A program made the position numbers and the translations under genes. DNA of 64,000 nucleotides from Kappaphycus alvarezii (lineage: Eukaryota > Rhodophyta > Florideophyceae > Gigartinales > Solieriaceae). Location: contig NADL03000466.1 in assembly GCA_002205965.3 (NCBI GenBank), positions 124,001-188,000 of the forward strand, in the 5' to 3' direction. Positions 1-64,000 of this stretch are shown here, piece by piece. The notes beneath the pieces were generated by a model. The model did not search any database and was not told where the DNA came from. It saw only the letters and a program-made list of their open reading frames with translations. The first letter of the stretch is position 1. Each line of letters starts with the position of its first letter.

Positions 1-1721
1 GGAGGAGCGGGCATTTTCTTCGGGGCCCAAATTGGCGGGAGGTAAAGATCTTATGCGGCGAAAACGTGCGGACGAGATAAACGGAGAAACTTCGTGTACC
101 ATTTTTGAGCGGACCAGAAAGGCGTGACCAGCAGTTCTTTCGCTTGTTCGTGGCAGATCTTGTTCACGACGAGTGGAATCAACTTACGAGGAGGGTTCCA
201 AAAATTGAGTTCTGAGAGCCACTCTTGTTGTAGCGCGTTGATCAACAGAGAGACAGGACACGCGAATTCACTGTTGAAATTGTCCCAGACCTTGGTACTG
301 CTGTCAGCGAATCGATTGATAGTAGGAAGGTATGATTCTAGCAGTGGTTGGAGTGCCTCCTGATTGATCCTCCAATCATCGAGAGTTTGCAGTCGTGACT
401 ACCGATCGGCGAATCGATTGACTGCTGACGGGAGGGAACGTGCCTCTATGGAGATTGCCAGCTTCTGTATCAAGCAGTGTAACACGCGTAGTTCTTGCAT
501 GAGTGGTCGGGACTTGGTTGTCATAGCGTTGAGAATTGCTGCGACTGCGTGGTTGTCCTCCCATACTCTGAGGTGAGTCCCTGATCTGAGCATGTTCGCG
601 AACGACCTGATGTTGTCCGTCACGGCGCGGGGCTCCAAGAATGTTATTGGCTTGACGCGAAGAAGAATTTCCCATAAGCCACGAGATTCCCACATTCCTT
701 GGGTCCCCGGTTGGAAATTGGAGCCCAATGTTCCCTGTTGACCGATGGTCGTTGATTCGTCCGAGTGGAGCGCGAGCGTAGGGGATGGGGTCGACACGGG
801 CCTCTCCGGCGGACTGTGAGCTAGATCGCGCCAGTGTTTGAGGTCCCGAATCGCTGAGTGAAGCAGCTTCACTCGCTTTCCTGAGTTGGATGTGTTCAGC
901 TTGAGCGAATCGTAGATGGATCAGGTGTAGAACTGTGCGAGTGGCATGGCCAGGGAGCATGATATTGCCACTCCTGCGAAGTGGCGTAACAGTTGGACGT
1001 CAACCAGTCGGCGGTTCCGACGTGCTTTGCGGAGCAACTGTTGAGAGATACCGCTGAGTTTTTCCATTCGCTTTGCGGTTATTCCAAATATCATACGAGT
1101 GGTGTCGATAGTAAAACCGAGATGTTTGTTACACTGCGTTCCGGGCCAATTTCCCTTGTCTTCCTTACGAAGTAGTCCGCAAGCCTTCAAGAGACGGTCG
1201 ATTTGCCCGCGAGCCTTGCGAAAACGAGAGCGTCAGCGAATTGCGACCAGAAAGTCGTCCATGTATGGGTGCACACGCAGACGAAGGCGATTTAGGGCGA
1301 CTCGGACGCTCATTAGCTTTGGTTTCATTAGCTTGTAAAAATTTTCTGGCGAAAGCTTCCATCCAAAAGGGAGGGCGATACAACGGAAATATCGGTTGTC
1401 CACCTTGAAAATAAAGCAGTTGCGAATATCGGGATGCAGTCGAAAATGGTGGTAGCCCTTTGCGAAATTGAACGAGAAAAAGTAGTCTGAACGCTTGAGA
1501 TCCAGAGCGAACCCTTCCAGTGTTTCCATTTTGACAGGCATGCCTCGAAATAAGGTAGACTGGCGGGAAGGGTTTACAACCAACCGCTGCTTTTCCCCGG
1601 TAACTGCAAGGAACGCGTTTGAGATCGGGTAGCTATCCCTGTGCAAACGGTGAGCTTCGGATGCTGAGATTTCTTCGTACGTTCGGCGGTGAAGAGCGTC
1701 TTTGATTGCGTTATAGAAGCA
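1..1721 (-). pseudogene. DIRS-type element reverse transcriptase-RNase H, partial at left edge
   Basis: One minus-strand frame runs from about 1721 to the window edge, broken by stops at 1233-1235 (TGA), 921-923 (TGA), 399-401 (TAG) and 51-53 (TAA), with no frameshift. Read through these, the domains appear in DIRS/Ngaro order: an RT region with LPFGWKLSP followed by PYMDDFL, the catalytic YxDD-type box with M in place of the usual residue; a connection region ending LPLAQFY; an RNase H-like region with LHSDES, WEDNHAVAAILNA and NRFAD; then the DIRS-typical NPPRKLIPLVV and TPFWSAQKWY segment. The tyrosine recombinase of DIRS elements would lie left of base 1 and cannot be seen. In FYT*SIYD the stop sits where relatives usually have Arg, which fits CGA to TGA. 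The family call is confident; the element is dead. Confidence 0.85.
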
Positions 1722-1930
1722 TTACCGGTCGGAGGGATCGACAGGATTTGAGAGAGGCGGAATTGAGTTTCTGAGAGATGTTTTCACCGGACGCTCGTAA
1801 ACACCAAAACGGAGTGCCCGAAGAAGTAATTCGGAGGCTTGAAGGATCTAGGACCAAAAGGGAGCGGCGCATTGAGTGTTGCACCGTAGGACTTGAGACA
1901 TAGGACAAAACGACAGTGGAGGTGACCGCT

Positions 1931-2776
1931 TTACTTGCGACTAGGTTTGGCGCCCGGGCCAGACTGGTTCTTTCCAGGTCCCTTTGGAAGGCGACTGTTC
2001 CTGGTGGCTTGTTGCTTATTGAACTCCTTCGCGTAAGCTTCCGAACGGAGCTCAGCAAACTTCTCCTTGGTAGATCAGTACAGGTCAGACGCGTAGGGGA
2101 AGTCGCCTTCTCTGAGGTACTTCTGGAGAAGAATAGTCTCTGTTTTACCGTATTCCAATGAGTCGGTGAAGAAGTCAACTCGTTCCAATACCCTGGAATA
2201 GGAAGCTTCAAGAAAGTAAGGTAGAACAGCGAATAAATCGGTAGCAGCTTGAACGTCCTTAGCAGCCAGGGCCTCGGTAAATCGATGGGCACTGGCGAGG
2301 GCTTTTTCACAGTTTCTACATTCGTTCCAGAGGACTTCGGCTTCCAACCCGTCCCTTTGGTCGGCTGTCTTGATGCGTCCAAACAGACCTTCAAGTTCAG
2401 GAATGAACCTCTGTGCGGGAGACGGAGCGACGGTAAGAGTTTCCTCGAACCTGATGAGCTTACCCGTGGAGGCGTAAGTTCGCCGAGTAGCGAAGGTTTC
2501 ACCCACCTGCTCTACACTTAGGTGCGGCAGTGAAAACTGAAGTTGCCCAACATTGAAGGCCTCGGCGGCGGCCGTGGCTTGATCGGTGGGATCCCACGGC
2601 TGATCTGCGGCACCGGAGGGCCCAGCGGCGGGAGCAGCCTGGGCGGAAGGACCGGTACCACCCTTGAGCAAATTGAAGACTTCAGAGAGTTGATTCTCGA
2701 GGGTTGAAAACTTGTTTTCAAGGGCGTCGATACGGGAACCGGTTGATGCAGCAGAGGAGGATTCGGCATTGGACAT
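1931..2776 (-). pseudogene. Gag-like ORF of the DIRS-type element
   Basis: Starts at the ATG at 2774-2776, on the same strand as and upstream of the RT frame, the usual position of the first DIRS ORF. The frame is open for 233 codons, stops at TGA 2075-2077, then continues in frame through a basic, Gly/Lys/Arg-rich tail to TAA 1931-1933. The N-terminal 40 residues are Ser-rich and contain a short heptad-like stretch (DALENKFSTLENQLSEVF), suggesting coiled-coil multimerisation. A Pro/Ala-rich linker and an alpha-helical core follow, and the basic tail could bind nucleic acid. No zinc knuckle is seen. The gag function is inferred from position and composition, not from a recognised domain. Confidence 0.6.
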
Positions 2777-2879
2777 GGTAAGGGTGTTGTGTTGTGTGAA
2801 TGTCGGCCTAGACTGTGATTCGTCTGAAGCTGGTTCGAAGGATGAGATCTAGCGAAGACTTCAGGGACCAGAAGTTGTG

Positions 2880-3072
2880 GCTAAGGTTTCCAATTTCTCT
2901 GTTTTATAGAACTTTTCGACGGGTTCTGATCGCACATCAAGTCCTTGAGCAACGGTAAGCTGACAACGTGGCCTTATCCTAAGTGGCTTACAGCACAGCG
3001 GAGGCAAATGCACCCGAGATGCAGACATGACAGCGTGACTTGCTTCCAGTTTTGGATCACAGCCACGACGAA
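2880..3072 (-). pseudogene. Probable C-terminal remnant of antisense H3-tail gene, copy A
   Basis: A minus-strand frame reads KLEASHAVMSAS, then CQLTVAQGLDV and KFYKTEKLETL. This resembles, in order, the C-terminal segment of copy C (NHCMAIN, LLSAESLTEC, LYTVRDVRCV) and copy B (QHAICID, MPFSQASLKLCC). If correct, the copy A gene starting near 7130 once ended here and was opened by an insertion that brought in the MULE-like transposase at 5.1-6.25 kb. The match is short and the segment may be frameshifted, so this is tentative. Confidence 0.35.
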
Positions 3073-5110
3073 GCCTCCTTCTCATATTCACCCATAATTT
3101 TCCAATCATTCCACCAAATCGTTAGGGGTTTAAATCGTAAATTTCAAGGCGCATCAGTTAACAAAGGTTTAGAGCTCAATTATAGGGCCATCGAGTTTTT
3201 TAAGATACTGCACTGTGCAGAAATTAGAGACTTCTTATTTTTCATTGACTGGTTGATGATTTATAGTGCATTACAGTACATCCATTTTTCGTTGCAGTAG
3301 TAGTTCTGTAGGGGGTCCATCCTTCTTTTTTGTTATCGGGTGTCTACTATCCCTGCTACTCAATCCATTCTAACTTCTTTTAATGTTCAAGTGTTAGTTC
3401 CCGCTGCAAATTGCGCTGCCATGCTCCCTCCTTTTCACATGGCACCACCACACAGCCTCAGTACGTGCGACCAAAATGCCCTGATAAACGGGTTCAGTTG
3501 GATCAAATCAAATCTTTACAGCACACTTTACCTCCAAAAGGACAGATTGCACGACCTTCGAAGGGCAGGAACGAAAGAAAAAGATTTATCTCCGCAGAAT
3601 TTGCACCGCGCTTAGTCAGGGCATCGGAGTTGTTGGTAACGTGGTTAAATATCTACTTGCCTAACTAGGCCTCAAGCCTTGTATTTTACCATGTTTCATC
3701 CAGGTAAATCATCTATAACGCCTGAATAAGTTTGATTATAGGTCAACATGAATGAAAAAACAAAGGTAACATTGGAAGATACCATACGTAGTGGATTGGA
3801 GGGTGGTTCTCCTGCTTCGGCCAATTGTGCAAATGTAACTAACTTAGAAAGCGAGACTGTGTGTTTTTAAAGAAAGTATCACTTGAAAAGATAGAAGAGA
3901 AAATTTTGGAGTGCCCTACCAATCCAGAAGAAAAATAGATCTGCGGATAATTTAAATTCCTTAAGAACAATGGGAATATCCCTCCACATAAGGATACGCA
4001 TCATAGTGTACTCTGCCTTTGAAACGAATGATATACCGTGCCATTGCGATTCTGAGTGTATATTAGGCGCTTTTTACGTTCTTTTAGACACAGAAATCGG
4101 AAAACTGAAGGTACCTGAGCTTGATATTCGAGAACAAATGCCTGACGAAACTGCTATTTTGTTGACACCGGAAAAAGAGCATGAATTTGTCATGGGTAAT
4201 AGTTCCAGTGATATAATTAGTGTATTAGTAAGCACATAAACATTCCAAATCCTTTTTAATTCATTCTGCGAAACAAATTATGTTGAAATAGACTCATGAA
4301 TTCACCTATGCCAGGATGAAAAGTAAAGGATATTTGTAAAAGATTTAGTCATCGATAATGATTATGTCCCCTTCATGAAGAAGTCCTGACTGTTCATATG
4401 GACCAACGGGTTCATCTCAGTATTCAATAAAGTGTTCTGGTTTCACAAAGTTTCTACTTCGAGTTGCAAGATTCACTTATGCTTGGGATATAATTCTTTC
4501 AAGCTCTTTATCTTCATTTAATTCTGAAATCGCATTCAGCATATTCAACCTAAATCCATCCAGTTCAGGCTTATTTTTGACCAATGATATCTCAATCTTA
4601 AGGCAGATGCGAACTAGAACATACCGGCGGCTAGCTTTTCCTTCCTGAAGGTTTGCAAGAGCTATTTCAAGGGTAGAAGAAACTTCCTGAAGCAGCAAAA
4701 TAGTATGCTCGTCATTAAAATACTTTTAGGTCTCTAATATTTTCTGTCTTTTCACCTTGGAAGAATACCTTCTTGGAGCGTTGCGCTTTTTATTCCATTA
4801 GATGACAAATTTCTGTAGGAACGATCTCTTTGTCTCTCGCTATATTATTGAGATCCAAGCTGTGTAGAACAAACGGTATTAAGTTCTCTTGCTTTCCTGA
4901 TCTCTTCATGAGGTGACATTCCAGTCCCAGATGTGTAATTGATGAACCTACTCTGACTTTCGACAGCATTTGTATCTCTTAAACAAGCAGATATGTCTGA
5001 GGGGTCCTTTGAAGAATAACCAGTTGAAATCAATGGTTTGATTCCTTGGTTCCGCACCCATTCAATTCAGGAAGCGTCAATTTCCCGTTCCTTTTCAAAG
5101 ACTTCATCTG
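3073..5110. other. Unassigned stretch, probably non-coding part of the MULE-like insertion
   Basis: No frame in these 2 kb gives a family I recognise. A minus-strand frame at 4477-4698 and another at 4845-5057 have ordinary amino-acid composition and sit directly downstream of the transposase remnant, so they may be its frameshifted C-terminus, but no motif supports this. I looked for long terminal inverted repeats of a MULE between the stretch near 3.1 kb and the one near 6.25 kb and could not see them by eye. Confidence 0.3.
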
Positions 5111-6250
5111 CTAAGCATGAAGATTCTGCATTTCGAAGACGCTACATTTCTTTCGCAATTTCATACACCTTGATACTTCTTTGCTAGCTCGCGTGTTTAC
5201 ATCACGATAGAAATGGACAACACATTCCAGCACTATAGAATTTATATGCACTTCCTGGGAAGCACCTGTGGCCTCGTGAAGTGCCCGTGCAATGCCTCCT
5301 ACCTCTACGGCCTCAAAATCTGTCGTTATTGCACGCAGCTCAACGTAGCGCTTATTGAATTCTATTCCCATTGGAATGTAAGGAATTTTGATTCGGCACC
5401 GATGGAGTCTTTCTTGTGTGGAGAAGTCTTCTTTCCGTTCTCTTGTGGAGAAATCTCCTTTCCCGAACTGGAAATAATATTGGAGCCGCATTTGCTCGAA
5501 AAACATTGACTATCCGGCTTGGTATCCATCAGCAGTTAAGCGAGATATTAAAATACGTGGTACCACGATACACCGAGAACTTCGACCCCCAACACTAGTT
5601 TCCCTTACTACAATGTTGTAAACAAACTACTTCCCGTCAAGTGGATGCCACCTATCTCTGTTCACGGCCTTATATGTAGCATCACCGGCTAAAAGAGAAG
5701 ACACTGCATCAACAATAAGAATTGATTCCAGACCGAGTAAAATAACAAAACCATTCTCGACTGTACGAAAGTCTCGAAGGTATGTATTTGAACGATCTGC
5801 CACAATATCAAATATCATGCGGATGCCATCTTTCTGTCCATTAATTTCCTGAGCGTTCTTCTACATGGTATGTAAGGCTCTACTAATGATCTCTACCTTG
5901 CTTCCATCGGATCCCTCATCCCGTACAATACAACTCTGTACTCTACGTTTGAGAACTCTAGCTCCCGTATCCAATGATTTCTGACACTTCACTGCGAGAT
6001 ATAGGCGCTTTGCGATAGGAACAGAAGAAATTTGGGGTACTGTATGTGTATGATGTCCTATTGCAACACTAAATAATATTTGGTCTTCCGAAACAGCCTT
6101 TTCACAACGTTGCGACTCAAGAAGATCAATGTCCTTCGTAACCACAACGCGCCTGAACTAATCTTCTTTTTCAAAGGTATACATCCAGAAAGAACATTTG
6201 TCAACATCTACTATCGAATGCTCGCACACTACACATCTAAACTCTCGAAA
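5111..6250 (-). pseudogene. MULE-like transposase remnant
   Basis: One minus-strand frame spans this interval with in-frame stops (among them near 6146-6160, at 5861-5863 and at 5627-5629) and no frameshift. Read in order it shows a Cys/His-rich N-terminal part (CVVCEHS, then GHHTHT), as in the FLYWCH/WRKY-like domain that precedes MULE transposases; a core resembling the MULE signature (GLESILIVDAVSSLLAGDATYK, compare W-x-DGTFK, where the first catalytic Asp is the D of GDATYK); and further on AITTDFEAVEVGGIARAL, resembling the conserved TDFE-x-A block with the second catalytic Asp, followed by ECVVHFYRDV, which matches the downstream C-x-H block. The third acidic residue is not located. Superfamily assignment is from motif order and spacing. 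It appears to sit inside copy A of the antisense gene. Confidence 0.6.
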
Positions 6251-7130
6251 ACTCACATTATGGATCCTAAGAAGATGCGGGGAAGATAGAAAAGATGCAC
6301 CCCGCGACATAGGGAGAAGGACATAGAAATGTTGATTCGGGTGCTTTGGGTACCACCGATCGATCTGCAAAATAGCTCCCCTCTCGAACTGAGGTGCCTA
6401 CCAAAGGTCTCATAAACGACGAGACTATTTCAGCTCTCCTTTCTAAGGTTGTGCTTTGACCGGACTATGGTCAACGTATCCAGGAGGTATCTTGTTGAAT
6501 GAGAAGTTGTAGAGATCGATGGGATGTTTTTGCTCCGTCTATTCATCAACGCCGTAGTATTTCCCCACTGAAAGTTCACGGAAATCGCGCGAGGCCCTCT
6601 AAAACTTGGAGATTATCCAAGAGAGAAACTCCGGAAATTCCATATTGTCGTCGTGATAGCAAATAAACTCCGTCAAGCTTAGTAGAATGGGAAGATCCCC
6701 ATCGATGCCCTCGTCACGTTTCCTCCGAGGCCGCAAAATGTGCTAAATTCTGTTCACAAAAGACAAAATGATCCCGGTGTGATACCTTCGCAGACGCGGG
6801 ATCCCATCCTTGGCACCCCCCAAACGAAGTGCAAGATCCGATGTCGTGAAGGGACTCTTCCTGCACTGTCGACTTCTGGATCTTGATTTTGTCGGGCATA
6901 TTCGAAAATGTAACGACATTTCTTATACTCACCTTCGCATGGGGCTTATTAACGATGAAACTTTCGGTAGTCCGGTACGATTGAGACGGAGAAAGACTTC
7001 TGGCCGGAATGACTGGATTTTCCGGGGGAAAAGGTTCGCCCGCCGTTTTGCGAGCTGCTTTCTCCATCGAATTTCGACGAGACGCCCTTTTTCCCGTTGA
7101 TTTCTTCGCGTTTTTGTTTGTCTTCTCTAT
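6251..7130 (-). pseudogene. Antisense H3-tail-mimic gene, copy A, N-terminal part
   Basis: The minus-strand frame from 7130 to the TGA at 6714-6716 is open. Its first 29 codons after the ancestral start align gap-free with the histone H3 tail: H3 residues T3, A7, K9, S10, T11, G12, A15, R17, K23, A24, A25, R26, K27 and A29 are identical, so both silencing lysines (K9, K27) are kept. The initiator is ATA (7128-7130), apparently a mutated ATG; the next ATG is at 7067. Downstream, in another frame (6713-6430), the segment MEFPEFLSWII ... DLYNFSFNKIPPGYV matches copy B (LEFPEWIISAV ... SLYTFSFNGLRPGYV), and 6370-6260 (QHFYVLLPMSR) matches copy B (WHLCVLFLMSR). The gene then runs into the MULE remnant. 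Function is unknown; the H3 resemblance is seen directly. Confidence 0.75.
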
Positions 7131-7364
7131 CGTAGTGGTCCATGGGGAACTTTTCGGATGGGTCCGAAGCCGTATAAACCCCTGCTCGTACTGACACGGA
7201 TGGAGCGGTCCAAAAGGCTTTAACTGCCCTGAATTGAAGTCAGTTTAGAGCGGTGATAGCACCACCTGCGGGGCAAGCTAAGATGTTTGAATGTGGCGGT
7301 GGACAGTGCTGGGGGCGAATTGACGCATTAGAAGAATTTTGAGAGAAGAATATAGAGATAAAAC

Positions 7365-7750
7365 GTGATGGTAGAGGGAGGGGGCAGTGAGTTCCTGTGT
7401 CACCCCCGGGTCAGTGCCAGACGGTGCGCCGGGATTCCATATGAGTCCGGGGAGGTGTTGGTAGCTCCTGAAGGGTCAAGAGAAACCTGCCCTTATTCAC
7501 TACTTGTATTATACTTTTTGTTCTCAGTTTCTATGTTGCCAGTTACTGTACTATATAGTTATTTTTTATTATTTTGTACAGTATTTTGGTTCGGCCTCGC
7601 AAAGTGTGGCCCTGAAACGGTCAGCCACACCCGCGATTACCATATGAACAGTGGTGGCCGTAGGTGGCTGGGGGGACGGGGACAGGCGAGAGGACACGAC
7701 AGAAACCCCTCCTCATAAGGTCTCCATCTTTGCAAATCTTACATTTGCGA
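7365..7750. repeat. Probable LTR of the element carrying copy A
   Basis: Lies about 235 bp beyond the start of copy A, where Gypsy-2 and Gypsy-3 have their 3' LTRs. It shares the layout and several words of the Gypsy-2 LTR: a T-rich tract with TATTTT and TTATTTTTTATT, then GGCCT, a CCACA...CTCGCG/CCGCGATT-like block, then a GGCAGG/GGACAGG-rich end. Identity is low, I cannot place its ends, and no partner LTR is seen to the left. Confidence 0.35.
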
Positions 7751-7945
7751 CCGTATCATTTTAATGATTGAAAAAGAGGTTAGCCTATGCTCCAAAGCGC
7801 ATCAAATTATTCGTATAAAGTCAAGAACAGCTGTTCCGATCTGTTTGCGCTGCATCTGGAGTTTGACTTGTATTCCATGTCGCGCGAGATTGATGTCGCG
7901 GGACTACATGTACTAGCGTCGCAGTCTGATTGGAACGGTTCTTTC

Positions 7946-8045
7946 GTACAGTATACAGTACAGTAATGTACTTCCGTATAATTTACATGCAGGAAGCGGG
8001 CTAATACAGTGCACAGTGGTAGTGTACACTGTGCGAGAATTGTAC
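7946..8045. repeat. TACAGTA palindrome cluster
   Basis: GTACAGTATACAGTACAGTAATGTAC at 7946-7971 is shown here only as a pattern: overlapping TACAGTA/TACTGTA palindromic units, followed by CAGTGCACAGTGGTAGTGTACACTGTGC, a second imperfect palindrome. The same motif recurs near 37.73, 37.86, 43.77, 49.63-49.69, 52.91, 59.49 and 59.66 kb. Confidence 0.7.
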
Positions 8046-8059
8046 AGGCGTAGAAATCC

Positions 8060-9170
8060 CGAACTGGCACCTATAAGGCTGCGTCACCACAAGAAATTAT
8101 TTTCGATGCGGAGCTTTCAATTTTTTAAAATTTTTAATTTATTGCCTCAAAGTTCAGGACAAGTGTCCTGAACTGTAGTGCAATGCACCGAACTAAAGCT
8201 AGAAATGTACCAAGAAATGGTTACGCTCCGTATTGTGTAAAGCAATGACTACATGGTATTCGACTCCGCTTTCCCTTTATTCCCTCTGCAGGGTAGTAGC
8301 TCAATATTTTGGAGAACTCAGGTGGTAGAGGCTTGTAGGAAGCAAAAGAAAAAGGGATCAAGAGGTAAATGTGATACACAGTATGCATCAGACCGGTTAG
8401 GCAAGAGCCACGGATACTAGTCATCCGTGCTACAGGACATTTGGGATACAAGTCCTCCCAAAGGACAAAAGGCACAAAAAAGTGTAAAAACCTGAAATAA
8501 AAAACGGGCTACAAAGCCGAGCTGGCGAGTAGGGGCCGAATGAGTTAGAAGTTACTATAGCTGCAGTTGCGGTGCCCTAGAAAGAAGGCGACGCAAGTTG
8601 CGGGAGTAATGAGTGGAGCCAAAAACAAAAACTGGCGAAGTCGTTGGTACCTTCAGTACCTGTTTACTATAAGTGGCACTTAGGCCAAGAAAAAAGAATA
8701 AGTTAAAGTTAGCTAATTAGTCGAGCTAACGCTCCCTAGTTAGGGCACGTATTACTCTATTAACTGGTTAGCCATGAATAAATATCAGGGTCAGTTAGTG
8801 GACCAGTGCCATGCCCAACAGGGGCGACTACTGGAAAGTCACTTTAATAGTGTTAACATGCTGAACGGCTCGCATCCTGTAAGGGGGCTCGAAAATATAG
8901 TACTACAATTATGCTAATAACCGTAAATTCAAACTAAAGTACTATTGCACTACATCTCCCCCTTCAGAACACGAACGCTCGGGAATATAATGTAAGTTAA
9001 ACGACAGATAGCGTCCATTGCGTGGCGTGCTTGCCACCTCAAAATATTCCACCCGTCGCGGGCGTTTTCATTGTTTTCCAAATAAATTTACGGACGTGCC
9101 TGGGCAAGACACTTTTCACACTTTGTGGCAAGTTGCTTACATATGTCAAAACCGTGGACGGTCATCGGAA
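8060..9170. other. No recognisable gene
   Basis: AT-leaning sequence with short frames only. The frame at 8221-8475 (minus, 84 codons) has no recognisable motif. The stretch 8900-8970 has the look of an LTR end (AAACTAAAGTACTATTGCACTACATCTCCC), but I found no second copy. Confidence 0.4.
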
Positions 9171-9510
9171 TTTTAATTCAAAAGTAATCAATCTATTTCA
9201 ACTAAGGATCTAAATCATGCTATCAAGACCTCTAGGCAAACTCGTACTTCATCTGTCTATGGTTTGGGCAATAAAAAGTCACCTATTAAAGGTGTTGACA
9301 TTTCCCTGGCGTCAACGGCTGTCTCAACTACTAAGGAGTCATCCTTCTCCACCGTTTTGGCACATCAGTTGCCTTCCTCTGATCGCGAAATTTCGCGCCA
9401 AAAAGAAAAGATACCCGAAAAGGGGTAATTCGAAATTTCCGGTGGCCCACGACCTCACTGTAATTCGTCCAGTGGGAACGAATAGTCGTACAAAATACGA
9501 TTTAATATAG

Positions 9511-10392
9511 GCAATTAACCTCGAACGTCACCGCTCTATTTCATGCTTTCATTCTCTTTGTCACCGACCTCATCCTGTAAAAGGATCTTTTCACAATCCA
9601 CACCGGGTTTGCACTAACGAAGGCTCTCCTAAAGAGAACTCAAAAAAATTGGCTTCAGAAGCCCGCGATGTCGAAGAGACGAATGACGTTCGCGACAGTT
9701 GGCCATATTACTCTGCAGAGGACATCGCCCAGAGTAGCATACGTTACTATTTGGATGCATATGTACATGAGCCCTATTTCTGGCAAAGAGAGGTCATGAA
9801 TCATACGTGCATTCAACAGTAATACACTGATCACAGTGGGTTCTTACCTAATAAAATCCCCTTGGACGCGATTACAACTCGAGGTTTGCTCGATCATAGT
9901 GCTGTGCCTGTTGAGGCACGAAAAATATCTCTTACAGATCTGATCATGAGTGCGCGTCGCCGCTTCATTCATTCGGAGTTTGAACGTATTTTTCTTTTAC
10001 CTGGAGAAATTCTGATTCCTCACGCGTTAGGCGCTGGTACTTTGTCGTATCGTACGAACGGAGAGCGCTTTTGGGGTGAAAATATCTTAGGTCTTGCCAC
10101 CCAGACCATACGCCCGATCGAAGTAATCGATCAAATTTGGCGCGGTATTCGCGGCGTGCGTCAAGATGCCATGTTTTGGCAAACAGCGATCATTCTGATC
10201 CACTTTCACTTTTAGAACGCAATTATAAACCGCTCTTCAGTAGAAAAAGTGCGCTCGAGACGCCGTTTTCGTAACGAAGCGAGATGTCTGATCCCGTATC
10301 AGCAAAAGGAGGCCAACACGGCCAAGTATATCGGTCCGCAACATCTTGATTTGTCGATGCAACGCGAATTATGCTTCGTGGTCTCTTGTTAA
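9511..10392 (+). pseudogene. Unrecognised long frame, broken only by stops
   Basis: One plus-strand frame stays open from 9511 to the TAA at 10390-10392 except for one TAA near 9820 and one TAG at 10213-10215; about 290 codons with normal composition. Notable words are SFHNPHRVC, EETNDVRDSWPYYSAEDIAQ, VHEPYFWQREVM, SARRRFIHSEFERIF and GIRGVRQDAMFWQT. I do not recognise the family. A separate frame just upstream (9175-9426, Ser/Thr/Lys-rich) may be its N-terminus in another frame. The mutation pattern matches the decayed transposon genes nearby, so a transposon origin is likely. Confidence 0.45.
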
Positions 10393-10450
10393 GGGTTTTT
10401 AGGGCTTTTTGGTCAGATTTGGGCCTGGCTTGAACTATTTTTGATCTTAT

Positions 10451-11068
10451 TTTAGTGATTCAGATCACGTAATTTGGTGTCAGTTCATGACTGAATGTGG
10501 TGTTAGACATGGAGCGTTTCTCCTCTGAGATGTTCATGACACGTGGTGACTTTGGTTCTTACCAAATAGAGTCATCTTCTGGATGCAAGAGTTGGACATG
10601 TGTATTCCTTTTGGAGGAAAGGCCAATTATGAAGAGCTAAAATGGCTCTTAGGAAAGAATGAAGAGATCGACAGAGAAGATCCAAACAAATTGCCTCTTC
10701 AATGGAGCTGGCGCTCGAAAGGCGGTCAACGCCACAGCTTATCGCCAGGCCGCGTGCATCCGGAGGCTGGTGACTTTTTTTTCTACAATCATTGGAAGGG
10801 CGTTCGTGTAACGGCCTTGAAGGCCAGACAGGGACTTAGTGCTCCCCCTGAAGATGCTGCTACTGTGGCCGTTCCTTATTCTGTTTAGATCCCACAAAAT
10901 GAGCCGACTACAGATGCAATTGTCCTTGAGGGCGACATTCCTCCAACTTCTACAGCAGTGGTTCGTCCGCAAAATATCACTACGGGAGATTACGGTGACT
11001 GTTTGGAAGTCGACGAGACGGAAGACGGAGGCGGCAAGAAAGGAATGATAAGGACGGAGACGGCCTGA
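10451..11068 (+). pseudogene. Unrecognised frame, possibly the continuation of the preceding one
   Basis: A plus-strand frame from 10451 to the double stop at 11066-11071 is broken by two TGA codons (near 10526 and 10547) and one TAG (10886-10888) but by no frameshift. It contains MTECGVRHGAF, RVIFWMQELDM, CIPFGGKANYEELKWLLGK, HPEAGDFFFYNHWKGVRV and an acidic/Gly end (DETEDGGGKKG). The two frames are separated by a 58-bp T-rich segment beginning GTTAAG and ending TTTTAG, which could be a short GT-AG intron joining them into one protein of about 500 residues. No known domain is visible. Confidence 0.45.
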
Positions 11069-11127
11069 TGAAGCGTTAGGCGTCAGGCGGTGGGCGTGCT
11101 TGGTCCGAAGAGGACTCTGCTCGCTCC

Positions 11128-11439
11128 TTATTGAAGGACCTGATATTGACGGGTGAGGAACTTGAAGTACCCTTGACAGAGCTGAAAATGCTCTTGAAGG
11201 CGCTCTTCAGAGCCTCTCTTAGTACCGCACTTCGGGCATCTCGAAGCCGCAGTCGCGCTCAAACAGTAAGTAAGTAGTTTGTTTGTTCCCATCATGGGAA
11301 CTGATGTTTCGTCCTTGCATCTCATAGGCACTTCTCGTGTTGACCCATAGCTCTCGTTGCCTCTCAGAGGCATTGAGCTAACTTCAAAAGTTTTGTTATT
11401 GTGTCGGACTTGAATAAATCTTTTGCATTCTCTGGGCAA
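11128..11439 (-). CDS. Small hypothetical frame with a Cys/His cluster
   Basis: A minus-strand frame of 103 codons. Residues 68-90 contain CPKCG and then H and C (C-x2-C-x14-H-x3-C), a spacing compatible with a zinc finger of C2HC type. There is no partner gene and no recognisable start context. It could be an eroded transposon fragment; it is reported only because of the Cys/His spacing. Confidence 0.25.
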   Translation of the reverse strand: MPRECKRFIQVRHNNKTFEVSSMPLRGNESYGSTREVPMRCKDETSVPMMGTNKLLTYCLSATAASRCPKCGTKRGSEERLQEHFQLCQGYFKFLTRQYQVLQ

Positions 11440-12455
11440 TGCAGTTGTCTTATTGTCGCTTTGGTTGCGTAGAGATAGTTGGTGTAGGTCAGGTGCGTCT
11501 TAATTTTTAGCTTTCTTCCAAGTTCGCCCTCTTGGGTTTCCATACCGTCAATATTTCTCGTTCAGAAATTAACTGTCTGTTGTTCCTCCATGGAACCTTA
11601 CTTGCGGGACCATCATCCCTTTCTCGTGAAGACCTATGCTTTTTTGTTAAAAGTGTGCTTGCAAAGCGTTTTGTCCTTCAACAATCATGTCGGGAAGTTT
11701 CCATCGTCTCCTTATGAGACTTAAGGGTTCATCATGTGATCGACGGAATGTATCATTGTTTAATCACGTAATATTTTCCGTAATTGCATACTGTAGTGAG
11801 TTGTCAGAACTCCTATTTATACAACTCATCGTGAGTACAATATTTCTGCATTCTTCATGAGGACTTGTTGGAGATCTTCTGCTCACTTTCGACGTCCCTC
11901 ATGGATACTTCATAATTGCGCGGTGAACCGCGAAGGGTAATGGTTAATCTAAGCCAGCCAGGCGTTACGAATGAATATAATGTTGGGCGCGTGCGTATCG
12001 GAACGGATTCTTTTGTCGCCGTCATCTACCGACTTTTAATTTACTGTACTACCTCCCTTTGTCCGAATTTGCTTGAAGTTCTGGTCCTTCCCCGCCCTCC
12101 CTGACCCTTGCTTATCCCTACCGCGGTCCTCTCTAAATTCATTTCCATTTTATTCTAGATACTTTTATGCTGTATCACCCCTCTGAATCGATCCCGAATC
12201 AAGTTCTTTTTCCGTTTTCGCTTACCTCCTCCTCCAAATTCATTTTTTGTGAGAAAAAGGGCGGAAATGTACTACTACAAATTCCCTTGCAGATTTATTT
12301 TATCTATTCCAAATCTATAGAATGCGCCCTCGGGAGCCTATTTAAACCCCTATATTCCAAGATTCAAACGTCCTTGATCATTTTACTCACCACCCCTATC
12401 CCCCTACTCATTCAAAACACCCTCAATTGCCTACCACTCCCCAAAAAAGACCAAA
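11440..12455. other. No recognisable gene
   Basis: T-rich stretch with short frames and no motif. The part from about 12160 may be the 5' flank of U1 copy 1, but I could not match it to the 5' flanks of the other U1 copies. Confidence 0.35.
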
Positions 12456-13091
12456 ATGGACAACCTATGCCCCTCCAAAGTCATTTCCAAAAATCGCCAC
12501 CCCCGCCCCCTAAACTACATTCCCCTACTCCGTTTCGGACCTACTGACCGTGATGACTACCTACGCTGACAAACCGAAAAGAAGGTGCTCGAATTCGTGC
12601 ATTGCTTGTTCGTCGAGGATGAGGCGGAGGAGTTAGGTGAGGGGCAGGAGTGGGAAGTCTAGGAGGGAGCTGAAGAGACCTTCGAGGAGTGGACAGCCCC
12701 GGAATTGGTCTACGAGGTCGACGAGGGGGATGATGAAGAGGAGGAAGACGGGGTTGACGAGGAGGATGATAAAGCAGAGGAGGAGGAGGTTGACGAGGAG
12801 GATGATAAAGAGGAGGACGATGAGGATGATGAAAAGGAGGACGAGGAGGAGGACTAGGAGGATGAGGGGGAGGGAGACGTGGGAAGTATTAGATTGGTGG
12901 GGTCGGGGCTGAACGGTATGAACCAAGTGTTCCCGACGCTGGGACTGGATTGGGGCATATTCAGTGGTTTAGATATTTCCCAGGAGGAAATAGAGAGTTA
13001 TGAGCCGTTCGCAGATATTTGTGGGGACTGCTTGGGCAGCAAGGATATTTTGGAGGAATTGTTCAGGTCTGATCTAGAGAATGGGAAATAA
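12456..13091 (+). pseudogene. U1 family acidic protein, copy 1
   Basis: Frame from the ATG at 12456 to TAA near 13089-13091, 211 codons, with three in-frame stops (TGA 12567-12569, TAG 12660-12662, TAG 12855-12857) and no frameshift. The N-terminus MDNLCPS, then RPLNYIPLLRFGPTDRDDYLR, aligns with copy 2 (MINLHPS ... RPLNVLALM ... TDYDDYCR) and copy 3 (DNLHPM ... HLNVSSL ... GPTGVKDYL). The middle, about residues 70-150, is a Glu/Asp run. The C-terminus is conserved: GIFSGLDIS, then ILEELFRSDLE. The protein is of unknown function; the acidic core and short hydrophobic C-terminal motif resemble activation or histone-binding acidic tails only in composition. The shared flanks show it is part of a mobile repeat. 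Confidence 0.6.
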
Positions 13092-13179
13092 GAAGACCAG
13101 ATCGATTGTTCGTTTCTTAAGTATGTTTAATTTAGAGTACATCATCCACAAAAAGAGTTTTTATGCATTTCCTGGTATC

Positions 13180-13550
13180 TTTTGTAGTTTTGGTCGGACT
13201 TTGGTGGTGGCCAAAAGTCTATGTAAGCTGAGTAAACTGCCTCCTCATGGAGAGGTCAAGCAAGTTGGCAGATACCTTCAAGCCAAATGCCGAGTAGTAG
13301 GAAGTTGACAGTCAACTTCCGACCCCAGAAGCATTGTTCTTACGCTGATAGCAGAGCACCAGTTGTAGAACGTGCCGCTTTTATACTTGCTTGTAGCCCT
13401 CTCAACTGTATTCCTTATCCACTCCTTTTTTTTCTCTCAACTATAACACGGTAGCACTTTTGTCGCTTGCAACACCTCCTCCTTGGGGTAATTGGTTCTG
13501 AGTATCTCTTCTCCCGACGATTTACCCCTATCAAATACCGTCGTAAAAAG
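13180..13550 (+). repeat. U1 repeat, conserved 3' part, copy 1
   Basis: Matches the reverse complement of about 60.85-61.18 kb over roughly 350 bp, with common words such as AAGTCTATGTAAGCTGAGTA against AAGTTTATGTACGCTAAGTA, AGGTCAAGCAAGTTGG, CGAGTAGTAGGAAG, ACGGTAGCACTTTTGTCGCT and GTATCTCTTCTCCC. The repeat therefore extends well beyond the acidic gene. A weaker match lies beside copy 3 at about 27.60-27.70 kb. Confidence 0.65.
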
Positions 13551-13559
13551 ATTAACCCA

Positions 13560-15416
13560 CACTCTGGAGCTTTGACAGTTAGTCGTGGAAATCCATTGTG
13601 CAATACTGTTGTTGGTTATGACTCTCCAATAGAGTCTATAACGTGTGTCGCTCTCGACGCCGGGGCATCATCTTCGTTTGATAATCGATTGATGACAGTT
13701 GTCGTTGTTATACTAACTTATTATTCGAGCTATTACAGCTTCTTACTTCCAGATTGAATTAACAAGATTCGAGAATAAAACTACTGTATCTTCCGTCGGG
13801 GTACACCCTGTTGTATGACTTAGGTTCATACAAATACTGCGTTCCAACTACGCTCGATGATGGGCTACATCTTCGTCCTTAAATGAATAAGTTGTATCCA
13901 GGGACTAACAATAAGTTCGCTTGCAACTTAACTTCACTCGTTGGGAGTGGTTGTGGGATCTTATCACATCACTTGCACGTATACCACGAGTTGGTAATTC
14001 GTTTGTGCTGTGAAAGCCCAGATGAATTTTATCATTACATGACATCGATGGCTCCGAGAGGAGATAAACATCCTCCAAGAAAAGGTCAGTGTCATCCCTT
14101 CTGGGTACGTCACACAATTCCGACAAGTTTTATCCGTTCCTAAACTCATTACGAATAGCGACTTGCGTTGAAAAAAATCTTCGACTGTTAAAAGGAACCA
14201 TTGAGGTTACAGTATTGAGCATCATCGCTCGCTTGAAATCTCACGTTGGGGAGTCAGGGCAAAGCTATCATGGTTATCAAACAATCAAAGTACTTGGGAA
14301 GTCTGTTCATGACCTCTCACAGGTTCACTTCACTTCTAATGTTCATCGAAAACTTCATTTTTGATCACAAAATGGGTTTGGGCCACTTTCTAGTTATAAG
14401 AAGACGGATCGACTTAATCAAGTCAGTTTAGGTCCCTACGTGGGGGAGATGATGCTGAAGTATCTGGTAAAGCTTCAATTAATAAAGTTGACTTTGCTGG
14501 CAATAGGAGCTTTTCCCCTGACCCCACCCTGTGTTTGTTACAGACTCTTGTAGACTCAATTTGAATTGTAAAACAGTTACTGTGCGGGCTCCCTCATGGA
14601 GTCTCAGGGCAAAGTGCTCGTGCACTACTAAGTACTTCAATTTTTGAAATTCATTATTGGCGCCACTTTGTAAAATGGCTTTGTGCATTGCTGTAACAGC
14701 ATAACCACTTTACAGTAGTGATCTACACTCCTCCACCTTCTGAAGGATACAGTACCCTCCTGGGTCGAGGTTACCCATCCAACATGGGTTAGATTGACAT
14801 GAACGTAAGCGTTCGCATTCTTCTGCCTTCTACTACTGGGGTATCTATCAACTCTCTTCCAGAGTGACTACAAAAAATATCTTGAGGTCTTCAAAAGCTA
14901 ATGGATATAAAAGCCATAGCTATCCTCACCTCTGAGGCAACTTCTGCTTCATCAAGCAAGAACAAATGAAGACTTCAACAGTCTACTACTTCGATTATCC
15001 CTCATGGATAATCTTCATCATGCTGGTAGTAAAACGTTGGGCCTTGCTAAAGCACTTTAGTATTCCCTCAAGGAACCAAATTCCGGTTCCTCGCGCGTTG
15101 AATTTAACCTCATGGATAAACTGCTTGGCGTTATAAGAGCAACTAAATTTAGCAAAAACAAACTCCATTTTCCTCCCACTTTTCAAGAGGGAAATGTGCA
15201 GTTAATTTACAACTTGAATTTTGCTGCGATATCTTTGACTTCATCAATTTTTGTCGGAAGCGGCAACTTTTTGCGTCGGTAGTATGAGACTGCCTTCGAC
15301 CTGAGTAAACCTCTAATAGGTAGTCATGTTGTTTCGTCCGCAAGGTAACCATACCATCGGACTTTGAATGACAACTCGCAGTCATCGGATTCGCCATGAT
15401 CAATGATTTGAACAAT
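13560..15416. other. No recognisable gene; expected position of Gypsy-1 3' LTR
   Basis: Only short frames without motifs. Variants of CTCATGGA recur (14595, 15003, 15110). I compared this region by eye with 22.2-23.0 kb for the two LTRs that should bracket Gypsy-1 and saw no convincing direct repeat, so at least one LTR is missing or too eroded. Confidence 0.35.
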
Positions 15417-16960
15417 CTAGTATTCTTTCTTGTCCTTTTGGACGTAGTCTGGTTGGACCTTCGAAATTTCTTTGGATTTACTTCTAGTCAATCGACGTGG
15501 TGACCTAGTAGTCAATTGGCGTTTGGACTTCTTAGTCCTTTGTTGTGGTGGAAGCTCATCCTCCCCTGGGTCAACATCAACGTTATCACCTCTTGATATC
15601 TCCTTTGACTGCTCATCAGTCTCCCTTGGCTCCTCTTCTGAGTCTTTTGACTCATCTGAGTCTTGGTTCTGACCCTGTGGGTCCTTTGCAGATAGTTTTG
15701 GCTCTAGTAACCTGTGTATGGCGTCGGTAATAACTTCCTTGCCGACAGCTCCTTGGAGAAAGCTTCTTGTCGATATGGGGCCCAACAAGACCTCGCGACA
15801 CTTAACCCCACTTTGGATACCTGCTGGTACCGTACGGCTCTGCAGAGCCGCCGGTTGCGTCGTCACTACAGTGACTGATGAGTTCTCGGCGTCCACACGC
15901 GGTTAGTTTGCTCTGTCCATGGGAATGGGAGAGAGTTCCACTCTGTCTCTTGAGATTGGTTTGACAAAATCTCCTTCAGAGATAAGTATGGATTCATGAG
16001 AGACTTCTTTAACCCTATACGGTCCTGTGGCGACCGGTGCTAGCTTATGCTTCTGACATTGAGCTCCAAAGTACTCCTGTCTTAGGAGTACACACGTAGG
16101 ATCCCACTTTGATATCATACTTAGGCTTTCAAATTAACTTCTCGCATCGAAGTTACGTTCATAACGTGCTTGTCGCTTCTGTATATAATTCTTAGCAGTC
16201 ACCATAAGGTGTTTCAACCATGATTGCCAATTCAGGTGGTACTGCCTTGCTGTCCCAAAATCTTCCAAAGACGGTTGGGCTTGTAAGTCTAAGCTCTTTG
16301 GAGCTCTTAATAACAATGGCTCAAAAGGATCAATGTTGGTAGTCCTGTGAACTTGTGTCTTGTATGCATATGTTAGTGCATTTGTGAATAATTTCCAATT
16401 CATTGGGTGGTAGCAACGTAATGCCTCAACGCAGTAATAATAGTTCTATTGAATCTTTCCGCTTGGTCATTGACTTGCGCGTGGTACGTTGCCTTGAATG
16501 TCTGATTGATTCCAAGCATCCTGGATATGTTCTGGAACAACTAAGAAGTGAACTGGGATCCGCTGTCGGAAAACAACTCGGCCGGTGGCTCGTAGACAAA
16601 CACCCAATGGTAAATAACGGCAAAGGTTATTGTAACCGCAGTTATCCCCTTCAGAGGTACAGGTCGAGCTAGCTTCGAATGCAGATCAGTGATTACCAAG
16701 AGGTAAAGATGACCCAGTTTGGTCCTAATCATTTCACCGAGAATATCGATGGCAACGAACTCCAATGGAGCATTCGGCGGAAAGATCATCAGCTCCTTAC
16801 GGTATTTCCGTAGTGTAACCCTATTGTGGGCACAACTGGTGCAATGCATAAAAAAGGCATAACAATCCGTGGCCATGAAGGGCCAATAGTAATCCTTAGA
16901 CAGAGACTTGTACATGCGCCTCCCTCCTGGGTGGATTTAAGTCATGGCATGACGCTCTAT
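15417..16960 (-). pseudogene. Gypsy-1 integrase and C-terminal tail
   Basis: From right to left the minus-strand translation shows the integrase zinc-binding end (HPGGRRMYKSL ... HCTSCAHNR), the catalytic core (FVAIDILGEM with the first Asp, LFSDSGSQFTS with the second Asp, and AQVNDQAERFNRT with the Glu), the flank ALTYAYKTQVHRTTNIDPFE, and a basic/beta region (LAPVATGPYRVKEV). The frame 15417-16403 is single, with stops at 16134-16136 and 15903-15905. The last 160 residues are acidic then Lys/Arg-rich (RTKKSKRQL...RLTRSKSKE), an NLS-like tail after the integrase. DNA insertion is the family function; this copy is inactive. Confidence 0.8.
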
Positions 16961-17509
16961 ATGTAATACTCTGTTTTCTATATGTAATACTCTGTTTTGA
17001 AAAGACTTTTGGATGACAATATGTATCCCATTTGAAGATTTTCTACAGAAGTAACCTTCATAAGCTTTGGCATCCATAAAGAACAAGTTATTCCCTTCGT
17101 CATCAATCTTCGCTCTTATAGATTTACAGAACGGATCAGAATCCTGCTCAAGCGTTAATCCTTCATAAGTTATAGTTACGAATTCATCTAGTTCTTTTTA
17201 TTGGAATGAGGGTCTCTCTTTTAGAGAAAGCATATTGTCGATGAAATCGTCGCAGAATTCGGTGTCCTCTTCGGGACCCTACTCTGTACTGTCTTCTTCA
17301 CAAATAGGACATGATGTAGCCTCTTAAACAAAGAAGCATGTAATCTCATCATTGACTTTAACAGTCGTTGCACCGGCAGTCTCAAGACGTGATAGTTCAT
17401 CCCCTTGGGTGCTAGCATGACCTTTTTTGTATTTTACTTCAAAGTCATACTCACTTCGCCGAAAATCCCACCTGTTCAACCTTTTTGAAGGGTCATTGGC
17501 ATTATTTAA

Positions 17510-18578
17510 CTATCTTAGTGATGCATGATATGAGCTAATAATGAGGCATTTCAAATCAGGTACTGAATACCTTGTATCAGCATCATGCAGAGTTCTTGAA
17601 AAGAACCCGAAAGGTTTACGTTCACGATTATGGTGAGTCTGAGAGATTACAGTACCAAGCTCTAATTTAGACGCATCTGTATCAAAAAATACGGTAATCA
17701 TGGCTTAGACAATGCCAATATGGGTGGCGAAAGAATCGCATCTTTCAGCCTTTGGAAGTCTTGTTCCTCTTTTGGACCCAAAGATCTCATATGTTTCTCC
17801 TTCATGAAGAAGTTTGTTCAAAGGATGCCCTATTAGCGTAAAATCCTTGATAAACGGTCTGCAGACGTTACACAAACCCGAAAAGCTTCGTAGCTAAGTC
17901 TGCGTCCTTAAGCATCTTTTCCTCTCTCAGAGACGTTAGACGGACTTCATCTATCTCGAGACCCCCTAGAATAATAATATGCCCAAGGTATTTAATCTTA
18001 TCGGTGTAAAACTCACACTTCCTCAATTTGAGAGCTATACCTGCCCTCTGAAGGGTCTCCAAATATAGCGTCGACATGGCGTATGTGATCCTCACAATTT
18101 TGAGAAAAGATGATCACATCATCTAGGTATACGAAACATGAGGTACCCTTAAAGGGTGAAAATATAATGTCCAGTGCACGTTGAATCGTGACTCTGGCGT
18201 TGGTTGACCCAAAAGGCGTCCGTCTAAAACGATACAGTCCGCTGTGGCATGAGAATGCCGTCTTATCCCTATAATCTTCCGCGACTGAGATCTTCCAATA
18301 TCCCCAATTAGAATCTTGCAACTGCATTCAGTTTTCTAAATTCGATACAAAATGGCATGGAGCCATCTGTTTTTTGGAACCAACAAAACGTGTGAAATCC
18401 ACTCTGACTGCGTGTGTTCTATAATACCCGCCTCGAGCATCTTTTGTACTTCCCTTTCTTCTATCTCTCTGGCCTTATGGCCTGCACGATATGGTGCTTG
18501 AGCAATAGGTCTAGCCTTTGGGACTAACTTGATACGATGAGTCATACTTTCAATCTTCTCAGGGAATCCATCGAACAT
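17510..18578 (-). pseudogene. Gypsy-1 reverse transcriptase and RNase H start
   Basis: In several frames the segments follow Gypsy order: HRIKLVPKARPIAQAPYRAG and MLEAGIIEHTQSEW (RT block 1-2), VAEDYRDKTAFSCHSGLYRF, TPFGSTNARVTIQRALD, SCFVYLDDVIIFS (catalytic YLDD intact), RKCEFYTDKIKYLGHII, then RNase H with FFDTDASKLELGTVISQ and FGFFSRTLHDADTRYS. Indels separate 18336-18578, 18013-18327 and 17868-18095. It converts element RNA to DNA in functional relatives; here it is broken. Confidence 0.85.
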
Positions 18579-19413
18579 GGAGGAATACTTCCTAAGTAAC
18601 TCAATTAATCGCTCTCTTAGAGCTTCTGTAATGTGATTAAAGTCAAGTTAATCGATACTCATCAGTGTCACACCGTCCGTGACAGCCTTTTTTGCTTCTC
18701 TTTCTTTGAGATCTTTCAGATCCTTTTCATCTTCCTTCACAGAAGTAATATCATCATATACCATTGGGATACCTTCCATTGCCCTTACGCTCCTAAAATA
18801 ATAATTAACCGTAGGAGTCTTTCGGTAGCTCTTCGGTAATACCGAGTATTTATCCTGTTCTAAAAGTACTTGTGGCTGTTGAAGTCGGGTGTGTCAACGT
18901 GGTAGCAAAAACCTGATGTTTGAAAATATTTTTGGGATTCTTGCCGAAGTTGGCAATCAAAAACTTAAATAGGCGGTACTTCTCGACTTTCACGACTCCG
19001 GTGGATATCGCTAGCCATGGATGGTCATACGACTTTGGAAATGGTTGAACAACCAATAGACTGTACCTATCAGAGGTAGCTTGAATGACTATTAGGGATT
19101 CTCTTGGAATCTTGAGCGATTGAGTGCATCGCACCTTGCTCGATACTCGCTTTTGCGACCCTGGCTTGTATTTATTGCGAACAGGGAAGCTATAATCAGC
19201 CTTATTCAAAGGATTTAGTGTTATCGTGACGGAAGACCCTTCTCCTAGTTCTAATTTCCTAAGTATGGGCCTTATGGATTCGAAAATCTGTCGCAGTAGT
19301 CTGTAACAAGTATGGCTGATGCGGTGAGTCTATCACAGCCTATGGAGCTTACTACAGTTATTACCAGCTATCCTAACAGGCAAATTAATCTTTACTATCA
19401 TAGAGTGTAGTTT

Positions 19414-19620
19414 TTAATTCACACCACAGCTATCCGGCAACGAACCTGCGCGAATTTGATATTCCACCTCGTTAGGGATCTCACTCCTTCTTATGATGTT
19501 GGGTCCTGCGCCAGTGTTCAACAATGCAATAGCTCTCCTCATAGGTACTAACGTAATTCCAATGCCCATATGGTCCTTGTAGTGTCTCTTCGCTGGAACT
19601 TTTATCATATCCAAGTACAT
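19414..19620 (-). pseudogene. Gypsy-1 aspartic protease with catalytic Asp changed to Asn
   Basis: The frame contains ALLNTGAGPNIIRR, the retropepsin active-site loop DTGA with its Asp read as Asn (AAC; a single G-to-A change on the coding strand). It lies between the gag and RT segments, as expected for Gypsy. The region 18850-19209 downstream is the linker to RT and has no recognisable motif. Confidence 0.7.
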
Positions 19621-19864
19621 CGGATTATTGTATTAGACCCAAGGTCTGGTGAGTATCATTTGGTTAGTAACTCTTTCTAAAATCTTAATAATCTTGACAG
19701 ATTACTTAACTATCTTTTCTTGTGTAAGGCCATCTTTCGTGTCCTCTTGGACATTCAATACCATTTACTGGTCAAAGGATCGGGATAGAGACACCCCAGA
19801 GCGAGGCGCAACCGTATCTCTTCCCACTATAGCAACTATCTCCTCTCGTTTTTCGATTTGGTCG

Positions 19865-22168
19865 TCATGACCGTGGGAGTACGCTGTCTTGAGCTCTGTT
19901 GAGGAGTTTACTTCTTCTGGGTAAAATTGACTTGTGTATTTTGATATACGTACGAAACGGATTGGCGAACCGATGTGCCGGTTGACTGCCTTGCCAAGAA
20001 TTGGCGAACTCCCTCAAAGCTCTGCTAGGGACATTAAGTTTATCCATTGGAGATAAAGCTTCGTAGTTCTTAAGAACTGTGACCCTATTCTTCATAGGAT
20101 ATAAACAATCCATAGATACATTTCCATGCTTATAAAGTTCATAATAGATGATTCTATGTCGCTTCTGTACCTGTTGAGTTGCATGTTGGGGTGGTCTATT
20201 GACCCCACCAGGACGATTGTACCTGGTCTTTTCGTCCTGATAAAGCACGTGCGGAGCCTGTTGGATCCTAGAGGAACATTCTAAGGCTAGTGCCTGTTCG
20301 ATCGAAATTGATTGTTCGTTTGTCTCTTGAGAGACAGTTGGTTCTTCCGAATAGGTAGGGTGTTCGAATAATACCTCTCGCACGAGATGAATTCCTTCAT
20401 GCGGTTCGGTTGATCATAAAGATCGACAGAATGGGACTCTCTTGAGCCTTCCGGTAATTGAATAGAGTTTGCAGAACCTCGTGCACTCCAGCTCGGGTGA
20501 ATTGTCTTAGCTGGGGTCGAAGATGCCCGTCTTGTACCTGATGGCTTAGCCATCTTAGTATCAAAAGCAACCCTGCGGGTTTGAGACCGAGCTCTTGCTC
20601 TCACTGCCTCGCCCCCGCTTGGGCATATTCAACAAGTTCCAAAAAGGAAATATTTCTATGGAAATCTCAATAACGCGCGACTAATGAATAAGCGTCTTGG
20701 CCAGATCATCTACAAATATTGAAATTATCTATTGTGAAGAGTTTACATTAGCGAAACAGTTTGAACCGTCCATAATACGCATTTAACACGTTTTCTCATC
20801 TTCACTAGGAACCTTTCTAGTGTTACGCAGTTGCATAACTGCATTATGAATGGCATAATTTGTAGCAAAACTTCTGAGAAGCTATTTGATAACCTCTGGT
20901 CAGGCCTAAATACCTCACTGTTCAGGGTTAGTCGTTTCTGAAACCGACCGAAACATTCTTCGAGCTATTATTTCAAGGAAATTGGGCAATAACCTAAAGG
21001 CTTGCGCTTTATACATACCTTGAAGGCTGAAATCAAGCACTAACTTCAACAAGAAATCTACAATAGTAACAGGGTCGTCCCCTGTGAATAAATCCCCCTG
21101 TGAAGTTTGGTACTGATACGCGTTTCGCAATCTCTTGTCTTTCCTGATTAGCGGAGCGTAAAAATTTGGTATCTATTATTCAAGAGATAAGTCCTGTAGG
21201 ACACAATTCGTTCGAACAAATTTTTCATTGGTCTGAGCTCACGGAGCTCTTTCCATGATGGACCACAATGGTCTCTTTTCGTCAACCTAGAGGTTGCTTT
21301 TCTGTACGTAGTCTTCTTAGACCCACTTTTCTTTGATTATTTGGATCTTGCTTTCATAGAGTTCCTGCCTCTCTCATCAACAGATAGTTCCGAAGACTAA
21401 ATCTGCGTACTGGACGAATAATATCTATCATCATCATCATCCTCGACATCTAGGGAACCTTCCGAGTCCGAAGACGAAGTTAAATTGGGATCCGACGAAT
21501 TATCTTGCTTTCTCTCTCTTAATATATGCTTTCTTGTTCTTGCGAGAACTTTTGTGAGATTTTTGTAAGTTATATCTTTCTTTTTCCCCTTACGAGACTT
21601 TTTCTGGACGGATCCATCAGGATCTCCGTCAGGACTGGGATTAAAAACTACCTCTAAAAGTGTCATCGGATCAACTGCAGCCTCGTAATTTGCGCCCTCA
21701 ATCTTGTATACCCTCCTGGCTACACGAGCAAATATGTCATCGTTATGACTAATAACTTTTGAAATGCCCTCAAGGGCTTGTTTTAAATCCGTTCATATGA
21801 CAGAGACGTCAGTCTTTAGATAATCAACAACTATCTGAGACTAGTATGAGCCTTCTTCAAGCAACGAGATACGAATCTCTAAGTGATTAACGTTCTGTTG
21901 GGTCTCTTCCTTAACCTTGGGTAAAGGATAAGGAATCCTTTACCCAAGGTTATCATGCATCCTGTAAAAGCTTCACGTCAACAGTGATTGTTTCTTTCAA
22001 TTACTAGTGCAACACATTGCACATTTCTTGGTATCTTTCGATGACAGAAAGTTTTGTAACGGAAGTTTCAACAGCGTCTCTTGTTCTCCGAGCTGAAATG
22101 GCTCTCGGTACGATCATTCCTTGAGCCGAGGTACTGGATCCTGAACGTGTGACTCGTTGAGTCGACAT
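19865..22168 (-). pseudogene. Gypsy-1 gag
   Basis: Probable start at the ATG 22166-22168 (MSTQRVTRSGSS). Further in, 21900-21397 reads as one frame with two stops, ending in a basic KSRKGKKK block and an acidic Ser/Asp run. The capsid-like helix segment at 20915-21130 (LFTGDDPVTIVDFLLKLVLDF) is the part that looks most like Gypsy gag. Near 20.16 kb the words IIYYELYKHGNVSMDC fit a zinc knuckle C-x2-C-x4-H-x4-C whose first two Cys have become Tyr/Leu-type residues. Several frameshifts. It would form the particle and bind RNA in an intact element. Confidence 0.65.
21912..21952. repeat. Perfect 18-bp inverted repeat with 5-base loop inside gag
   Basis: Arms 21912-21929 and 21935-21952 (TAACCTTGGGTAAAGGAT and its exact reverse complement) enclose the loop AAGGA. 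One arm equals the expected gag sequence on the coding strand, so this looks like a local inverted duplication rather than a terminator. Confidence 0.85.
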
Positions 22169-22199
22169 TGTCGAAGATTTTTAAATTGGAATGGATCAT

Positions 22200-23940
22200 T
22201 TGTTCGATTGTTTGAAGAGCACCTAGAGCCGCTCGCGAAATTTTGTCCAGGTATTATTCCGAAGTCGAGGAAGAGACCCAGAACACGGTTCCCTGTCGAC
22301 TTACGAAAAATATATCTCAAATTAATACCTCATATTTATCCCGAACAAAACAGACCGATTCGCGAATAAAAGACGGAGAGGAGGATGTCTTGGATGTCAA
22401 AAAGCCCTTTAAGAGTAAATTCAGCTCTGGAATAGTTGTCTTACTCAGTACAGATAAATGGTTCCGGAAAAACCGAAGAGAGTATTTCTATATCCTTTTC
22501 CGTATTTACCGAGTCCTGTTCCCACTTTCTTTACCGTATTTCGTCCAGAGCAACCCTTACCTTTCTCGCGACTTCGCAGGCAGCTGCATATATCCCTTTT
22601 TTTCAAACGCCATATTTGTATCATCTGAAGTCTTTCAAGGGAACAAATATTTGAATAAAGATTTTGAATTGGACCATGAAATGGACCATGGGTTTAAGAA
22701 CAGTTCGGTTACCGTGCGCGCTTTATTTTTTTCGCCGATATCTAAAATGATTTGAGCGAAGATTACCTAGACCTTATGTTTCTCCGCTATGTCCGGCCGA
22801 AAGGAATCTCGAGCGACAGGTTTAAGATCAGTCTTCTTAAAATTCTCAGTCAGGCAACGGGCTTGTAATGAGTACGCAGGTTACCAGTTCTTTGGCAAAT
22901 GAAACCTATGTCACTGCCGTCATCAGAGGTCTTGAGGCTCAGAACAAATTTTTTTAGATCACCGTGAAGAAAAAATCTTCATAATGAAGTGAATCGAGAA
23001 GTACACCATGAGACTACCAGATAGTTCCATGAGACTCAGCTGTGGCGAAGAAAACTTGAAGCGAATTCCTGAAAATCGATGACTTGCTGCAGGTAACTCC
23101 AGATAATTACCGAAGCATTCCAGGACAAAGACCGACCATCTATTTTACTCCTAACAGTCGTAAGAAGAATCAGAAAATTAATCGCAGCTCGAGGGCTCCT
23201 ATGGCAAAAAAAATTCCATTAAGATATCTAAAGCAGGTTTTTTTCGTCTCTATTTGTTTTTTCCTGGATTTTTATTTGCATTTGGCTCAGATTTTAACTT
23301 AGAAAGGTGCTTAAATGCGATTAATAAGAAAATATTTTATGATTTGGACTTTGGCAGGATCCCAGCGAAATATATCCAGCACGTTTCGAATATATCAGTG
23401 ATTTCATGGCTTAGCATCGCCCGAAAGGAAACTAGAGTACTCTTCATCCGTCATATGTCACAGATTCTGACGTATTTTTAAACATTTGAATACACATCGG
23501 CACACCAGTAACTTTCAGTGACAAACGTTTGTCTTTTCTTTGCTTCAGTGTCCATTTTCATCATAGGACACATTTAAAATTGATTCTTAGCCCTCAGTGG
23601 CCGTAACATGGCGGAGACGATTCTTAATGTCCCTCGACAGCTTTTCTTCCCAGAGCTTGAAGCACTTTAATTCATTATTCATCGAGCTTTTCTTATTGTA
23701 TTCCTTCTCAAAATTTTCCTATTCCTAATTGTAGCCAGCGACGTCAAGTAGGTAGGACTCCATTGCGAACTACTCATGGGGCCCGTGGAACCAAAGATGA
23801 CGACCAAATTTACCTCATCGACGTCCAAAGCGCCCTCGTGCGATGCAAAAATCACTCAGTAAAAGTATTATGTAGAACGATTTCATGTGCTAGACAAAAA
23901 TTCCACCTCTAGTTCTTATTCAGCTAAAAAGTATAAACAG
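22200..23940. other. No recognisable gene
   Basis: Short frames without family motifs. By analogy with Gypsy-2 and Gypsy-3, the strand opposite to the fragment at 23.9-25.5 kb would carry an antisense gene here; one weak H3-like stretch near 23165-23220 is discussed as a finding. Confidence 0.3.
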
Positions 23941-23943
23941 CGC

Positions 23944-25464
23944 TCAATTCTCTCCCGTAAATTCTTCTTTTCGAATAAATAGCGAGGAGCTTGATGTGTG
24001 GTCACCAGCTGTACCTGTCTTGTCCACAAAAATATACGTGGAATTAGTCAGCGCAAAAATCTCCTCGAGAGATTCTCTGGCATGTGCTGAATAGTTCTTC
24101 GCTGCAAAATTCATTATGAGACTCGCTAAGTGCATAGTATGGATATTTAAATCTTCCCTATTTCGCGCGAGCACTTCCCTGAGGACGAATTTCGAGGCGT
24201 TGGATCCTAAGATGAACGAGGAGTTAAGTTTTTCGAAGTCAACGACAGATGTTGTTTTCATTCATCCTTTTGGAGCCTCGAACGCCTCCGAAATCTCCTT
24301 AGTCAACCCATACTACTTGTTATTTTCCGAGGTTATAGCATGTAAAGCCGCGAGTATCTCAGCTGATCTCTTGATGAAAAGGTAGTAGTAGCTAACGAGT
24401 CCAAGTAACCTTCGCAGCTCGTTCATGTTCTGCGAAATCGGAGAATATTTGATGGCCTTAATCTTTTCTTCGCCCACGTCAACTATGCCCTTTTGACTCG
24501 GCGACCGGGACAATTAAACAATTTTTGGCGCATTCACATTTAGTGGCTTCTATTTTCAAGCTGGCCTTCGCTATAGTTTCGAAATGCCGCGCAGATGGGT
24601 AGATTGCTTTTCTGCCGACATCGAGAGATCTTCCAAGTAGAAATGGATTAAGGGGATTTCCCGAAAAAAGTATTACAACACGGGTTGAAATGTTAGCTGT
24701 TCATTAATAATAGCGCAGGGCATGACCTCTTATTTCAAAGTCTCATAATGAAAGATAAATTTTATTTTTTCTTTTCACTAATAGCTCATTAACGCTTCCT
24801 AGTATCCTGCAAACAAGGAATGCTAGTAAGAAACGAGCTTAGCTTCAAGTCGCTAAATATATCTCCCACCTTTGAAAGAGGGGAGCGGTCGGATTGTTTT
24901 GCAATTTATTGTAAGAAGTCGACAAAAAGATAGGTATTGCGCCATTTACTGTAGCAATAGCCACAGAAAAAAAACATTTGGAAGAAGCAGGGTCAAGATT
25001 CCAGCATATAAGGTTTTTACATTCTCAACGGACCCTCGTGTTGTAGATCGGCGCCAAGAGCACAGAGGAAATGAAAAGGAAGGTAGATAATCAGTTATTT
25101 ACGCGAGTATTCCAGTATCTTGGATAAGGTCGCTGATTCGCGCCTTTTATTGTTCTTTGACATGTGATAGAGCATCCTGTACCACAAGGATCTTCCTAAA
25201 GAGCTTTTTAGACGACAGGGCCATCTCATTCAGTTGCATCTTTTCTATCTCGAGCTTTCTTGTCTTCGTGACCTATCTAAATTCTCCTTCTGAAGCGCCA
25301 AACGTTTTGGGTTTCGCGTTAGAGTCAAATGTAAAGTCCTTGCCGGGAATTCCAGTTTCATTACCATAATCCGTCATCTTCTTGACATATGTAGTGTCTG
25401 AATCGAGCAGAAGCAATTTTCTGGAACAAATGTGAAGGCCCACGCGCTGAGCTCCAAAATACAT
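23944..25464 (-). pseudogene. Gypsy fragment of the Gypsy-2/3 lineage
   Basis: Minus-strand pieces in Gypsy order: at 25464-25273 DFTFDSNAKPKTFGASEGEFR, matching the protease-RT linker of Gypsy-2 (GFTSDSNAGPESSEYSE); near 25100 LIQDTGILA, compare LQDTGIIAWEI in Gypsy-2; at 24513-24313 KIKAIKYSPISQNMNELRRLLGLVSYYYLFI, the end of RT; at 24261-23944 FILGSNASKFVLREVLARN and ASLIMNFAAKNYSAHARESLEEIFAL, the RNase H. The central RT, including the YxDD box, is not recognisable. Heavily decayed and internally deleted. Confidence 0.65.
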
Positions 25465-25639
25465 GTTTGGACGTACTATTGGAATCGTTGGAAGACCGGT
25501 AATAATATATGAACGAGAATTATCGACAAATAAGAAGTATAATTTGACAGCTTAGTCTGCAAATATCTTCATAAACCTTAGTAGCGAACTAGCACATGGA
25601 AGCAATTTATTCAGCTCTTATAGACTTTTTTGTATACAA

Positions 25640-25760
25640 AAATCTCAGCTAAACTACTGAAATCTCCAGAAAACTCAGAAAAAGACTTCACGTGGATGCA
25701 ACTAGTTTGACGAAAAATACTTGACAGAAACTAAACAAATACACGTATACTCCTACAATT
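25640..25760. repeat. Dispersed repeat shared with U1 copy 3 flank
   Basis: Aligns in direct orientation with about 27720-27830 over roughly 110 bp (AAACTACTGAAATC against AAACTACTAGCAGCATC; AAAGACTTCACGTGGATGC against AAAGACTTCATAAGGATGC; TTGACAGAAACTAAACAAAT against TTGAAAGAAACTAAATAAAT). Since 27.7-27.8 kb is the 3' side of U1 copy 3, this is likely a further U1 end fragment. Confidence 0.55.
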
Positions 25761-25769
25761 TTCTCCATT

Positions 25770-27500
25770 TTTACAAAACCCTAGCACTTCTAAAGAAACA
25801 GCAAAGTGTAGAGAGAAACATTAAATTAAATAATTCCTGCGCGTAAATATAAAATCTCCAAATATTCCACTGCCGAATTTCAACAGGCAAATGCTGTGAA
25901 ATGTTTTGCATCTGTGACTCGAATCTCAATTACTCATGTGATCATGACATCGATCTAATGGGAAGAATATTAGGATACCTGATCTTATTTTCATGAAAAC
26001 GGTTACGACGTTTTCTGATAGGGCCGTTTACAGGAATTTGAGGCAGTTTAATATTTATAGGGATTTCCATGTCTCTGATTTGTCGGCAACAACGGTCTCG
26101 TAAGCCAAAATCATATCGACTGAGTGCCAATGATGGCCCAGGAACGGTACTTTTTAGCGCGTGTACAGACATGTTTAGGTACCGGGGCATGACAGCGACA
26201 AAAAAAACAAATATTGCAGTACTGTAGAGGCAACGTTTCAATAATATATCAGGATTTACACTGTTTTCCTACACTTTGAAAAATCCCGTTCTCTAATTAA
26301 ACGTCGCAGTCGGGAGGCGTCCGGGCCTTGACTCCTTCCCCCGAAAAAAATAATTATAGAAAAAAAGGCAACCTACAGATCAGTGGGGTCCCTTCCCTCT
26401 CTGAACTTACTGTATTGATATCGAATGTCAGTGGGAGACTACCCAATAAACTGAAGTGCCCTTAATTCTTGAGAATAACTATTTCTACATCGTAGTTATA
26501 ATCAGAAATGACTATATTGAATGTTTTCTATTCTTTCAAATACTCAGATACTGATGCTAGAAAGGCTTCGGGTGAGAGAATCAGGGAAGAAATTTCGAAC
26601 GCAGAATTATCACAGCCAGTATCAAGCATTCCACCGGAGGGAGAAAGAACAAAAGACGCATGGTTGATTAAAGAAGGGGGAGGCTATTCTTACCGATGTC
26701 TAAAGTAGTGATAACCCAGTGGCACCCTCTTTTCGGGCGACTAGATACCCCAGGCATCTGCTCATTAAGGACGAGGCCTAATAAGATTCCTCTATCTACC
26801 GCGTAGATTGTACGCAAGTGTCACAGTTTCCAGTTGTCTCTGCATCTTCGCACCATTCATAACCCTCCTCAGACCGATCTTTGCAGGAAATCTCGACATT
26901 TAAAACTCTTTCAGGGGACAATTATGGTCACAAGGATTCCATCTAAGCACCAAATGAGATTAAAAGAGCTTGTACTGTAAAATAATGTGCGACCACAGAG
27001 TGTAAGCAAAAGAAGAGGAGTGAAAAGGTGAAAAAACTTGCTTACATTTAAAAAGTTTGCGAGATAGACTTCGTAGGTCTCCAGAGAGCGGAACGGCACG
27101 ATGCTTGTGGGAGGCATAAAGTGTTTTTACTAGAGGAGAAGACCGAAGGAGTGCAGCGGCGTCGACTTCACGCAGAGAGTCTATTTGGAGGCCAATCTGA
27201 GAAGTGAATAATACCGTAGGAAGCTCATATGCGTAGAACGGCAATGCAAAAATTTAGTCACTGTGCTTTTAGTCAAGAAAACTAAACAAAAAGAAAAAAG
27301 GGGACACCCATTCGAAAAAGGTGAAAACGAACAAAAACATAAACACAGAAACCAATTTAACATTCCAGCACTGTGTAAAATTCGGTACAAAGGAGTTTAT
27401 TTATACTATTAATACGGCAAAAATGGCTCCAACTGGAAAGGTAACCACTAACTACCCGAGTATGAGAGTCGTTGCTAATGACCTAATTGCTACGGTATAA
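25770..27500. other. No recognisable gene
   Basis: Short frames only (for example 25942-26241 minus, 26508-26708 plus, 26960-27390 minus), none with a motif I know. Confidence 0.35.
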
Positions 27501-27805
27501 ATTAACGGACCATGTCGAAGAGTGGACGTGAAATATGAGTGACCTCCAGTAACCAATTTTAAAGGAGCAGGCTCTTCCACCTCGTTCACAGGGTAGGTGA
27601 CTAGTTGAAGATTTTAACTAGTTGAAGATTTTGGATTGAAGGTGACTTCCAACTTTCCTTCCATCTCATGCAGGAAGCAACTTACTGAACTTATGTAGGA
27701 TTTTTCTCCAATAAAAGCCTCTATAAAACTACTAGCAGCATCAGAAAAGTTACTTAAAGACTTCATAAGGATGCCAGAAGTTTGAGAAAAGATGCTTGAA
27801 AGAAA

Positions 27806-28439
27806 CTAAATAAATCTACTCCTCAAATCTTCATCCTCTAGATCAGAACCGAGAACTTCCCTCAAAACATAAAAAGTACCCGTTAAGTCCCACACATACC
27901 CGTGGCTGGACCAAGATTGTCTTTCTCTTCCTACAGCACATACAGCTCACCTGACGTCCTTCCAACCGAGTCCATGACCGGTACCCTCTGGTTCAACCAA
28001 TTAATTCCTTCCTCAACCTTATGACCCCTTTCGCCATCCCCTTCTTCATCAGTGGACTCTCCATCTTCCTCGTCTTTCTCCCCGGAATCATCCCCAGCCT
28101 CCTCTTCGTCTAGACTCGCCCTGGACCTCCTCTTCTTCCATCCTGTAGATCAGTTCCGGGACCACACATCGAAGCACTCCCCTGCCTTACCATCCTCCTC
28201 TTCCCGGTCCCCCCACTGCATCCTGCGCTTCGATCTCCACCGGCTGACGAGCAACTAGACCCTTCAGGCGTTTCCTGGTTTGATTACAGAGGTAATCCTT
28301 TACGCCTGTTGGGCCCGAAGGGACTAAAGAGGAGACGTTGAGGTGACGGGGATGACCGAATTTGTAAATGGATCGAGAAGGGGGTATTCCATGCATTATG
28401 ACTACCAATTGCCAATGCCATTGGGTGCAAATTGTCATG
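27806..28439 (-). pseudogene. U1 family acidic protein, copy 3
   Basis: Minus-strand homologue of the frames at 12.5 and 61.9 kb: DNLHPMALAIG (the ATG is shifted by one base), then in the next frame RHLNVSSLVPSGPTGVKDYL and an acidic middle (SLDEEEAGDDSGEKDEEDGE), ending VLGSDLEDED. At least one frameshift near 28370 and several stops. Same order of blocks as copies 1 and 2: RPLN-like block, TD/DY block, acidic run, xLxSDLED end. Confidence 0.5.
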
Positions 28440-29245
28440 TTTTTGATATTGCATAGTTCCGGATAAATTCAAGACATCAATCGAGAGGTTTAAGTATCAT
28501 CAAAATGTTCAGATTGGGCGGCTCACTGAATCAAATAAGTAGGTTTAAATTGGTCTTGTAGTGGGAATAAGTGAAAAAGCCTTCAAAAGGACTATTTATG
28601 GCGAAAATCACGTGTATAAATCTTGACTATGGCCAAGATATTAAGGGTCAAAGAAGATCGTATAAACGGATAAAAATAAAAGAGTTACTTTCGATGGAGG
28701 AAGCAGGCGCATTTAAAAAGAGAAACGTGAAAAAGAAAACAGTATAAATAAATTTAAATTTCTTCACGTAAAACAGAATAAAAGTGGAGGGAGAAACAAA
28801 GGGAAAGGAAGTGAAGATATAAACGTAGCTGGAGGGGATTTCTGTGCATAAAGGGATTATCTTCAGTTTCTCTTTTAACATATATCATCCTGGAATGTTA
28901 AGCGTTAAATGAAAGTGTGGCTTAGGTCTTCAAAGGGGTATATACAGAGTTGCTTTTCGTTATTGAAGTGTGTCAAAACATACCGTATCATTGAAATATT
29001 TGACTGTATAGGAACAGTACTGCCATCCAATGTTACTGGAATAAAGGCCATTTTATTAGAAGTGCTACAGTACAGTATCCGGTATAGTTATTGCATCCTC
29101 TTTGTTGGCCTTTTTGATCAAAATTTTTGAGACATTTCCAATTTTGTTGTGAATGTTTCTCATTTTAAAATTATAAACTTTGCAAGTTTTGTGTCTTAAT
29201 TTACTGTTTCTCTCAAATCATAGGAAAAAACAAAGCGAGTTCCAT
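28440..29245. other. No recognisable gene
   Basis: AT-rich, short frames only. It abuts the Gypsy-2 5' LTR. Confidence 0.35.
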
Positions 29246-29575
29246 TGAGAGATTTTGGAAGCTTCCATAAAAACTCTCCAAGATGTCAAAGATGAGTGAT
29301 TGTATGCATTTTTCTATTTCTACGCTGGCTTGGGTTGAAGACTACTGCAGCCAGGCTTTTATTTTTGTTACTTTTATCTATTTTATGGTTATTTTTTGAA
29401 TTTCTGTCTCCACTATTCGTGGCCTGACGTGAAGCTACCACAAACTCGCGGTCGCCGTATACATCCCTACCGGGCAGGCAGGGGTCGGAAAGGAGGACAG
29501 ACAGCGAGGGCGAACTTACCAAATCTTGCTTTTTATTTTTTTCTTCTCTGCCACTCCCTATTTCGGTGAGTAAAA
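29246..29575 (+). repeat. Gypsy-2 5' LTR
   Basis: Starts TGAGAGATTTTGG and pairs with the block starting TGAGGGCTTTTGG at 37073. Shared words run in the same order: AGATGAGTGATTGTATG, ACGCTGGC(T/C)TGGGTTGA, TTTTATGGTTATT, GCTACCAC, CCTATTTCGG. It ends just before TGGTACTACTG, a candidate tRNA primer-binding site at 29576-29586. Confidence 0.8.
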
Positions 29576-29586
29576 TGGTACTACTG
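29576..29586 (+). promoter_or_regulatory. Candidate primer-binding site of Gypsy-2
   Basis: TGGTACTACTG directly follows the 5' LTR. TGG at this place pairs with the CCA end of a tRNA in LTR elements. Gypsy-3 has TGGTACCGCATG at the same position. The tRNA cannot be named. Confidence 0.5.
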
Positions 29587-29599
29587 TGCAGAAATGGAG

Positions 29600-31240
29600 C
29601 CCTTGGACCCCGCCATATCGTATTCGACGGGTTGATTGACGTTCAGAAGTTCTTTTTCTTCTTTGAGAACCTCATTATTTCCTCTAGGGCCGATAAAGAT
29701 AAAGTGCTAGCTCTCCGCATTCACCCAGATGGAGATTCATTTGACTTCTTTTCCGAAACGTTCGCGTCAAATGGAGAGCTCTTCGATGAGCCGAAGTCAG
29801 AGCAAAATTTTTCGAGCACTTCGTGAGGAAAGAAGACCCTCAAGACATCATTCGCCAAGCTTTGGAAGCTGGTCTTCATATCATCAATGACTAGATTCTC
29901 TACAGTAAATTAAGCGCCTATACGAGAAGGCAGGAATCGACAGCTTCACAAGGTCTGGATTACTTGGCACTGCGGCTTGTCGTCATAATGGCCTACAGCA
30001 GTTCTTAGCATTCTGCGGCCCTAAAGACTACGCCAGTATCTTTAAGGCCTTGAGAGACAACCATGCATACTAACTAGCCTTCGCTGGACCCTCGAGTTCG
30101 ATCGCCAACGTTCCAATAGCGAGGCTATTGGTTCGTCCGGATTCCCTTACGAAGAACATGAATAATAGGGTATACGCGTTGGATGAATATCTCTCCAGGC
30201 TGAAGTTAATCGTAAAGAATAAGAAATGAGTCATCGAACAAGTACCTTCCCCCATACTTGAGAGGAATAGCAGGATTTGAAAATGCTCATATTGCAATAA
30301 TTTGGATCATGCATTTTCGACATTTCGAAAGAATTCGCATTGAAACACCTGTTGCTCTCATTGCTCTAGGATGGGCCACTCAGAAGCTACCTACTTATTT
30401 GCGCTATTAGACAAATCGGAAGACAAGGGGACGCATTTTGGGCACAAGAAAGAAGGTAGAGATGATGGTAAAGGGACTGAAAGGGAGTCACTGAACGATG
30501 AGGGCGTTAAAGTTATGAAAAGGAATGTGGACGGTGAGGCGCTGCCGAAGCAGCCTCTACAAGAGGTTCATGGAGTAATTCCGATATTTAGTCTCCTAGA
30601 TAGCCCACAAGAGGCCCGTGCTTTACATAGGAGGCCGGTTCTGCCTCTGAGAGACTCTGCGAGAATAAGCGAAAAAGTAAGAATAGGAAGACCAACCGCC
30701 GAAAGAAGAAAGCAGGCAAGATCTAGTAATTCGTTGGAAAATACCACGTAGTCTTGGAGCTAGCGACCGCTCACTGTGCTCTCTAATTTGGGCAGCTTCC
30801 TCGTGGGGACGTCAACGCGGCGGCTAAAGCTATGTTTTGCCTTCTTCGAAAAGGGAAAGACGGTCCATAAGGTAGCAGCTGTCTGCAACGCTTCCACTTG
30901 GTTGCTCCTATTTTTGTAGGTGAAATTTTATGAAACATAATTATGGGCGTTATTGGATTCGTGGGCTTTGCCCGACGTCATTTTGGCAGACGTTTCCAGG
31001 CTTCAATACATTTCTCCGAAATATAGGACCAAGAAGATCAAAGTTGCGAATGGGAAGCGCAATCCTTGTATAGGTTCGCTAGTTAAGGTACCCACTACTT
31101 TTGTGAGTCAAGCTATCAATTTAGACTTTTTTTGTTTCAAAAAAATCACCATTCAATCTCACCATCGGGAGTCCGAAACTTTCCGTTATGCGCGCAAGTA
31201 TGTTCATCAGCGTCAAAATTGTGCGCCTCTACGTTAGATC
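29600..31240 (+). pseudogene. Gypsy-2 gag
   Basis: The segment 29566-29826 (FFFFFENLIISSRADKDKVLALRIH ... SFDFFSETFASNGEL) aligns with Gypsy-3 gag (FLFAFENVVMRGKTDSENALQILCH ... AFDFYYESFAEEGSL). At 30490-30570, VMKRNVDGEALPKQPLQEV aligns with AAKRNADGQALLKQRRDNV of Gypsy-3. No zinc knuckle or DTGA loop is readable here. Broken by many stops and frameshifts. Confidence 0.6.
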
Positions 31241-31269
31241 CGAGTAAATAGTACTACCCTTCGAGCCGG

Positions 31270-34160
31270 ACACAATGGATGCCGAGAAAAGGCTGGCTGA
31301 GAAGGAATAGATGATAACTCCGAGCGAAGGTTTCACGTCTGATTCGAACGCCGGCCCCGAATCGTCGGAATACTCGGAAGATAAACAATCCCCGGCCGTT
31401 CCAGAAATCCCACGTGAAGAAAAATTGGAAGATCCGACCAGCGGAGGTAGCTCTGCCGCTGGTAAGGTTCAAGAGGGTGAAGTCCGAGGTGCGCTGAGGG
31501 CAAGTTTGGCACATTTGCAGGCGAAAACGCAGATGGAAATCAGTAACTCCCTGCAAGACACAGGAATAATCGCATGGGAAATCAATTAAACCTGCCCGGC
31601 ACCGATTACGGTAGAACGCATGTTCGAAATGAAGGACTCCGCTCCAGTTTATCATAGCACTCGACTTCTGACACCCAGCCACAACAAAACTTTCCGTCAG
31701 GAGATCCATTAAATGCTAGAAGCAGGTATCATCACCCCCGTTTCTTCCGTTTGGACGTTTTCCGTCGCCATTGCGACGAGGAAAGATGTGAAGCCTCGAT
31801 TTATGTGGACTACTGCACCTTGAATCCTAAGATGAAGGGCGACTGTTGATCCTGCCAAAGGTAGAATAAATTAACTCGAAAGATTAGAGGTTTGCCCAGA
31901 GTTTACCAAACGTGACTTATTCGCCGGGTACTGGCAAGTCCATATAAGCGAGGAGTGCAAGTAAATCACAACATTTTTTGTCTTTACAGAACATTTAAGT
32001 TTGAGATCATGCCTCTCGGTCTGATGAGTGCACCGTCGATTTTTCAACGTATTATGGACTACATTCTGCGGAACTTTCCTTTTGCGCGCCTTTACCTTTG
32101 TGAAGTAGTAGTGTTCTCGCATTCGATGGAGGAGCACGTCTATCACTAAAACATTTTATACTAAAGGATACAGAAGGCCTGATTGAAGCTCAAGATTACT
32201 AAATGCGAGTTGGCGAAGCCGATGGCTAGCTTGCTTGGACATCTAGTAGACAAAGATGGAGTTCACGTCGATGAAGACAAAATTAAGGCGATCAAGGAGG
32301 CTCCAGAATGAAATTGTACGACCGAGCTGCGAGGCTTCCTTGGCCTGGCAGGCTAATACCGCCGGGTCATTAAGGAGTTGGCAGAAGTCTTCACCGCCCT
32401 CCGTTCTGCAGCTTCTGGAAGCAAGGAATTCGTCTGGATGAGAGAAATGATGAAATGGTTTCAGAACCCAAATGAAAAGCTTTCATTCCCACCGTTCCAA
32501 CATTTCCAGACTTCGAAGGGCAGTTTATCGTTGGAACAGACCCCTCAAGCGTAGCTGTTGGAGCGGTCCTAGCCCAAGAGAAGGAGAATAGGAAGATACA
32601 TTCATTAAAATTAGCAAGTAAGACTATGAATTCGGCGGAAAGGAACTATTCTGAATGCAAAAGAGAGACCTTAGTGGTTATTTTTGCACTCAAAATGTCT
32701 CGGGTACATTTTTATTTAAAACACCATTCAAACTGGTGACCGAACAACAAGAAATCCCTTATTCTTTCAAGAAGATTGATGTTTACGGAAAGCTAGCGCG
32801 CTGGTTGGATTTTCTATCCGAATACGAATTCGAGATGGAATACTGTCCTGGGACTGGGAACAGTGCTGCCGAATACCTTTTGCGGGTGGTAACGGACGAT
32901 TATTCATCCGCATCAGATGTTGAGGAAAATGTTTTGGTGGCAACTACAGGTTCCTTTGGCACTGTTGCCAATCAGACCATATTGGAGTCTCATTTAGTCG
33001 ACGTAGTCTTCAGATTTCGGAGCAGAACCATGTGAAGCGTCGCTCTATTAAACATACCGCGCATTATTTCATGCTCGGTGAAGCTAAGTTGCTCAGGCGC
33101 ACTAAGAACGGTCTTCATACGATACCGAACATCAAAGAAAGTCCGGCTATATTGAAGACTTTTCGTGACTATTTCTGTCATTGGAACACGGAAACAACGA
33201 AAAGTTTCGTTGTTACTCAATTTTGGTGGCCCTTAGTCTATCTAAACATTGAGTGATACGTTAAGGGCTGTAAAGTATGCCAAAAAGCTGGCCTTTTGAT
33301 TCCGTACCGCAGAACGCTAAAGATTCCGTTCAAGAACATCTTCTAAACATACTAGATTAACTTCGCAGGGAAATTCCCGAGGTTTAATATGAAAAATAAA
33401 TTACCTCTTATTGCTGTAGAGCATCTGATAATATGGTAGATCACAGCTGCTATCTTGTCAGATGCTTCTGCGGAGTTTGTGATCGAGTTCGTGGAAAGAG
33501 AGATCATCCCTGTATTTAGGCCCTCAATGGCTACCATTTATGACAATTATGGTTGTTTCGTAGCCACCGCCCTCCTCTATTACATGAAGTAGAACTGAGT
33601 AAGGTGGAACAAAGTGCTTGCTAACGTCCTTACGTCGAAAGGCCGCGCTGAAAAAGTGGTTCGCACTATCCAGACCAGAATTAAAACGCTTTTCATCAAA
33701 CAGGAGGCTGATTGTGAGTATTTTCTCCCATGCACCTTATATAGATACCGCTTCCGCCCTCTACAGAAGGGCACTTCGCCGCTAGAGCTCATGTTCGGGG
33801 TCGCGCCGTGGATGATTATGTCTGTCAAGGTCTCATTGGTACCGACAGTTTCGGAAGAACAGCACCGACTATAAATTCTAGCAGGACTGGCCGTACGAGC
33901 GACCATGCTCGATGTGCAGTTGCAACGTGGTGGTGACGAAGATGGACCGGGGACCACGACGAGTTTTAATGTTGGTGACTAGGTCTTAGTGGCACACGGA
34001 CGGGCCTTAACTTCTACGGACAAATGGCCCACATTTCGCTACCTTTCTTCCTACCGTACGGAGTTTGGATGGCAGCTCACTCAAGATACTGGCTCACCGC
34101 TTACGGTGGCCGGTGCTCCAGGGAGATACTCATGCTCCCCGCCTGTCATTCCTAAAAATT
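31270..34160 (+). pseudogene. Gypsy-2 pol: RT, RNase H, integrase
   Basis: In order: linker GFTSDSNAGPESSEYSED and LQDTGIIAWEI; RT start HNKTFRQEIH and AGIITPVSSVWTFSVAIATRKD; FKFEIMPLGLMSAPSIFQRIMD; then LYLCEVVVFSHSMEEH, where the catalytic Y-x-D-D is gone; LLGHLVDKDGVHVDEDKIKAI; RNase H-like SVAVGAVLAQEKEN and KTMNSAERNYSECKRETL; RLARWLDFLSEYEFEMEYCPGTGNSAAEYL; integrase zinc end H...H...CKVCQKAG; LPLIAVEH; the core YDNYGCFVATALLYYM; and the tail VLVAHGRALTSTDKWPTF. Parallel to Gypsy-3 throughout but far more decayed. Confidence 0.8.
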
Positions 34161-34559
34161 AATTTCTAAAGCCTTCCTTTAAACAGCATCTCCTAGTTTT
34201 TATATGTCAAGCTACGAATTTTCGGTATATAGCTGTTTTCTACATCATTTGAGTACAATCTGAATCTTCTGATTGCTTTGTATACTCTATGGCGCTCATT
34301 CTGCAATAAAGGAGGCCATGCAGGAGAACATTGGGAGTACCCATGAGAAGAAGGCGGTCAACGTCCAGAAAGGCCTGCACTGGAACGGTTGTGATCAGGG
34401 GAAGGTGCCACCAAGATCTTTGAACGGCAATTATAACGCTTTTTTGCCGGAATGTGACGATTTGTAGGGAATAGTCGACTTTCGAAGAGGAATGCTTTGG
34501 CCACTCAGTGGAACTATACGGGGCACATCGTCCATTTTCAAATAATCTGCCGGATCTTC

Positions 34560-36790
34560 TTCACCTCAACATAGCTTGAGGGACGCCTGGGAGAATGGCA
34601 TGGCGAAATTATCGGCGCAATCATAGATAATTATTGGCTCCTCTCTCGTATCGATGCAGATAGCGTGCTGTGACCCAAGTCGCCATATAACTGCCGCGAC
34701 ATAAATTTCACGGTCAGAAAAACTAGGCAAGCTATGTACCCAATTTGCATAAAAAGATTACGCCACCTCACGACTAAGGCTGCTCTTGGTGCATTCGGAC
34801 GAGCCCCTGGCTGGCTTAATGTGGCAGAGGACCACAAGATACGAGTATACTTCATATAGGCTCTTTCGAACGTCGGCGAAGGTAAGAGACCTTGGAAAGC
34901 AGCAAAGCTGCTCCATGCTATCCTGGTTGCAAATGTAATCCATGTTCCAATAATTATCCGCCGGGTCTGGGCCAAAGATAGGGGAGACAGCGTTCGAGAC
35001 TGCGGCCTGCAGATAGCGCCCCTCGAAGTCTCGGAATCTCACGACTTGATCATTGAAAAGATGGAGTGAATAAAGGGGAGAAGGTATCCTCGACATGAGG
35101 AATAGCACGCATAAATGCCAATTCGGATTCTTTTGACACCAAAAGTCAATCTTCAAGATAACACCCACTCTTGAGATCAGAATCCGACCAGAAATCTCAT
35201 TGTTGATTCTATCATTCGACCTCTTCTCGTAAGTTGCGTTTCGAAGAATTTTGGTGGACGTAACCTGGACGTAAACCGTTGAAGGAGAAGGTGTAGAGAC
35301 TAACAGGATACTCTTCCTCGGTATCTTCGTTGACTACGAAGTACCGGCTTTCAGAACTATCCCTGACTCCGTCCGGAGCACTAAAAACTACAGCCGATAT
35401 TATCCATTCAGGGAATTCCAGGATATTTATGTGGTCAAAGGCGTCAGCCAGCGACTCTTTTAAGCTCAGCCGCACTGCAAGATCCCTTTAGATGTCTTCT
35501 TCACACTAATTTGCAGCTATGAAGTTCTCTATATTGGTATCGAACATAGTTTACAGTTCGTGATAGAAAAAAGTCTCCTCTTTGGTGCAACGGATGACAA
35601 AAAACAAAAACAACAACCAACAGCGGCCAACCTGATCTGCTAAAAATGAGGGTGTCCAACTCCATCCTCTGGTAGCAGCTCGAACAGAGGGCGGGCGGTA
35701 GCCGCGGCGGTGGTGAAGACTTGTACGACCAGGTCGATAATGGATGCCACTCGGCGTGTGGTGTAACTCTCATCTGTCCAGCAGAGACCTACCTTCGTAG
35801 AATAGATTACGCCGACTTCTTGAGGGACTTACAGTGGTCCCGTCGATACCTTGAAACACGGTTGAAACCTTACCGAACCACAAGAACCCCAGCAGGATCG
35901 CCGACACAACACTACCTCGGTTCGTTGCTCGCTTCAATCACATCCCCGCTGGTAATCCTGCGCACGCACCCCGGCACGTAACGTCACCGGCAGCGGTCGT
36001 AACCTTCCTCGATGGAACCAGCGCTAGTTGATAACGGAAGAGACGAAACAGAAAGGGATGAAGGGGTACCAAGGATTCCGCGCTCCTCAATAGGCGATTA
36101 TAGAAGGGAATAATGGATCGATAGAGTGGAAACCATAACGGGTCGGGTGATCATTTAGGTTCAAAGTGTGACTCTACACTCGAAGGGGAGTAGGGTGGGG
36201 TATTGGACCTTATATTTACATAGTCTTCCCTTGTTCGCCGCTAGCTCAGGTGAGCGTATTGCAAGCATCCAATATGGGTACAGATCTGATATATCATAAG
36301 CTACCCTAAAGAGGTATAGCGCCCTCCATAGACCGTGCACGCATACCATGCGCTGTAGGACCCCCTCTGTAGGGGATCACCTTACACTGGCTCCACTAAT
36401 GGCGGGGCTTGGAGGTGGGTCGCCATTTGTGCACTATATTTTCAAGCCGTTTCTCACTCCTTGGAGCCGCGAATCGAAAGTCAGAATGAAAATTATTTGA
36501 CAATTTGCCTCTTAACTCTTCATTTCTGTATCTTGATTGTGTCTGATTGTCTAAAATACAAGGTGAAATTGCGTTTGCTGACATGCGCACGGAGTCTATC
36601 GCAGTAGAAATATCAGTCCAGTACGCCTCGGACGGCGAGCTGGTTGTTCTCGGATGACTGAGTTGTCGTGCGGCAAATATTCGCTGCGCGTCTTACAAAC
36701 TGCCTTTTGCCAAAGAATTTTTCGCGGTAGCTTCCTCCCTGTAGATTCTTTCGCAGCTTGGTTGGTCTTCGCCATCTTAGTGGCCCACAT
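34560..36790 (-). pseudogene. Antisense H3-tail-mimic gene, copy B, inside Gypsy-2
   Basis: Start at the ATG 36773-36775, 298 bp inside the 3' LTR start and opposite to pol. Residues 2-29 align gap-free with H3: A1, T3, Q5, A7, S10, T11, G12, K14, P16, R17, K18, L20, K23, A24 and K27 identical (15 of 28); K9 is Glu. Later parts are frameshifted: 36590-36396 (RYRNEELRGKLSNNFHSDFRF), 35475-35212 (LEFPEWIISAVVFSAPDGVRDS ... PVSLYTFSFNGL), 35168 onward (NPNWHLCVLFLMSR, VVRFRDFEGRY), and at about 34700-34590 the C-terminal QHAICID ... IIIYDCADNFAMPFSQASLKLC. This last part matches NHCMAIN ... CRIFHPAEAYAPLLSAESLTEC of copy C. The H-x3-I-[DN] pattern resembles the His region of papain-fold cysteine peptidases; that is a suggestion only. 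Confidence 0.8.
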
Positions 36791-37072
36791 AGGTATTTTT
36801 GGATGGGTCTGATATCATCAAACCACCCTTTCTTAGTAACACGAATGGAGCAGTCCCTGAGGGCTTTAGCTGCCCTGAATAAATGTGTGTTCGGAGAGGA
36901 GACGGCGCTGTGCAGAAGGAGGCGTTCGCTGGAATTGTATGGGGTGCCTTTTAGGGAGGTGAGTTTCGATGTTTGCACGGGGTGACGGAAAAGATAGGCA
37001 ATTAAGCTCGAAGATCGCCCCAGCCAGACGTTCCTTGGGGCGCAAGACTTCCATCTATGGATAAGGTGGTAT

Positions 37073-37709
37073 TGAGGGCTTTTGGACGCTTCCAGTAAAC
37101 TCTAAAAGATGAGTGATTGTATGAAGGGTTTTATTTCAACGCTGGCCTGGGTTGATGACCACTGTAGTCAGGCTTTAATTGTAGTTACTTTTATATATTT
37201 TATGGTTATTGGTAATTTTTTTCGTCGCTATTTGTGACCCAACCTGACGCTACCACACACTCGCGATCGCCATGTAATCCATCACCGGGTAGGCAGGGGC
37301 TGTAAATGTCGCGTGATACACTACAACACTCGCACGAGACCCGTGTTTTACAATCAAAAGGTGGTTGCGGTTTCGTGTAAGGGATTTAACAGAGAGACGG
37401 TAACTTTAGGAAGGAAAAGGACGGGGCCGAGCTGAACGAACGGCGTGTAGAGCTAGACTTTTCGTAGTCGAGAACTGAAAACCTCTGTGCCTCCCGGTAG
37501 AGAGACAGGCAGTGAGGCCGGCGCTACAGTATACTAATACGCGGCAACGGATCCGGCGATGCCACGACGGCGGCGACGGGTCTCACTGCGATGAACTAGT
37601 TACAGTCCACTGTAATGACATGAGCGGAGGGCGACAGCGGATGCGAACCTACCCACTCCTTTTTTAAAATTTTTTTCCTTCTCTGTGCTTCCTATTTCGG
37701 ACAGCAACA
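37073..37709 (+). repeat. Gypsy-2 3' LTR, with an extra internal segment
   Basis: Matches the 5' LTR at both ends (37073-37310 and about 37655-37709, ending CAGCAACA) but holds about 340 bp more in the middle (37310-37655), which includes ACAGTATACTAATACGCGG and CACTCGCACGAGACC. Either this segment was inserted here or it was lost from the 5' LTR. No 5-bp target duplication is seen at the outer ends of Gypsy-2. Confidence 0.75.
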
Positions 37710-37880
37710 TGCTCTATAGTTTTTTTGCATACAGTACAGTACCGTAGCTATTGATTTAAAATTACAGTGCCTTCGACGGGCAACGGACATAGTATATTAC
37801 AATAACTGAATCACCCTCCAAGCCACCTTTTGAACAGGCATAAAAATAAACACGGGTAAAGTACAGTACAGTACTGTTTC

Positions 37881-38150
37881 GGTTACTTCCAAAAGTTAGC
37901 CAGCAGCGTTTGGCCAAGTTGGGTTTGCACAATCTAAAGTCCTTCCGTGGTCTAGGGCCCGGAAATACAGGCGTTTATCTAGACCTCCTGGTTGGTCCTA
38001 AGGGAATATATCCGCCACCCTCACAGTAGCTATCCAAAAACATAAATATTTGAAAATGAAATACAAAACATACAGTACAAACATTTGGACTAACGAAACT
38101 ACCGCTAAATGCACCCACCCTAACACGTGCCTCGCGATCACCTTTCGACC
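37881..38150 (+). repeat. LINE tail fragment with 3' untranslated repeat
   Basis: 37884-37995 matches 43796-43922 (TACTTCCAAAAGTT, CGTTTG(G/A)CCAAGTTG, GGCCCGGAA(A/G)TACAGGCGTTTAT). 38036-38140 matches 49571-49640 (ATAAATATTTGAA(A/C)ATGAAATACAAAAC, TAAATGCACCCACCCTAAC). The second block follows the LINE ORF at 49.48 kb and so is likely the LINE 3' untranslated region. Preceded by a TACAGTAC cluster at 37861-37875. Confidence 0.6.
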
Positions 38151-38309
38151 TTGTGCGACGAGCCAGGTGAGTTTGACTGCAGCGGAGTTTAATGCGTATG
38201 TAGCAATGGCGGCGATTTGAGCGGCTACTTCGGCCGCCAAGGGTCGTTACGGTCCAGGGGCCCCCGATGGCAACTTGTTCCGTGTAGACATGACGTCGTC
38301 TCTGAAGTG

Positions 38310-38425
38310 CTTGACCCAGCGACTGCGGCGAGGACTGCAGCGAGAACTGCGAATAGGACTGCGACGGTGATTGCGACTGGGACTGCGACTGGGACTGCGA
38401 CTAGGACTACGACTAGGACTGTGGT
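38310..38425 (+). repeat. Minisatellite of GACTGC-type units
   Basis: About 115 bp built from degenerate 6-, 12- and 18-bp units such as GGGACTGCGACT and GGACTACGACTA. It produces an artificial TATGTATRT-like translation on the plus strand and a Val/Ala run on the minus strand, so nearby open frames are not evidence of genes. Confidence 0.8.
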
Positions 38426-38439
38426 GGCGGCTCTAACAG

Positions 38440-40030
38440 CTATTGCGTCTCCAGCCGATTGTCCAGTGCACTGGTCAGCTCTTGAACGCAGCACTGGCCG
38501 CCAGGCTGCCGCGATTGCGGGTTCCAATTATTTCATGCTGCATGTAGCTTGCTTGACCATAGGCAACTTGTCTTTCACAGCTATGCTCTCTGATATTTCT
38601 ACATTCGGATGTGCGCCCCCTAGGCACCGTCCCTTCGACTATGCCCATTCTGAACAGACTGCTTCTTGGACTTTGCGTTTCTGAGCTCTTTTATTTATGT
38701 GATTCGCCGCTCTCCTTTGCAACTTAGGCGTTCCGAGCTCGTGCATTACTTTTCAAGGCCTTTTCGAGGGGTACCCTTCGCGTCGGTCTTTCGAGTTGTT
38801 AAAGCGCAACGCGATCTCGCCGGCCGATAGTTTTAACAAAGCGCATTTATTGATTTGTCCGTAGCACCTACTTATTCCTCCCGCATTCTCTTTTTTTCCA
38901 GGTAAAATCGCTGCTGCTAACTTCATTAAAGTCTGCGCCTTTCTACCTTCCTTTTCATTCTCTTGTTTCACCAGTAGCGTCGCTGCTGCTACTTTCTATT
39001 AAAGCACACCGCGGTCTGCTCTTCTCTATCTCACCGCCTCGTTTCACCTCTCCCCCCCTCGCCTTACCTATGCTTTGCTAGTTTGCAGTGCCTCGACCCG
39101 ACTTGCTTCCCTTTGCGGACTTGGGAAGGCCGAACGTGTTGAGAGGAGATTCAATATCCTTCCGGGCATGGGAGGCCGTAGTGGAGTATCAGTTGGAGGA
39201 TTTAGTATCTGTAAAAATGGTTTGTGCGGTGTGGGACATACTTTGATTCCATTCTTGTTTCTGCGGGGCATGAGAGACAACAGCAGGAGAATACGGAAGA
39301 TTGATGGACGGTGGGCGATTGTCCATCTTGGAATTGGCATCCTGTTCACGTGCTTGCTTCTGAGATGCGTCTTGGTTGGGTTCCAACATGTTTGTTGTTT
39401 CTGGGACGCTCAAATTCCCTGGGTTACGTCAAACGTACGCAATTTGGGAGACAGCCGACATTGTACATCAGAATCCTTTGCTTCCTTCTTCATTCCCCGT
39501 GTCCTCACGAGCGGGCTGCGCAACGGTACCTTTTTCGTCTTCATATCCTTATGAATCCGTTCCGTATGAAAAAAGCTCTCGCGCTGATCATTCCCGCGGT
39601 CCTCCGCGACAAACATCTTCTCTATAACTGCTGAACCGGTGGACGCTTTTGTCCCACGTTGTTAAAAGTAGAGGTCCAGGCCGATAGCGTTCTCTCCAAC
39701 ATCGCTCTATTGAGGAGGAATCCTCGTCCTTTCACCCTTCATCTCCTCCTTAATCGTCGCTTAAACCCCGGGTTTTCACCGTCTGATGAGGTGTGATTCG
39801 TTTCTGCGAAAGAATTTCAGGACAGCCGTTGCATCGGCATTTTCACCCGAGCGCCATTCAGAAAAGTTACCGCCTGCTGTACCGAGGGCCCGCGAATAGT
39901 TGGTCCGTGCTCAGTGCATAACAAAGTAAGATACTTTCCCAGTGTATAGAGGGCGAAGCACAGGAAGGTACTGTACGAGTAAACACAGTAATGCTGGTAC
40001 AGCAAGTAAACTACTGTAGGGTACAACATT
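38440..40030. other. No secure gene; Gln/Asn-rich minus-strand frames
   Basis: Minus-strand frames at 39189-39413 and 39410-39616 are rich in Gln, Asn, Lys and Ser (SKMDNRPPSINLPYSPAVV; RGMKKEAKDSDVQCRL) and adjoin each other in different frames. They could be an eroded gag, but no core domain is visible. The rest holds nothing I recognise. Confidence 0.3.
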
Positions 40031-40035
40031 AAGCG

Positions 40036-40175
40036 CGTAGCACTATACGACTGGGGCTACTGCAAGCTCTTCGTTCGGTATCTTTCACATTAAAGTGCCC
40101 ATTGGGCGCGGACCACTATACTTTTGGAGCCACTGCCAAGGTCTTCGTTCGTTATCTTGCACCTTACAGTGCCGA
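40036..40175 (+). repeat. Diverged tandem duplication, unit about 78 bp
   Basis: Two units each run from CACTATAC through CTTCGTTCG(G/T)TATCTT to ACAGTGCC/AAAGT GCC: the first from about 40040 and the second from about 40120. Between the shared words the units differ at many positions. Confidence 0.65.
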
Positions 40176-40659
40176 GCTGCCTACAGTGCCTCTTTTACGA
40201 GATTTGACCTGGCTTGATGCTATCAGATCGGATGGGCTGAAGGCGACGAGCATTTGAAGCGGCATGTCAAACGACTTGTTGTGGACGCGAGCGTGGCGAC
40301 TTGATCCAAAGCGGTACTCGCTGTCTTGCTGGTTCGGCTGGTCCTTCGGGGCGGATATCGGTGATGTCAAGCGGGTGACTATTGTTGACGGGGTGTCGTG
40401 GCGCACTGCCTATGGTTACCTCGATTTGGCCGCGCAACTACCTGCAAGAGGCTGCCTTGGCGTTAAAAAGACGAACATGGCTTTCCGTTGGTATTCTCCT
40501 TGGGATGTCTCGTAGGGATCACATACACCCTTCTCGTGCGTGCAGATATGTGGAAGGCAGCTGAAATCACGCCTTACCCAGCGAGTCACTCAGGGGCCGG
40601 ATTTCCGACACCTAGGGGCCCTTGTAGTTATGCGAAGGTAACTTGCATTGTCTTTATTC

Positions 40660-43060
40660 ACTCAAGACTAAGGCTAGAGACGAAATAGCGACCTACACTC
40701 AGGGTTCGTAGGGGCCCGGAATCCGACTCCGCTCTACAGAAGTCAAGCTCTGCCGTTTCAATTTGTGATTCCATGATGTCCCTTCCTCCCGCTGCCTTGT
40801 CCTGGTTCCCGCAGCGGTCGTATACTTTTACCACCGCCTCAGGCAAATCGATCTCAGAGGTCCAATGAACTGATGATCTACCTCTTGATTTCACCTTGAA
40901 TTTCCCTATCCCTTCTTCGATTTCTTCGTCAGGTCTCATTTCCGCGTCGGACATCTTATCGACCATTCTCAATGTGTCTGGAAGAGTCCCGTCCATCGGG
41001 TCACGACTTTCGAGTACCTTATTGCTGATCTTTCGCAAGCGATTTTCATGTACAGGTGCCTCCTTCTGTCCTATTTCAGACTCTAAGAGGTACTCCGTTT
41101 TCCCAAGGTGTTCTTTGATGGCATATGGTCCGATCCAAGGCTTGATAATCTTATTGTACTCCGATTTATTGAACTCTACTGACCATAATAGAAAGCAATC
41201 CTATGTATTGAAGTTTTCGGGTCAACTCGCTTGTCATATTCCTTTTCGGCTCGGCCTCTGGCTCTCCTTCCCTTCTCTAGGAATTTTTCGTGTAAGAGAT
41301 TTAGTCTTTGAGCCAGATTTTCTGGTTTCTTTCGGAAACAGGCCGTGTCTACTTGTCCTAAGGCTTGGAATGCTTCTATTCAGAACCTGGATTTGAAGGG
41401 AGTCATATATGTCGCTGCACAAACTCCTGTGTTGTATCGAAAACACGCTAAGGACACGTGATCATCCCAGTCGCTCTGACTCGGGGAGACGAAACTGGCG
41501 ATGTCTTTCACCAATGGTCGGTTCCAACGTTCCACTGTCCCTTTGGCTTGCGGATATAAGCTACATACGTCCAATTCCTAACTGTTCGGTTAGATTGGTC
41601 ATCACTTCACACGTTAAGTTTGAGTTTCCATCGGACAAGAGATGCTCCATTGGTCAAAACATTGAGATCCAATCTTCAGTCAACACCTGCGGATGGTTTC
41701 GGCCTTTTCATCCCGTATGTTTCGTGCCCTGACGAAACGTGTGAATATGTACACCATTGCCAACGGTTTAAGTTTTCTCTTCTTGGAGCGAACTGTGATT
41801 GTTTGGACATCAAATGCTACCGTCTGGAACTTTCTTTCTGGATGAACGACCTCTAGGTGCGCTTACTTCCCTGGTTGTCCGTCTTATGATACCGTACATG
41901 ATAAGCAGCTCTTGATCTGGGTCCAGGTGTCTTGGGCCACGGCCTTCAATAAAAGCTTGGCAGCAACCTGGCTAATGTCTTCTTCAAGCTGTAGTGCCCG
42001 GTGAGGGTTGACTCATGTACCCAGCTAAGTGCGGTGGTCACCAAGGACCTTGGCACTACTACTGGCAGCCCATCCCTTCCAAATTAACTCACTAAGCCAA
42101 CATTATCGACTAGAAAATCTTTCCAGTCTTTAGTGAATTGATGGGAGTTTGAAAACGTGTATCAACACGTTTCCAATCCCTCCTCTGTTCGAGACCCATA
42201 TCTGCATCGCTCGGCTTTTCTGAAGGGATTGGCGCTAAGGGGCTTCTCTCATCTCCATCGGCATCAGCACTGCGATCCCCCCTTTTAGAGAACATCTGCC
42301 ACACTTTCTTGCACTGCTATGTCTTCCGCTATTTCCAAGCTGGTTCTTGACATTTCGCATCGTTGACAGAGCGGCTTTTGGGTGGTACCTCTACTCAAGG
42401 TGTCTGTAACTATCAGCTCTGGTCAGTTGCGGTTCTCGACAGTGTATTCGCAGTCCTGTACTTACAGGACCCATCTTGCTAACGTTTGTCGAGGGTCTTT
42501 GAGAATGGACAACCATTTGAGTGAAAAGTGGTAAGTGAAGATAACAGACTTCTCCCCGTGCACTAAATGGCTCCGCTTGAGAAGCACGTGCTCTACTGCT
42601 AAGTTTGGGCGGGAGTCCTGCTTTGAACCCATTTACAAACATATTGTTGATTATAGGTATCTGGAGCAAGCAGGCTCCAGTCCTGATGCGCTCCGAATAC
42701 ATGCTGAGAGATTCTCGTCTCTCTGACCATTAGATTGTGAAGAACGTTACTTGTAGGTAGGCAAGCTGGTCTTCGTTGAACAAGATTTACTCCAATTTCT
42801 CCGAAAGAATGTCCATAGGTGGTTCCAAGTACGTGTTGGCTACATCCTCGTATATACCTTTGACCTCTTGATAAAATGAAAAAGGTAGCAGCTTCTTTTA
42901 GTCTTATGCTCGTACGTGAAATTCGCTTAGGACACGTATTCAAATACGCTTTGCATCCAGGGAAGAACCATCTCCATTGTTTCTGCATTTGCTGGACTCC
43001 GGTCCAGTCTAATAGAGCTTGCCTGCAACATGAATAGGAATTCATTTTTCGGTAACCTCC
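40660..43060 (-). pseudogene. Gypsy-type fragment: gag and integrase with pol core deleted
   Basis: At the right, 43045-42600, mixed frames give gag-like text (YEDVANTYLEPPMDIL, QIPIINNMFVNGFKAGLPPKL). Only about 1 kb to the left the integrase appears: HLLSDGNSKL (catalytic Asp) near 41640, then AKGTVERWNRPLVKDI (the Glu) and DHVSLACFRYNTGVCAATYMTPF at 41574-41380. An acidic/charged tail follows to 40660. Protease, RT and RNase H are missing, so a large internal deletion is likely. It differs from Gypsy-1 to -3 in its integrase wording. Confidence 0.65.
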
Positions 43061-43641
43061 TGTTTCTCTGTTACCGAAATTTGGGCTCTCTTGCTCTTCT
43101 CGATTACAGTTATTTGGGTCGGAACTCCGGTGGAGTTCATATTTGCGTTCATAGGCTTCAAAAGGGCAGTGCTAACCACTAAAACCTTCTTCATACCCTC
43201 CATTATATCATCAAGAGCAGTATTAATGGTCTGAGTGGATATAGCATCTTCCTAAGGAGTCTGACGTTTCTCTAGCGTTGGTTCTTCCAGAACAGCTTGG
43301 GTTTCCAAGTCAGAATTGTCCAAAATTGAAGCTTTTTCGTTTACGCGGGCCGGGTTACCGTTGGTCCGATGGCATGGCATATTTAATCTGTTTTAACTTG
43401 TGTTTAATATACGTATTTTACTTGATCCCTTTCGATGGCTTCTCTTTCCAACAGTTTTTTCTTCAAGCAAAAATCGACTTCTTTAAGATGCTAAACCGTC
43501 GTCTCAATGGGCTGGCATCAGATAACGAGTGACATTGTATTCTTATCGAGTGCGTCAACACTTTTCGCAAAACTGGATAAAATAGTAATACTTTACTGCA
43601 TTAGTATCGGGGTCCAGTGCAGGAACCGACTATGTTGCTAG

Positions 43642-43752
43642 CTAAGTGCTAACGGGGTGGTCCACGTCGGGCACGTGCACAGGTCTGCGGGACACGATAG
43701 CGTTCGTCAGAGACGACCAGATCGTGTAACTAATGCGCCAGTAAACTCTCAT
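43642..43752 (-). pseudogene. LINE C-terminal tail, inverted copy
   Basis: The minus frame reads VYWRISYTIWSSLTNAIVSRRP ... DHPVS, the same LINE end as on the plus strand at 44008-44120 (IYQRISCTLWSSVAMAIISRAP ... VHPVS) and at about 49325-49430 (IYQRLRCTLWSSIAQAILSRAP ... VHPVR). It forms an imperfect inverted pair with the next feature. Confidence 0.65.
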
Positions 43753-43795
43753 TTTAATGACTCCAACAGATGTACAGTACATCGATTTTATGTTG

Positions 43796-44130
43796 CGGCT
43801 ACTTCCAAAAGTTCGCCAAAAACGTTTGACCAAGTTGTGTTCGCACATTCTCATGTCCTTCTGTGGTCCAGGGCCCGGAAGTACAGGCGTTTATATAGAC
43901 CTTCTAGGCGGCCCTCTGGTGCCCTTTCTCCGGATATCGCATTATTTATCGAAGAGTTTGTGCCACGTGTAGCCACGAAATGCCACACTTCGGACGCTAC
44001 GATTCGCACACGCATCTACCAGCGTATCAGTTGCACTTTGTGGTCGTCGGTGGCTATGGCCATCATATCGCGGGCCCCACTGCACGTGACCGATGTGGTC
44101 CATCCAGTTAGCTCGAAACTGAATAGTCTG
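43796..44130 (+). pseudogene. LINE C-terminal domain fragment
   Basis: Plus-strand text with LSPDIALFIEEFVPR and IRTRIYQRISCTLWSSVAMAIISRAP. It matches the end of the LINE at 49.2-49.4 kb (SPGTIAFIEELVRG, RRRIYQRLRCTLWSS). Its 5' half matches 37.88-38.00 kb. It ends about 35 bp before the next LINE fragment begins. Confidence 0.65.
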
Positions 44131-44167
44131 TCAGTCGGTGTACACTCAAGATAAGTAAAAAGAGTAA

Positions 44168-45277
44168 AAGATTTCTTCTAGGGGTATAGTACATGTCAAC
44201 CCACGTAAGACACGGATACATTGGCCTCACGTCATGCTTCCGGACCGAGCAGCCCTGCTCGCGGGACGCTTTCCGCTTCTAGGGGCCCCCATTGGCAACA
44301 AAACGTTCACGGATAGTTTTCTGCGGTCTAAGATCGTTCAGTTCCGCCGCACCCTGGACCGCCTTCTGCTGGTCCGCGACGCCCGCGCCCGGTTCCACAT
44401 GCACCGGATCTGTGCCTTTGCATGCCTCCTATCCCATGCATTCAAGCTCTCAGATCCGCGCTTAGCTGAGTCCGCAGCAGAAGAATTTGATGATCCACAG
44501 CGGTCATCGTATGAAAAGCTACACAGCATCTCACTCACGGACCGAGCCTGGGACCAAGTCTGCCTCCCCATGCACCTTGGTGACCAAGGCTTCGAAAGCA
44601 TCGCCTCGTTCCTCCATGGCGCAGCCGCCGCTAGCATCATTGATGCTGCGCCCGCACGACAGCGGACTTCCGCATACGCCACGCCGCGTGCTTGTGCACT
44701 ACCTTCTGGTCGATTCCGCGGCCTCCGTTAGGCTGGGCCTTCTCTCCGCGGTTTCGCCCTGTCCATCCCCGGGATAGTCGAACTTTCGACCCTTGACCCT
44801 CCAACTCTAGCTGCTTCACCCACCAACAATCTAACCCTTCTCAAATGGGTGCAGCAAGAGGCGCGGGTAAGAGTACATTGGCACGACGAATCCTGGGCGA
44901 ATGCCCCCAAACTCGACTGCCCATAGCGACGCTGACATTCGACATCGCATCCGTGGCTTAGCGTTCCGCCGCAGCTCGCTGCGGCGTTTCTTTTCGCTCA
45001 CCCCACGGCAGCTACGAAGGTGCACACCACACACTGGCAGACCATGCTCCGCCGTCACCTCGGACTGCCAGTATATGATGAATCCATGCCCTTCAACTGC
45101 CACCACTTTGACCGCCCCTTGGACAACCTCGGGGATCACGCCGCCTACCTTTGCTGCCCTGGTTTCAGCTTTCGTCACCGCCATAACTCGCTCTGTTATG
45201 CGTTTGCGACACAAGTTATCCGCGACGCGGGTCTGGATACTCGGCACGAGGTTCCGCTCCTCGTCCAGGGCACTGAG
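44168..45277 (+). pseudogene. LINE reverse transcriptase end and zinc-binding domain, left part
   Basis: One plus-strand frame from the TAA at 44165 to the Harbinger junction, with stops TAG near 44729, TAG and TGA near 44925-44933, and no frameshift. It shows the end of the RT palm (VNPRKTRIHWP), PLLGAPIGNKTF, the thumb-like region with LTDRAWDQVCLPMHLGDQGF, then PWLSVPP, HLGLPVY, and FNCHHFDRPLDNLGDHAAYLCC with RHN. This is the Cys/His motif typical of the C-terminal domain of many algal and invertebrate LINEs. The last readable residues are PLLVQGTE. The frame resumes after the inserted transposon at 48955. Confidence 0.85.
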
Positions 45278-45302
45278 GGGCGTTTTATAACTTTTTGAAA
45301 TC
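45278..45302 (+). repeat. Harbinger left terminal inverted repeat
   Basis: GGGCGTTTTATAACTTTTTG, then AAATC. It pairs with 48931-48955 with one mismatch in the first 20 bases. Confidence 0.9.
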
Positions 45303-45467
45303 TTGAAATCTTGAAAAAGTGAGACGGGATATCATAACTTTTTCAATGTTTCAATCTGCGAATCCTTTTTATAAGTCCAAGAGAAAATTGAAAGGGAAAA
45401 ATGGTGAAGCACGGCTTTTGCGAGGTCCACCAATCCTGGTGATGGGGTAGTATTCTCGTCTGAAGAA

Positions 45468-46845
45468 TTGCAAGACTATTCCCAGGCCAATAAAACATCG
45501 ACAATGACGTCACGATCGGCGTCTGGTACTGGTACCAGTCTCCTTTTCAATATCCACCCCTGCGCCAAACGAAATTCCCCCCGCTCCATACTGAATCGCC
45601 GACTAACCAAACGAGTACGAAGAACAACGCAAAAATGGTTGATCGTTTTGGGAACTGCAGCCGTTGTATCAACTGCCGCTGGAGTAGTCACGAATCTATC
45701 GGACAAGAGAAAGAACCGAGCAGTCCGTGAACATGAACAGTTTAACTTGGATAAACATTTTTTATCCATCGGTGACGACCACTTCCAGCGCTTGTACCGA
45801 TTAACGAGGCAGCAGTTCAATAAAATGTGTCACCTCACATCCCAATACTTTCTCGTCGAGTGAAACGAAACACAGACAAGGCTGCGACTGTTCCAGTTGA
45901 GGTGATGTTGTGTGTAACATCACGCATACTTGCTGGAGCAAGCTATTTGGATGTCGTTGGCCGTACTGCATTTGATCTACAACTACATATCAAGTACTTA
46001 CCCAGACACTTCATGCTCTTAACCAGTGTTTAGATCCAATTATCTTCCCGCAATCTGAGTCGGAGTGCCGTGAAGAGGCGAATCGTTTTCGTCGGAATCG
46101 AAGAAGTCCTCTTTATGGAATTTTCGCCGCATTGGATGGTACTGCTATTGCTATCCAACAGCTGAGGTTGTTGGATACACCCGATCCTCGCAAATATTAT
46201 AACAGGAAAGGGCTTTTTGCTATTTGTGTTCAAGCTGCAGTTGCAGCCAACTACAAATTTCTATTTGTTTCAGCAAGACATGCAGGATCCACTCATGACT
46301 CTACGGCATTTCAATCGACTAAACTGGTTGAATTACTTTTATCTAATACCCTGCCACAGTAGAGTGCAATCGCGGCGGACGATGCTTACAAAAATGGCTC
46401 TCACATTCTCACACCATACAGGGGGAGGCAATTAACATTGTCGCAGGATTCTTTTAATTACTACTTGTCTTCGTTACGCATTACCGTCGAGCAGGCGTTC
46501 GGCATTTTGGTCACCAGATTTGGAATTTTCTGGTCTCCACTGCGGTTTGATTTAGCAAAGGATACTCTCATTATTCTAGTCGCTTCCAAAATACACAACT
46601 TTATAATTGATAACTCAGTTGGGGGGCTGCATTCAATATTACCAATGGCTGAAGAGAACAGAGTCCAGGGGGAGCCAGTCGTTCATTTGCAAAGTTCATT
46701 GCACACAGATCAGGAATACGACAGGAATCGTAACCGCAGCAGAGAGCACTCGCCTATTCGTGACAAGATCGCAGAACGGCTTAATCAATTAGGATTTATT
46801 CGTCCTCCACCTTCGTCGCGACATCCTGCCAATACGCAATCATAG
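45468..46845 (+). pseudogene. Harbinger DDE transposase
   Basis: The N-terminal part (45468-45863) ends DDHFQRLYRLTRQQFNKMCHLTSQYF; the next block (ATVPVEVMLCVTSRILAGASYLDVVGR) is in another frame, and the rest (from about 45985 to 46845) in a third. The DDE core is present: GIFAALDGTAIAIQQ (first Asp), SARHAGSTHDSTAFQ (second Asp), LRITVEQAFGILVTRFGIFW (Glu). One TAG at 46360-46362 and one TGA near 45970 interrupt it. The two frame changes could be short introns or indels; with the stops, a pseudogene is more likely. In functional relatives it cuts and inserts the element together with the Myb-like partner. Confidence 0.85.
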
Positions 46846-46851
46846 ATTTTC

Positions 46852-48232
46852 TCAGGACGCCGCTTTCCTAATGCTTTCATATAGACTACATAAAATTTCG
46901 TTGTATGTTTTTCTTTCGGCATCCTCGTCAGCGAGCAGAAAAATTTCCTTCGTTTGCTCAATTGCAGCAAGGAGGGACTGCAAGGACTTTCCCCTCGCGT
47001 CAACAGCCTCAAACCGGGCTTTATCGCGTTCTGCCTCCTCTGTTTGTTTCGCTGTTTCTGTGTTCATGGGTTTTAGAGAAGAAGACAGCGCATCCATGCC
47101 AACTATGCTGATTTCCTGTCGACTTTGCTTCTGTCGCTTACTCGGCGGCGTATAGTTTTGATTTGTGTTGACTCCGTGTCCTACCCCTCTTCTTTTTGAG
47201 CATCACTCTGCATTGCTCGAGTCGCCAACGGCGCGAGTAGAGAGAACCGTTTGAGGAAGAAATGCGCATACAGTATGTAAGATTTCCCCCCTCTGTAGTT
47301 AACAAAAGATTCGCTATCCCCGTTCCCGCTTGCTTCATATCTGCACATGCATGTCCCATAAAAACTCTTAAACTCAGCGAATTTCCGTTTCAGTACCCCT
47401 CCTTCCCTGTGATGCAAACAGTGTTTAGGGTCTATCCCTGCAATATCAAAAGCGGATACCCCTCCGCTCAAACAATGTATCGGTTACGGTGTGAATTCTT
47501 CATCATTGAAAAGGGGCGCAATGTGCTCTGCCCAAGGATCGACAAATGTCGTGTCTACCTCTTCCCTTGTTCTTGGCTCCATAAGCTGTGTCCTCGCCAC
47601 TGTCATGCGGGGATCAGCTAGAACATGCAGAATGCGGCAGTATTCGGAGGCCTCAAAATCCGATTCAAGCCCACAAACTGACACATCCCCATTCACGAAC
47701 GGCGGCTGTCCGACTTTAACAATGCCATCCTCAAATACTGGGCAGTCTCCCTTTAACCACTGTATTGCTTCATTGCCGTTAGTGAGTTTGACCACTTTCA
47801 CTATAGTGGGTTTAATACATTCTATAAGTGCGGGTGCATCTCCCTGTTCTCCGCACTTTTGTAATCCACAACAGAAAGGGCCTCGTCCAAACAGAACCTC
47901 CTTTGTGTTCCTTCCTCCTTTTATTTAAGAGCGCTGAGTATATCCTTACACAGTGTGTTGCTTGGCAGGGCTTTTTTAACCGTGGCCTTGGCAGATTCGA
48001 AATCTGATGGCTCAACCCTCCTTGGGTCAAGCATTTCGTTATCAGGCATTACTTTTGAACCACTTTCGTGTTGCGATTGAAGAACAGGAGCACTCGGTTC
48101 AATGGATTGTAACCGCGGTCCCCCGAATGCAAACGCTTGATAAGAAGCTCCTTGTGGGTGCTTTGGTTGAGCCACATCATCAATAGTACCGACGCGATCA
48201 CTGTCAAACTCATTCCCGTCAGTAGATTGCAT
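46852..48232 (-). pseudogene. Harbinger second protein, Myb/trihelix-like DNA-binding partner
   Basis: Minus strand, convergent with the transposase. Exon-like pieces: 48232-47921 (N-terminus, MQSTDGNEFDSD); 47801-47181 in one frame across a TAA at 47484-47486, with PWAEHIAPLFNDEEF, then a helical region EGGVLKRKFAEFKSFYGTCMCRYEASGNGD and GKSYILYAHFFLKRF, the trihelix/MADF-like part; and 47155-46852 in another frame, a Lys/Glu-rich coiled-coil end (AERDKARFEAVDARGKSLQSLLAAIEQTKE). The gap 47920-47802 may be an intron. Family role: binds the subterminal DNA and brings the transposase to the nucleus. Confidence 0.7.
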
Positions 48233-48334
48233 ATTGCGTACAGTTCACTGCCCACACAATGATGCAAAGTAGATTGCAGTTTGAATTCTTATTTCACGAA
48301 TGGAGACTTTTGTGGGACCGCGGGGATAGGGACC

Positions 48335-48500
48335 CGTTGAGGGGTGAGGTGCGTGTGGCCGAGAGAAGCAAGCCTGGTTGGGGGTAGAGTGACGCGTGTG
48401 TGGCGATCGGGGGTCAGGGAGGGTTGTTGTTGGGTGAGGTGCATGTGGCCGCGAAGAAGAGGCCTGGTTAGGCGTGGAGTGGCGTGTTTGATAGAATAGG
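48335..48500 (+). repeat. Two-unit tandem repeat near the Harbinger right end
   Basis: Units of about 90 bp share GGTGAGGTGC(G/A)TGTGGCCG, AGCCTGGTT(G/A)GG and GTGG AGTG(G/A)CG; the second starts near 48436. They make the frame at 48245-48508 (minus) look repetitive (TRHSTPNQA twice), so that frame is not counted as a gene. Confidence 0.7.
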
Positions 48501-48954
48501 GAAAGCAAAAGGGGGTGGCGAGGTAGTTTGGATTAAGGATACGGGGATGCGAAGAGACAGGTTAGCTTCGATGAAGGTTGAGTGAGGATACGGAGGCGGA
48601 GCCGTTACCTTGGGAGATGTTGAATCTGTTGAGAACGAAAGAGACCGGTATTAGGATCTGCCGCAGAATGGAGGGAGACGCGTATCTGTGGTGAAGGAAA
48701 GACGGGTTGGTGGGATGCTGGTTTAGTGTGGACTCCTGGGAGATGGAACGACAGCTGTCGCAAGAAGCGTGGAAAGCGTTATGATGTCGGCACTCGTCGT
48801 GTCGTTTCTCGTTTCAAAGTGTTACCGGGAAATCTGGGAATTCCCGGTCACGGATTGAAACGCTGAAACAAACGTGGCCAGCTGGTCGGTGGTGATTGGT
48901 TCTTCATTTTTCAACTTTTCAATGTTTCACGTTTCAAAAAGTCATAAAACGCCC

Positions 48955-49440
48955 ATAAGCTCCGGCCTGCCGATATCGTGGTATAATCCCCCCCAACCCC
49001 GGAAGGCACATCGTTGCGCCCCATAGCGTGTGACATCACTGTCGTCTCACCGGCCAAGGCCGCAGTCCGCACCAAAGCGACCCAGGTTGCCGGTGGCGCT
49101 GCTGATCGGGCGGCCCGCCATTAGGTTACAACTGTGGAACGCAACCTTGCCCGATGCCTCCCCGCTCCCTCAACTGGCCCATCTTCTGCGCTTTACACGC
49201 CGAACTTCACGTTTCGACCTCTGGCGTTTGATTCCCTGGGTGCCCCTTCCCCTGGTACAATTGCGTTTATCGAGGAGTTAGTCCGCGGATCGCGTCCTAG
49301 TGTTACTCGACACTTGGCGTTATCCGCCGCCGTATCTACCAGCGACTGCGCTGCACCCTCTGGTCATCCATTGCTCAAGCTATCCTGTCCCGAGCCCCGA
49401 TGCGCATTGACCACGAGGTACATCCGGTTAGATCCTAGCC
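48955..49440 (+). pseudogene. LINE C-terminal domain, right part
   Basis: Directly after the Harbinger end the frame gives KLRPADIVV, then after one TAA ACDITVVSPAKAAV ... AGGAADRAARH, a TAG, VTTVERNLARC and FRPLAFDSLGAPSPGTIAFIEELV. This is the endonuclease-like end of such LINEs (RPADV ... DVTVVSP ... F-PL-FE-GA). A frame change near 49300 leads to IYQRLRCTLWSSIAQAILSRAP. It completes the protein begun at 44168. Confidence 0.8.
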
Positions 49441-49559
49441 GTATATGTGGGACGTGCGCAGTCCCCACTAGATACTGAATGCATTAAACTTCTTAGCATA
49501 TATTCGCTATGCAAGGGGGGAAAATGGTGACTTTTTATATCTGCTACCTTAGGAGTAGC

Positions 49560-49720
49560 GGTCCAGAAGATAAATATTTGAACATGAAATACAAAACTAA
49601 CGAGACTACAGTAGTAAATGCACCCACCCTAACAGTACTGTAAAGTACAGTACCACCTGGCAGTCTACTGTACTGTACTGTACAGTACTGTGCGGTATGA
49701 CCTTTACGATCTTGGGCAAT
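49560..49720 (+). repeat. LINE 3' untranslated repeat with TACTGTA array
   Basis: 49571-49640 matches 38036-38140. 49631-49693 is an array of TACTGTA/TACAGTA palindromes able to fold on itself. Confidence 0.65.
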
Positions 49721-50108
49721 ACAGATGAGGGCTATGGCACAGTATGCGCATAACTCGAAAGAGTTCTGTATTCAAGCCCTGGGACTACATCCCTACTCTC
49801 CTGTACACCCCATAGAAATCAACAAATGGCCTCTCTTTACAGAAGTCTTGTGAGAGCCAGTGACTAGCCCCCACGTGCTTCAAATTATGACCCTAAACTC
49901 TCTCTGTGCTGGGCCGTGGAGCAATGTACAGTTGGATGGCAAATCTCCTTTGTAAGCATTGTACCAACCCCCTGGTCACCAACATACAAACGATGTTGAA
50001 GCAAATTGCGCTTCTAGGCCGGTTGAGGAAAACTCGCGGAGGGCGGTCATCTTCCTCCTAGCCTGCACCGCCATATCGTGCGCGGTGCCTTAGTCTTGCG
50101 ATCGACAC
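49721..50108. other. No recognisable gene
   Basis: Mixed-composition sequence between the LINE end and the GST pseudogene; no motif seen. Confidence 0.35.
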
Positions 50109-51785
50109 ATGCCTAGGCCTGCGTTTGCAGGGGCAGCAGTCGTAACGGGTTCACACCGTGGCACTTGGATTTCATCTGCGGAATCGGCAGTGAAAACGTT
50201 AAGGCTTCAAGGTTCGCGTTTCCCGAAAGTGGGTTTCCCATTATCTTTCACCACGCAATGCAGGATGTCGTCCGATTCTTCCCAACACATCTCCCAATCT
50301 ACCGGCATAGTTATCCCCTCCTGGGATATGCTTGCTCATATGACTCCCCATGAGGATTTCGTAAATGGGCCTAACTGTTCTACCCCACGAGTGAACTTCA
50401 ATCAGTTCGCCTCTTTGGCAGAAAAGATACCGAGCTTCGTCTTGTGCTCTACCGTGATCACGCGAGTTGGTGCCCGTACTGTCACAAAGTTCAGATGCTT
50501 ATCGAAGCAAAGCGTATTCCTTACGTCATCAAAAAGGTTAACATGAGTTGCTACGGAAGGAAACCTGACGAGTTTCTCAAGCTTGTCCCATCGGGTCTGT
50601 TACCGGTCATCCAGTTGGACGGTGTAACAGTTACCGAATCAATGGATATCATGTTTCTTCTGGAAGAAACATTTCAGACCCCTCACCGGAAGATGATTCC
50701 GACGGAGGACAGCGACAAGATGCAGGCCTTCCACCGGTACATGAGGCTCGAGCGGGTATTCACCGGTGCCTGGTTGGGAAGCCTCAGAGGGCCACGCGCC
50801 CTTACTGCGAAAGGGCTGGAGGCCATGCATCAAACCCTAGACATTTTGGAGAGCTGTCTGGGAGAGTATTCCGGCCCGTTTTTCTACCCGGGAGACGAGC
50901 CATCGTTCATTGATCTTAACTTCGGTAAGTAGCTGGCCGTTTTATTTGTTTGAGATATTTGCGCAACTGGTTGAGCTGCTTAAAGTCCCATGTTGAGTCG
51001 AACTTGCATCCAACCCGGTGCGTGTATGACTCCGCCCTTCCCGCAAAAGTTACGATTGCTGGTCAGGAAAGAATCAGCACGCTTGTAACGCCCTCCTAAC
51101 AATGTTAATCGCCATCTTGTTTACTTTCCGATTTCATGTTTATCCCGCTCGTTACGGTTGCCGATGGAAACGATTATCGTCCAGCTACTATCTTTGAACG
51201 CTCCAGGTCAGCCTTGAAGTTCTGGCGCAATCTGGAAATCACTGACGGAAGGCGAAACTTGCGACGTTGGTTTGAAGCCTGGGAAATATGGGATCCTGCT
51301 ATCTATCTGCGCAGCGATGACTGGACGCATGTTGGAGCGCTCCCGCCTCAAATTGGGCCTGTGAAGTTTTTGAGCGCTAGATCTGGCATATCAATTGGTA
51401 TCGAAACTGAGCGTGCACGACATGTGCTTAGCAGTAGCCCAGAGGATAACACGGCACGGAGCCAAGCTGGTACCGCAATTTGCCGCAACCACCCTTGGTT
51501 GTACAAGACGCAATCAACGGAGTTCAAGTCCCCGAGCACGACCGGCCTTTCATCGACACTGCCTTCCGCATCATGGCCCACGTTTTGCTTGATCCCGGTG
51601 TGATTCCAATCTCCGAAGTCCGTTTGAAGAAGGAGATTCCAATCAGCTCGTGGTCAATAGTTGCAAACGCTATCAGGTTTGAAAGGGCACGTTGCTGTGC
51701 CCCTCGAGACATGTCCATCCTGGCAATGAGGCAGTTTTGCGGTGCAGCTAATTGGGTAATACGCGCCCTTGGCCAAGACCTTTGA
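50109..51785 (+). pseudogene. Glutathione S-transferase, one intron, frameshifted
   Basis: Two possible starts: ATG 50109, which gives an N-terminal extension with AFAGAAVVTG that could be a targeting peptide, or ATG 50265 (MSSDSSQ), which fits the family better. The frame reads IPSWDMLAHMTPHEDFVNG and then must shift near 50390 to LFGRKDTELRLVLYRDHASWCPYCHKVQ, the thioredoxin-fold start with a CPYC active-site motif. It continues VPSGLLPVIQLDG and TESMDIMFLLEE (glutathione-binding Glu-Ser) to DLNF. GTAAGT at 50925 and an AG at 51183-51184 define an intron of about 260 bp; joining restores DLNFATIFERS. Exon 2 gives DDWTHVGALPPQIGPV. The end lies in a third frame: INGVQVPEHDRPFIDTAFRIMAHVLL ... 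APRDMSILAMRQF. Two frame changes indicate a decayed gene, though missed introns are possible. Confidence 0.85.
50925..51184 (+). other. Intron of the GST pseudogene
   Basis: Donor GGTAAGTAG, acceptor CGTCCAG. Removing it joins G to CT to give Ala, restoring the conserved D-L-N-F-A motif before the C-terminal helical domain. Confidence 0.8.
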
Positions 51786-52769
51786 GTACTAGATTGTTAG
51801 TTAACGTTGCTCTCCCATGCTGAGTTAGCTTGTCATGCCACACGAGCGACGACTGCGGAAAGTTTATTGTCACAATGCGCTTGCCCTCGATTTGTGGTGA
51901 CTTGCAAATGATAGTAAGCCTAAAGGTGTGGGTCAAGGTCGGGGAAACAAATGTTACCAACTCGGAGGGTCAACAGGTGCAGTGATCCTTTCCGTCCGGG
52001 TCAATTGTTGAGGTCAAACTCCAACGCTCGTTCCACACTGTTAATAGGTAGGCTTGTGCTCGCGTTGTCCCCTAATATTTCTCGAGGTGTGTTATGCGTC
52101 GCTCCGAGTCAGCGATCGAGGGGCCACGCCCAATCTCAGAATAGTGTCTGAAGAAGACTTTCTACTCGAGGTCCGGCGTACTCCGCACGCACTGACGCTG
52201 CCCAAGTGTCAGCAAGTAAGAGCTCTCCCCACTTCGTCATGGCGCACACCTGAAGTAACGTAATCGTCCCTTTTCCTTTCTGCAGGCATAGTTTACGCTG
52301 GACAGCGGGAATTCTTCAAGGTGGCCGCAACGTGATTCATCCCAATGGGTCAAACCACGGTAAGGGCAGCCTCATTGGTTTCACCATCATAAGTAGAGAC
52401 TCTCCAGGTTGAGCTACAATAACGGCAGATTCGCTGGGAAAGTTATCGCCACACCTCGATTCGGAAAGCAGTTGAACTGCTGTCAGCTTTCAGTTGAATT
52501 GGAAAGCATTTGAATAGTTGCGTGGTCTGGTGAGTTGGGTTTCTGCCGGCCTCTTCCTACAGCAATACAAGTTGGGTAAAAATTATACATTTTCAAAGTT
52601 ACAAAACGCCATATCAACATCAGGGTAGTTGATGGGTTCCAGTATTATTGCACGGGGATCATACTATGTATTACTGTAGGTGGGGTCTAGCTCGAGATTA
52701 CGGAGGCGAGGTCTAATTTGCGTAGCTATTGATCCGGTACCGTAGAACCAAGTGGAGGAACATTTTGTG
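51786..52769. other. No recognisable gene
   Basis: Short frames only. This is host or older repeat DNA up to the Gypsy-3 target site. Confidence 0.35.
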
Positions 52770-52774
52770 GTGTC

Positions 52775-53022
52775 TGTGGAGTGGTGTATTGTGCACCACA
52801 AAAGTCACGAGTTAGGAGATACTGTACGCCTTGATTGGTAGGGCGTACAGTATCTTTCGGGGGAGCTCCCGGTACCTCCAAGGGAGGTGCGGCCAGGTGA
52901 AAGATACGGTGCAGTACAGTATTGTAAGTACTATGCTGTGCTCAGGAAGAAAAAGGAAAAGGGGGAAGGTCACGCTTGACTTCAGGACAAAAAAAAGTAC
53001 AGGACAGTTACAAGTAATTTCA
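52775..53022 (+). repeat. Gypsy-3 5' LTR
   Basis: 248 bp, TG...CA ends. It shares with the 3' LTR ACCACAAAAGTCACGAG, GGAGATACTGTA, CCTTGATTG(G/T)TAGGGCGTACAG, GGTGAAAGATACGGTGCAG and AAGTACTATGCTGTGCT. Followed at once by TGGTACCGCATG. Confidence 0.9.
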
Positions 53023-53034
53023 TGGTACCGCATG
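53023..53034 (+). promoter_or_regulatory. Candidate primer-binding site of Gypsy-3
   Basis: TGGTACCGCATG immediately after the CA end of the 5' LTR, at the same position as TGGTACTACTG in Gypsy-2. Confidence 0.55.
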
Positions 53035-53048
53035 TAAGGTTCGACAAC

Positions 53049-54867
53049 ATGACGGATTCCAACCCCGCTCTCCTCTCTTTTGACAGATCCCCATCTTCCT
53101 ATATTACCCGTTTCCTTTTTGCGTTTGAAAATGTGGTCATGCGCGGAAAAACGGACAGCGAGAATGCCCTCCAGATTCTTTGCCATTTGGAAGGGGTTGC
53201 TTTTTGACTTTTACTACGAGTCGTTTGCAGAGGAAGGTTCCCTTAAAGAAGAGTACGATGTCGTGAGGAAGAATCTCCTCGCCGAGTTCGCGAAGAAGAC
53301 GAAGCCGGATGAGGAGGTTCACGAAGCCGTTGCCGCAGGTCTAGACGGTAGAGACATAGGGGGTCTTTTGCGCGAATGGATGCCCTCTACAAGAGGGTAG
53401 GCTTCTACGTAACGGCTTTTTGGGGTTACTTCGGAGTTTGTCACGTACCGAGCACCGTCGGACTACAACGAACTTAGGAAGGCAATTGAAGACTTTCAGG
53501 TGGGAAAGAATCAGGTGGGAAAGAAGGAATTGTTCGCCAACAAGGAGGCGGCTCGAGCGCCTTTGATCGCTCCGAGGAGGATTCTGCAGAGGCCTGACGC
53601 GCACGCTATCAAGCCACACCAGCTGGAGGGTAAGGTTGAACAGCTAGCGGGGCAGTTTGCAGAGTTTTCTCTCTTCGTGAAGAAGCAGTTTGAGAAGGGA
53701 GGACCTGCCGCTATAGTCGATGACGACTTTAGTTACATTTTCTGTGGGCAAAGGGGCCACCGTGCCACGTAGTGCCAGGAGAACCCTTACAGGCACACTA
53801 AGTGCTCTTTCTGTGGGAGAAGAGGCCACTCCGAGGCAATTTGTTGGTCCAAGGCACAGCAAGAGGGAGATGGTCGTGTAGGAATTGCCGGAGCAAGTTC
53901 GGAGTCGAAAGAAGAACATATACTGAGGGAAAGGAATGACGACGAGTCCTTAGTAGTCGTGCAGGAGGCTCGCAAGGGCAATGTGATGGCCGCTGCAAAG
54001 AGGAACGCCGACGGCCAAGCCCTTCTGAAGCAACGTAGGGACAATGTTATGTACATCGATGGGCTAATGAATAATGCCCCTCTCGTTCGGCCGCCTATGG
54101 TCGTAGCGGAGCCAAGGAAGAAGAAAAATAAGGCAAAGAAGACCAAGAAGGCATCGCCAGTCCTCCAGGACCACGTAGGGAAGTATAATGTGGTCGCTGA
54201 ACTGGCCTCGGCCTCGTCGGGAATGAACTTCGGGCAGCTTCTCCGTGGAGACGCTGATGAAGCGAGGAGGCAGTTGAAGCATATGGTGTCCAAGACTGTC
54301 ACGGTGACTCATGTGTCCATGAAAAGTCACCGCGAAGTCTCTTGTCTATTGAAGGTCGTGGCCGTGAAGTCTTATGGAACGGAGACGCACGCTCTGTTGG
54401 ACACGGGTGCAGTTCCAAACCTGACGTCTTGGGAATTTTGCGAGAGGCTGGCACTTACTCCGATGGCTACGGATCGTCAGGTCACCGTCGCCGATGGAAC
54501 GGTGGCTGAAGTTATGGGATGCGTACAGAAGGTTCCAGTCTCCTTTAAAACCCTGGTGGTTCCTCTGGCTTTTTTGGTGGTACGGAACGCGCCATCTCAC
54601 ACTATTATTGGCAGTCCGGCATTGGAATACATGCAGGCAAACCAAGATTACGGGCCGCAGCAGGTCATTCTGGCAGTCGGGAGGAAGAAGGCTCTTTTAC
54701 CGCTACTAGGTGAGCCCCCAGTAATTGTCGGATGCGTACTGACAGTGAGGATTTCACATACCCTGGAGAGTCGGATGGAGAGAAGTTTCCTGCTTCGTCC
54801 TCCTCAGGGTCAGGCTGCAGCGATGGTGGGTCCGACACCGGGCATGAATTGGCGCTGGCGATCTTGA
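53049..54867 (+). pseudogene. Gypsy-3 gag-protease
   Basis: ATG at 53049. The first 52 codons (RFLFAFENVVMRGKTDSEN) are in frame 3; one extra T in the T-run near 53205 shifts to frame 1, which is then open to 54867 apart from TAG 53398-53400 and TAG 53770-53772. Two zinc knuckles: the first, near 53745, has its first Cys as Tyr and a TAG where Gln is expected; the second, CSFCGRRGHSEAIC, is intact. A basic RKKKNKAKKTKK block precedes the retropepsin, with an intact active site ALLDTGAVPN near 54390 and IIGSPALEYM downstream, where the ILG/IIG flap-partner motif is expected. Makes the RNA-binding particle protein and its protease in live relatives. Confidence 0.85.
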
Positions 54868-57601
54868 AAAAGGAGCCGTATGAGCCCGATTAAGAGGACC
54901 TGAAGTTGGAGGAAGGGTCCACCGTGAAAGATGAGGAAGCGGATCACGCCTTATTTCTTATCTCGAAGGTGAAACATCTCGAGGAGAACCAGAAGAAGTT
55001 GGTGAGTGCACTCAAGGAGACGGACGTGAATGCTTGGGACATTCATGATTTGGAACCAGCCCAAGTGCCGGTGCGGCACCCTTTCGAGCTGGTTGCCGAG
55101 ACGCAGATACACTCGAAGCCTCTTCGGATGCCTCCGAAGCATAAGCCATAGTTAAGAAAGAGGTGGGAAAGCTACTGGAAGCTGGAGTTATTACGCCGTC
55201 GGGTTCCGCCTGGTCCTTTCTGGTGGTTATTGCAACGAAGAAGGACGGGAAACCCGGGTTCTGCGTTGACTACCGCCAGCTGAACATTGTCATGAAACCG
55301 TACCTTTGGCCGTTACCGAGGATCGGGGAGCTTTTCGTTGAGTTGATGGGCGCGAAGGTCTTCACGACACTGGATCTCTATACAGGTTAGTGGCAGGTGA
55401 GGATGGCCGATGTCTGTGAGGAGAAGAGCACGTTCGTGTCTCGATACGGAACATAAAAGTTCGAGGTGAGGCCGTTCGGACTGATGAATGCATCCGCAAC
55501 ATTTCAACGCATGATGGATGAGGTTCTGGGTGATTCACCGTTAGCTATGGTGTATGCGGATGATATGGTGATCTTTTCCCAGACGATAGAGGAGCATCTG
55601 GACCATTGTAGGAAAGTGTCCGAGAGGATCCAAGAGGCTAGATTGAAGCTTAATGCGACGAAGTGCAGCTTCGCGCAGTCAGAGGTAAAGCTTCTCGGTC
55701 ATGTCGTAATCCAGGCGGGTGTGAAGGACGACAAGGACAAGACCAAGGCAATAGTAGAAGCCCCCGCTCCAACGAATGTGACAGAGTTAAGAAGCTTCCT
55801 TGGGTAGGCAGGGTACTATCGGCGCTTTATTAGGAACTTCCCCTATAGTTCCGCAGTGCTGCATGCAGAAACTTCGTTGAAGAAGGCTTTTGAGTACCTA
55901 AAAGAGAAGCTGACATCGCCTCCGGTGCTTTCGTTTCCGGACTTCGGCTCACCTTTCATAGTGGAGAAGGATGCGTCTCCGGTTGCTCTCGAGGTATTCC
56001 TCTCGCAGAAGGAGGACGGGAAGGTGCACCCGATACAATACGCCTCTCGGACCATGAACGAACAAGAAAGCCGCTACTCCACGAGCGAGCGAGAGGCATT
56101 CGCAGTGGTCGTCGCGCTGAAGAAGTTCCGAGTGTATCTGATTTCTGATAAGCCATTCATCGTGTATACGGACCATCAAGCTCTCCAGACTGCTTTTAAG
56201 AGGAATTATATCCACAGGCGGTTGGCGAGGTGGATGGATTTGATGGCCGGGTACGATTTTGAGGTTAAATAACGGCCTGGTTCGGCGAATGGTACGGCTG
56301 AATATCTGCCGAACACCACTGTTAGAGCTTTAAAAGGTACAAAAGGTGAGGAAGGGAACATCACGGAGGGGTTGGTGGCCACTGTACTCTGGGCTGACCC
56401 CAAACTGTCAGGGCTAGAACCACATTTGCCGGATGTTGCGAGATTCTTATCCGGCGAAAGGGTGCAATAGACTGATTCGAAGAAGATGCTTTCGATCAGA
56501 AGGGGTGCAAAGAAGTTCATGCTATGGAGCGATACGTTGTTCCGACGGGATAAGGACGGACTATGCGTCGTCCCACCTCTCGGCTAACGGAGATACTGAC
56601 CATCTTTCACGACGATATATTCAATTAGGATGTCGCGTCTACAATGAAGTTCATAAGGGATCAGTTCTGGTGGCCGAGGGGTATACCGCGATATCACGGA
56701 TTATATAGCGGCCTGCGACGGTTTCCAACATGCCCGCAGACCCCCGACGTACCATACCAGCCTCAGGACTCCCGTGATCGGGCTGTTCGAGACGTTCTCG
56801 ATTGAGTTCGCGGGGCCGTTTAAGCCCTCTAGGGCAAGGCAAAAGCTCGCGCTAATCGCGGTGGAACACATCACCGGATAGAGAATCGCTTGGGCCACTA
56901 AGGACGCTACGTCGAGCACCGTCCTCCGGTCTGTGGAACAGGAAATCATTCTGCCATTTGGACCGCCGAGAAGGATAGTCTCGGACAATGCAACAGCCTT
57001 TTTGGCGACTTCCGTCCAAGAGTTCATGGAAAAGCATGGAATTGATTGGAAGGCCGTCCTTCCGTACGCCCCGATGGCAAATGGGCTGATCGAGCGGATG
57101 GTGGGGAAGCTGAAACACGCTATCAAAAGGTCTGTTGTGCAAAATTGTGGTGACTGGGCGGAAGCCGTGCCTAAATTCTTGTATGGCTATCGCCGACGTG
57201 CTCGTCGGGGTATAGCTCCCCCTTTCCAATTGATGTATGGGATAAACCCAAGGATGATGGCCAGTGATGCAGTGGCACTCCTCAACGAGGCCGATACGAG
57301 GCACCGCCTTATTGGGACGTTAGGGGAGTCTGGATTGAGAGCGGCTGTAGTGGAAAGGTCACGCATCACGCGTGAATCCAAGGGAAAGGAAAGATTCTTC
57401 GAGGTTGGTGAAGAAGTACTGGTTGGGCATGGATCGGCCCTGACTAGAAACCACAAGTGGCCCGCTTTCGATTCGTACTACTATGGTCCTTGCGTGATCA
57501 TCAAAGCCAATCATCCGAGATACGAGCTGAGGTATTCGACCGGGAGGGTCACACGCAGGGCGATCCACGCCCGACGGCTGCTTGGTTATAAGAGGGCGTA
57601 G
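54735..57601 (+). pseudogene. Gypsy-3 pol: RT, RNase H, integrase
   Basis: An acidic Ser-rich linker in frame 3 (TDSEDFTYPGESDGEKF) leads, after a shift near 55153, into RT: VKKEVGKLLEAGVITPSGSAWSF, FCVDYRQLN, RPFGLMNASATFQRMMD, VYADDMVIF (catalytic YADD at 55553-55564), LLGHVVIQAGV. RNase H: KDASPVALEVFLSQ, YASRTMNEQESRYSTSERE, YTDHQAL. Integrase: TIFHDDIF, WWPRG, CDGFQHAR (last Cys of the zinc site is Phe), FSIEFAGPF (first catalytic Asp is Glu), VSDNATAFLAT (second Asp), LIERMVGKLKHAI (Glu). Stops at 54891, 55149, 55388, 55454, 55805, 56270, 56468, 56626 and 56879; compensating indels near 56580 and 56680. Ends GYKRA, TAG 57599-57601. Confidence 0.9.
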
Positions 57602-57919
57602 AAAGCCCTAACTCGGAAATAGAATGGGGAGGAGCTAGTCAAGAAGGAGTCTAGGAGGAGAGAAGTAGACAATGATCGCGCAGCGACAATGTCAGGGCAA
57701 AGGAAGCAGGCAAGGCACAAGAAACAACCAAGCATTTATTCAGGAAGACGAATTTGAGATTCTAAAAAGATGGAATTCACTAGAATGAAAGAGCGGCCAC
57801 AGATTACTAGCCAAGGATTACGGCGAAGTGAAGAGAATGGGAACTCGCGATGGAGGATCGACAGGAACGCAAAGCATTCAGCAACAAAGTGCTTGAGGCC
57901 GAATAGTCGGATGGGCAAA

Positions 57920-59084
57920 TTACTGCACTGCGCTGGGGAACAAATCAGCCGTGGTTTCTCCTTTATTCTCCTTCTTACGCCTCCTCCTCGATTTCACCTT
58001 CCCGTATCGAGGGCGTTTTGACGCAATTCCGCTGAGGACGGCGACGCATCTTACATCGCGCACTGTGTATAAATCTGAGTTTTCTCCTACACATTCGGTC
58101 AAGGATTCGGCCGAAAGGAGGGGCGCATAGGCTTCTGCGGGGTGGAATATGCGACACGATGTCGCATTAATAGCCATGCAATGATTCACACCGTTGGAGC
58201 AGGATAGTGTGACGAGATGTACTCCCTCATCCAGGCTTAAAACTTCGGGGAGCGAAGGTTTCAGAAGGAAGACGTTCTGAAGCACTAAGTAAGAAAGTAG
58301 GACACCCAATGCTGCGCTTGTGGAGTTTCGCCGAGTTCTACCAATTCGTTCCCTAGAGAAGCCCTAATACATCCGTCGGCCTTATCCGTAAAGGGGACCT
58401 TTTGGAGGGGAGAAGATCGATAACGTGTTGCGTCCAAACGAGACTCGCGGGGCGGGTGAAGGAGAGATCGAGCTTCCGACCTGGGAACTTCTGACACCAT
58501 TCATGTATGCTAAAGATGGCTAGAAGACGATCCGGTCGCCCAAGGATGACTCGGGTACCGGAAAAAGCGGCATCTTCTTCTCCAGAAAATCCTTCAAACG
58601 CCATGGTATAGAGGAGAACCGGGTGCTCCATTCCAGTCTCAGCATCAGTGGCCAGTTAAATTCTGGTGCGAGCGAACCAATATATGTCCCTGATGCACCA
58701 TGCTGAGTCAGGGACTGAGGTGTACGAGTGCAAGTCCTCCAGGGATTCGGTAAGGCCAAGACAGTTGGCCTCATCTCGAGTAAGTTCCCGGCCGTTCGCA
58801 TGTCGCACGAAGACGGTCAAGTGAATCCCGAATAGGGCCTTGTGCTCATCCTCAGTCATGGCGGCTGGGTTTGGGGCCCCTTCGGTGTAAACAGAAAAGT
58901 GGAGAGTAGTTCGGCTTCAGTAGATGATTTTCACAATGTCCCGACGACCACGAAGCCGCGAGACCTCAGGGCGAGAAAATGCCCCCGCATTGGTACGGAA
59001 AACACGGGCGGCCTTGGTCGCGATGGCAGCGCGAGGAGCTCGCCCCGCGGTGCTGAGCGAAGCTTTTTGTCTGTTGCGTGCCAT
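57920..59084 (-). pseudogene. Antisense H3-tail-mimic gene, copy C, inside Gypsy-3
   Basis: ATG at 59082-59084. One frame runs to TAG 58353-58355 with only TGA 58917-58919 and TAA 58656-58658 inside. Residues 2-27 align gap-free with H3 1-26: A1, R2, Q5, A7, S10, T11, G13, A15, P16, R17, A21, T22, K23, A24, A25 and R26 identical (16 of 26), but K4, K9, K14 and K18 are replaced. Then RPEVSRLRGRRDIV, an acidic start EDEHKALFGIHLTVF, CIRDIYWFAR and VLLYTMAFEGFSGE, comparable with the middle of copy B. Frame changes near 58450-58310 reach ADGCIRASLGNELVEL (possible catalytic Cys region) and NGVNHCMAINA (possible catalytic His), then a basic end KRPRYGKVKSRRRRKK, NLS-like. Convergent with pol; 318 bp between the stop codons. 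Function unknown. Confidence 0.85.
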
Positions 59085-59472
59085 TGAGGTTCACAGGAGA
59101 GCAGGAAGTAGAATGAGATGTCGATTGGTTATTTGCACAATACCCAAGATCCAACTCCGCTTCCAGGAGACGGAGGCGCCGCAGAGACTGTCTTAGGCAC
59201 TCCAACGAGCACACTGGTAGTTCCGCTACACCTAAGCGCGCTCAGTTGTTGATTCCGCGACGATCAAGGCAGCTCCAACGGGTCCGCGGAAGGGAGGTGG
59301 CGGGGCAGGAGTTGGAAGCTGGCGTGAATTGTGGTTGCAGAGCGATGAGGGCTGGGGATGAGAGCAGGGGGAGCTTGGGCCGAGAACGGGGAAGGTGTTT
59401 TGCTTCGAGGGGAGTCCGGGGGTGTTGGTGTCCTCAAATGTGCACCCGGGGTGCACTTTGGGTGCAGGGGCG

Positions 59473-59767
59473 TGTGGAGTGGCATATTGTACGGTACAGT
59501 ACTGTACTGTACAATGCACCACAAAAGTCACGAGCTAGGAGATACTGTAGGCCTTGATTGTTAGGGCGTACAGTATCTCCCGGGGGAGCTCCCGGCACCT
59601 CCAAGGGAGGAGCTCCCGGTACCTCCAAGGGAGGAGCTCCCAGGTGAAAGATACGGTGCAGTACAGTATAAGTACTATGCTGTGCTTAGGAAGAAAAAGA
59701 AAAAGGGAGAAGGTTACGCTTGGCCTCAGGAAAAAAAATTAGTAAAACATACTTACAAGCAATTTAA
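59473..59767 (+). repeat. Gypsy-3 3' LTR
   Basis: 295 bp; longer than the 5' LTR because of a TACGGTACAGTACTGTACTG palindrome at 59490-59512 and extra copies of a unit of about 24 bp (GAGCTCCCGG(C/T)ACCTCCAAGG) at about 59585-59645. It ends AATTTAA where the 5' LTR has AATTTCA, then GTGTC. Confidence 0.9.
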
Positions 59768-59772
59768 GTGTC

Positions 59773-60570
59773 TTACTGTTGGAAGATATATTCGATCTGG
59801 AACCAAATTGCTGTTGAATAAATATTCGGCCAAGACTCCCTCCAACAGACAGCTGGCGTTATATTCTACTATTATCGCCGCGTGACGAGCGAACAGTGTT
59901 TGCCGCGCCTCTGCAATCAGAACAGTTGAAGATGTGGCAATGCAAGTCACAACCCGGTTGAAAAAGTCCCGCCCTGGTGCCAGCGCCACAATACGGAGAG
60001 TGGAGGGGAAGTAAAGCGATGATGAGAGTGGGAATTTTTACTCAATCTTCCTGATGAAAGAAATCGCACGGGCGATCATGGAGCTCAACGGGGTTTTTAT
60101 TGATGAGCTGGAGTATATATAGGTTGGTCTATAGAAAAGGGACTTGTCCACCACTACTGCAGAACCACCGACTACATCACCAGCAGGGTGATGTATAGAC
60201 GCTGTACAGACAAACCCGTGGCTAACCCCGTGCTTGTAATAACCTCACCCGCGCTCCCAGTTGGCGCCGGCCCATAGACGCCTTCCCATGGACGTCTCCG
60301 GGTTTAATATAATAGGGGCTGCTGAACACTGATTGGTGACGTGCGAAAGGGTTTCGGTAGACACAGAGGGTTCACCGCAGACTTACTAGTACGGTACCGT
60401 CCATTTAATTAACCACCAAATTATGCAGGTGCAACATGCCAAAGAGGGGTAATTTTGGGGTTATTTAATGCATGGAAGATGTGGTCGGTTGTATCCAAGC
60501 CGCCAATGGGTTACGCGGGATAATTACTCACTGATGGGTAACACTAAATGACATTCCTTACAGAGCCGGC
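59773..60570. other. No recognisable gene; possible TATA box
   Basis: GGAGTATATATAGGTTGG at 60109-60126 looks like a TATA element followed by a short leader. I see no ORF that it would serve and no second copy that would make this an LTR. Confidence 0.3.
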
Positions 60571-60839
60571 TCAATGCCAGCGAGCAGGCATGCCTTGTTA
60601 GACATGCCGGCCGCTGCAGCGTGCCTTTGGGTAAGCACTACTCTAAACTTCCCGCAGGGGGAAAAATTGAGAAGTCTTAATGATTTAAAAATAGTTTGGA
60701 CTAAGCTCCAAAGCGCATCAAATAATTACTACAAAGTGGTCGGCATCGGGAACCAGGAAGTGGAATTAATCCGGGTCAAAGCCGATAGAAGGCTGGCTCG
60801 AGGCCAGCCCACAGGCAGGCCGCGTTGGGCGTGGCAGCG

Positions 60840-61190
60840 GCCGCAGTGTGCTTTTGCATGAATATTGATAGGGGTAATCCGTCCGGGAGAAGAGATACTA
60901 AGAAACAATTACCCAAGAAAGAGGTGTTGCAAGCGACAAAAGTGCTACCGTGGTATAGTTCCGCGAGCCAAAAGAGGTGGCTAAGGACAAAAGTTGGGAG
61001 GGCTACAAGCAAGTATAGAAGGGACAAGGTCTACCACTGATGCTCTGTGACCAGCGTAAGTAAAACGGTTCTTGGGTCTGAAGTTTACTCGCAGCTTCCT
61101 ACTACTCGTGTCTTGGCTTGAAGTTGTCTACCAACTTGCTTGACCTCCACAAGGGGAAGCAGTTTACTTAGCGTACATAAACTTTTTGGC
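60840..61190 (-). repeat. U1 repeat, conserved 3' part, copy 2
   Basis: Reverse complement of the 13180-13550 repeat (see there). Both lie downstream of their acidic gene at similar distance. The plus-strand frame 60574-60861 overlaps it and is not supported as a gene. Confidence 0.65.
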
Positions 61191-61313
61191 TAACCCTCAA
61201 GTCTCAAACAAACATATTAAGTTCCACAAAATGCATCAAATGGAATCGTGTGAACGAAAAAGACTAACAGCCGATACTATCAGGATAAATATATAGATTC
61301 CTTCCTTGCAATC

Positions 61314-61921
61314 TTAGTCCTCGAGATCAAAGCCAAACAGTTCCTCCAAAATATCCATTCCTCACAATTCTTCATTTTCTCATGAGAAATATCTAAACCA
61401 CTAAGGATACCCCCATCCGGCTCCAGGGTCGGGAACACCTCGTCCATACTGTCCAGCCCCGTCCCACCATTCTAACATTTTCCACGTCTCCCTCCCCCTC
61501 ATCCTCTTCGTCCTCCTCTTCATCCTCCTCTTCATCCTACTCTCCATCCTTGTCAGAAGAGTCAGAACTAACGATTACTCCCTCAGTCTCCCTTCCGTTC
61601 TCCACAGCTACTTCCCACGGTTGTACACTAGTGGCTCCCAGAGGTCCATCCTGTCCTCCTCTTCTTCTGATCCCTCCACCTCACCTTCAGCCTCCTCTTC
61701 TTCTAACTCTTCTTCTGCTTCCTATTCATCAACTCCTCCTCTGTTTCTTCTGCCTCCCCGAAGCAGTGCCGGCGGAACAACTTCTGAACGCATTCCCGGT
61801 CCATTTTTCTACAATAATCGTCATAGTCGGTTGACCCATTGGCCATCAAGGCTAGAACGTTGAGGGGGCGGCGGCCTCCGGATGACTCGGTGATGGTGAG
61901 GGATGGATGGAGGTTAATCAT
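61314..61921 (-). pseudogene. U1 family acidic protein, copy 2
   Basis: ATG at 61919-61921. MINLHPSLTITESSGG, then RPLNVLALMANG and TDYDDYCRKMD, aligns with copy 1. The central part (61760-61500) is Glu/Lys/Ser-rich, and then a Glu/Asp run EDEGEGDVENV. The end, GGILSGLDIS, then EELFGFDLED with TAA at 61314-61316, matches copy 1 (IFSGLDIS, EELFRSDLE). The start and end are in different frames, so at least one indel lies in the acidic run. Confidence 0.6.
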
Positions 61922-62089
61922 GTTGAGGGCAACAAAGGGGGTGAGCCGATCGGGTAGTTGATGGCGGGGCTTTTGCTCAACGACGTCGATTTAGAACTTT
62001 AAATAGGTCGTGCGGTAGAGGCCCTCTCGTGGCTCCACGACGGGATGGCCAGGTCCCCAGCCAAAAGTATCACCTGCCGGTCGTGAGGG

Positions 62090-62849
62090 ATGCTCCTGTG
62101 GGGCCGCGCGGGCAATGGAGGAGGTGTTCACCATAGGCGTCCAACGTTTGAAGGCAATTTGGTCTTGGGCATGGTGTGCCAGGAGCAAACAACGGGACTT
62201 GGCAGTGATATCGGATCCACTGGGAAAATTGCCGGGCCCCGATGTGAGTTTGTAGTCCGGGACATGGCGCGCAGTGTACTCACTCTTTGGAGCCCGGAAG
62301 CCACATGGATGCGCGGAACGCTTGCCTCCTACAGTCTCCGGTGGAAATTGCCTGTTGTACTGCCTCATGAGAAGCATTCGTCAGTGTATTCTGTGGTGGT
62401 GCTTTTTGGGAGCAGAACACGTTGAACGGAATGATCTTGGACGGTAGGCAAGACAGGGACCATTTCCGACGGGCATCCACGGCGGCGGCGAATGTTTCCA
62501 GAGACTTGATTGGAGATGGCAGGAAGTTTCTGGTCAGCTTTTCCCTTGCCGAACTTGACGCGAGGAAGGCTGCAGGGTCGACAGTTTTCGCGGAAGTGAG
62601 CCCTATTCCCAGGGAAGGCTCATTGGGGTTCGTGGGCTTGACAAGAAACCGGAGCTCCCAGAAGACTTCGGAGCCCATAACAAACCCTGTGATGGATCGT
62701 ATGTAGCGCTCCATTCTGTAATCGAACTCCATCGCGCCTTCGGTGGTGCACGACAGGTGCAGTAATCGCAGGAGGTAGCCCATTTTGCATACCCGAAGCA
62801 TGATCGCAGTAGTTGAAACGCTACATGTTTGTCTTCCAAGTCTTCCCAT
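62090..62849 (-). pseudogene. LINE fragment: post-RT region and zinc-binding motif
   Basis: 62849-62280 is one open frame: KMGYLLRLLHLSC, DYRMERYIRSITG, then PSLGIGLTSAKTVDPAAFLASSSA, the region after the RT palm in this LINE type (compare CLPMHLGDQGFESIASF at 44.6 kb). In another frame, 62250-62100, follows WIRYHCQVPLFAP and CPRPNCLQTLDAYGEHLLHC, the Cys/His motif seen at 45.1 kb. It is cut off by U1 copy 2. Confidence 0.65.
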
Positions 62850-63117
62850 AGGTCTCCATCGCTCTAACGGCCACCTTTCGGGCGAAATTGGTTAGCACCG
62901 CGTACGCGTCTCGGTTCCAGCCTCCAAAAGTGGATATTGGGATAGGCAAAAGCCTTCCTCTAGTATCCGTCTCGAGCAGTAGTTGATACCTTCTACGTTT
63001 GGCCAGGAATGTTGCATTGAGGGAAGTGAATGGCTTGAAAGTGAGCACTCTCCTATTGGAAGGTAGATGAGGATTGACGAACGTGACGTCAAAAAGTCCG
63101 TTCCTCCGTTGCTACCC
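62821..63117 (-). pseudogene. LINE C-terminal endonuclease-like domain, separate copy
   Basis: Minus frame: GLFDVTFVNPHLPSN, PFTSLNATFLAKRRRYQ, LLPIPISTFGGWNRDAYAVL, matching CDITVVSP ... FRPLAFDSLGAPSPGTIAFI of the LINE at 49 kb in layout. It lies upstream of the preceding fragment although the domain order in a LINE is the reverse, so these are two LINE copies head to tail. Confidence 0.65.
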
Positions 63118-63119
63118 AT

Positions 63120-63640
63120 TGTCTGGATATCCGCCCTCGTGCGGTGAAGCCCCTGTCGCTGCTCGATGGATGAAGGGCTACCTTCTGCAGGTCTTGGCCG
63201 AGGAGGACTACTTGGTGGTCGTTTTGTAGGGTTCGGTGCCCATCATGCCCAGAATTTCAGTTGTGGCCCATAAAGGGCCACGCTTGCTGCGATTAGTGCA
63301 GTTCAAGTTTTTTGCACAGAAGTATGGGCGTTTTGCACTCTGGAGCCGTACTGTACGTAATTTCTGTGGATCTATCTCGACGCCTCCACCTGTCGCCGAA
63401 CTACAATTCGAAGAAAATTACCATCGCAAAAGGAGATAGCACCCCTGTGTCGGCTCGTTGCTCAAGTTTCCCACCACATTTAGGGACCAAGCGGTCAAGC
63501 TGGACTATATGGTTTTACAGTAGTTTCAATTTCGTGTAATAATTATTTCCCCAGCTCTCTCGGCTATGCGGGCAAATTTGGACTTCGGACTTAAAATTTT
63601 TGCTGCATTTTAGGCACGATTCTAGAACCGCTGAGATACA
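63120..63640. other. No recognisable gene
   Basis: The minus strand just right of the LINE domain reads TRADIQTM in a second frame, probably more of the same LINE. Nothing else is recognised. Confidence 0.3.
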
Positions 63641-63649
63641 GTTGATGAG

Positions 63650-64000
63650 TGGAGAGGAGATCGGAGCCACCAGCGAAGACTTAAGTCACCTCCGACTCTG
63701 ATGTTGGCCCCGAATTCGCCGATACTTAAGAAAAAATAACTGGTCCTGGCGACCCGAGAAATCATTTAAAAGAGCCCCGAAAACTCGGATGAATAACTAG
63801 CCAATAAGTTTGCTACTGAAGTCGAAAAAGGAGCCAATAAAACGAAAAGGAGGAGATGAAGGGGACCCTTCAATCCCGTCTTTCTCATATTCCAGAACGA
63901 GCACAAGAAAGCATAAATAGCTCACTTTGTGACCAAGATAGTTGCTTGTACGACCGGGAAGCGCCGCCCCTCATCGATACCCACGAAACATGGATTCGAG
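63650..64000 (+). pseudogene. Possible start of another Gypsy pol linker, cut by right edge
   Basis: Plus strand: SDVGPEFADT, then EKITGPGDP, and near 63900 RAQESINSSLCDQDSC and PPLIDTHETW. This resembles the protease-RT linker of Gypsy-2 (SDSNAGPESSEYS; ALRASLAHLQ; PITVERMFEM). Short, diverged and stop-ridden. Confidence 0.3.

Follow-up and report, generated by a model that had tools for sequence, protein, structure and literature searches.

The window, i.e., the whole stretch of 64,000 nucleotides analyzed, harbors copy C, a minus-strand gene whose predicted N-terminus resembles the tail of histone H3, and two further genes with such a tail, referred to as copies A and B. The positions of these genes and of the elements carrying them are summarized in Table 1. 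Copy C is located between the integrase gene (plus strand, ending at 57601) and the 3′ LTR of a retrotransposon, and copy B has the equivalent location in another element.

Table 1. H3-tail genes and parts of their carrier elements in the window (positions counted from its first letter).
Feature	Position	Strand	Evidence or remark
Copy A body piece (P0006), broken	6239..6718	-	Collinear with copy B, tblastx E 2e-32
H3-tail look-alike, copy A	7041..7130	-	tblastn with H3, E 4.9e-4 (7124-7041), 50% over 28 aa
5′ LTR, element of copy B	29244..29577	+	
RT, RNase H, integrase, element of copy B	32006..34036	+	RT 49% identical to that of copy C over 113 aa
Copy B body pieces (P0002, P0005), broken	34509..35505	-	
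H3-tail look-alike, copy B	36689..36775	-	tblastn with H3, E 2e-4, 55% over 29 aa
3′ LTR, element of copy B	37071..37711	+	About 320 bases of other sequence within
5′ LTR, element of copy C	52752..53020	+	77% identical to 3′ LTR, gaps counted
gag/protease part, element of copy C	53773..54864	+	CX2CX4HX4C knuckle and DTG motif by eye
Reverse transcriptase fragment, element of copy C	55466..55807	+	RVT_1 E 6.5e-19
RNase H, element of copy C	55856..56272	+	RT_RNaseH E 1.6e-33
Integrase C-terminal part, element of copy C	56933..57601	+	rve E 8.6e-5, rve_3 E 3.8e-5, both under the curated cut-off
Antisense accessory gene, copy C (broken): H3-like tail, body, basic C-terminus	57920..59084	-	Frame reading and relatives
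Copy C C-terminal part (P0003), shifted frame	57923..58363	-	GVNHC...IFHP motif and basic end
Copy C body, middle part (P0004), with stops	58353..58916	-	Collinear with copy B, sequence comparison
H3-tail look-alike, copy C	58968..59084	-	Aligned to H3 1-39; 16/26 over residues 1-26
3′ LTR, element of copy C	59474..59765	+	

The carrier elements and the H3-like tail

Direct LTRs were found at both ends of the elements carrying copies B and C, with 192 of 249 positions identical between 29244-29491 and 37071-37306 for the former and 228 of 295 between 52752-53020 and 59474-59765 for the latter. Since the members of these pairs differ by about 23%, gaps included, both insertions appear to be old. 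The order protease, reverse transcriptase (RT), RNase H, and integrase on one strand was recovered by Pfam for the element of copy C and by tblastn for that of copy B (RT at 32006, integrase at 33491-34036), the DTG motif of the protease being recognized by eye only. The Ty3/gypsy-like assignment of both elements is based on this gene order and the LTRs. The earlier note on this DNA had described the gene as borne by a retrotransposon, which is supported by the LTRs, RT, RNase H, and integrase surrounding copies B and C. No match of the pol pieces of copy C was obtained beside copy A within the window, and the left part of the element of copy A may lie outside the window or may have been lost.

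Other features were also observed in the window. A short imperfect palindrome around ACAGTATCT is located at 59539-59580, inside the 3′ LTR of the copy C element. An open frame at 50375-50929 (plus strand) encodes a glutathione S-transferase N-terminal domain (GST_N_2, E 1.4e-18), probably representing a host gene or its remnant adjoining the element. Furthermore, the 275 bases at 13213-13487 recur in inverted orientation at 60912-61186 (81% complementary); with blastn, the similarity spans about 720 bases at 72%, and this pair represents another dispersed repeat. RT and RNase H remnants of other elements were found at 17432-18216 and 24400-24726, both on the minus strand.

The minus-strand frame of copy C starts with an ATG at 59084, begins with MARNRQKASLSTAGRAPRAAIATKAARVF, and comprises 55 codons followed by TGA. 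The gapless match of its residues 1-26 to H3 residues 1-26, with 16 identities, was reproduced as originally described, and none of 200,000 shuffles of these residues gave 16 identities (maximum 12). For copies A and B, 12 and 14 identities over the 26 residues were counted. A comparison with shuffled sequence had been named beforehand as capable of refuting the resemblance; the local alignment score of copy C against H3 (82) lies far above the shuffles, none of 20,000 (54 residues) being as high (maximum 62). When all 2152 stop-to-stop frames of at least 20 aa in the window were scored against H3, copies C, B, and A reached 87, 71, and 68, the next frame scoring 40. Likewise, tblastn of H3 against the window recovered copy C with E 1.6e-6 and copies B and A with the values given in Table 1, all on the minus strand, followed by a match with E 2.6. 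In a phmmer search of the PDB with the 55 aa of copy C, the best 60 of 117 sequences (E ≤ 10) were all H3 or H3 variants (best E 3.8e-4), and the same was true of the best 60 of 114, 125, and 144 sequences obtained with other tails or whole proteins. The H3 N-terminal tail sequence is thus present in copy C, as seen from the PDB matches and the shuffle test, and was also recovered in the profile searches with the family; the H3-like tail of copy C is confirmed as real.

Downstream of the tail, copy C is decayed. Its tail frame is interrupted by stops at codons 56, 143, 244, and 249, and the basic end (57920-58309) is read in a different frame from the tail. Near 58289, copy C does not contain a stretch that is found in its relatives (of the 14 loci matching both sides, 13 have 84-88 bases here, and locus L006 has 71), and past this gap its reading goes on in another frame. 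Over 122 aa, the C-terminal part P0003 shares 71% of its residues with P0007, a reading of L006. Copy C is collinear with copy B along three stretches (E 1.5e-4), and the bodies of copies A and B are homologous. The description of a retrotransposon gene that joins an H3-like tail to a non-histone body and a basic end was borne out, and this architecture is also kept in the relatives.

Relatives in the genome and in protein databases

Further copies were sought in the 336-Mb assembly of 884 contigs that contains the window. The DNA of copy C matched at least 46 places on at least 28 contigs, and 26 of 28 matching contigs were read. This yielded 19 further C-type loci (L002-L020). Integrase matches antisense to the gene occur in 18 of them and LTR matches in 15; 14 loci have both, with the antisense integrase on one side and the LTR on the other. 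Every genomic copy read is broken by stops or shifts. The start codon is not ATG in copy A (ATA), in 2 of 17 C-type copies, and in the distant locus L024. L018 (G000:C786) and L019 (G000:C27) share the same tail reading, match lengths, and identities, and thus represent haplotypes or an assembly duplicate.

Three loci were left out of the tail alignment, which comprised 17 C-type copies including copy C. Among the H3 lysines, K23 was retained in 16/17 and K4 in 14/17 copies, and K9, K14, K18, and K27 in none, the usual letters there being L, R, A, and V. Other H3 residues were widely kept, namely S10 (17/17), Q5 and A25 (16/17 each), A24 (15/17), and T3 and T11 (13/17 each), with G12 found in only 7/17; R8, K9, K18, and K27 are replaced by neutral residues. 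The earlier note had stated that K4, K9, K14, and K18 are replaced and K23 is kept. K4 is indeed replaced in copy C; however, because 14 of the 17 aligned copies retain it, its replacement in copy C is, as judged from these alignments, decay of a single copy, and K9, K14, and K18 vary by lineage.

Six distant loci (L021-L026) feature 39-54% body identity to copy C. All of them have an H3-like tail (tblastn with H3 1-60, E 1.2e-8 to 0.019), which in L022 is present from residue 14 on only. In four of the six, the opposite strand yielded a strong integrase match; near L025 and L026, the integrase search gave a best E of 0.33. The tail of L025 retains 18/26 H3 residues, including K4, K18, and K23. 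In this locus (G000:C467), the tail and body start occur twice in opposite orientation (2536-2870, plus strand; from 3988 downwards, minus strand), representing an inverted duplication of the gene start.

For protein-level relatives, a profile of five family proteins was run against a database of 5.8 billion proteins, with scoring limited to the 7997 candidates that had most words in common. Two proteins, P0022 and P0023, were obtained. P0022 is identical to L026 in 178/178 positions over residues 29-206, and P0007 to L006 in 166/166 positions; because of this full identity, both are regarded as originating from this or a very near genome and were rejected as independent relatives. P0008 has no such full match among the loci and is 45% identical to copy B. 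Hence, only P0023, known here from the predicted protein alone, was counted as coming from elsewhere. It is a stop-free protein of 416 aa from an 8874-base ENA record, with 30% identity over 97% of the query. Its tail shares 21/26 residues with H3, K4, K9, K18, and K23 being present and K14 replaced by R. Its body identity is 16-30%, and among the matches listed between P0023 and the loci, none exceeded 43%. The H3-like peptide is located at the chain terminus in copy C and the C-type tails; in P0023 as predicted, 16 residues precede the tail methionine.

Several other searches were carried out. A viral contig match to P0023 (L027) was dismissed as chance, as it comprised 40 aligned columns (E 0.003) on a contig that is GC-rich and contains long frames resembling those of phages or bacteria. 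None of the 636 candidates from a protein search with the broken copy C alone reached E ≤ 1. Viral contigs searched with P0001 and A3, and genome contigs searched with P0007, gave pattern matches and no relative, and phages searched with the integrase piece gave no match.

Comparison across the tail types revealed that K4 is present in three of the four D-type tails reaching this position and is N in the A, B, and E types. K9 is missing from the C, D, and E types and present in copy A and P0023; K27 is missing from these three types as well as from P0023. K23 is retained almost always and is therefore the sole near-universal modifiable lysine, K4 being N in the A, B, and E types. Overall, the most widely kept tail residues are S10, T11, K23, and A24, followed by T3 and Q5 in most tails and K4 in some lineages. 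The earlier note had named intact relatives without the tail as evidence against its proposal: none was seen, the loci matching up to the gene start carry the tail, and a single full-length stop-free relative was found. Tail-less copies are few and broken, since only L015 and L020 (2/20 C-type loci) match from a point past the tail and L022 from residue 14. In summary, old Ty3/gypsy-like lineages carry an accessory gene of about 390-400 codons, antisense to gag-pol, between integrase and the 3′ LTR. The accessory protein opens with a stretch resembling the H3 tail (from residue 1 to about 26-35), continues with a body without detectable histone fold, and has a basic stretch at its end.

Body of the protein and probable selection on the tail

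Pfam gave no meaningful match for the tail piece or any body piece, and no significant match for the body was found in the PDB, where among the matches listed only H3 appeared; for P0008, the best PDB match was pseudoazurin (E 0.067). By eye, the second half of the copies contains a DGCIGASLGNAL stretch, an NHC stretch, and LLDP, and P0023 shows NLC, LHTV, and LDC in the same order. The order C-H-D is that of papain-like peptidases. The structure prediction for P0023 had a mean pLDDT of 43.8 and was too poor for a fold search, with blocks at about 321-360, i.e., the strands around H and D, reaching 64-72. A cysteine-peptidase-like C-terminal half is accordingly a guess from motifs, and the possible peptidase region of the earlier note stays at that level, given the absence of significant Pfam or PDB matches for the body and the poor structure model. 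The protein ends with a basic stretch in the copies and in P0023.

A degenerate histone fold in the body had been suspected by eye and was rejected by profile comparison. Columns 1-54 of the family profile align with H3 in hhalign (probability 95.9, E 5.4e-9). For the part following the tail, the comparison with the H3 core gave a probability of 0.1, which is below that of the control with the C-terminal half (0.5), so that no histone-fold core was recovered there. In hmmsearch with the family profile, the best H3 stretch corresponds to columns 1-39.

Constraint on the tail was evaluated from 26-41 codons of related sequences. Between copies A and B, differences upstream of the ATG are even across codon positions (13/15/14 of 36 each), and in the tail they amount to 14/13/23 of 41 at positions 1/2/3, representing a third-position excess. 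The corresponding dN and dS values are 0.41 and 2.38 for the tail and 0.51 and 0.56 for the upstream stretch, with 0.55/0.76 and 0.61/0.55 for the other two frames. For 42 between-type pairs (11 tails, five types), a mean pN of 0.37 and a mean pS of 0.81 were calculated, with 9.9/9.3/18.5 differences of 26 at positions 1/2/3. Of 15 protein pairs compared, 13 were more similar in the tail than in either part of the body; the pairs are not independent of each other, and those involving L022 cover 14 tail residues. For instance, P0023 and L025 share an identity of 0.69 in the tail and of 0.27 and 0.28 in the body parts. The two exceptions, with lower similarity in the tail than in the body, are D-type copies paired with L023.

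Among C-type copies alone, no significant constraint on the tail was detected (w 0.72, 95% interval 0.48-1.17); the values were 0.76 (0.60-0.93) for codons 2-139 and 0.84-0.89 for the upstream stretch. Such weak constraint is expected if most changes arose after insertion. Across lineages, the tail is saturated at synonymous sites with its amino acids retained and is better conserved than the body in 13/15 pairs; therefore, an H3 mimic fused to a non-histone body has probably been kept by selection.

Possible roles of the tail and comparison with known systems

As the match to H3 is gapless, we infer that H3 coding sequence was captured. The explanation that accounts best for the results overall, and to which we assign about an even chance, is that the antisense gene encodes a selected mimic that is taken for H3 and serves as a decoy or as a handle. 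Removal of the start methionine would expose a free H3-like N-terminus, the protein with its basic end would enter the nucleus, and proteins binding or modifying the H3 tail would take the mimic for H3. As a decoy, it would draw silencing factors off the chromatin of the element; as a handle, it would bring products of the element to chromatin. The cysteine-peptidase-like C-terminal half, if it is one, may act on the captured partner. K9 and K27 carry silencing methylation in many eukaryotes. Because neither is present in the C, D, and E types (nor K27 in P0023), although much of the sequence around them has been retained, we favor the decoy over the handle, with a docking handle for integration as its main rival.

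For the latter, a particle or integration complex would dock on H3-tail readers and steer integration without titrating chromatin proteins, the mirror image of chromodomain integrases. The presence of the gene in LTR elements next to integrase fits this tethering role, as does K4 in 14/17 C-type tails, in three of the four D-type tails reaching it, and in P0023. However, no chromodomain match was obtained in the integrase piece scanned (copy C), K4 is absent in the A, B, and E types, and the gene is antisense, so its product is made separately from gag-pol; on balance, tethering is rather unlikely. A more elaborate version of the decoy, which we consider unlikely, is a dedicated anti-silencing effector: a cysteine-peptidase-like enzyme would use the free H3 tail as bait and inactivate H3-tail-directed silencing machinery, e.g., ubiquitin ligases or readers gripping the H3 N-terminus and acting on K18/K23, with K23 as the contact that matters.

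Three further alternatives were considered. A piece of host H3 might have been captured once, fused by chance, and copied without use, in the way fungal hAT transposons multiplied parts of H3. Transposons are known to capture and amplify H3 (PMC6710886), no genomic copy read is intact, and the C-type copies alone lack significant tail constraint; such a passive passenger is nevertheless quite unlikely in view of amino acids kept across lineages despite saturated synonymous sites, a tail better conserved than the body (13/15 pairs), and the 21/26 H3 residues in the stop-free P0023. We regard as equally improbable that the tail is a plain basic one, used in nuclear localization or nucleic-acid binding and H3-like by composition only. 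While the tail is rich in K, R, and A and the C-terminus is basic as well, the gapless ordered match exceeds composition-preserving shuffles, and non-basic H3 residues are widely kept in C-type copies (Q5, S10, T3, T11, A24, and A25, with G12 in only 7/17). Moreover, the basic R8, K9, K18, and K27 are neutral in these copies, which does not favor a role based on charge only. Barely credible is a histone variant whose body is a degenerate complete H3: short stretches after the tail resemble H3 alphaN and alpha2/alpha3 by eye, but the H3 match is confined to columns 1-54 (1-39 in hmmsearch) and the post-tail part scored below its control.

Known systems resemble parts of this arrangement. Plant Ty3/gypsy elements carry antisense accessory ORFs between pol and the 3′ LTR, and the genes described here are similar in being extra opposite-strand genes at that place; we know of no such plant ORF with an H3 tail. 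Chromodomains read the H3 tail. In chromoviruses, which belong to Ty3/gypsy, a chromodomain is reported at the integrase C-terminus (PMC3605345). Both cases tie Ty3/gypsy elements to chromatin reading; in contrast to the reader of chromoviruses, the elements of this study have a copy of the tail itself, encoded by a separate antisense gene.

In influenza A virus, residues 226-ARSK-229 of the C-terminal tail of NS1 resemble H3 1-ARTK-4, and chromatin proteins of the host are reported to modify and bind this mimic (PMC10612106). Like NS1, the protein described here belongs to a genetic parasite and features an H3-tail look-alike. Unlike the four C-terminal residues of NS1, the look-alike covers about 26 residues at the N-terminus of an LTR retrotransposon accessory protein. 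In Dothideomycete fungi, hAT DNA transposons captured and amplified H3, with inactivated copies in Pseudocercospora and 94% of the hAT H3 copies in P. fijiensis matching the third exon only (PMC6710886). Here too, H3-like coding sequence resides in a mobile element in many copies. In the hAT system, H3 or parts of it are reported in a DNA transposon, with no fusion described in the passages considered, whereas the present genes combine the tail only with a non-histone body, reside in LTR elements, and show signs of selection; the carriers have LTRs, RT, RNase H, and integrase, and no hAT carrier was encountered. Among the entries listed by a literature search covering few subscription papers, none described an LTR retrotransposon whose own accessory protein is fused to an H3-tail look-alike kept by selection.

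Viruses are known to mimic histones, and DNA transposons to capture H3. Given its apparent retention by selection, the look-alike may serve the element to deceive or recruit chromatin machinery. A tail acting as bait would be a counter-silencing device of a genomic parasite. The variation of K4, K9, K14, K18, and K27 by lineage represents a natural experiment that may reveal the H3 residues required in a mimic of this kind.
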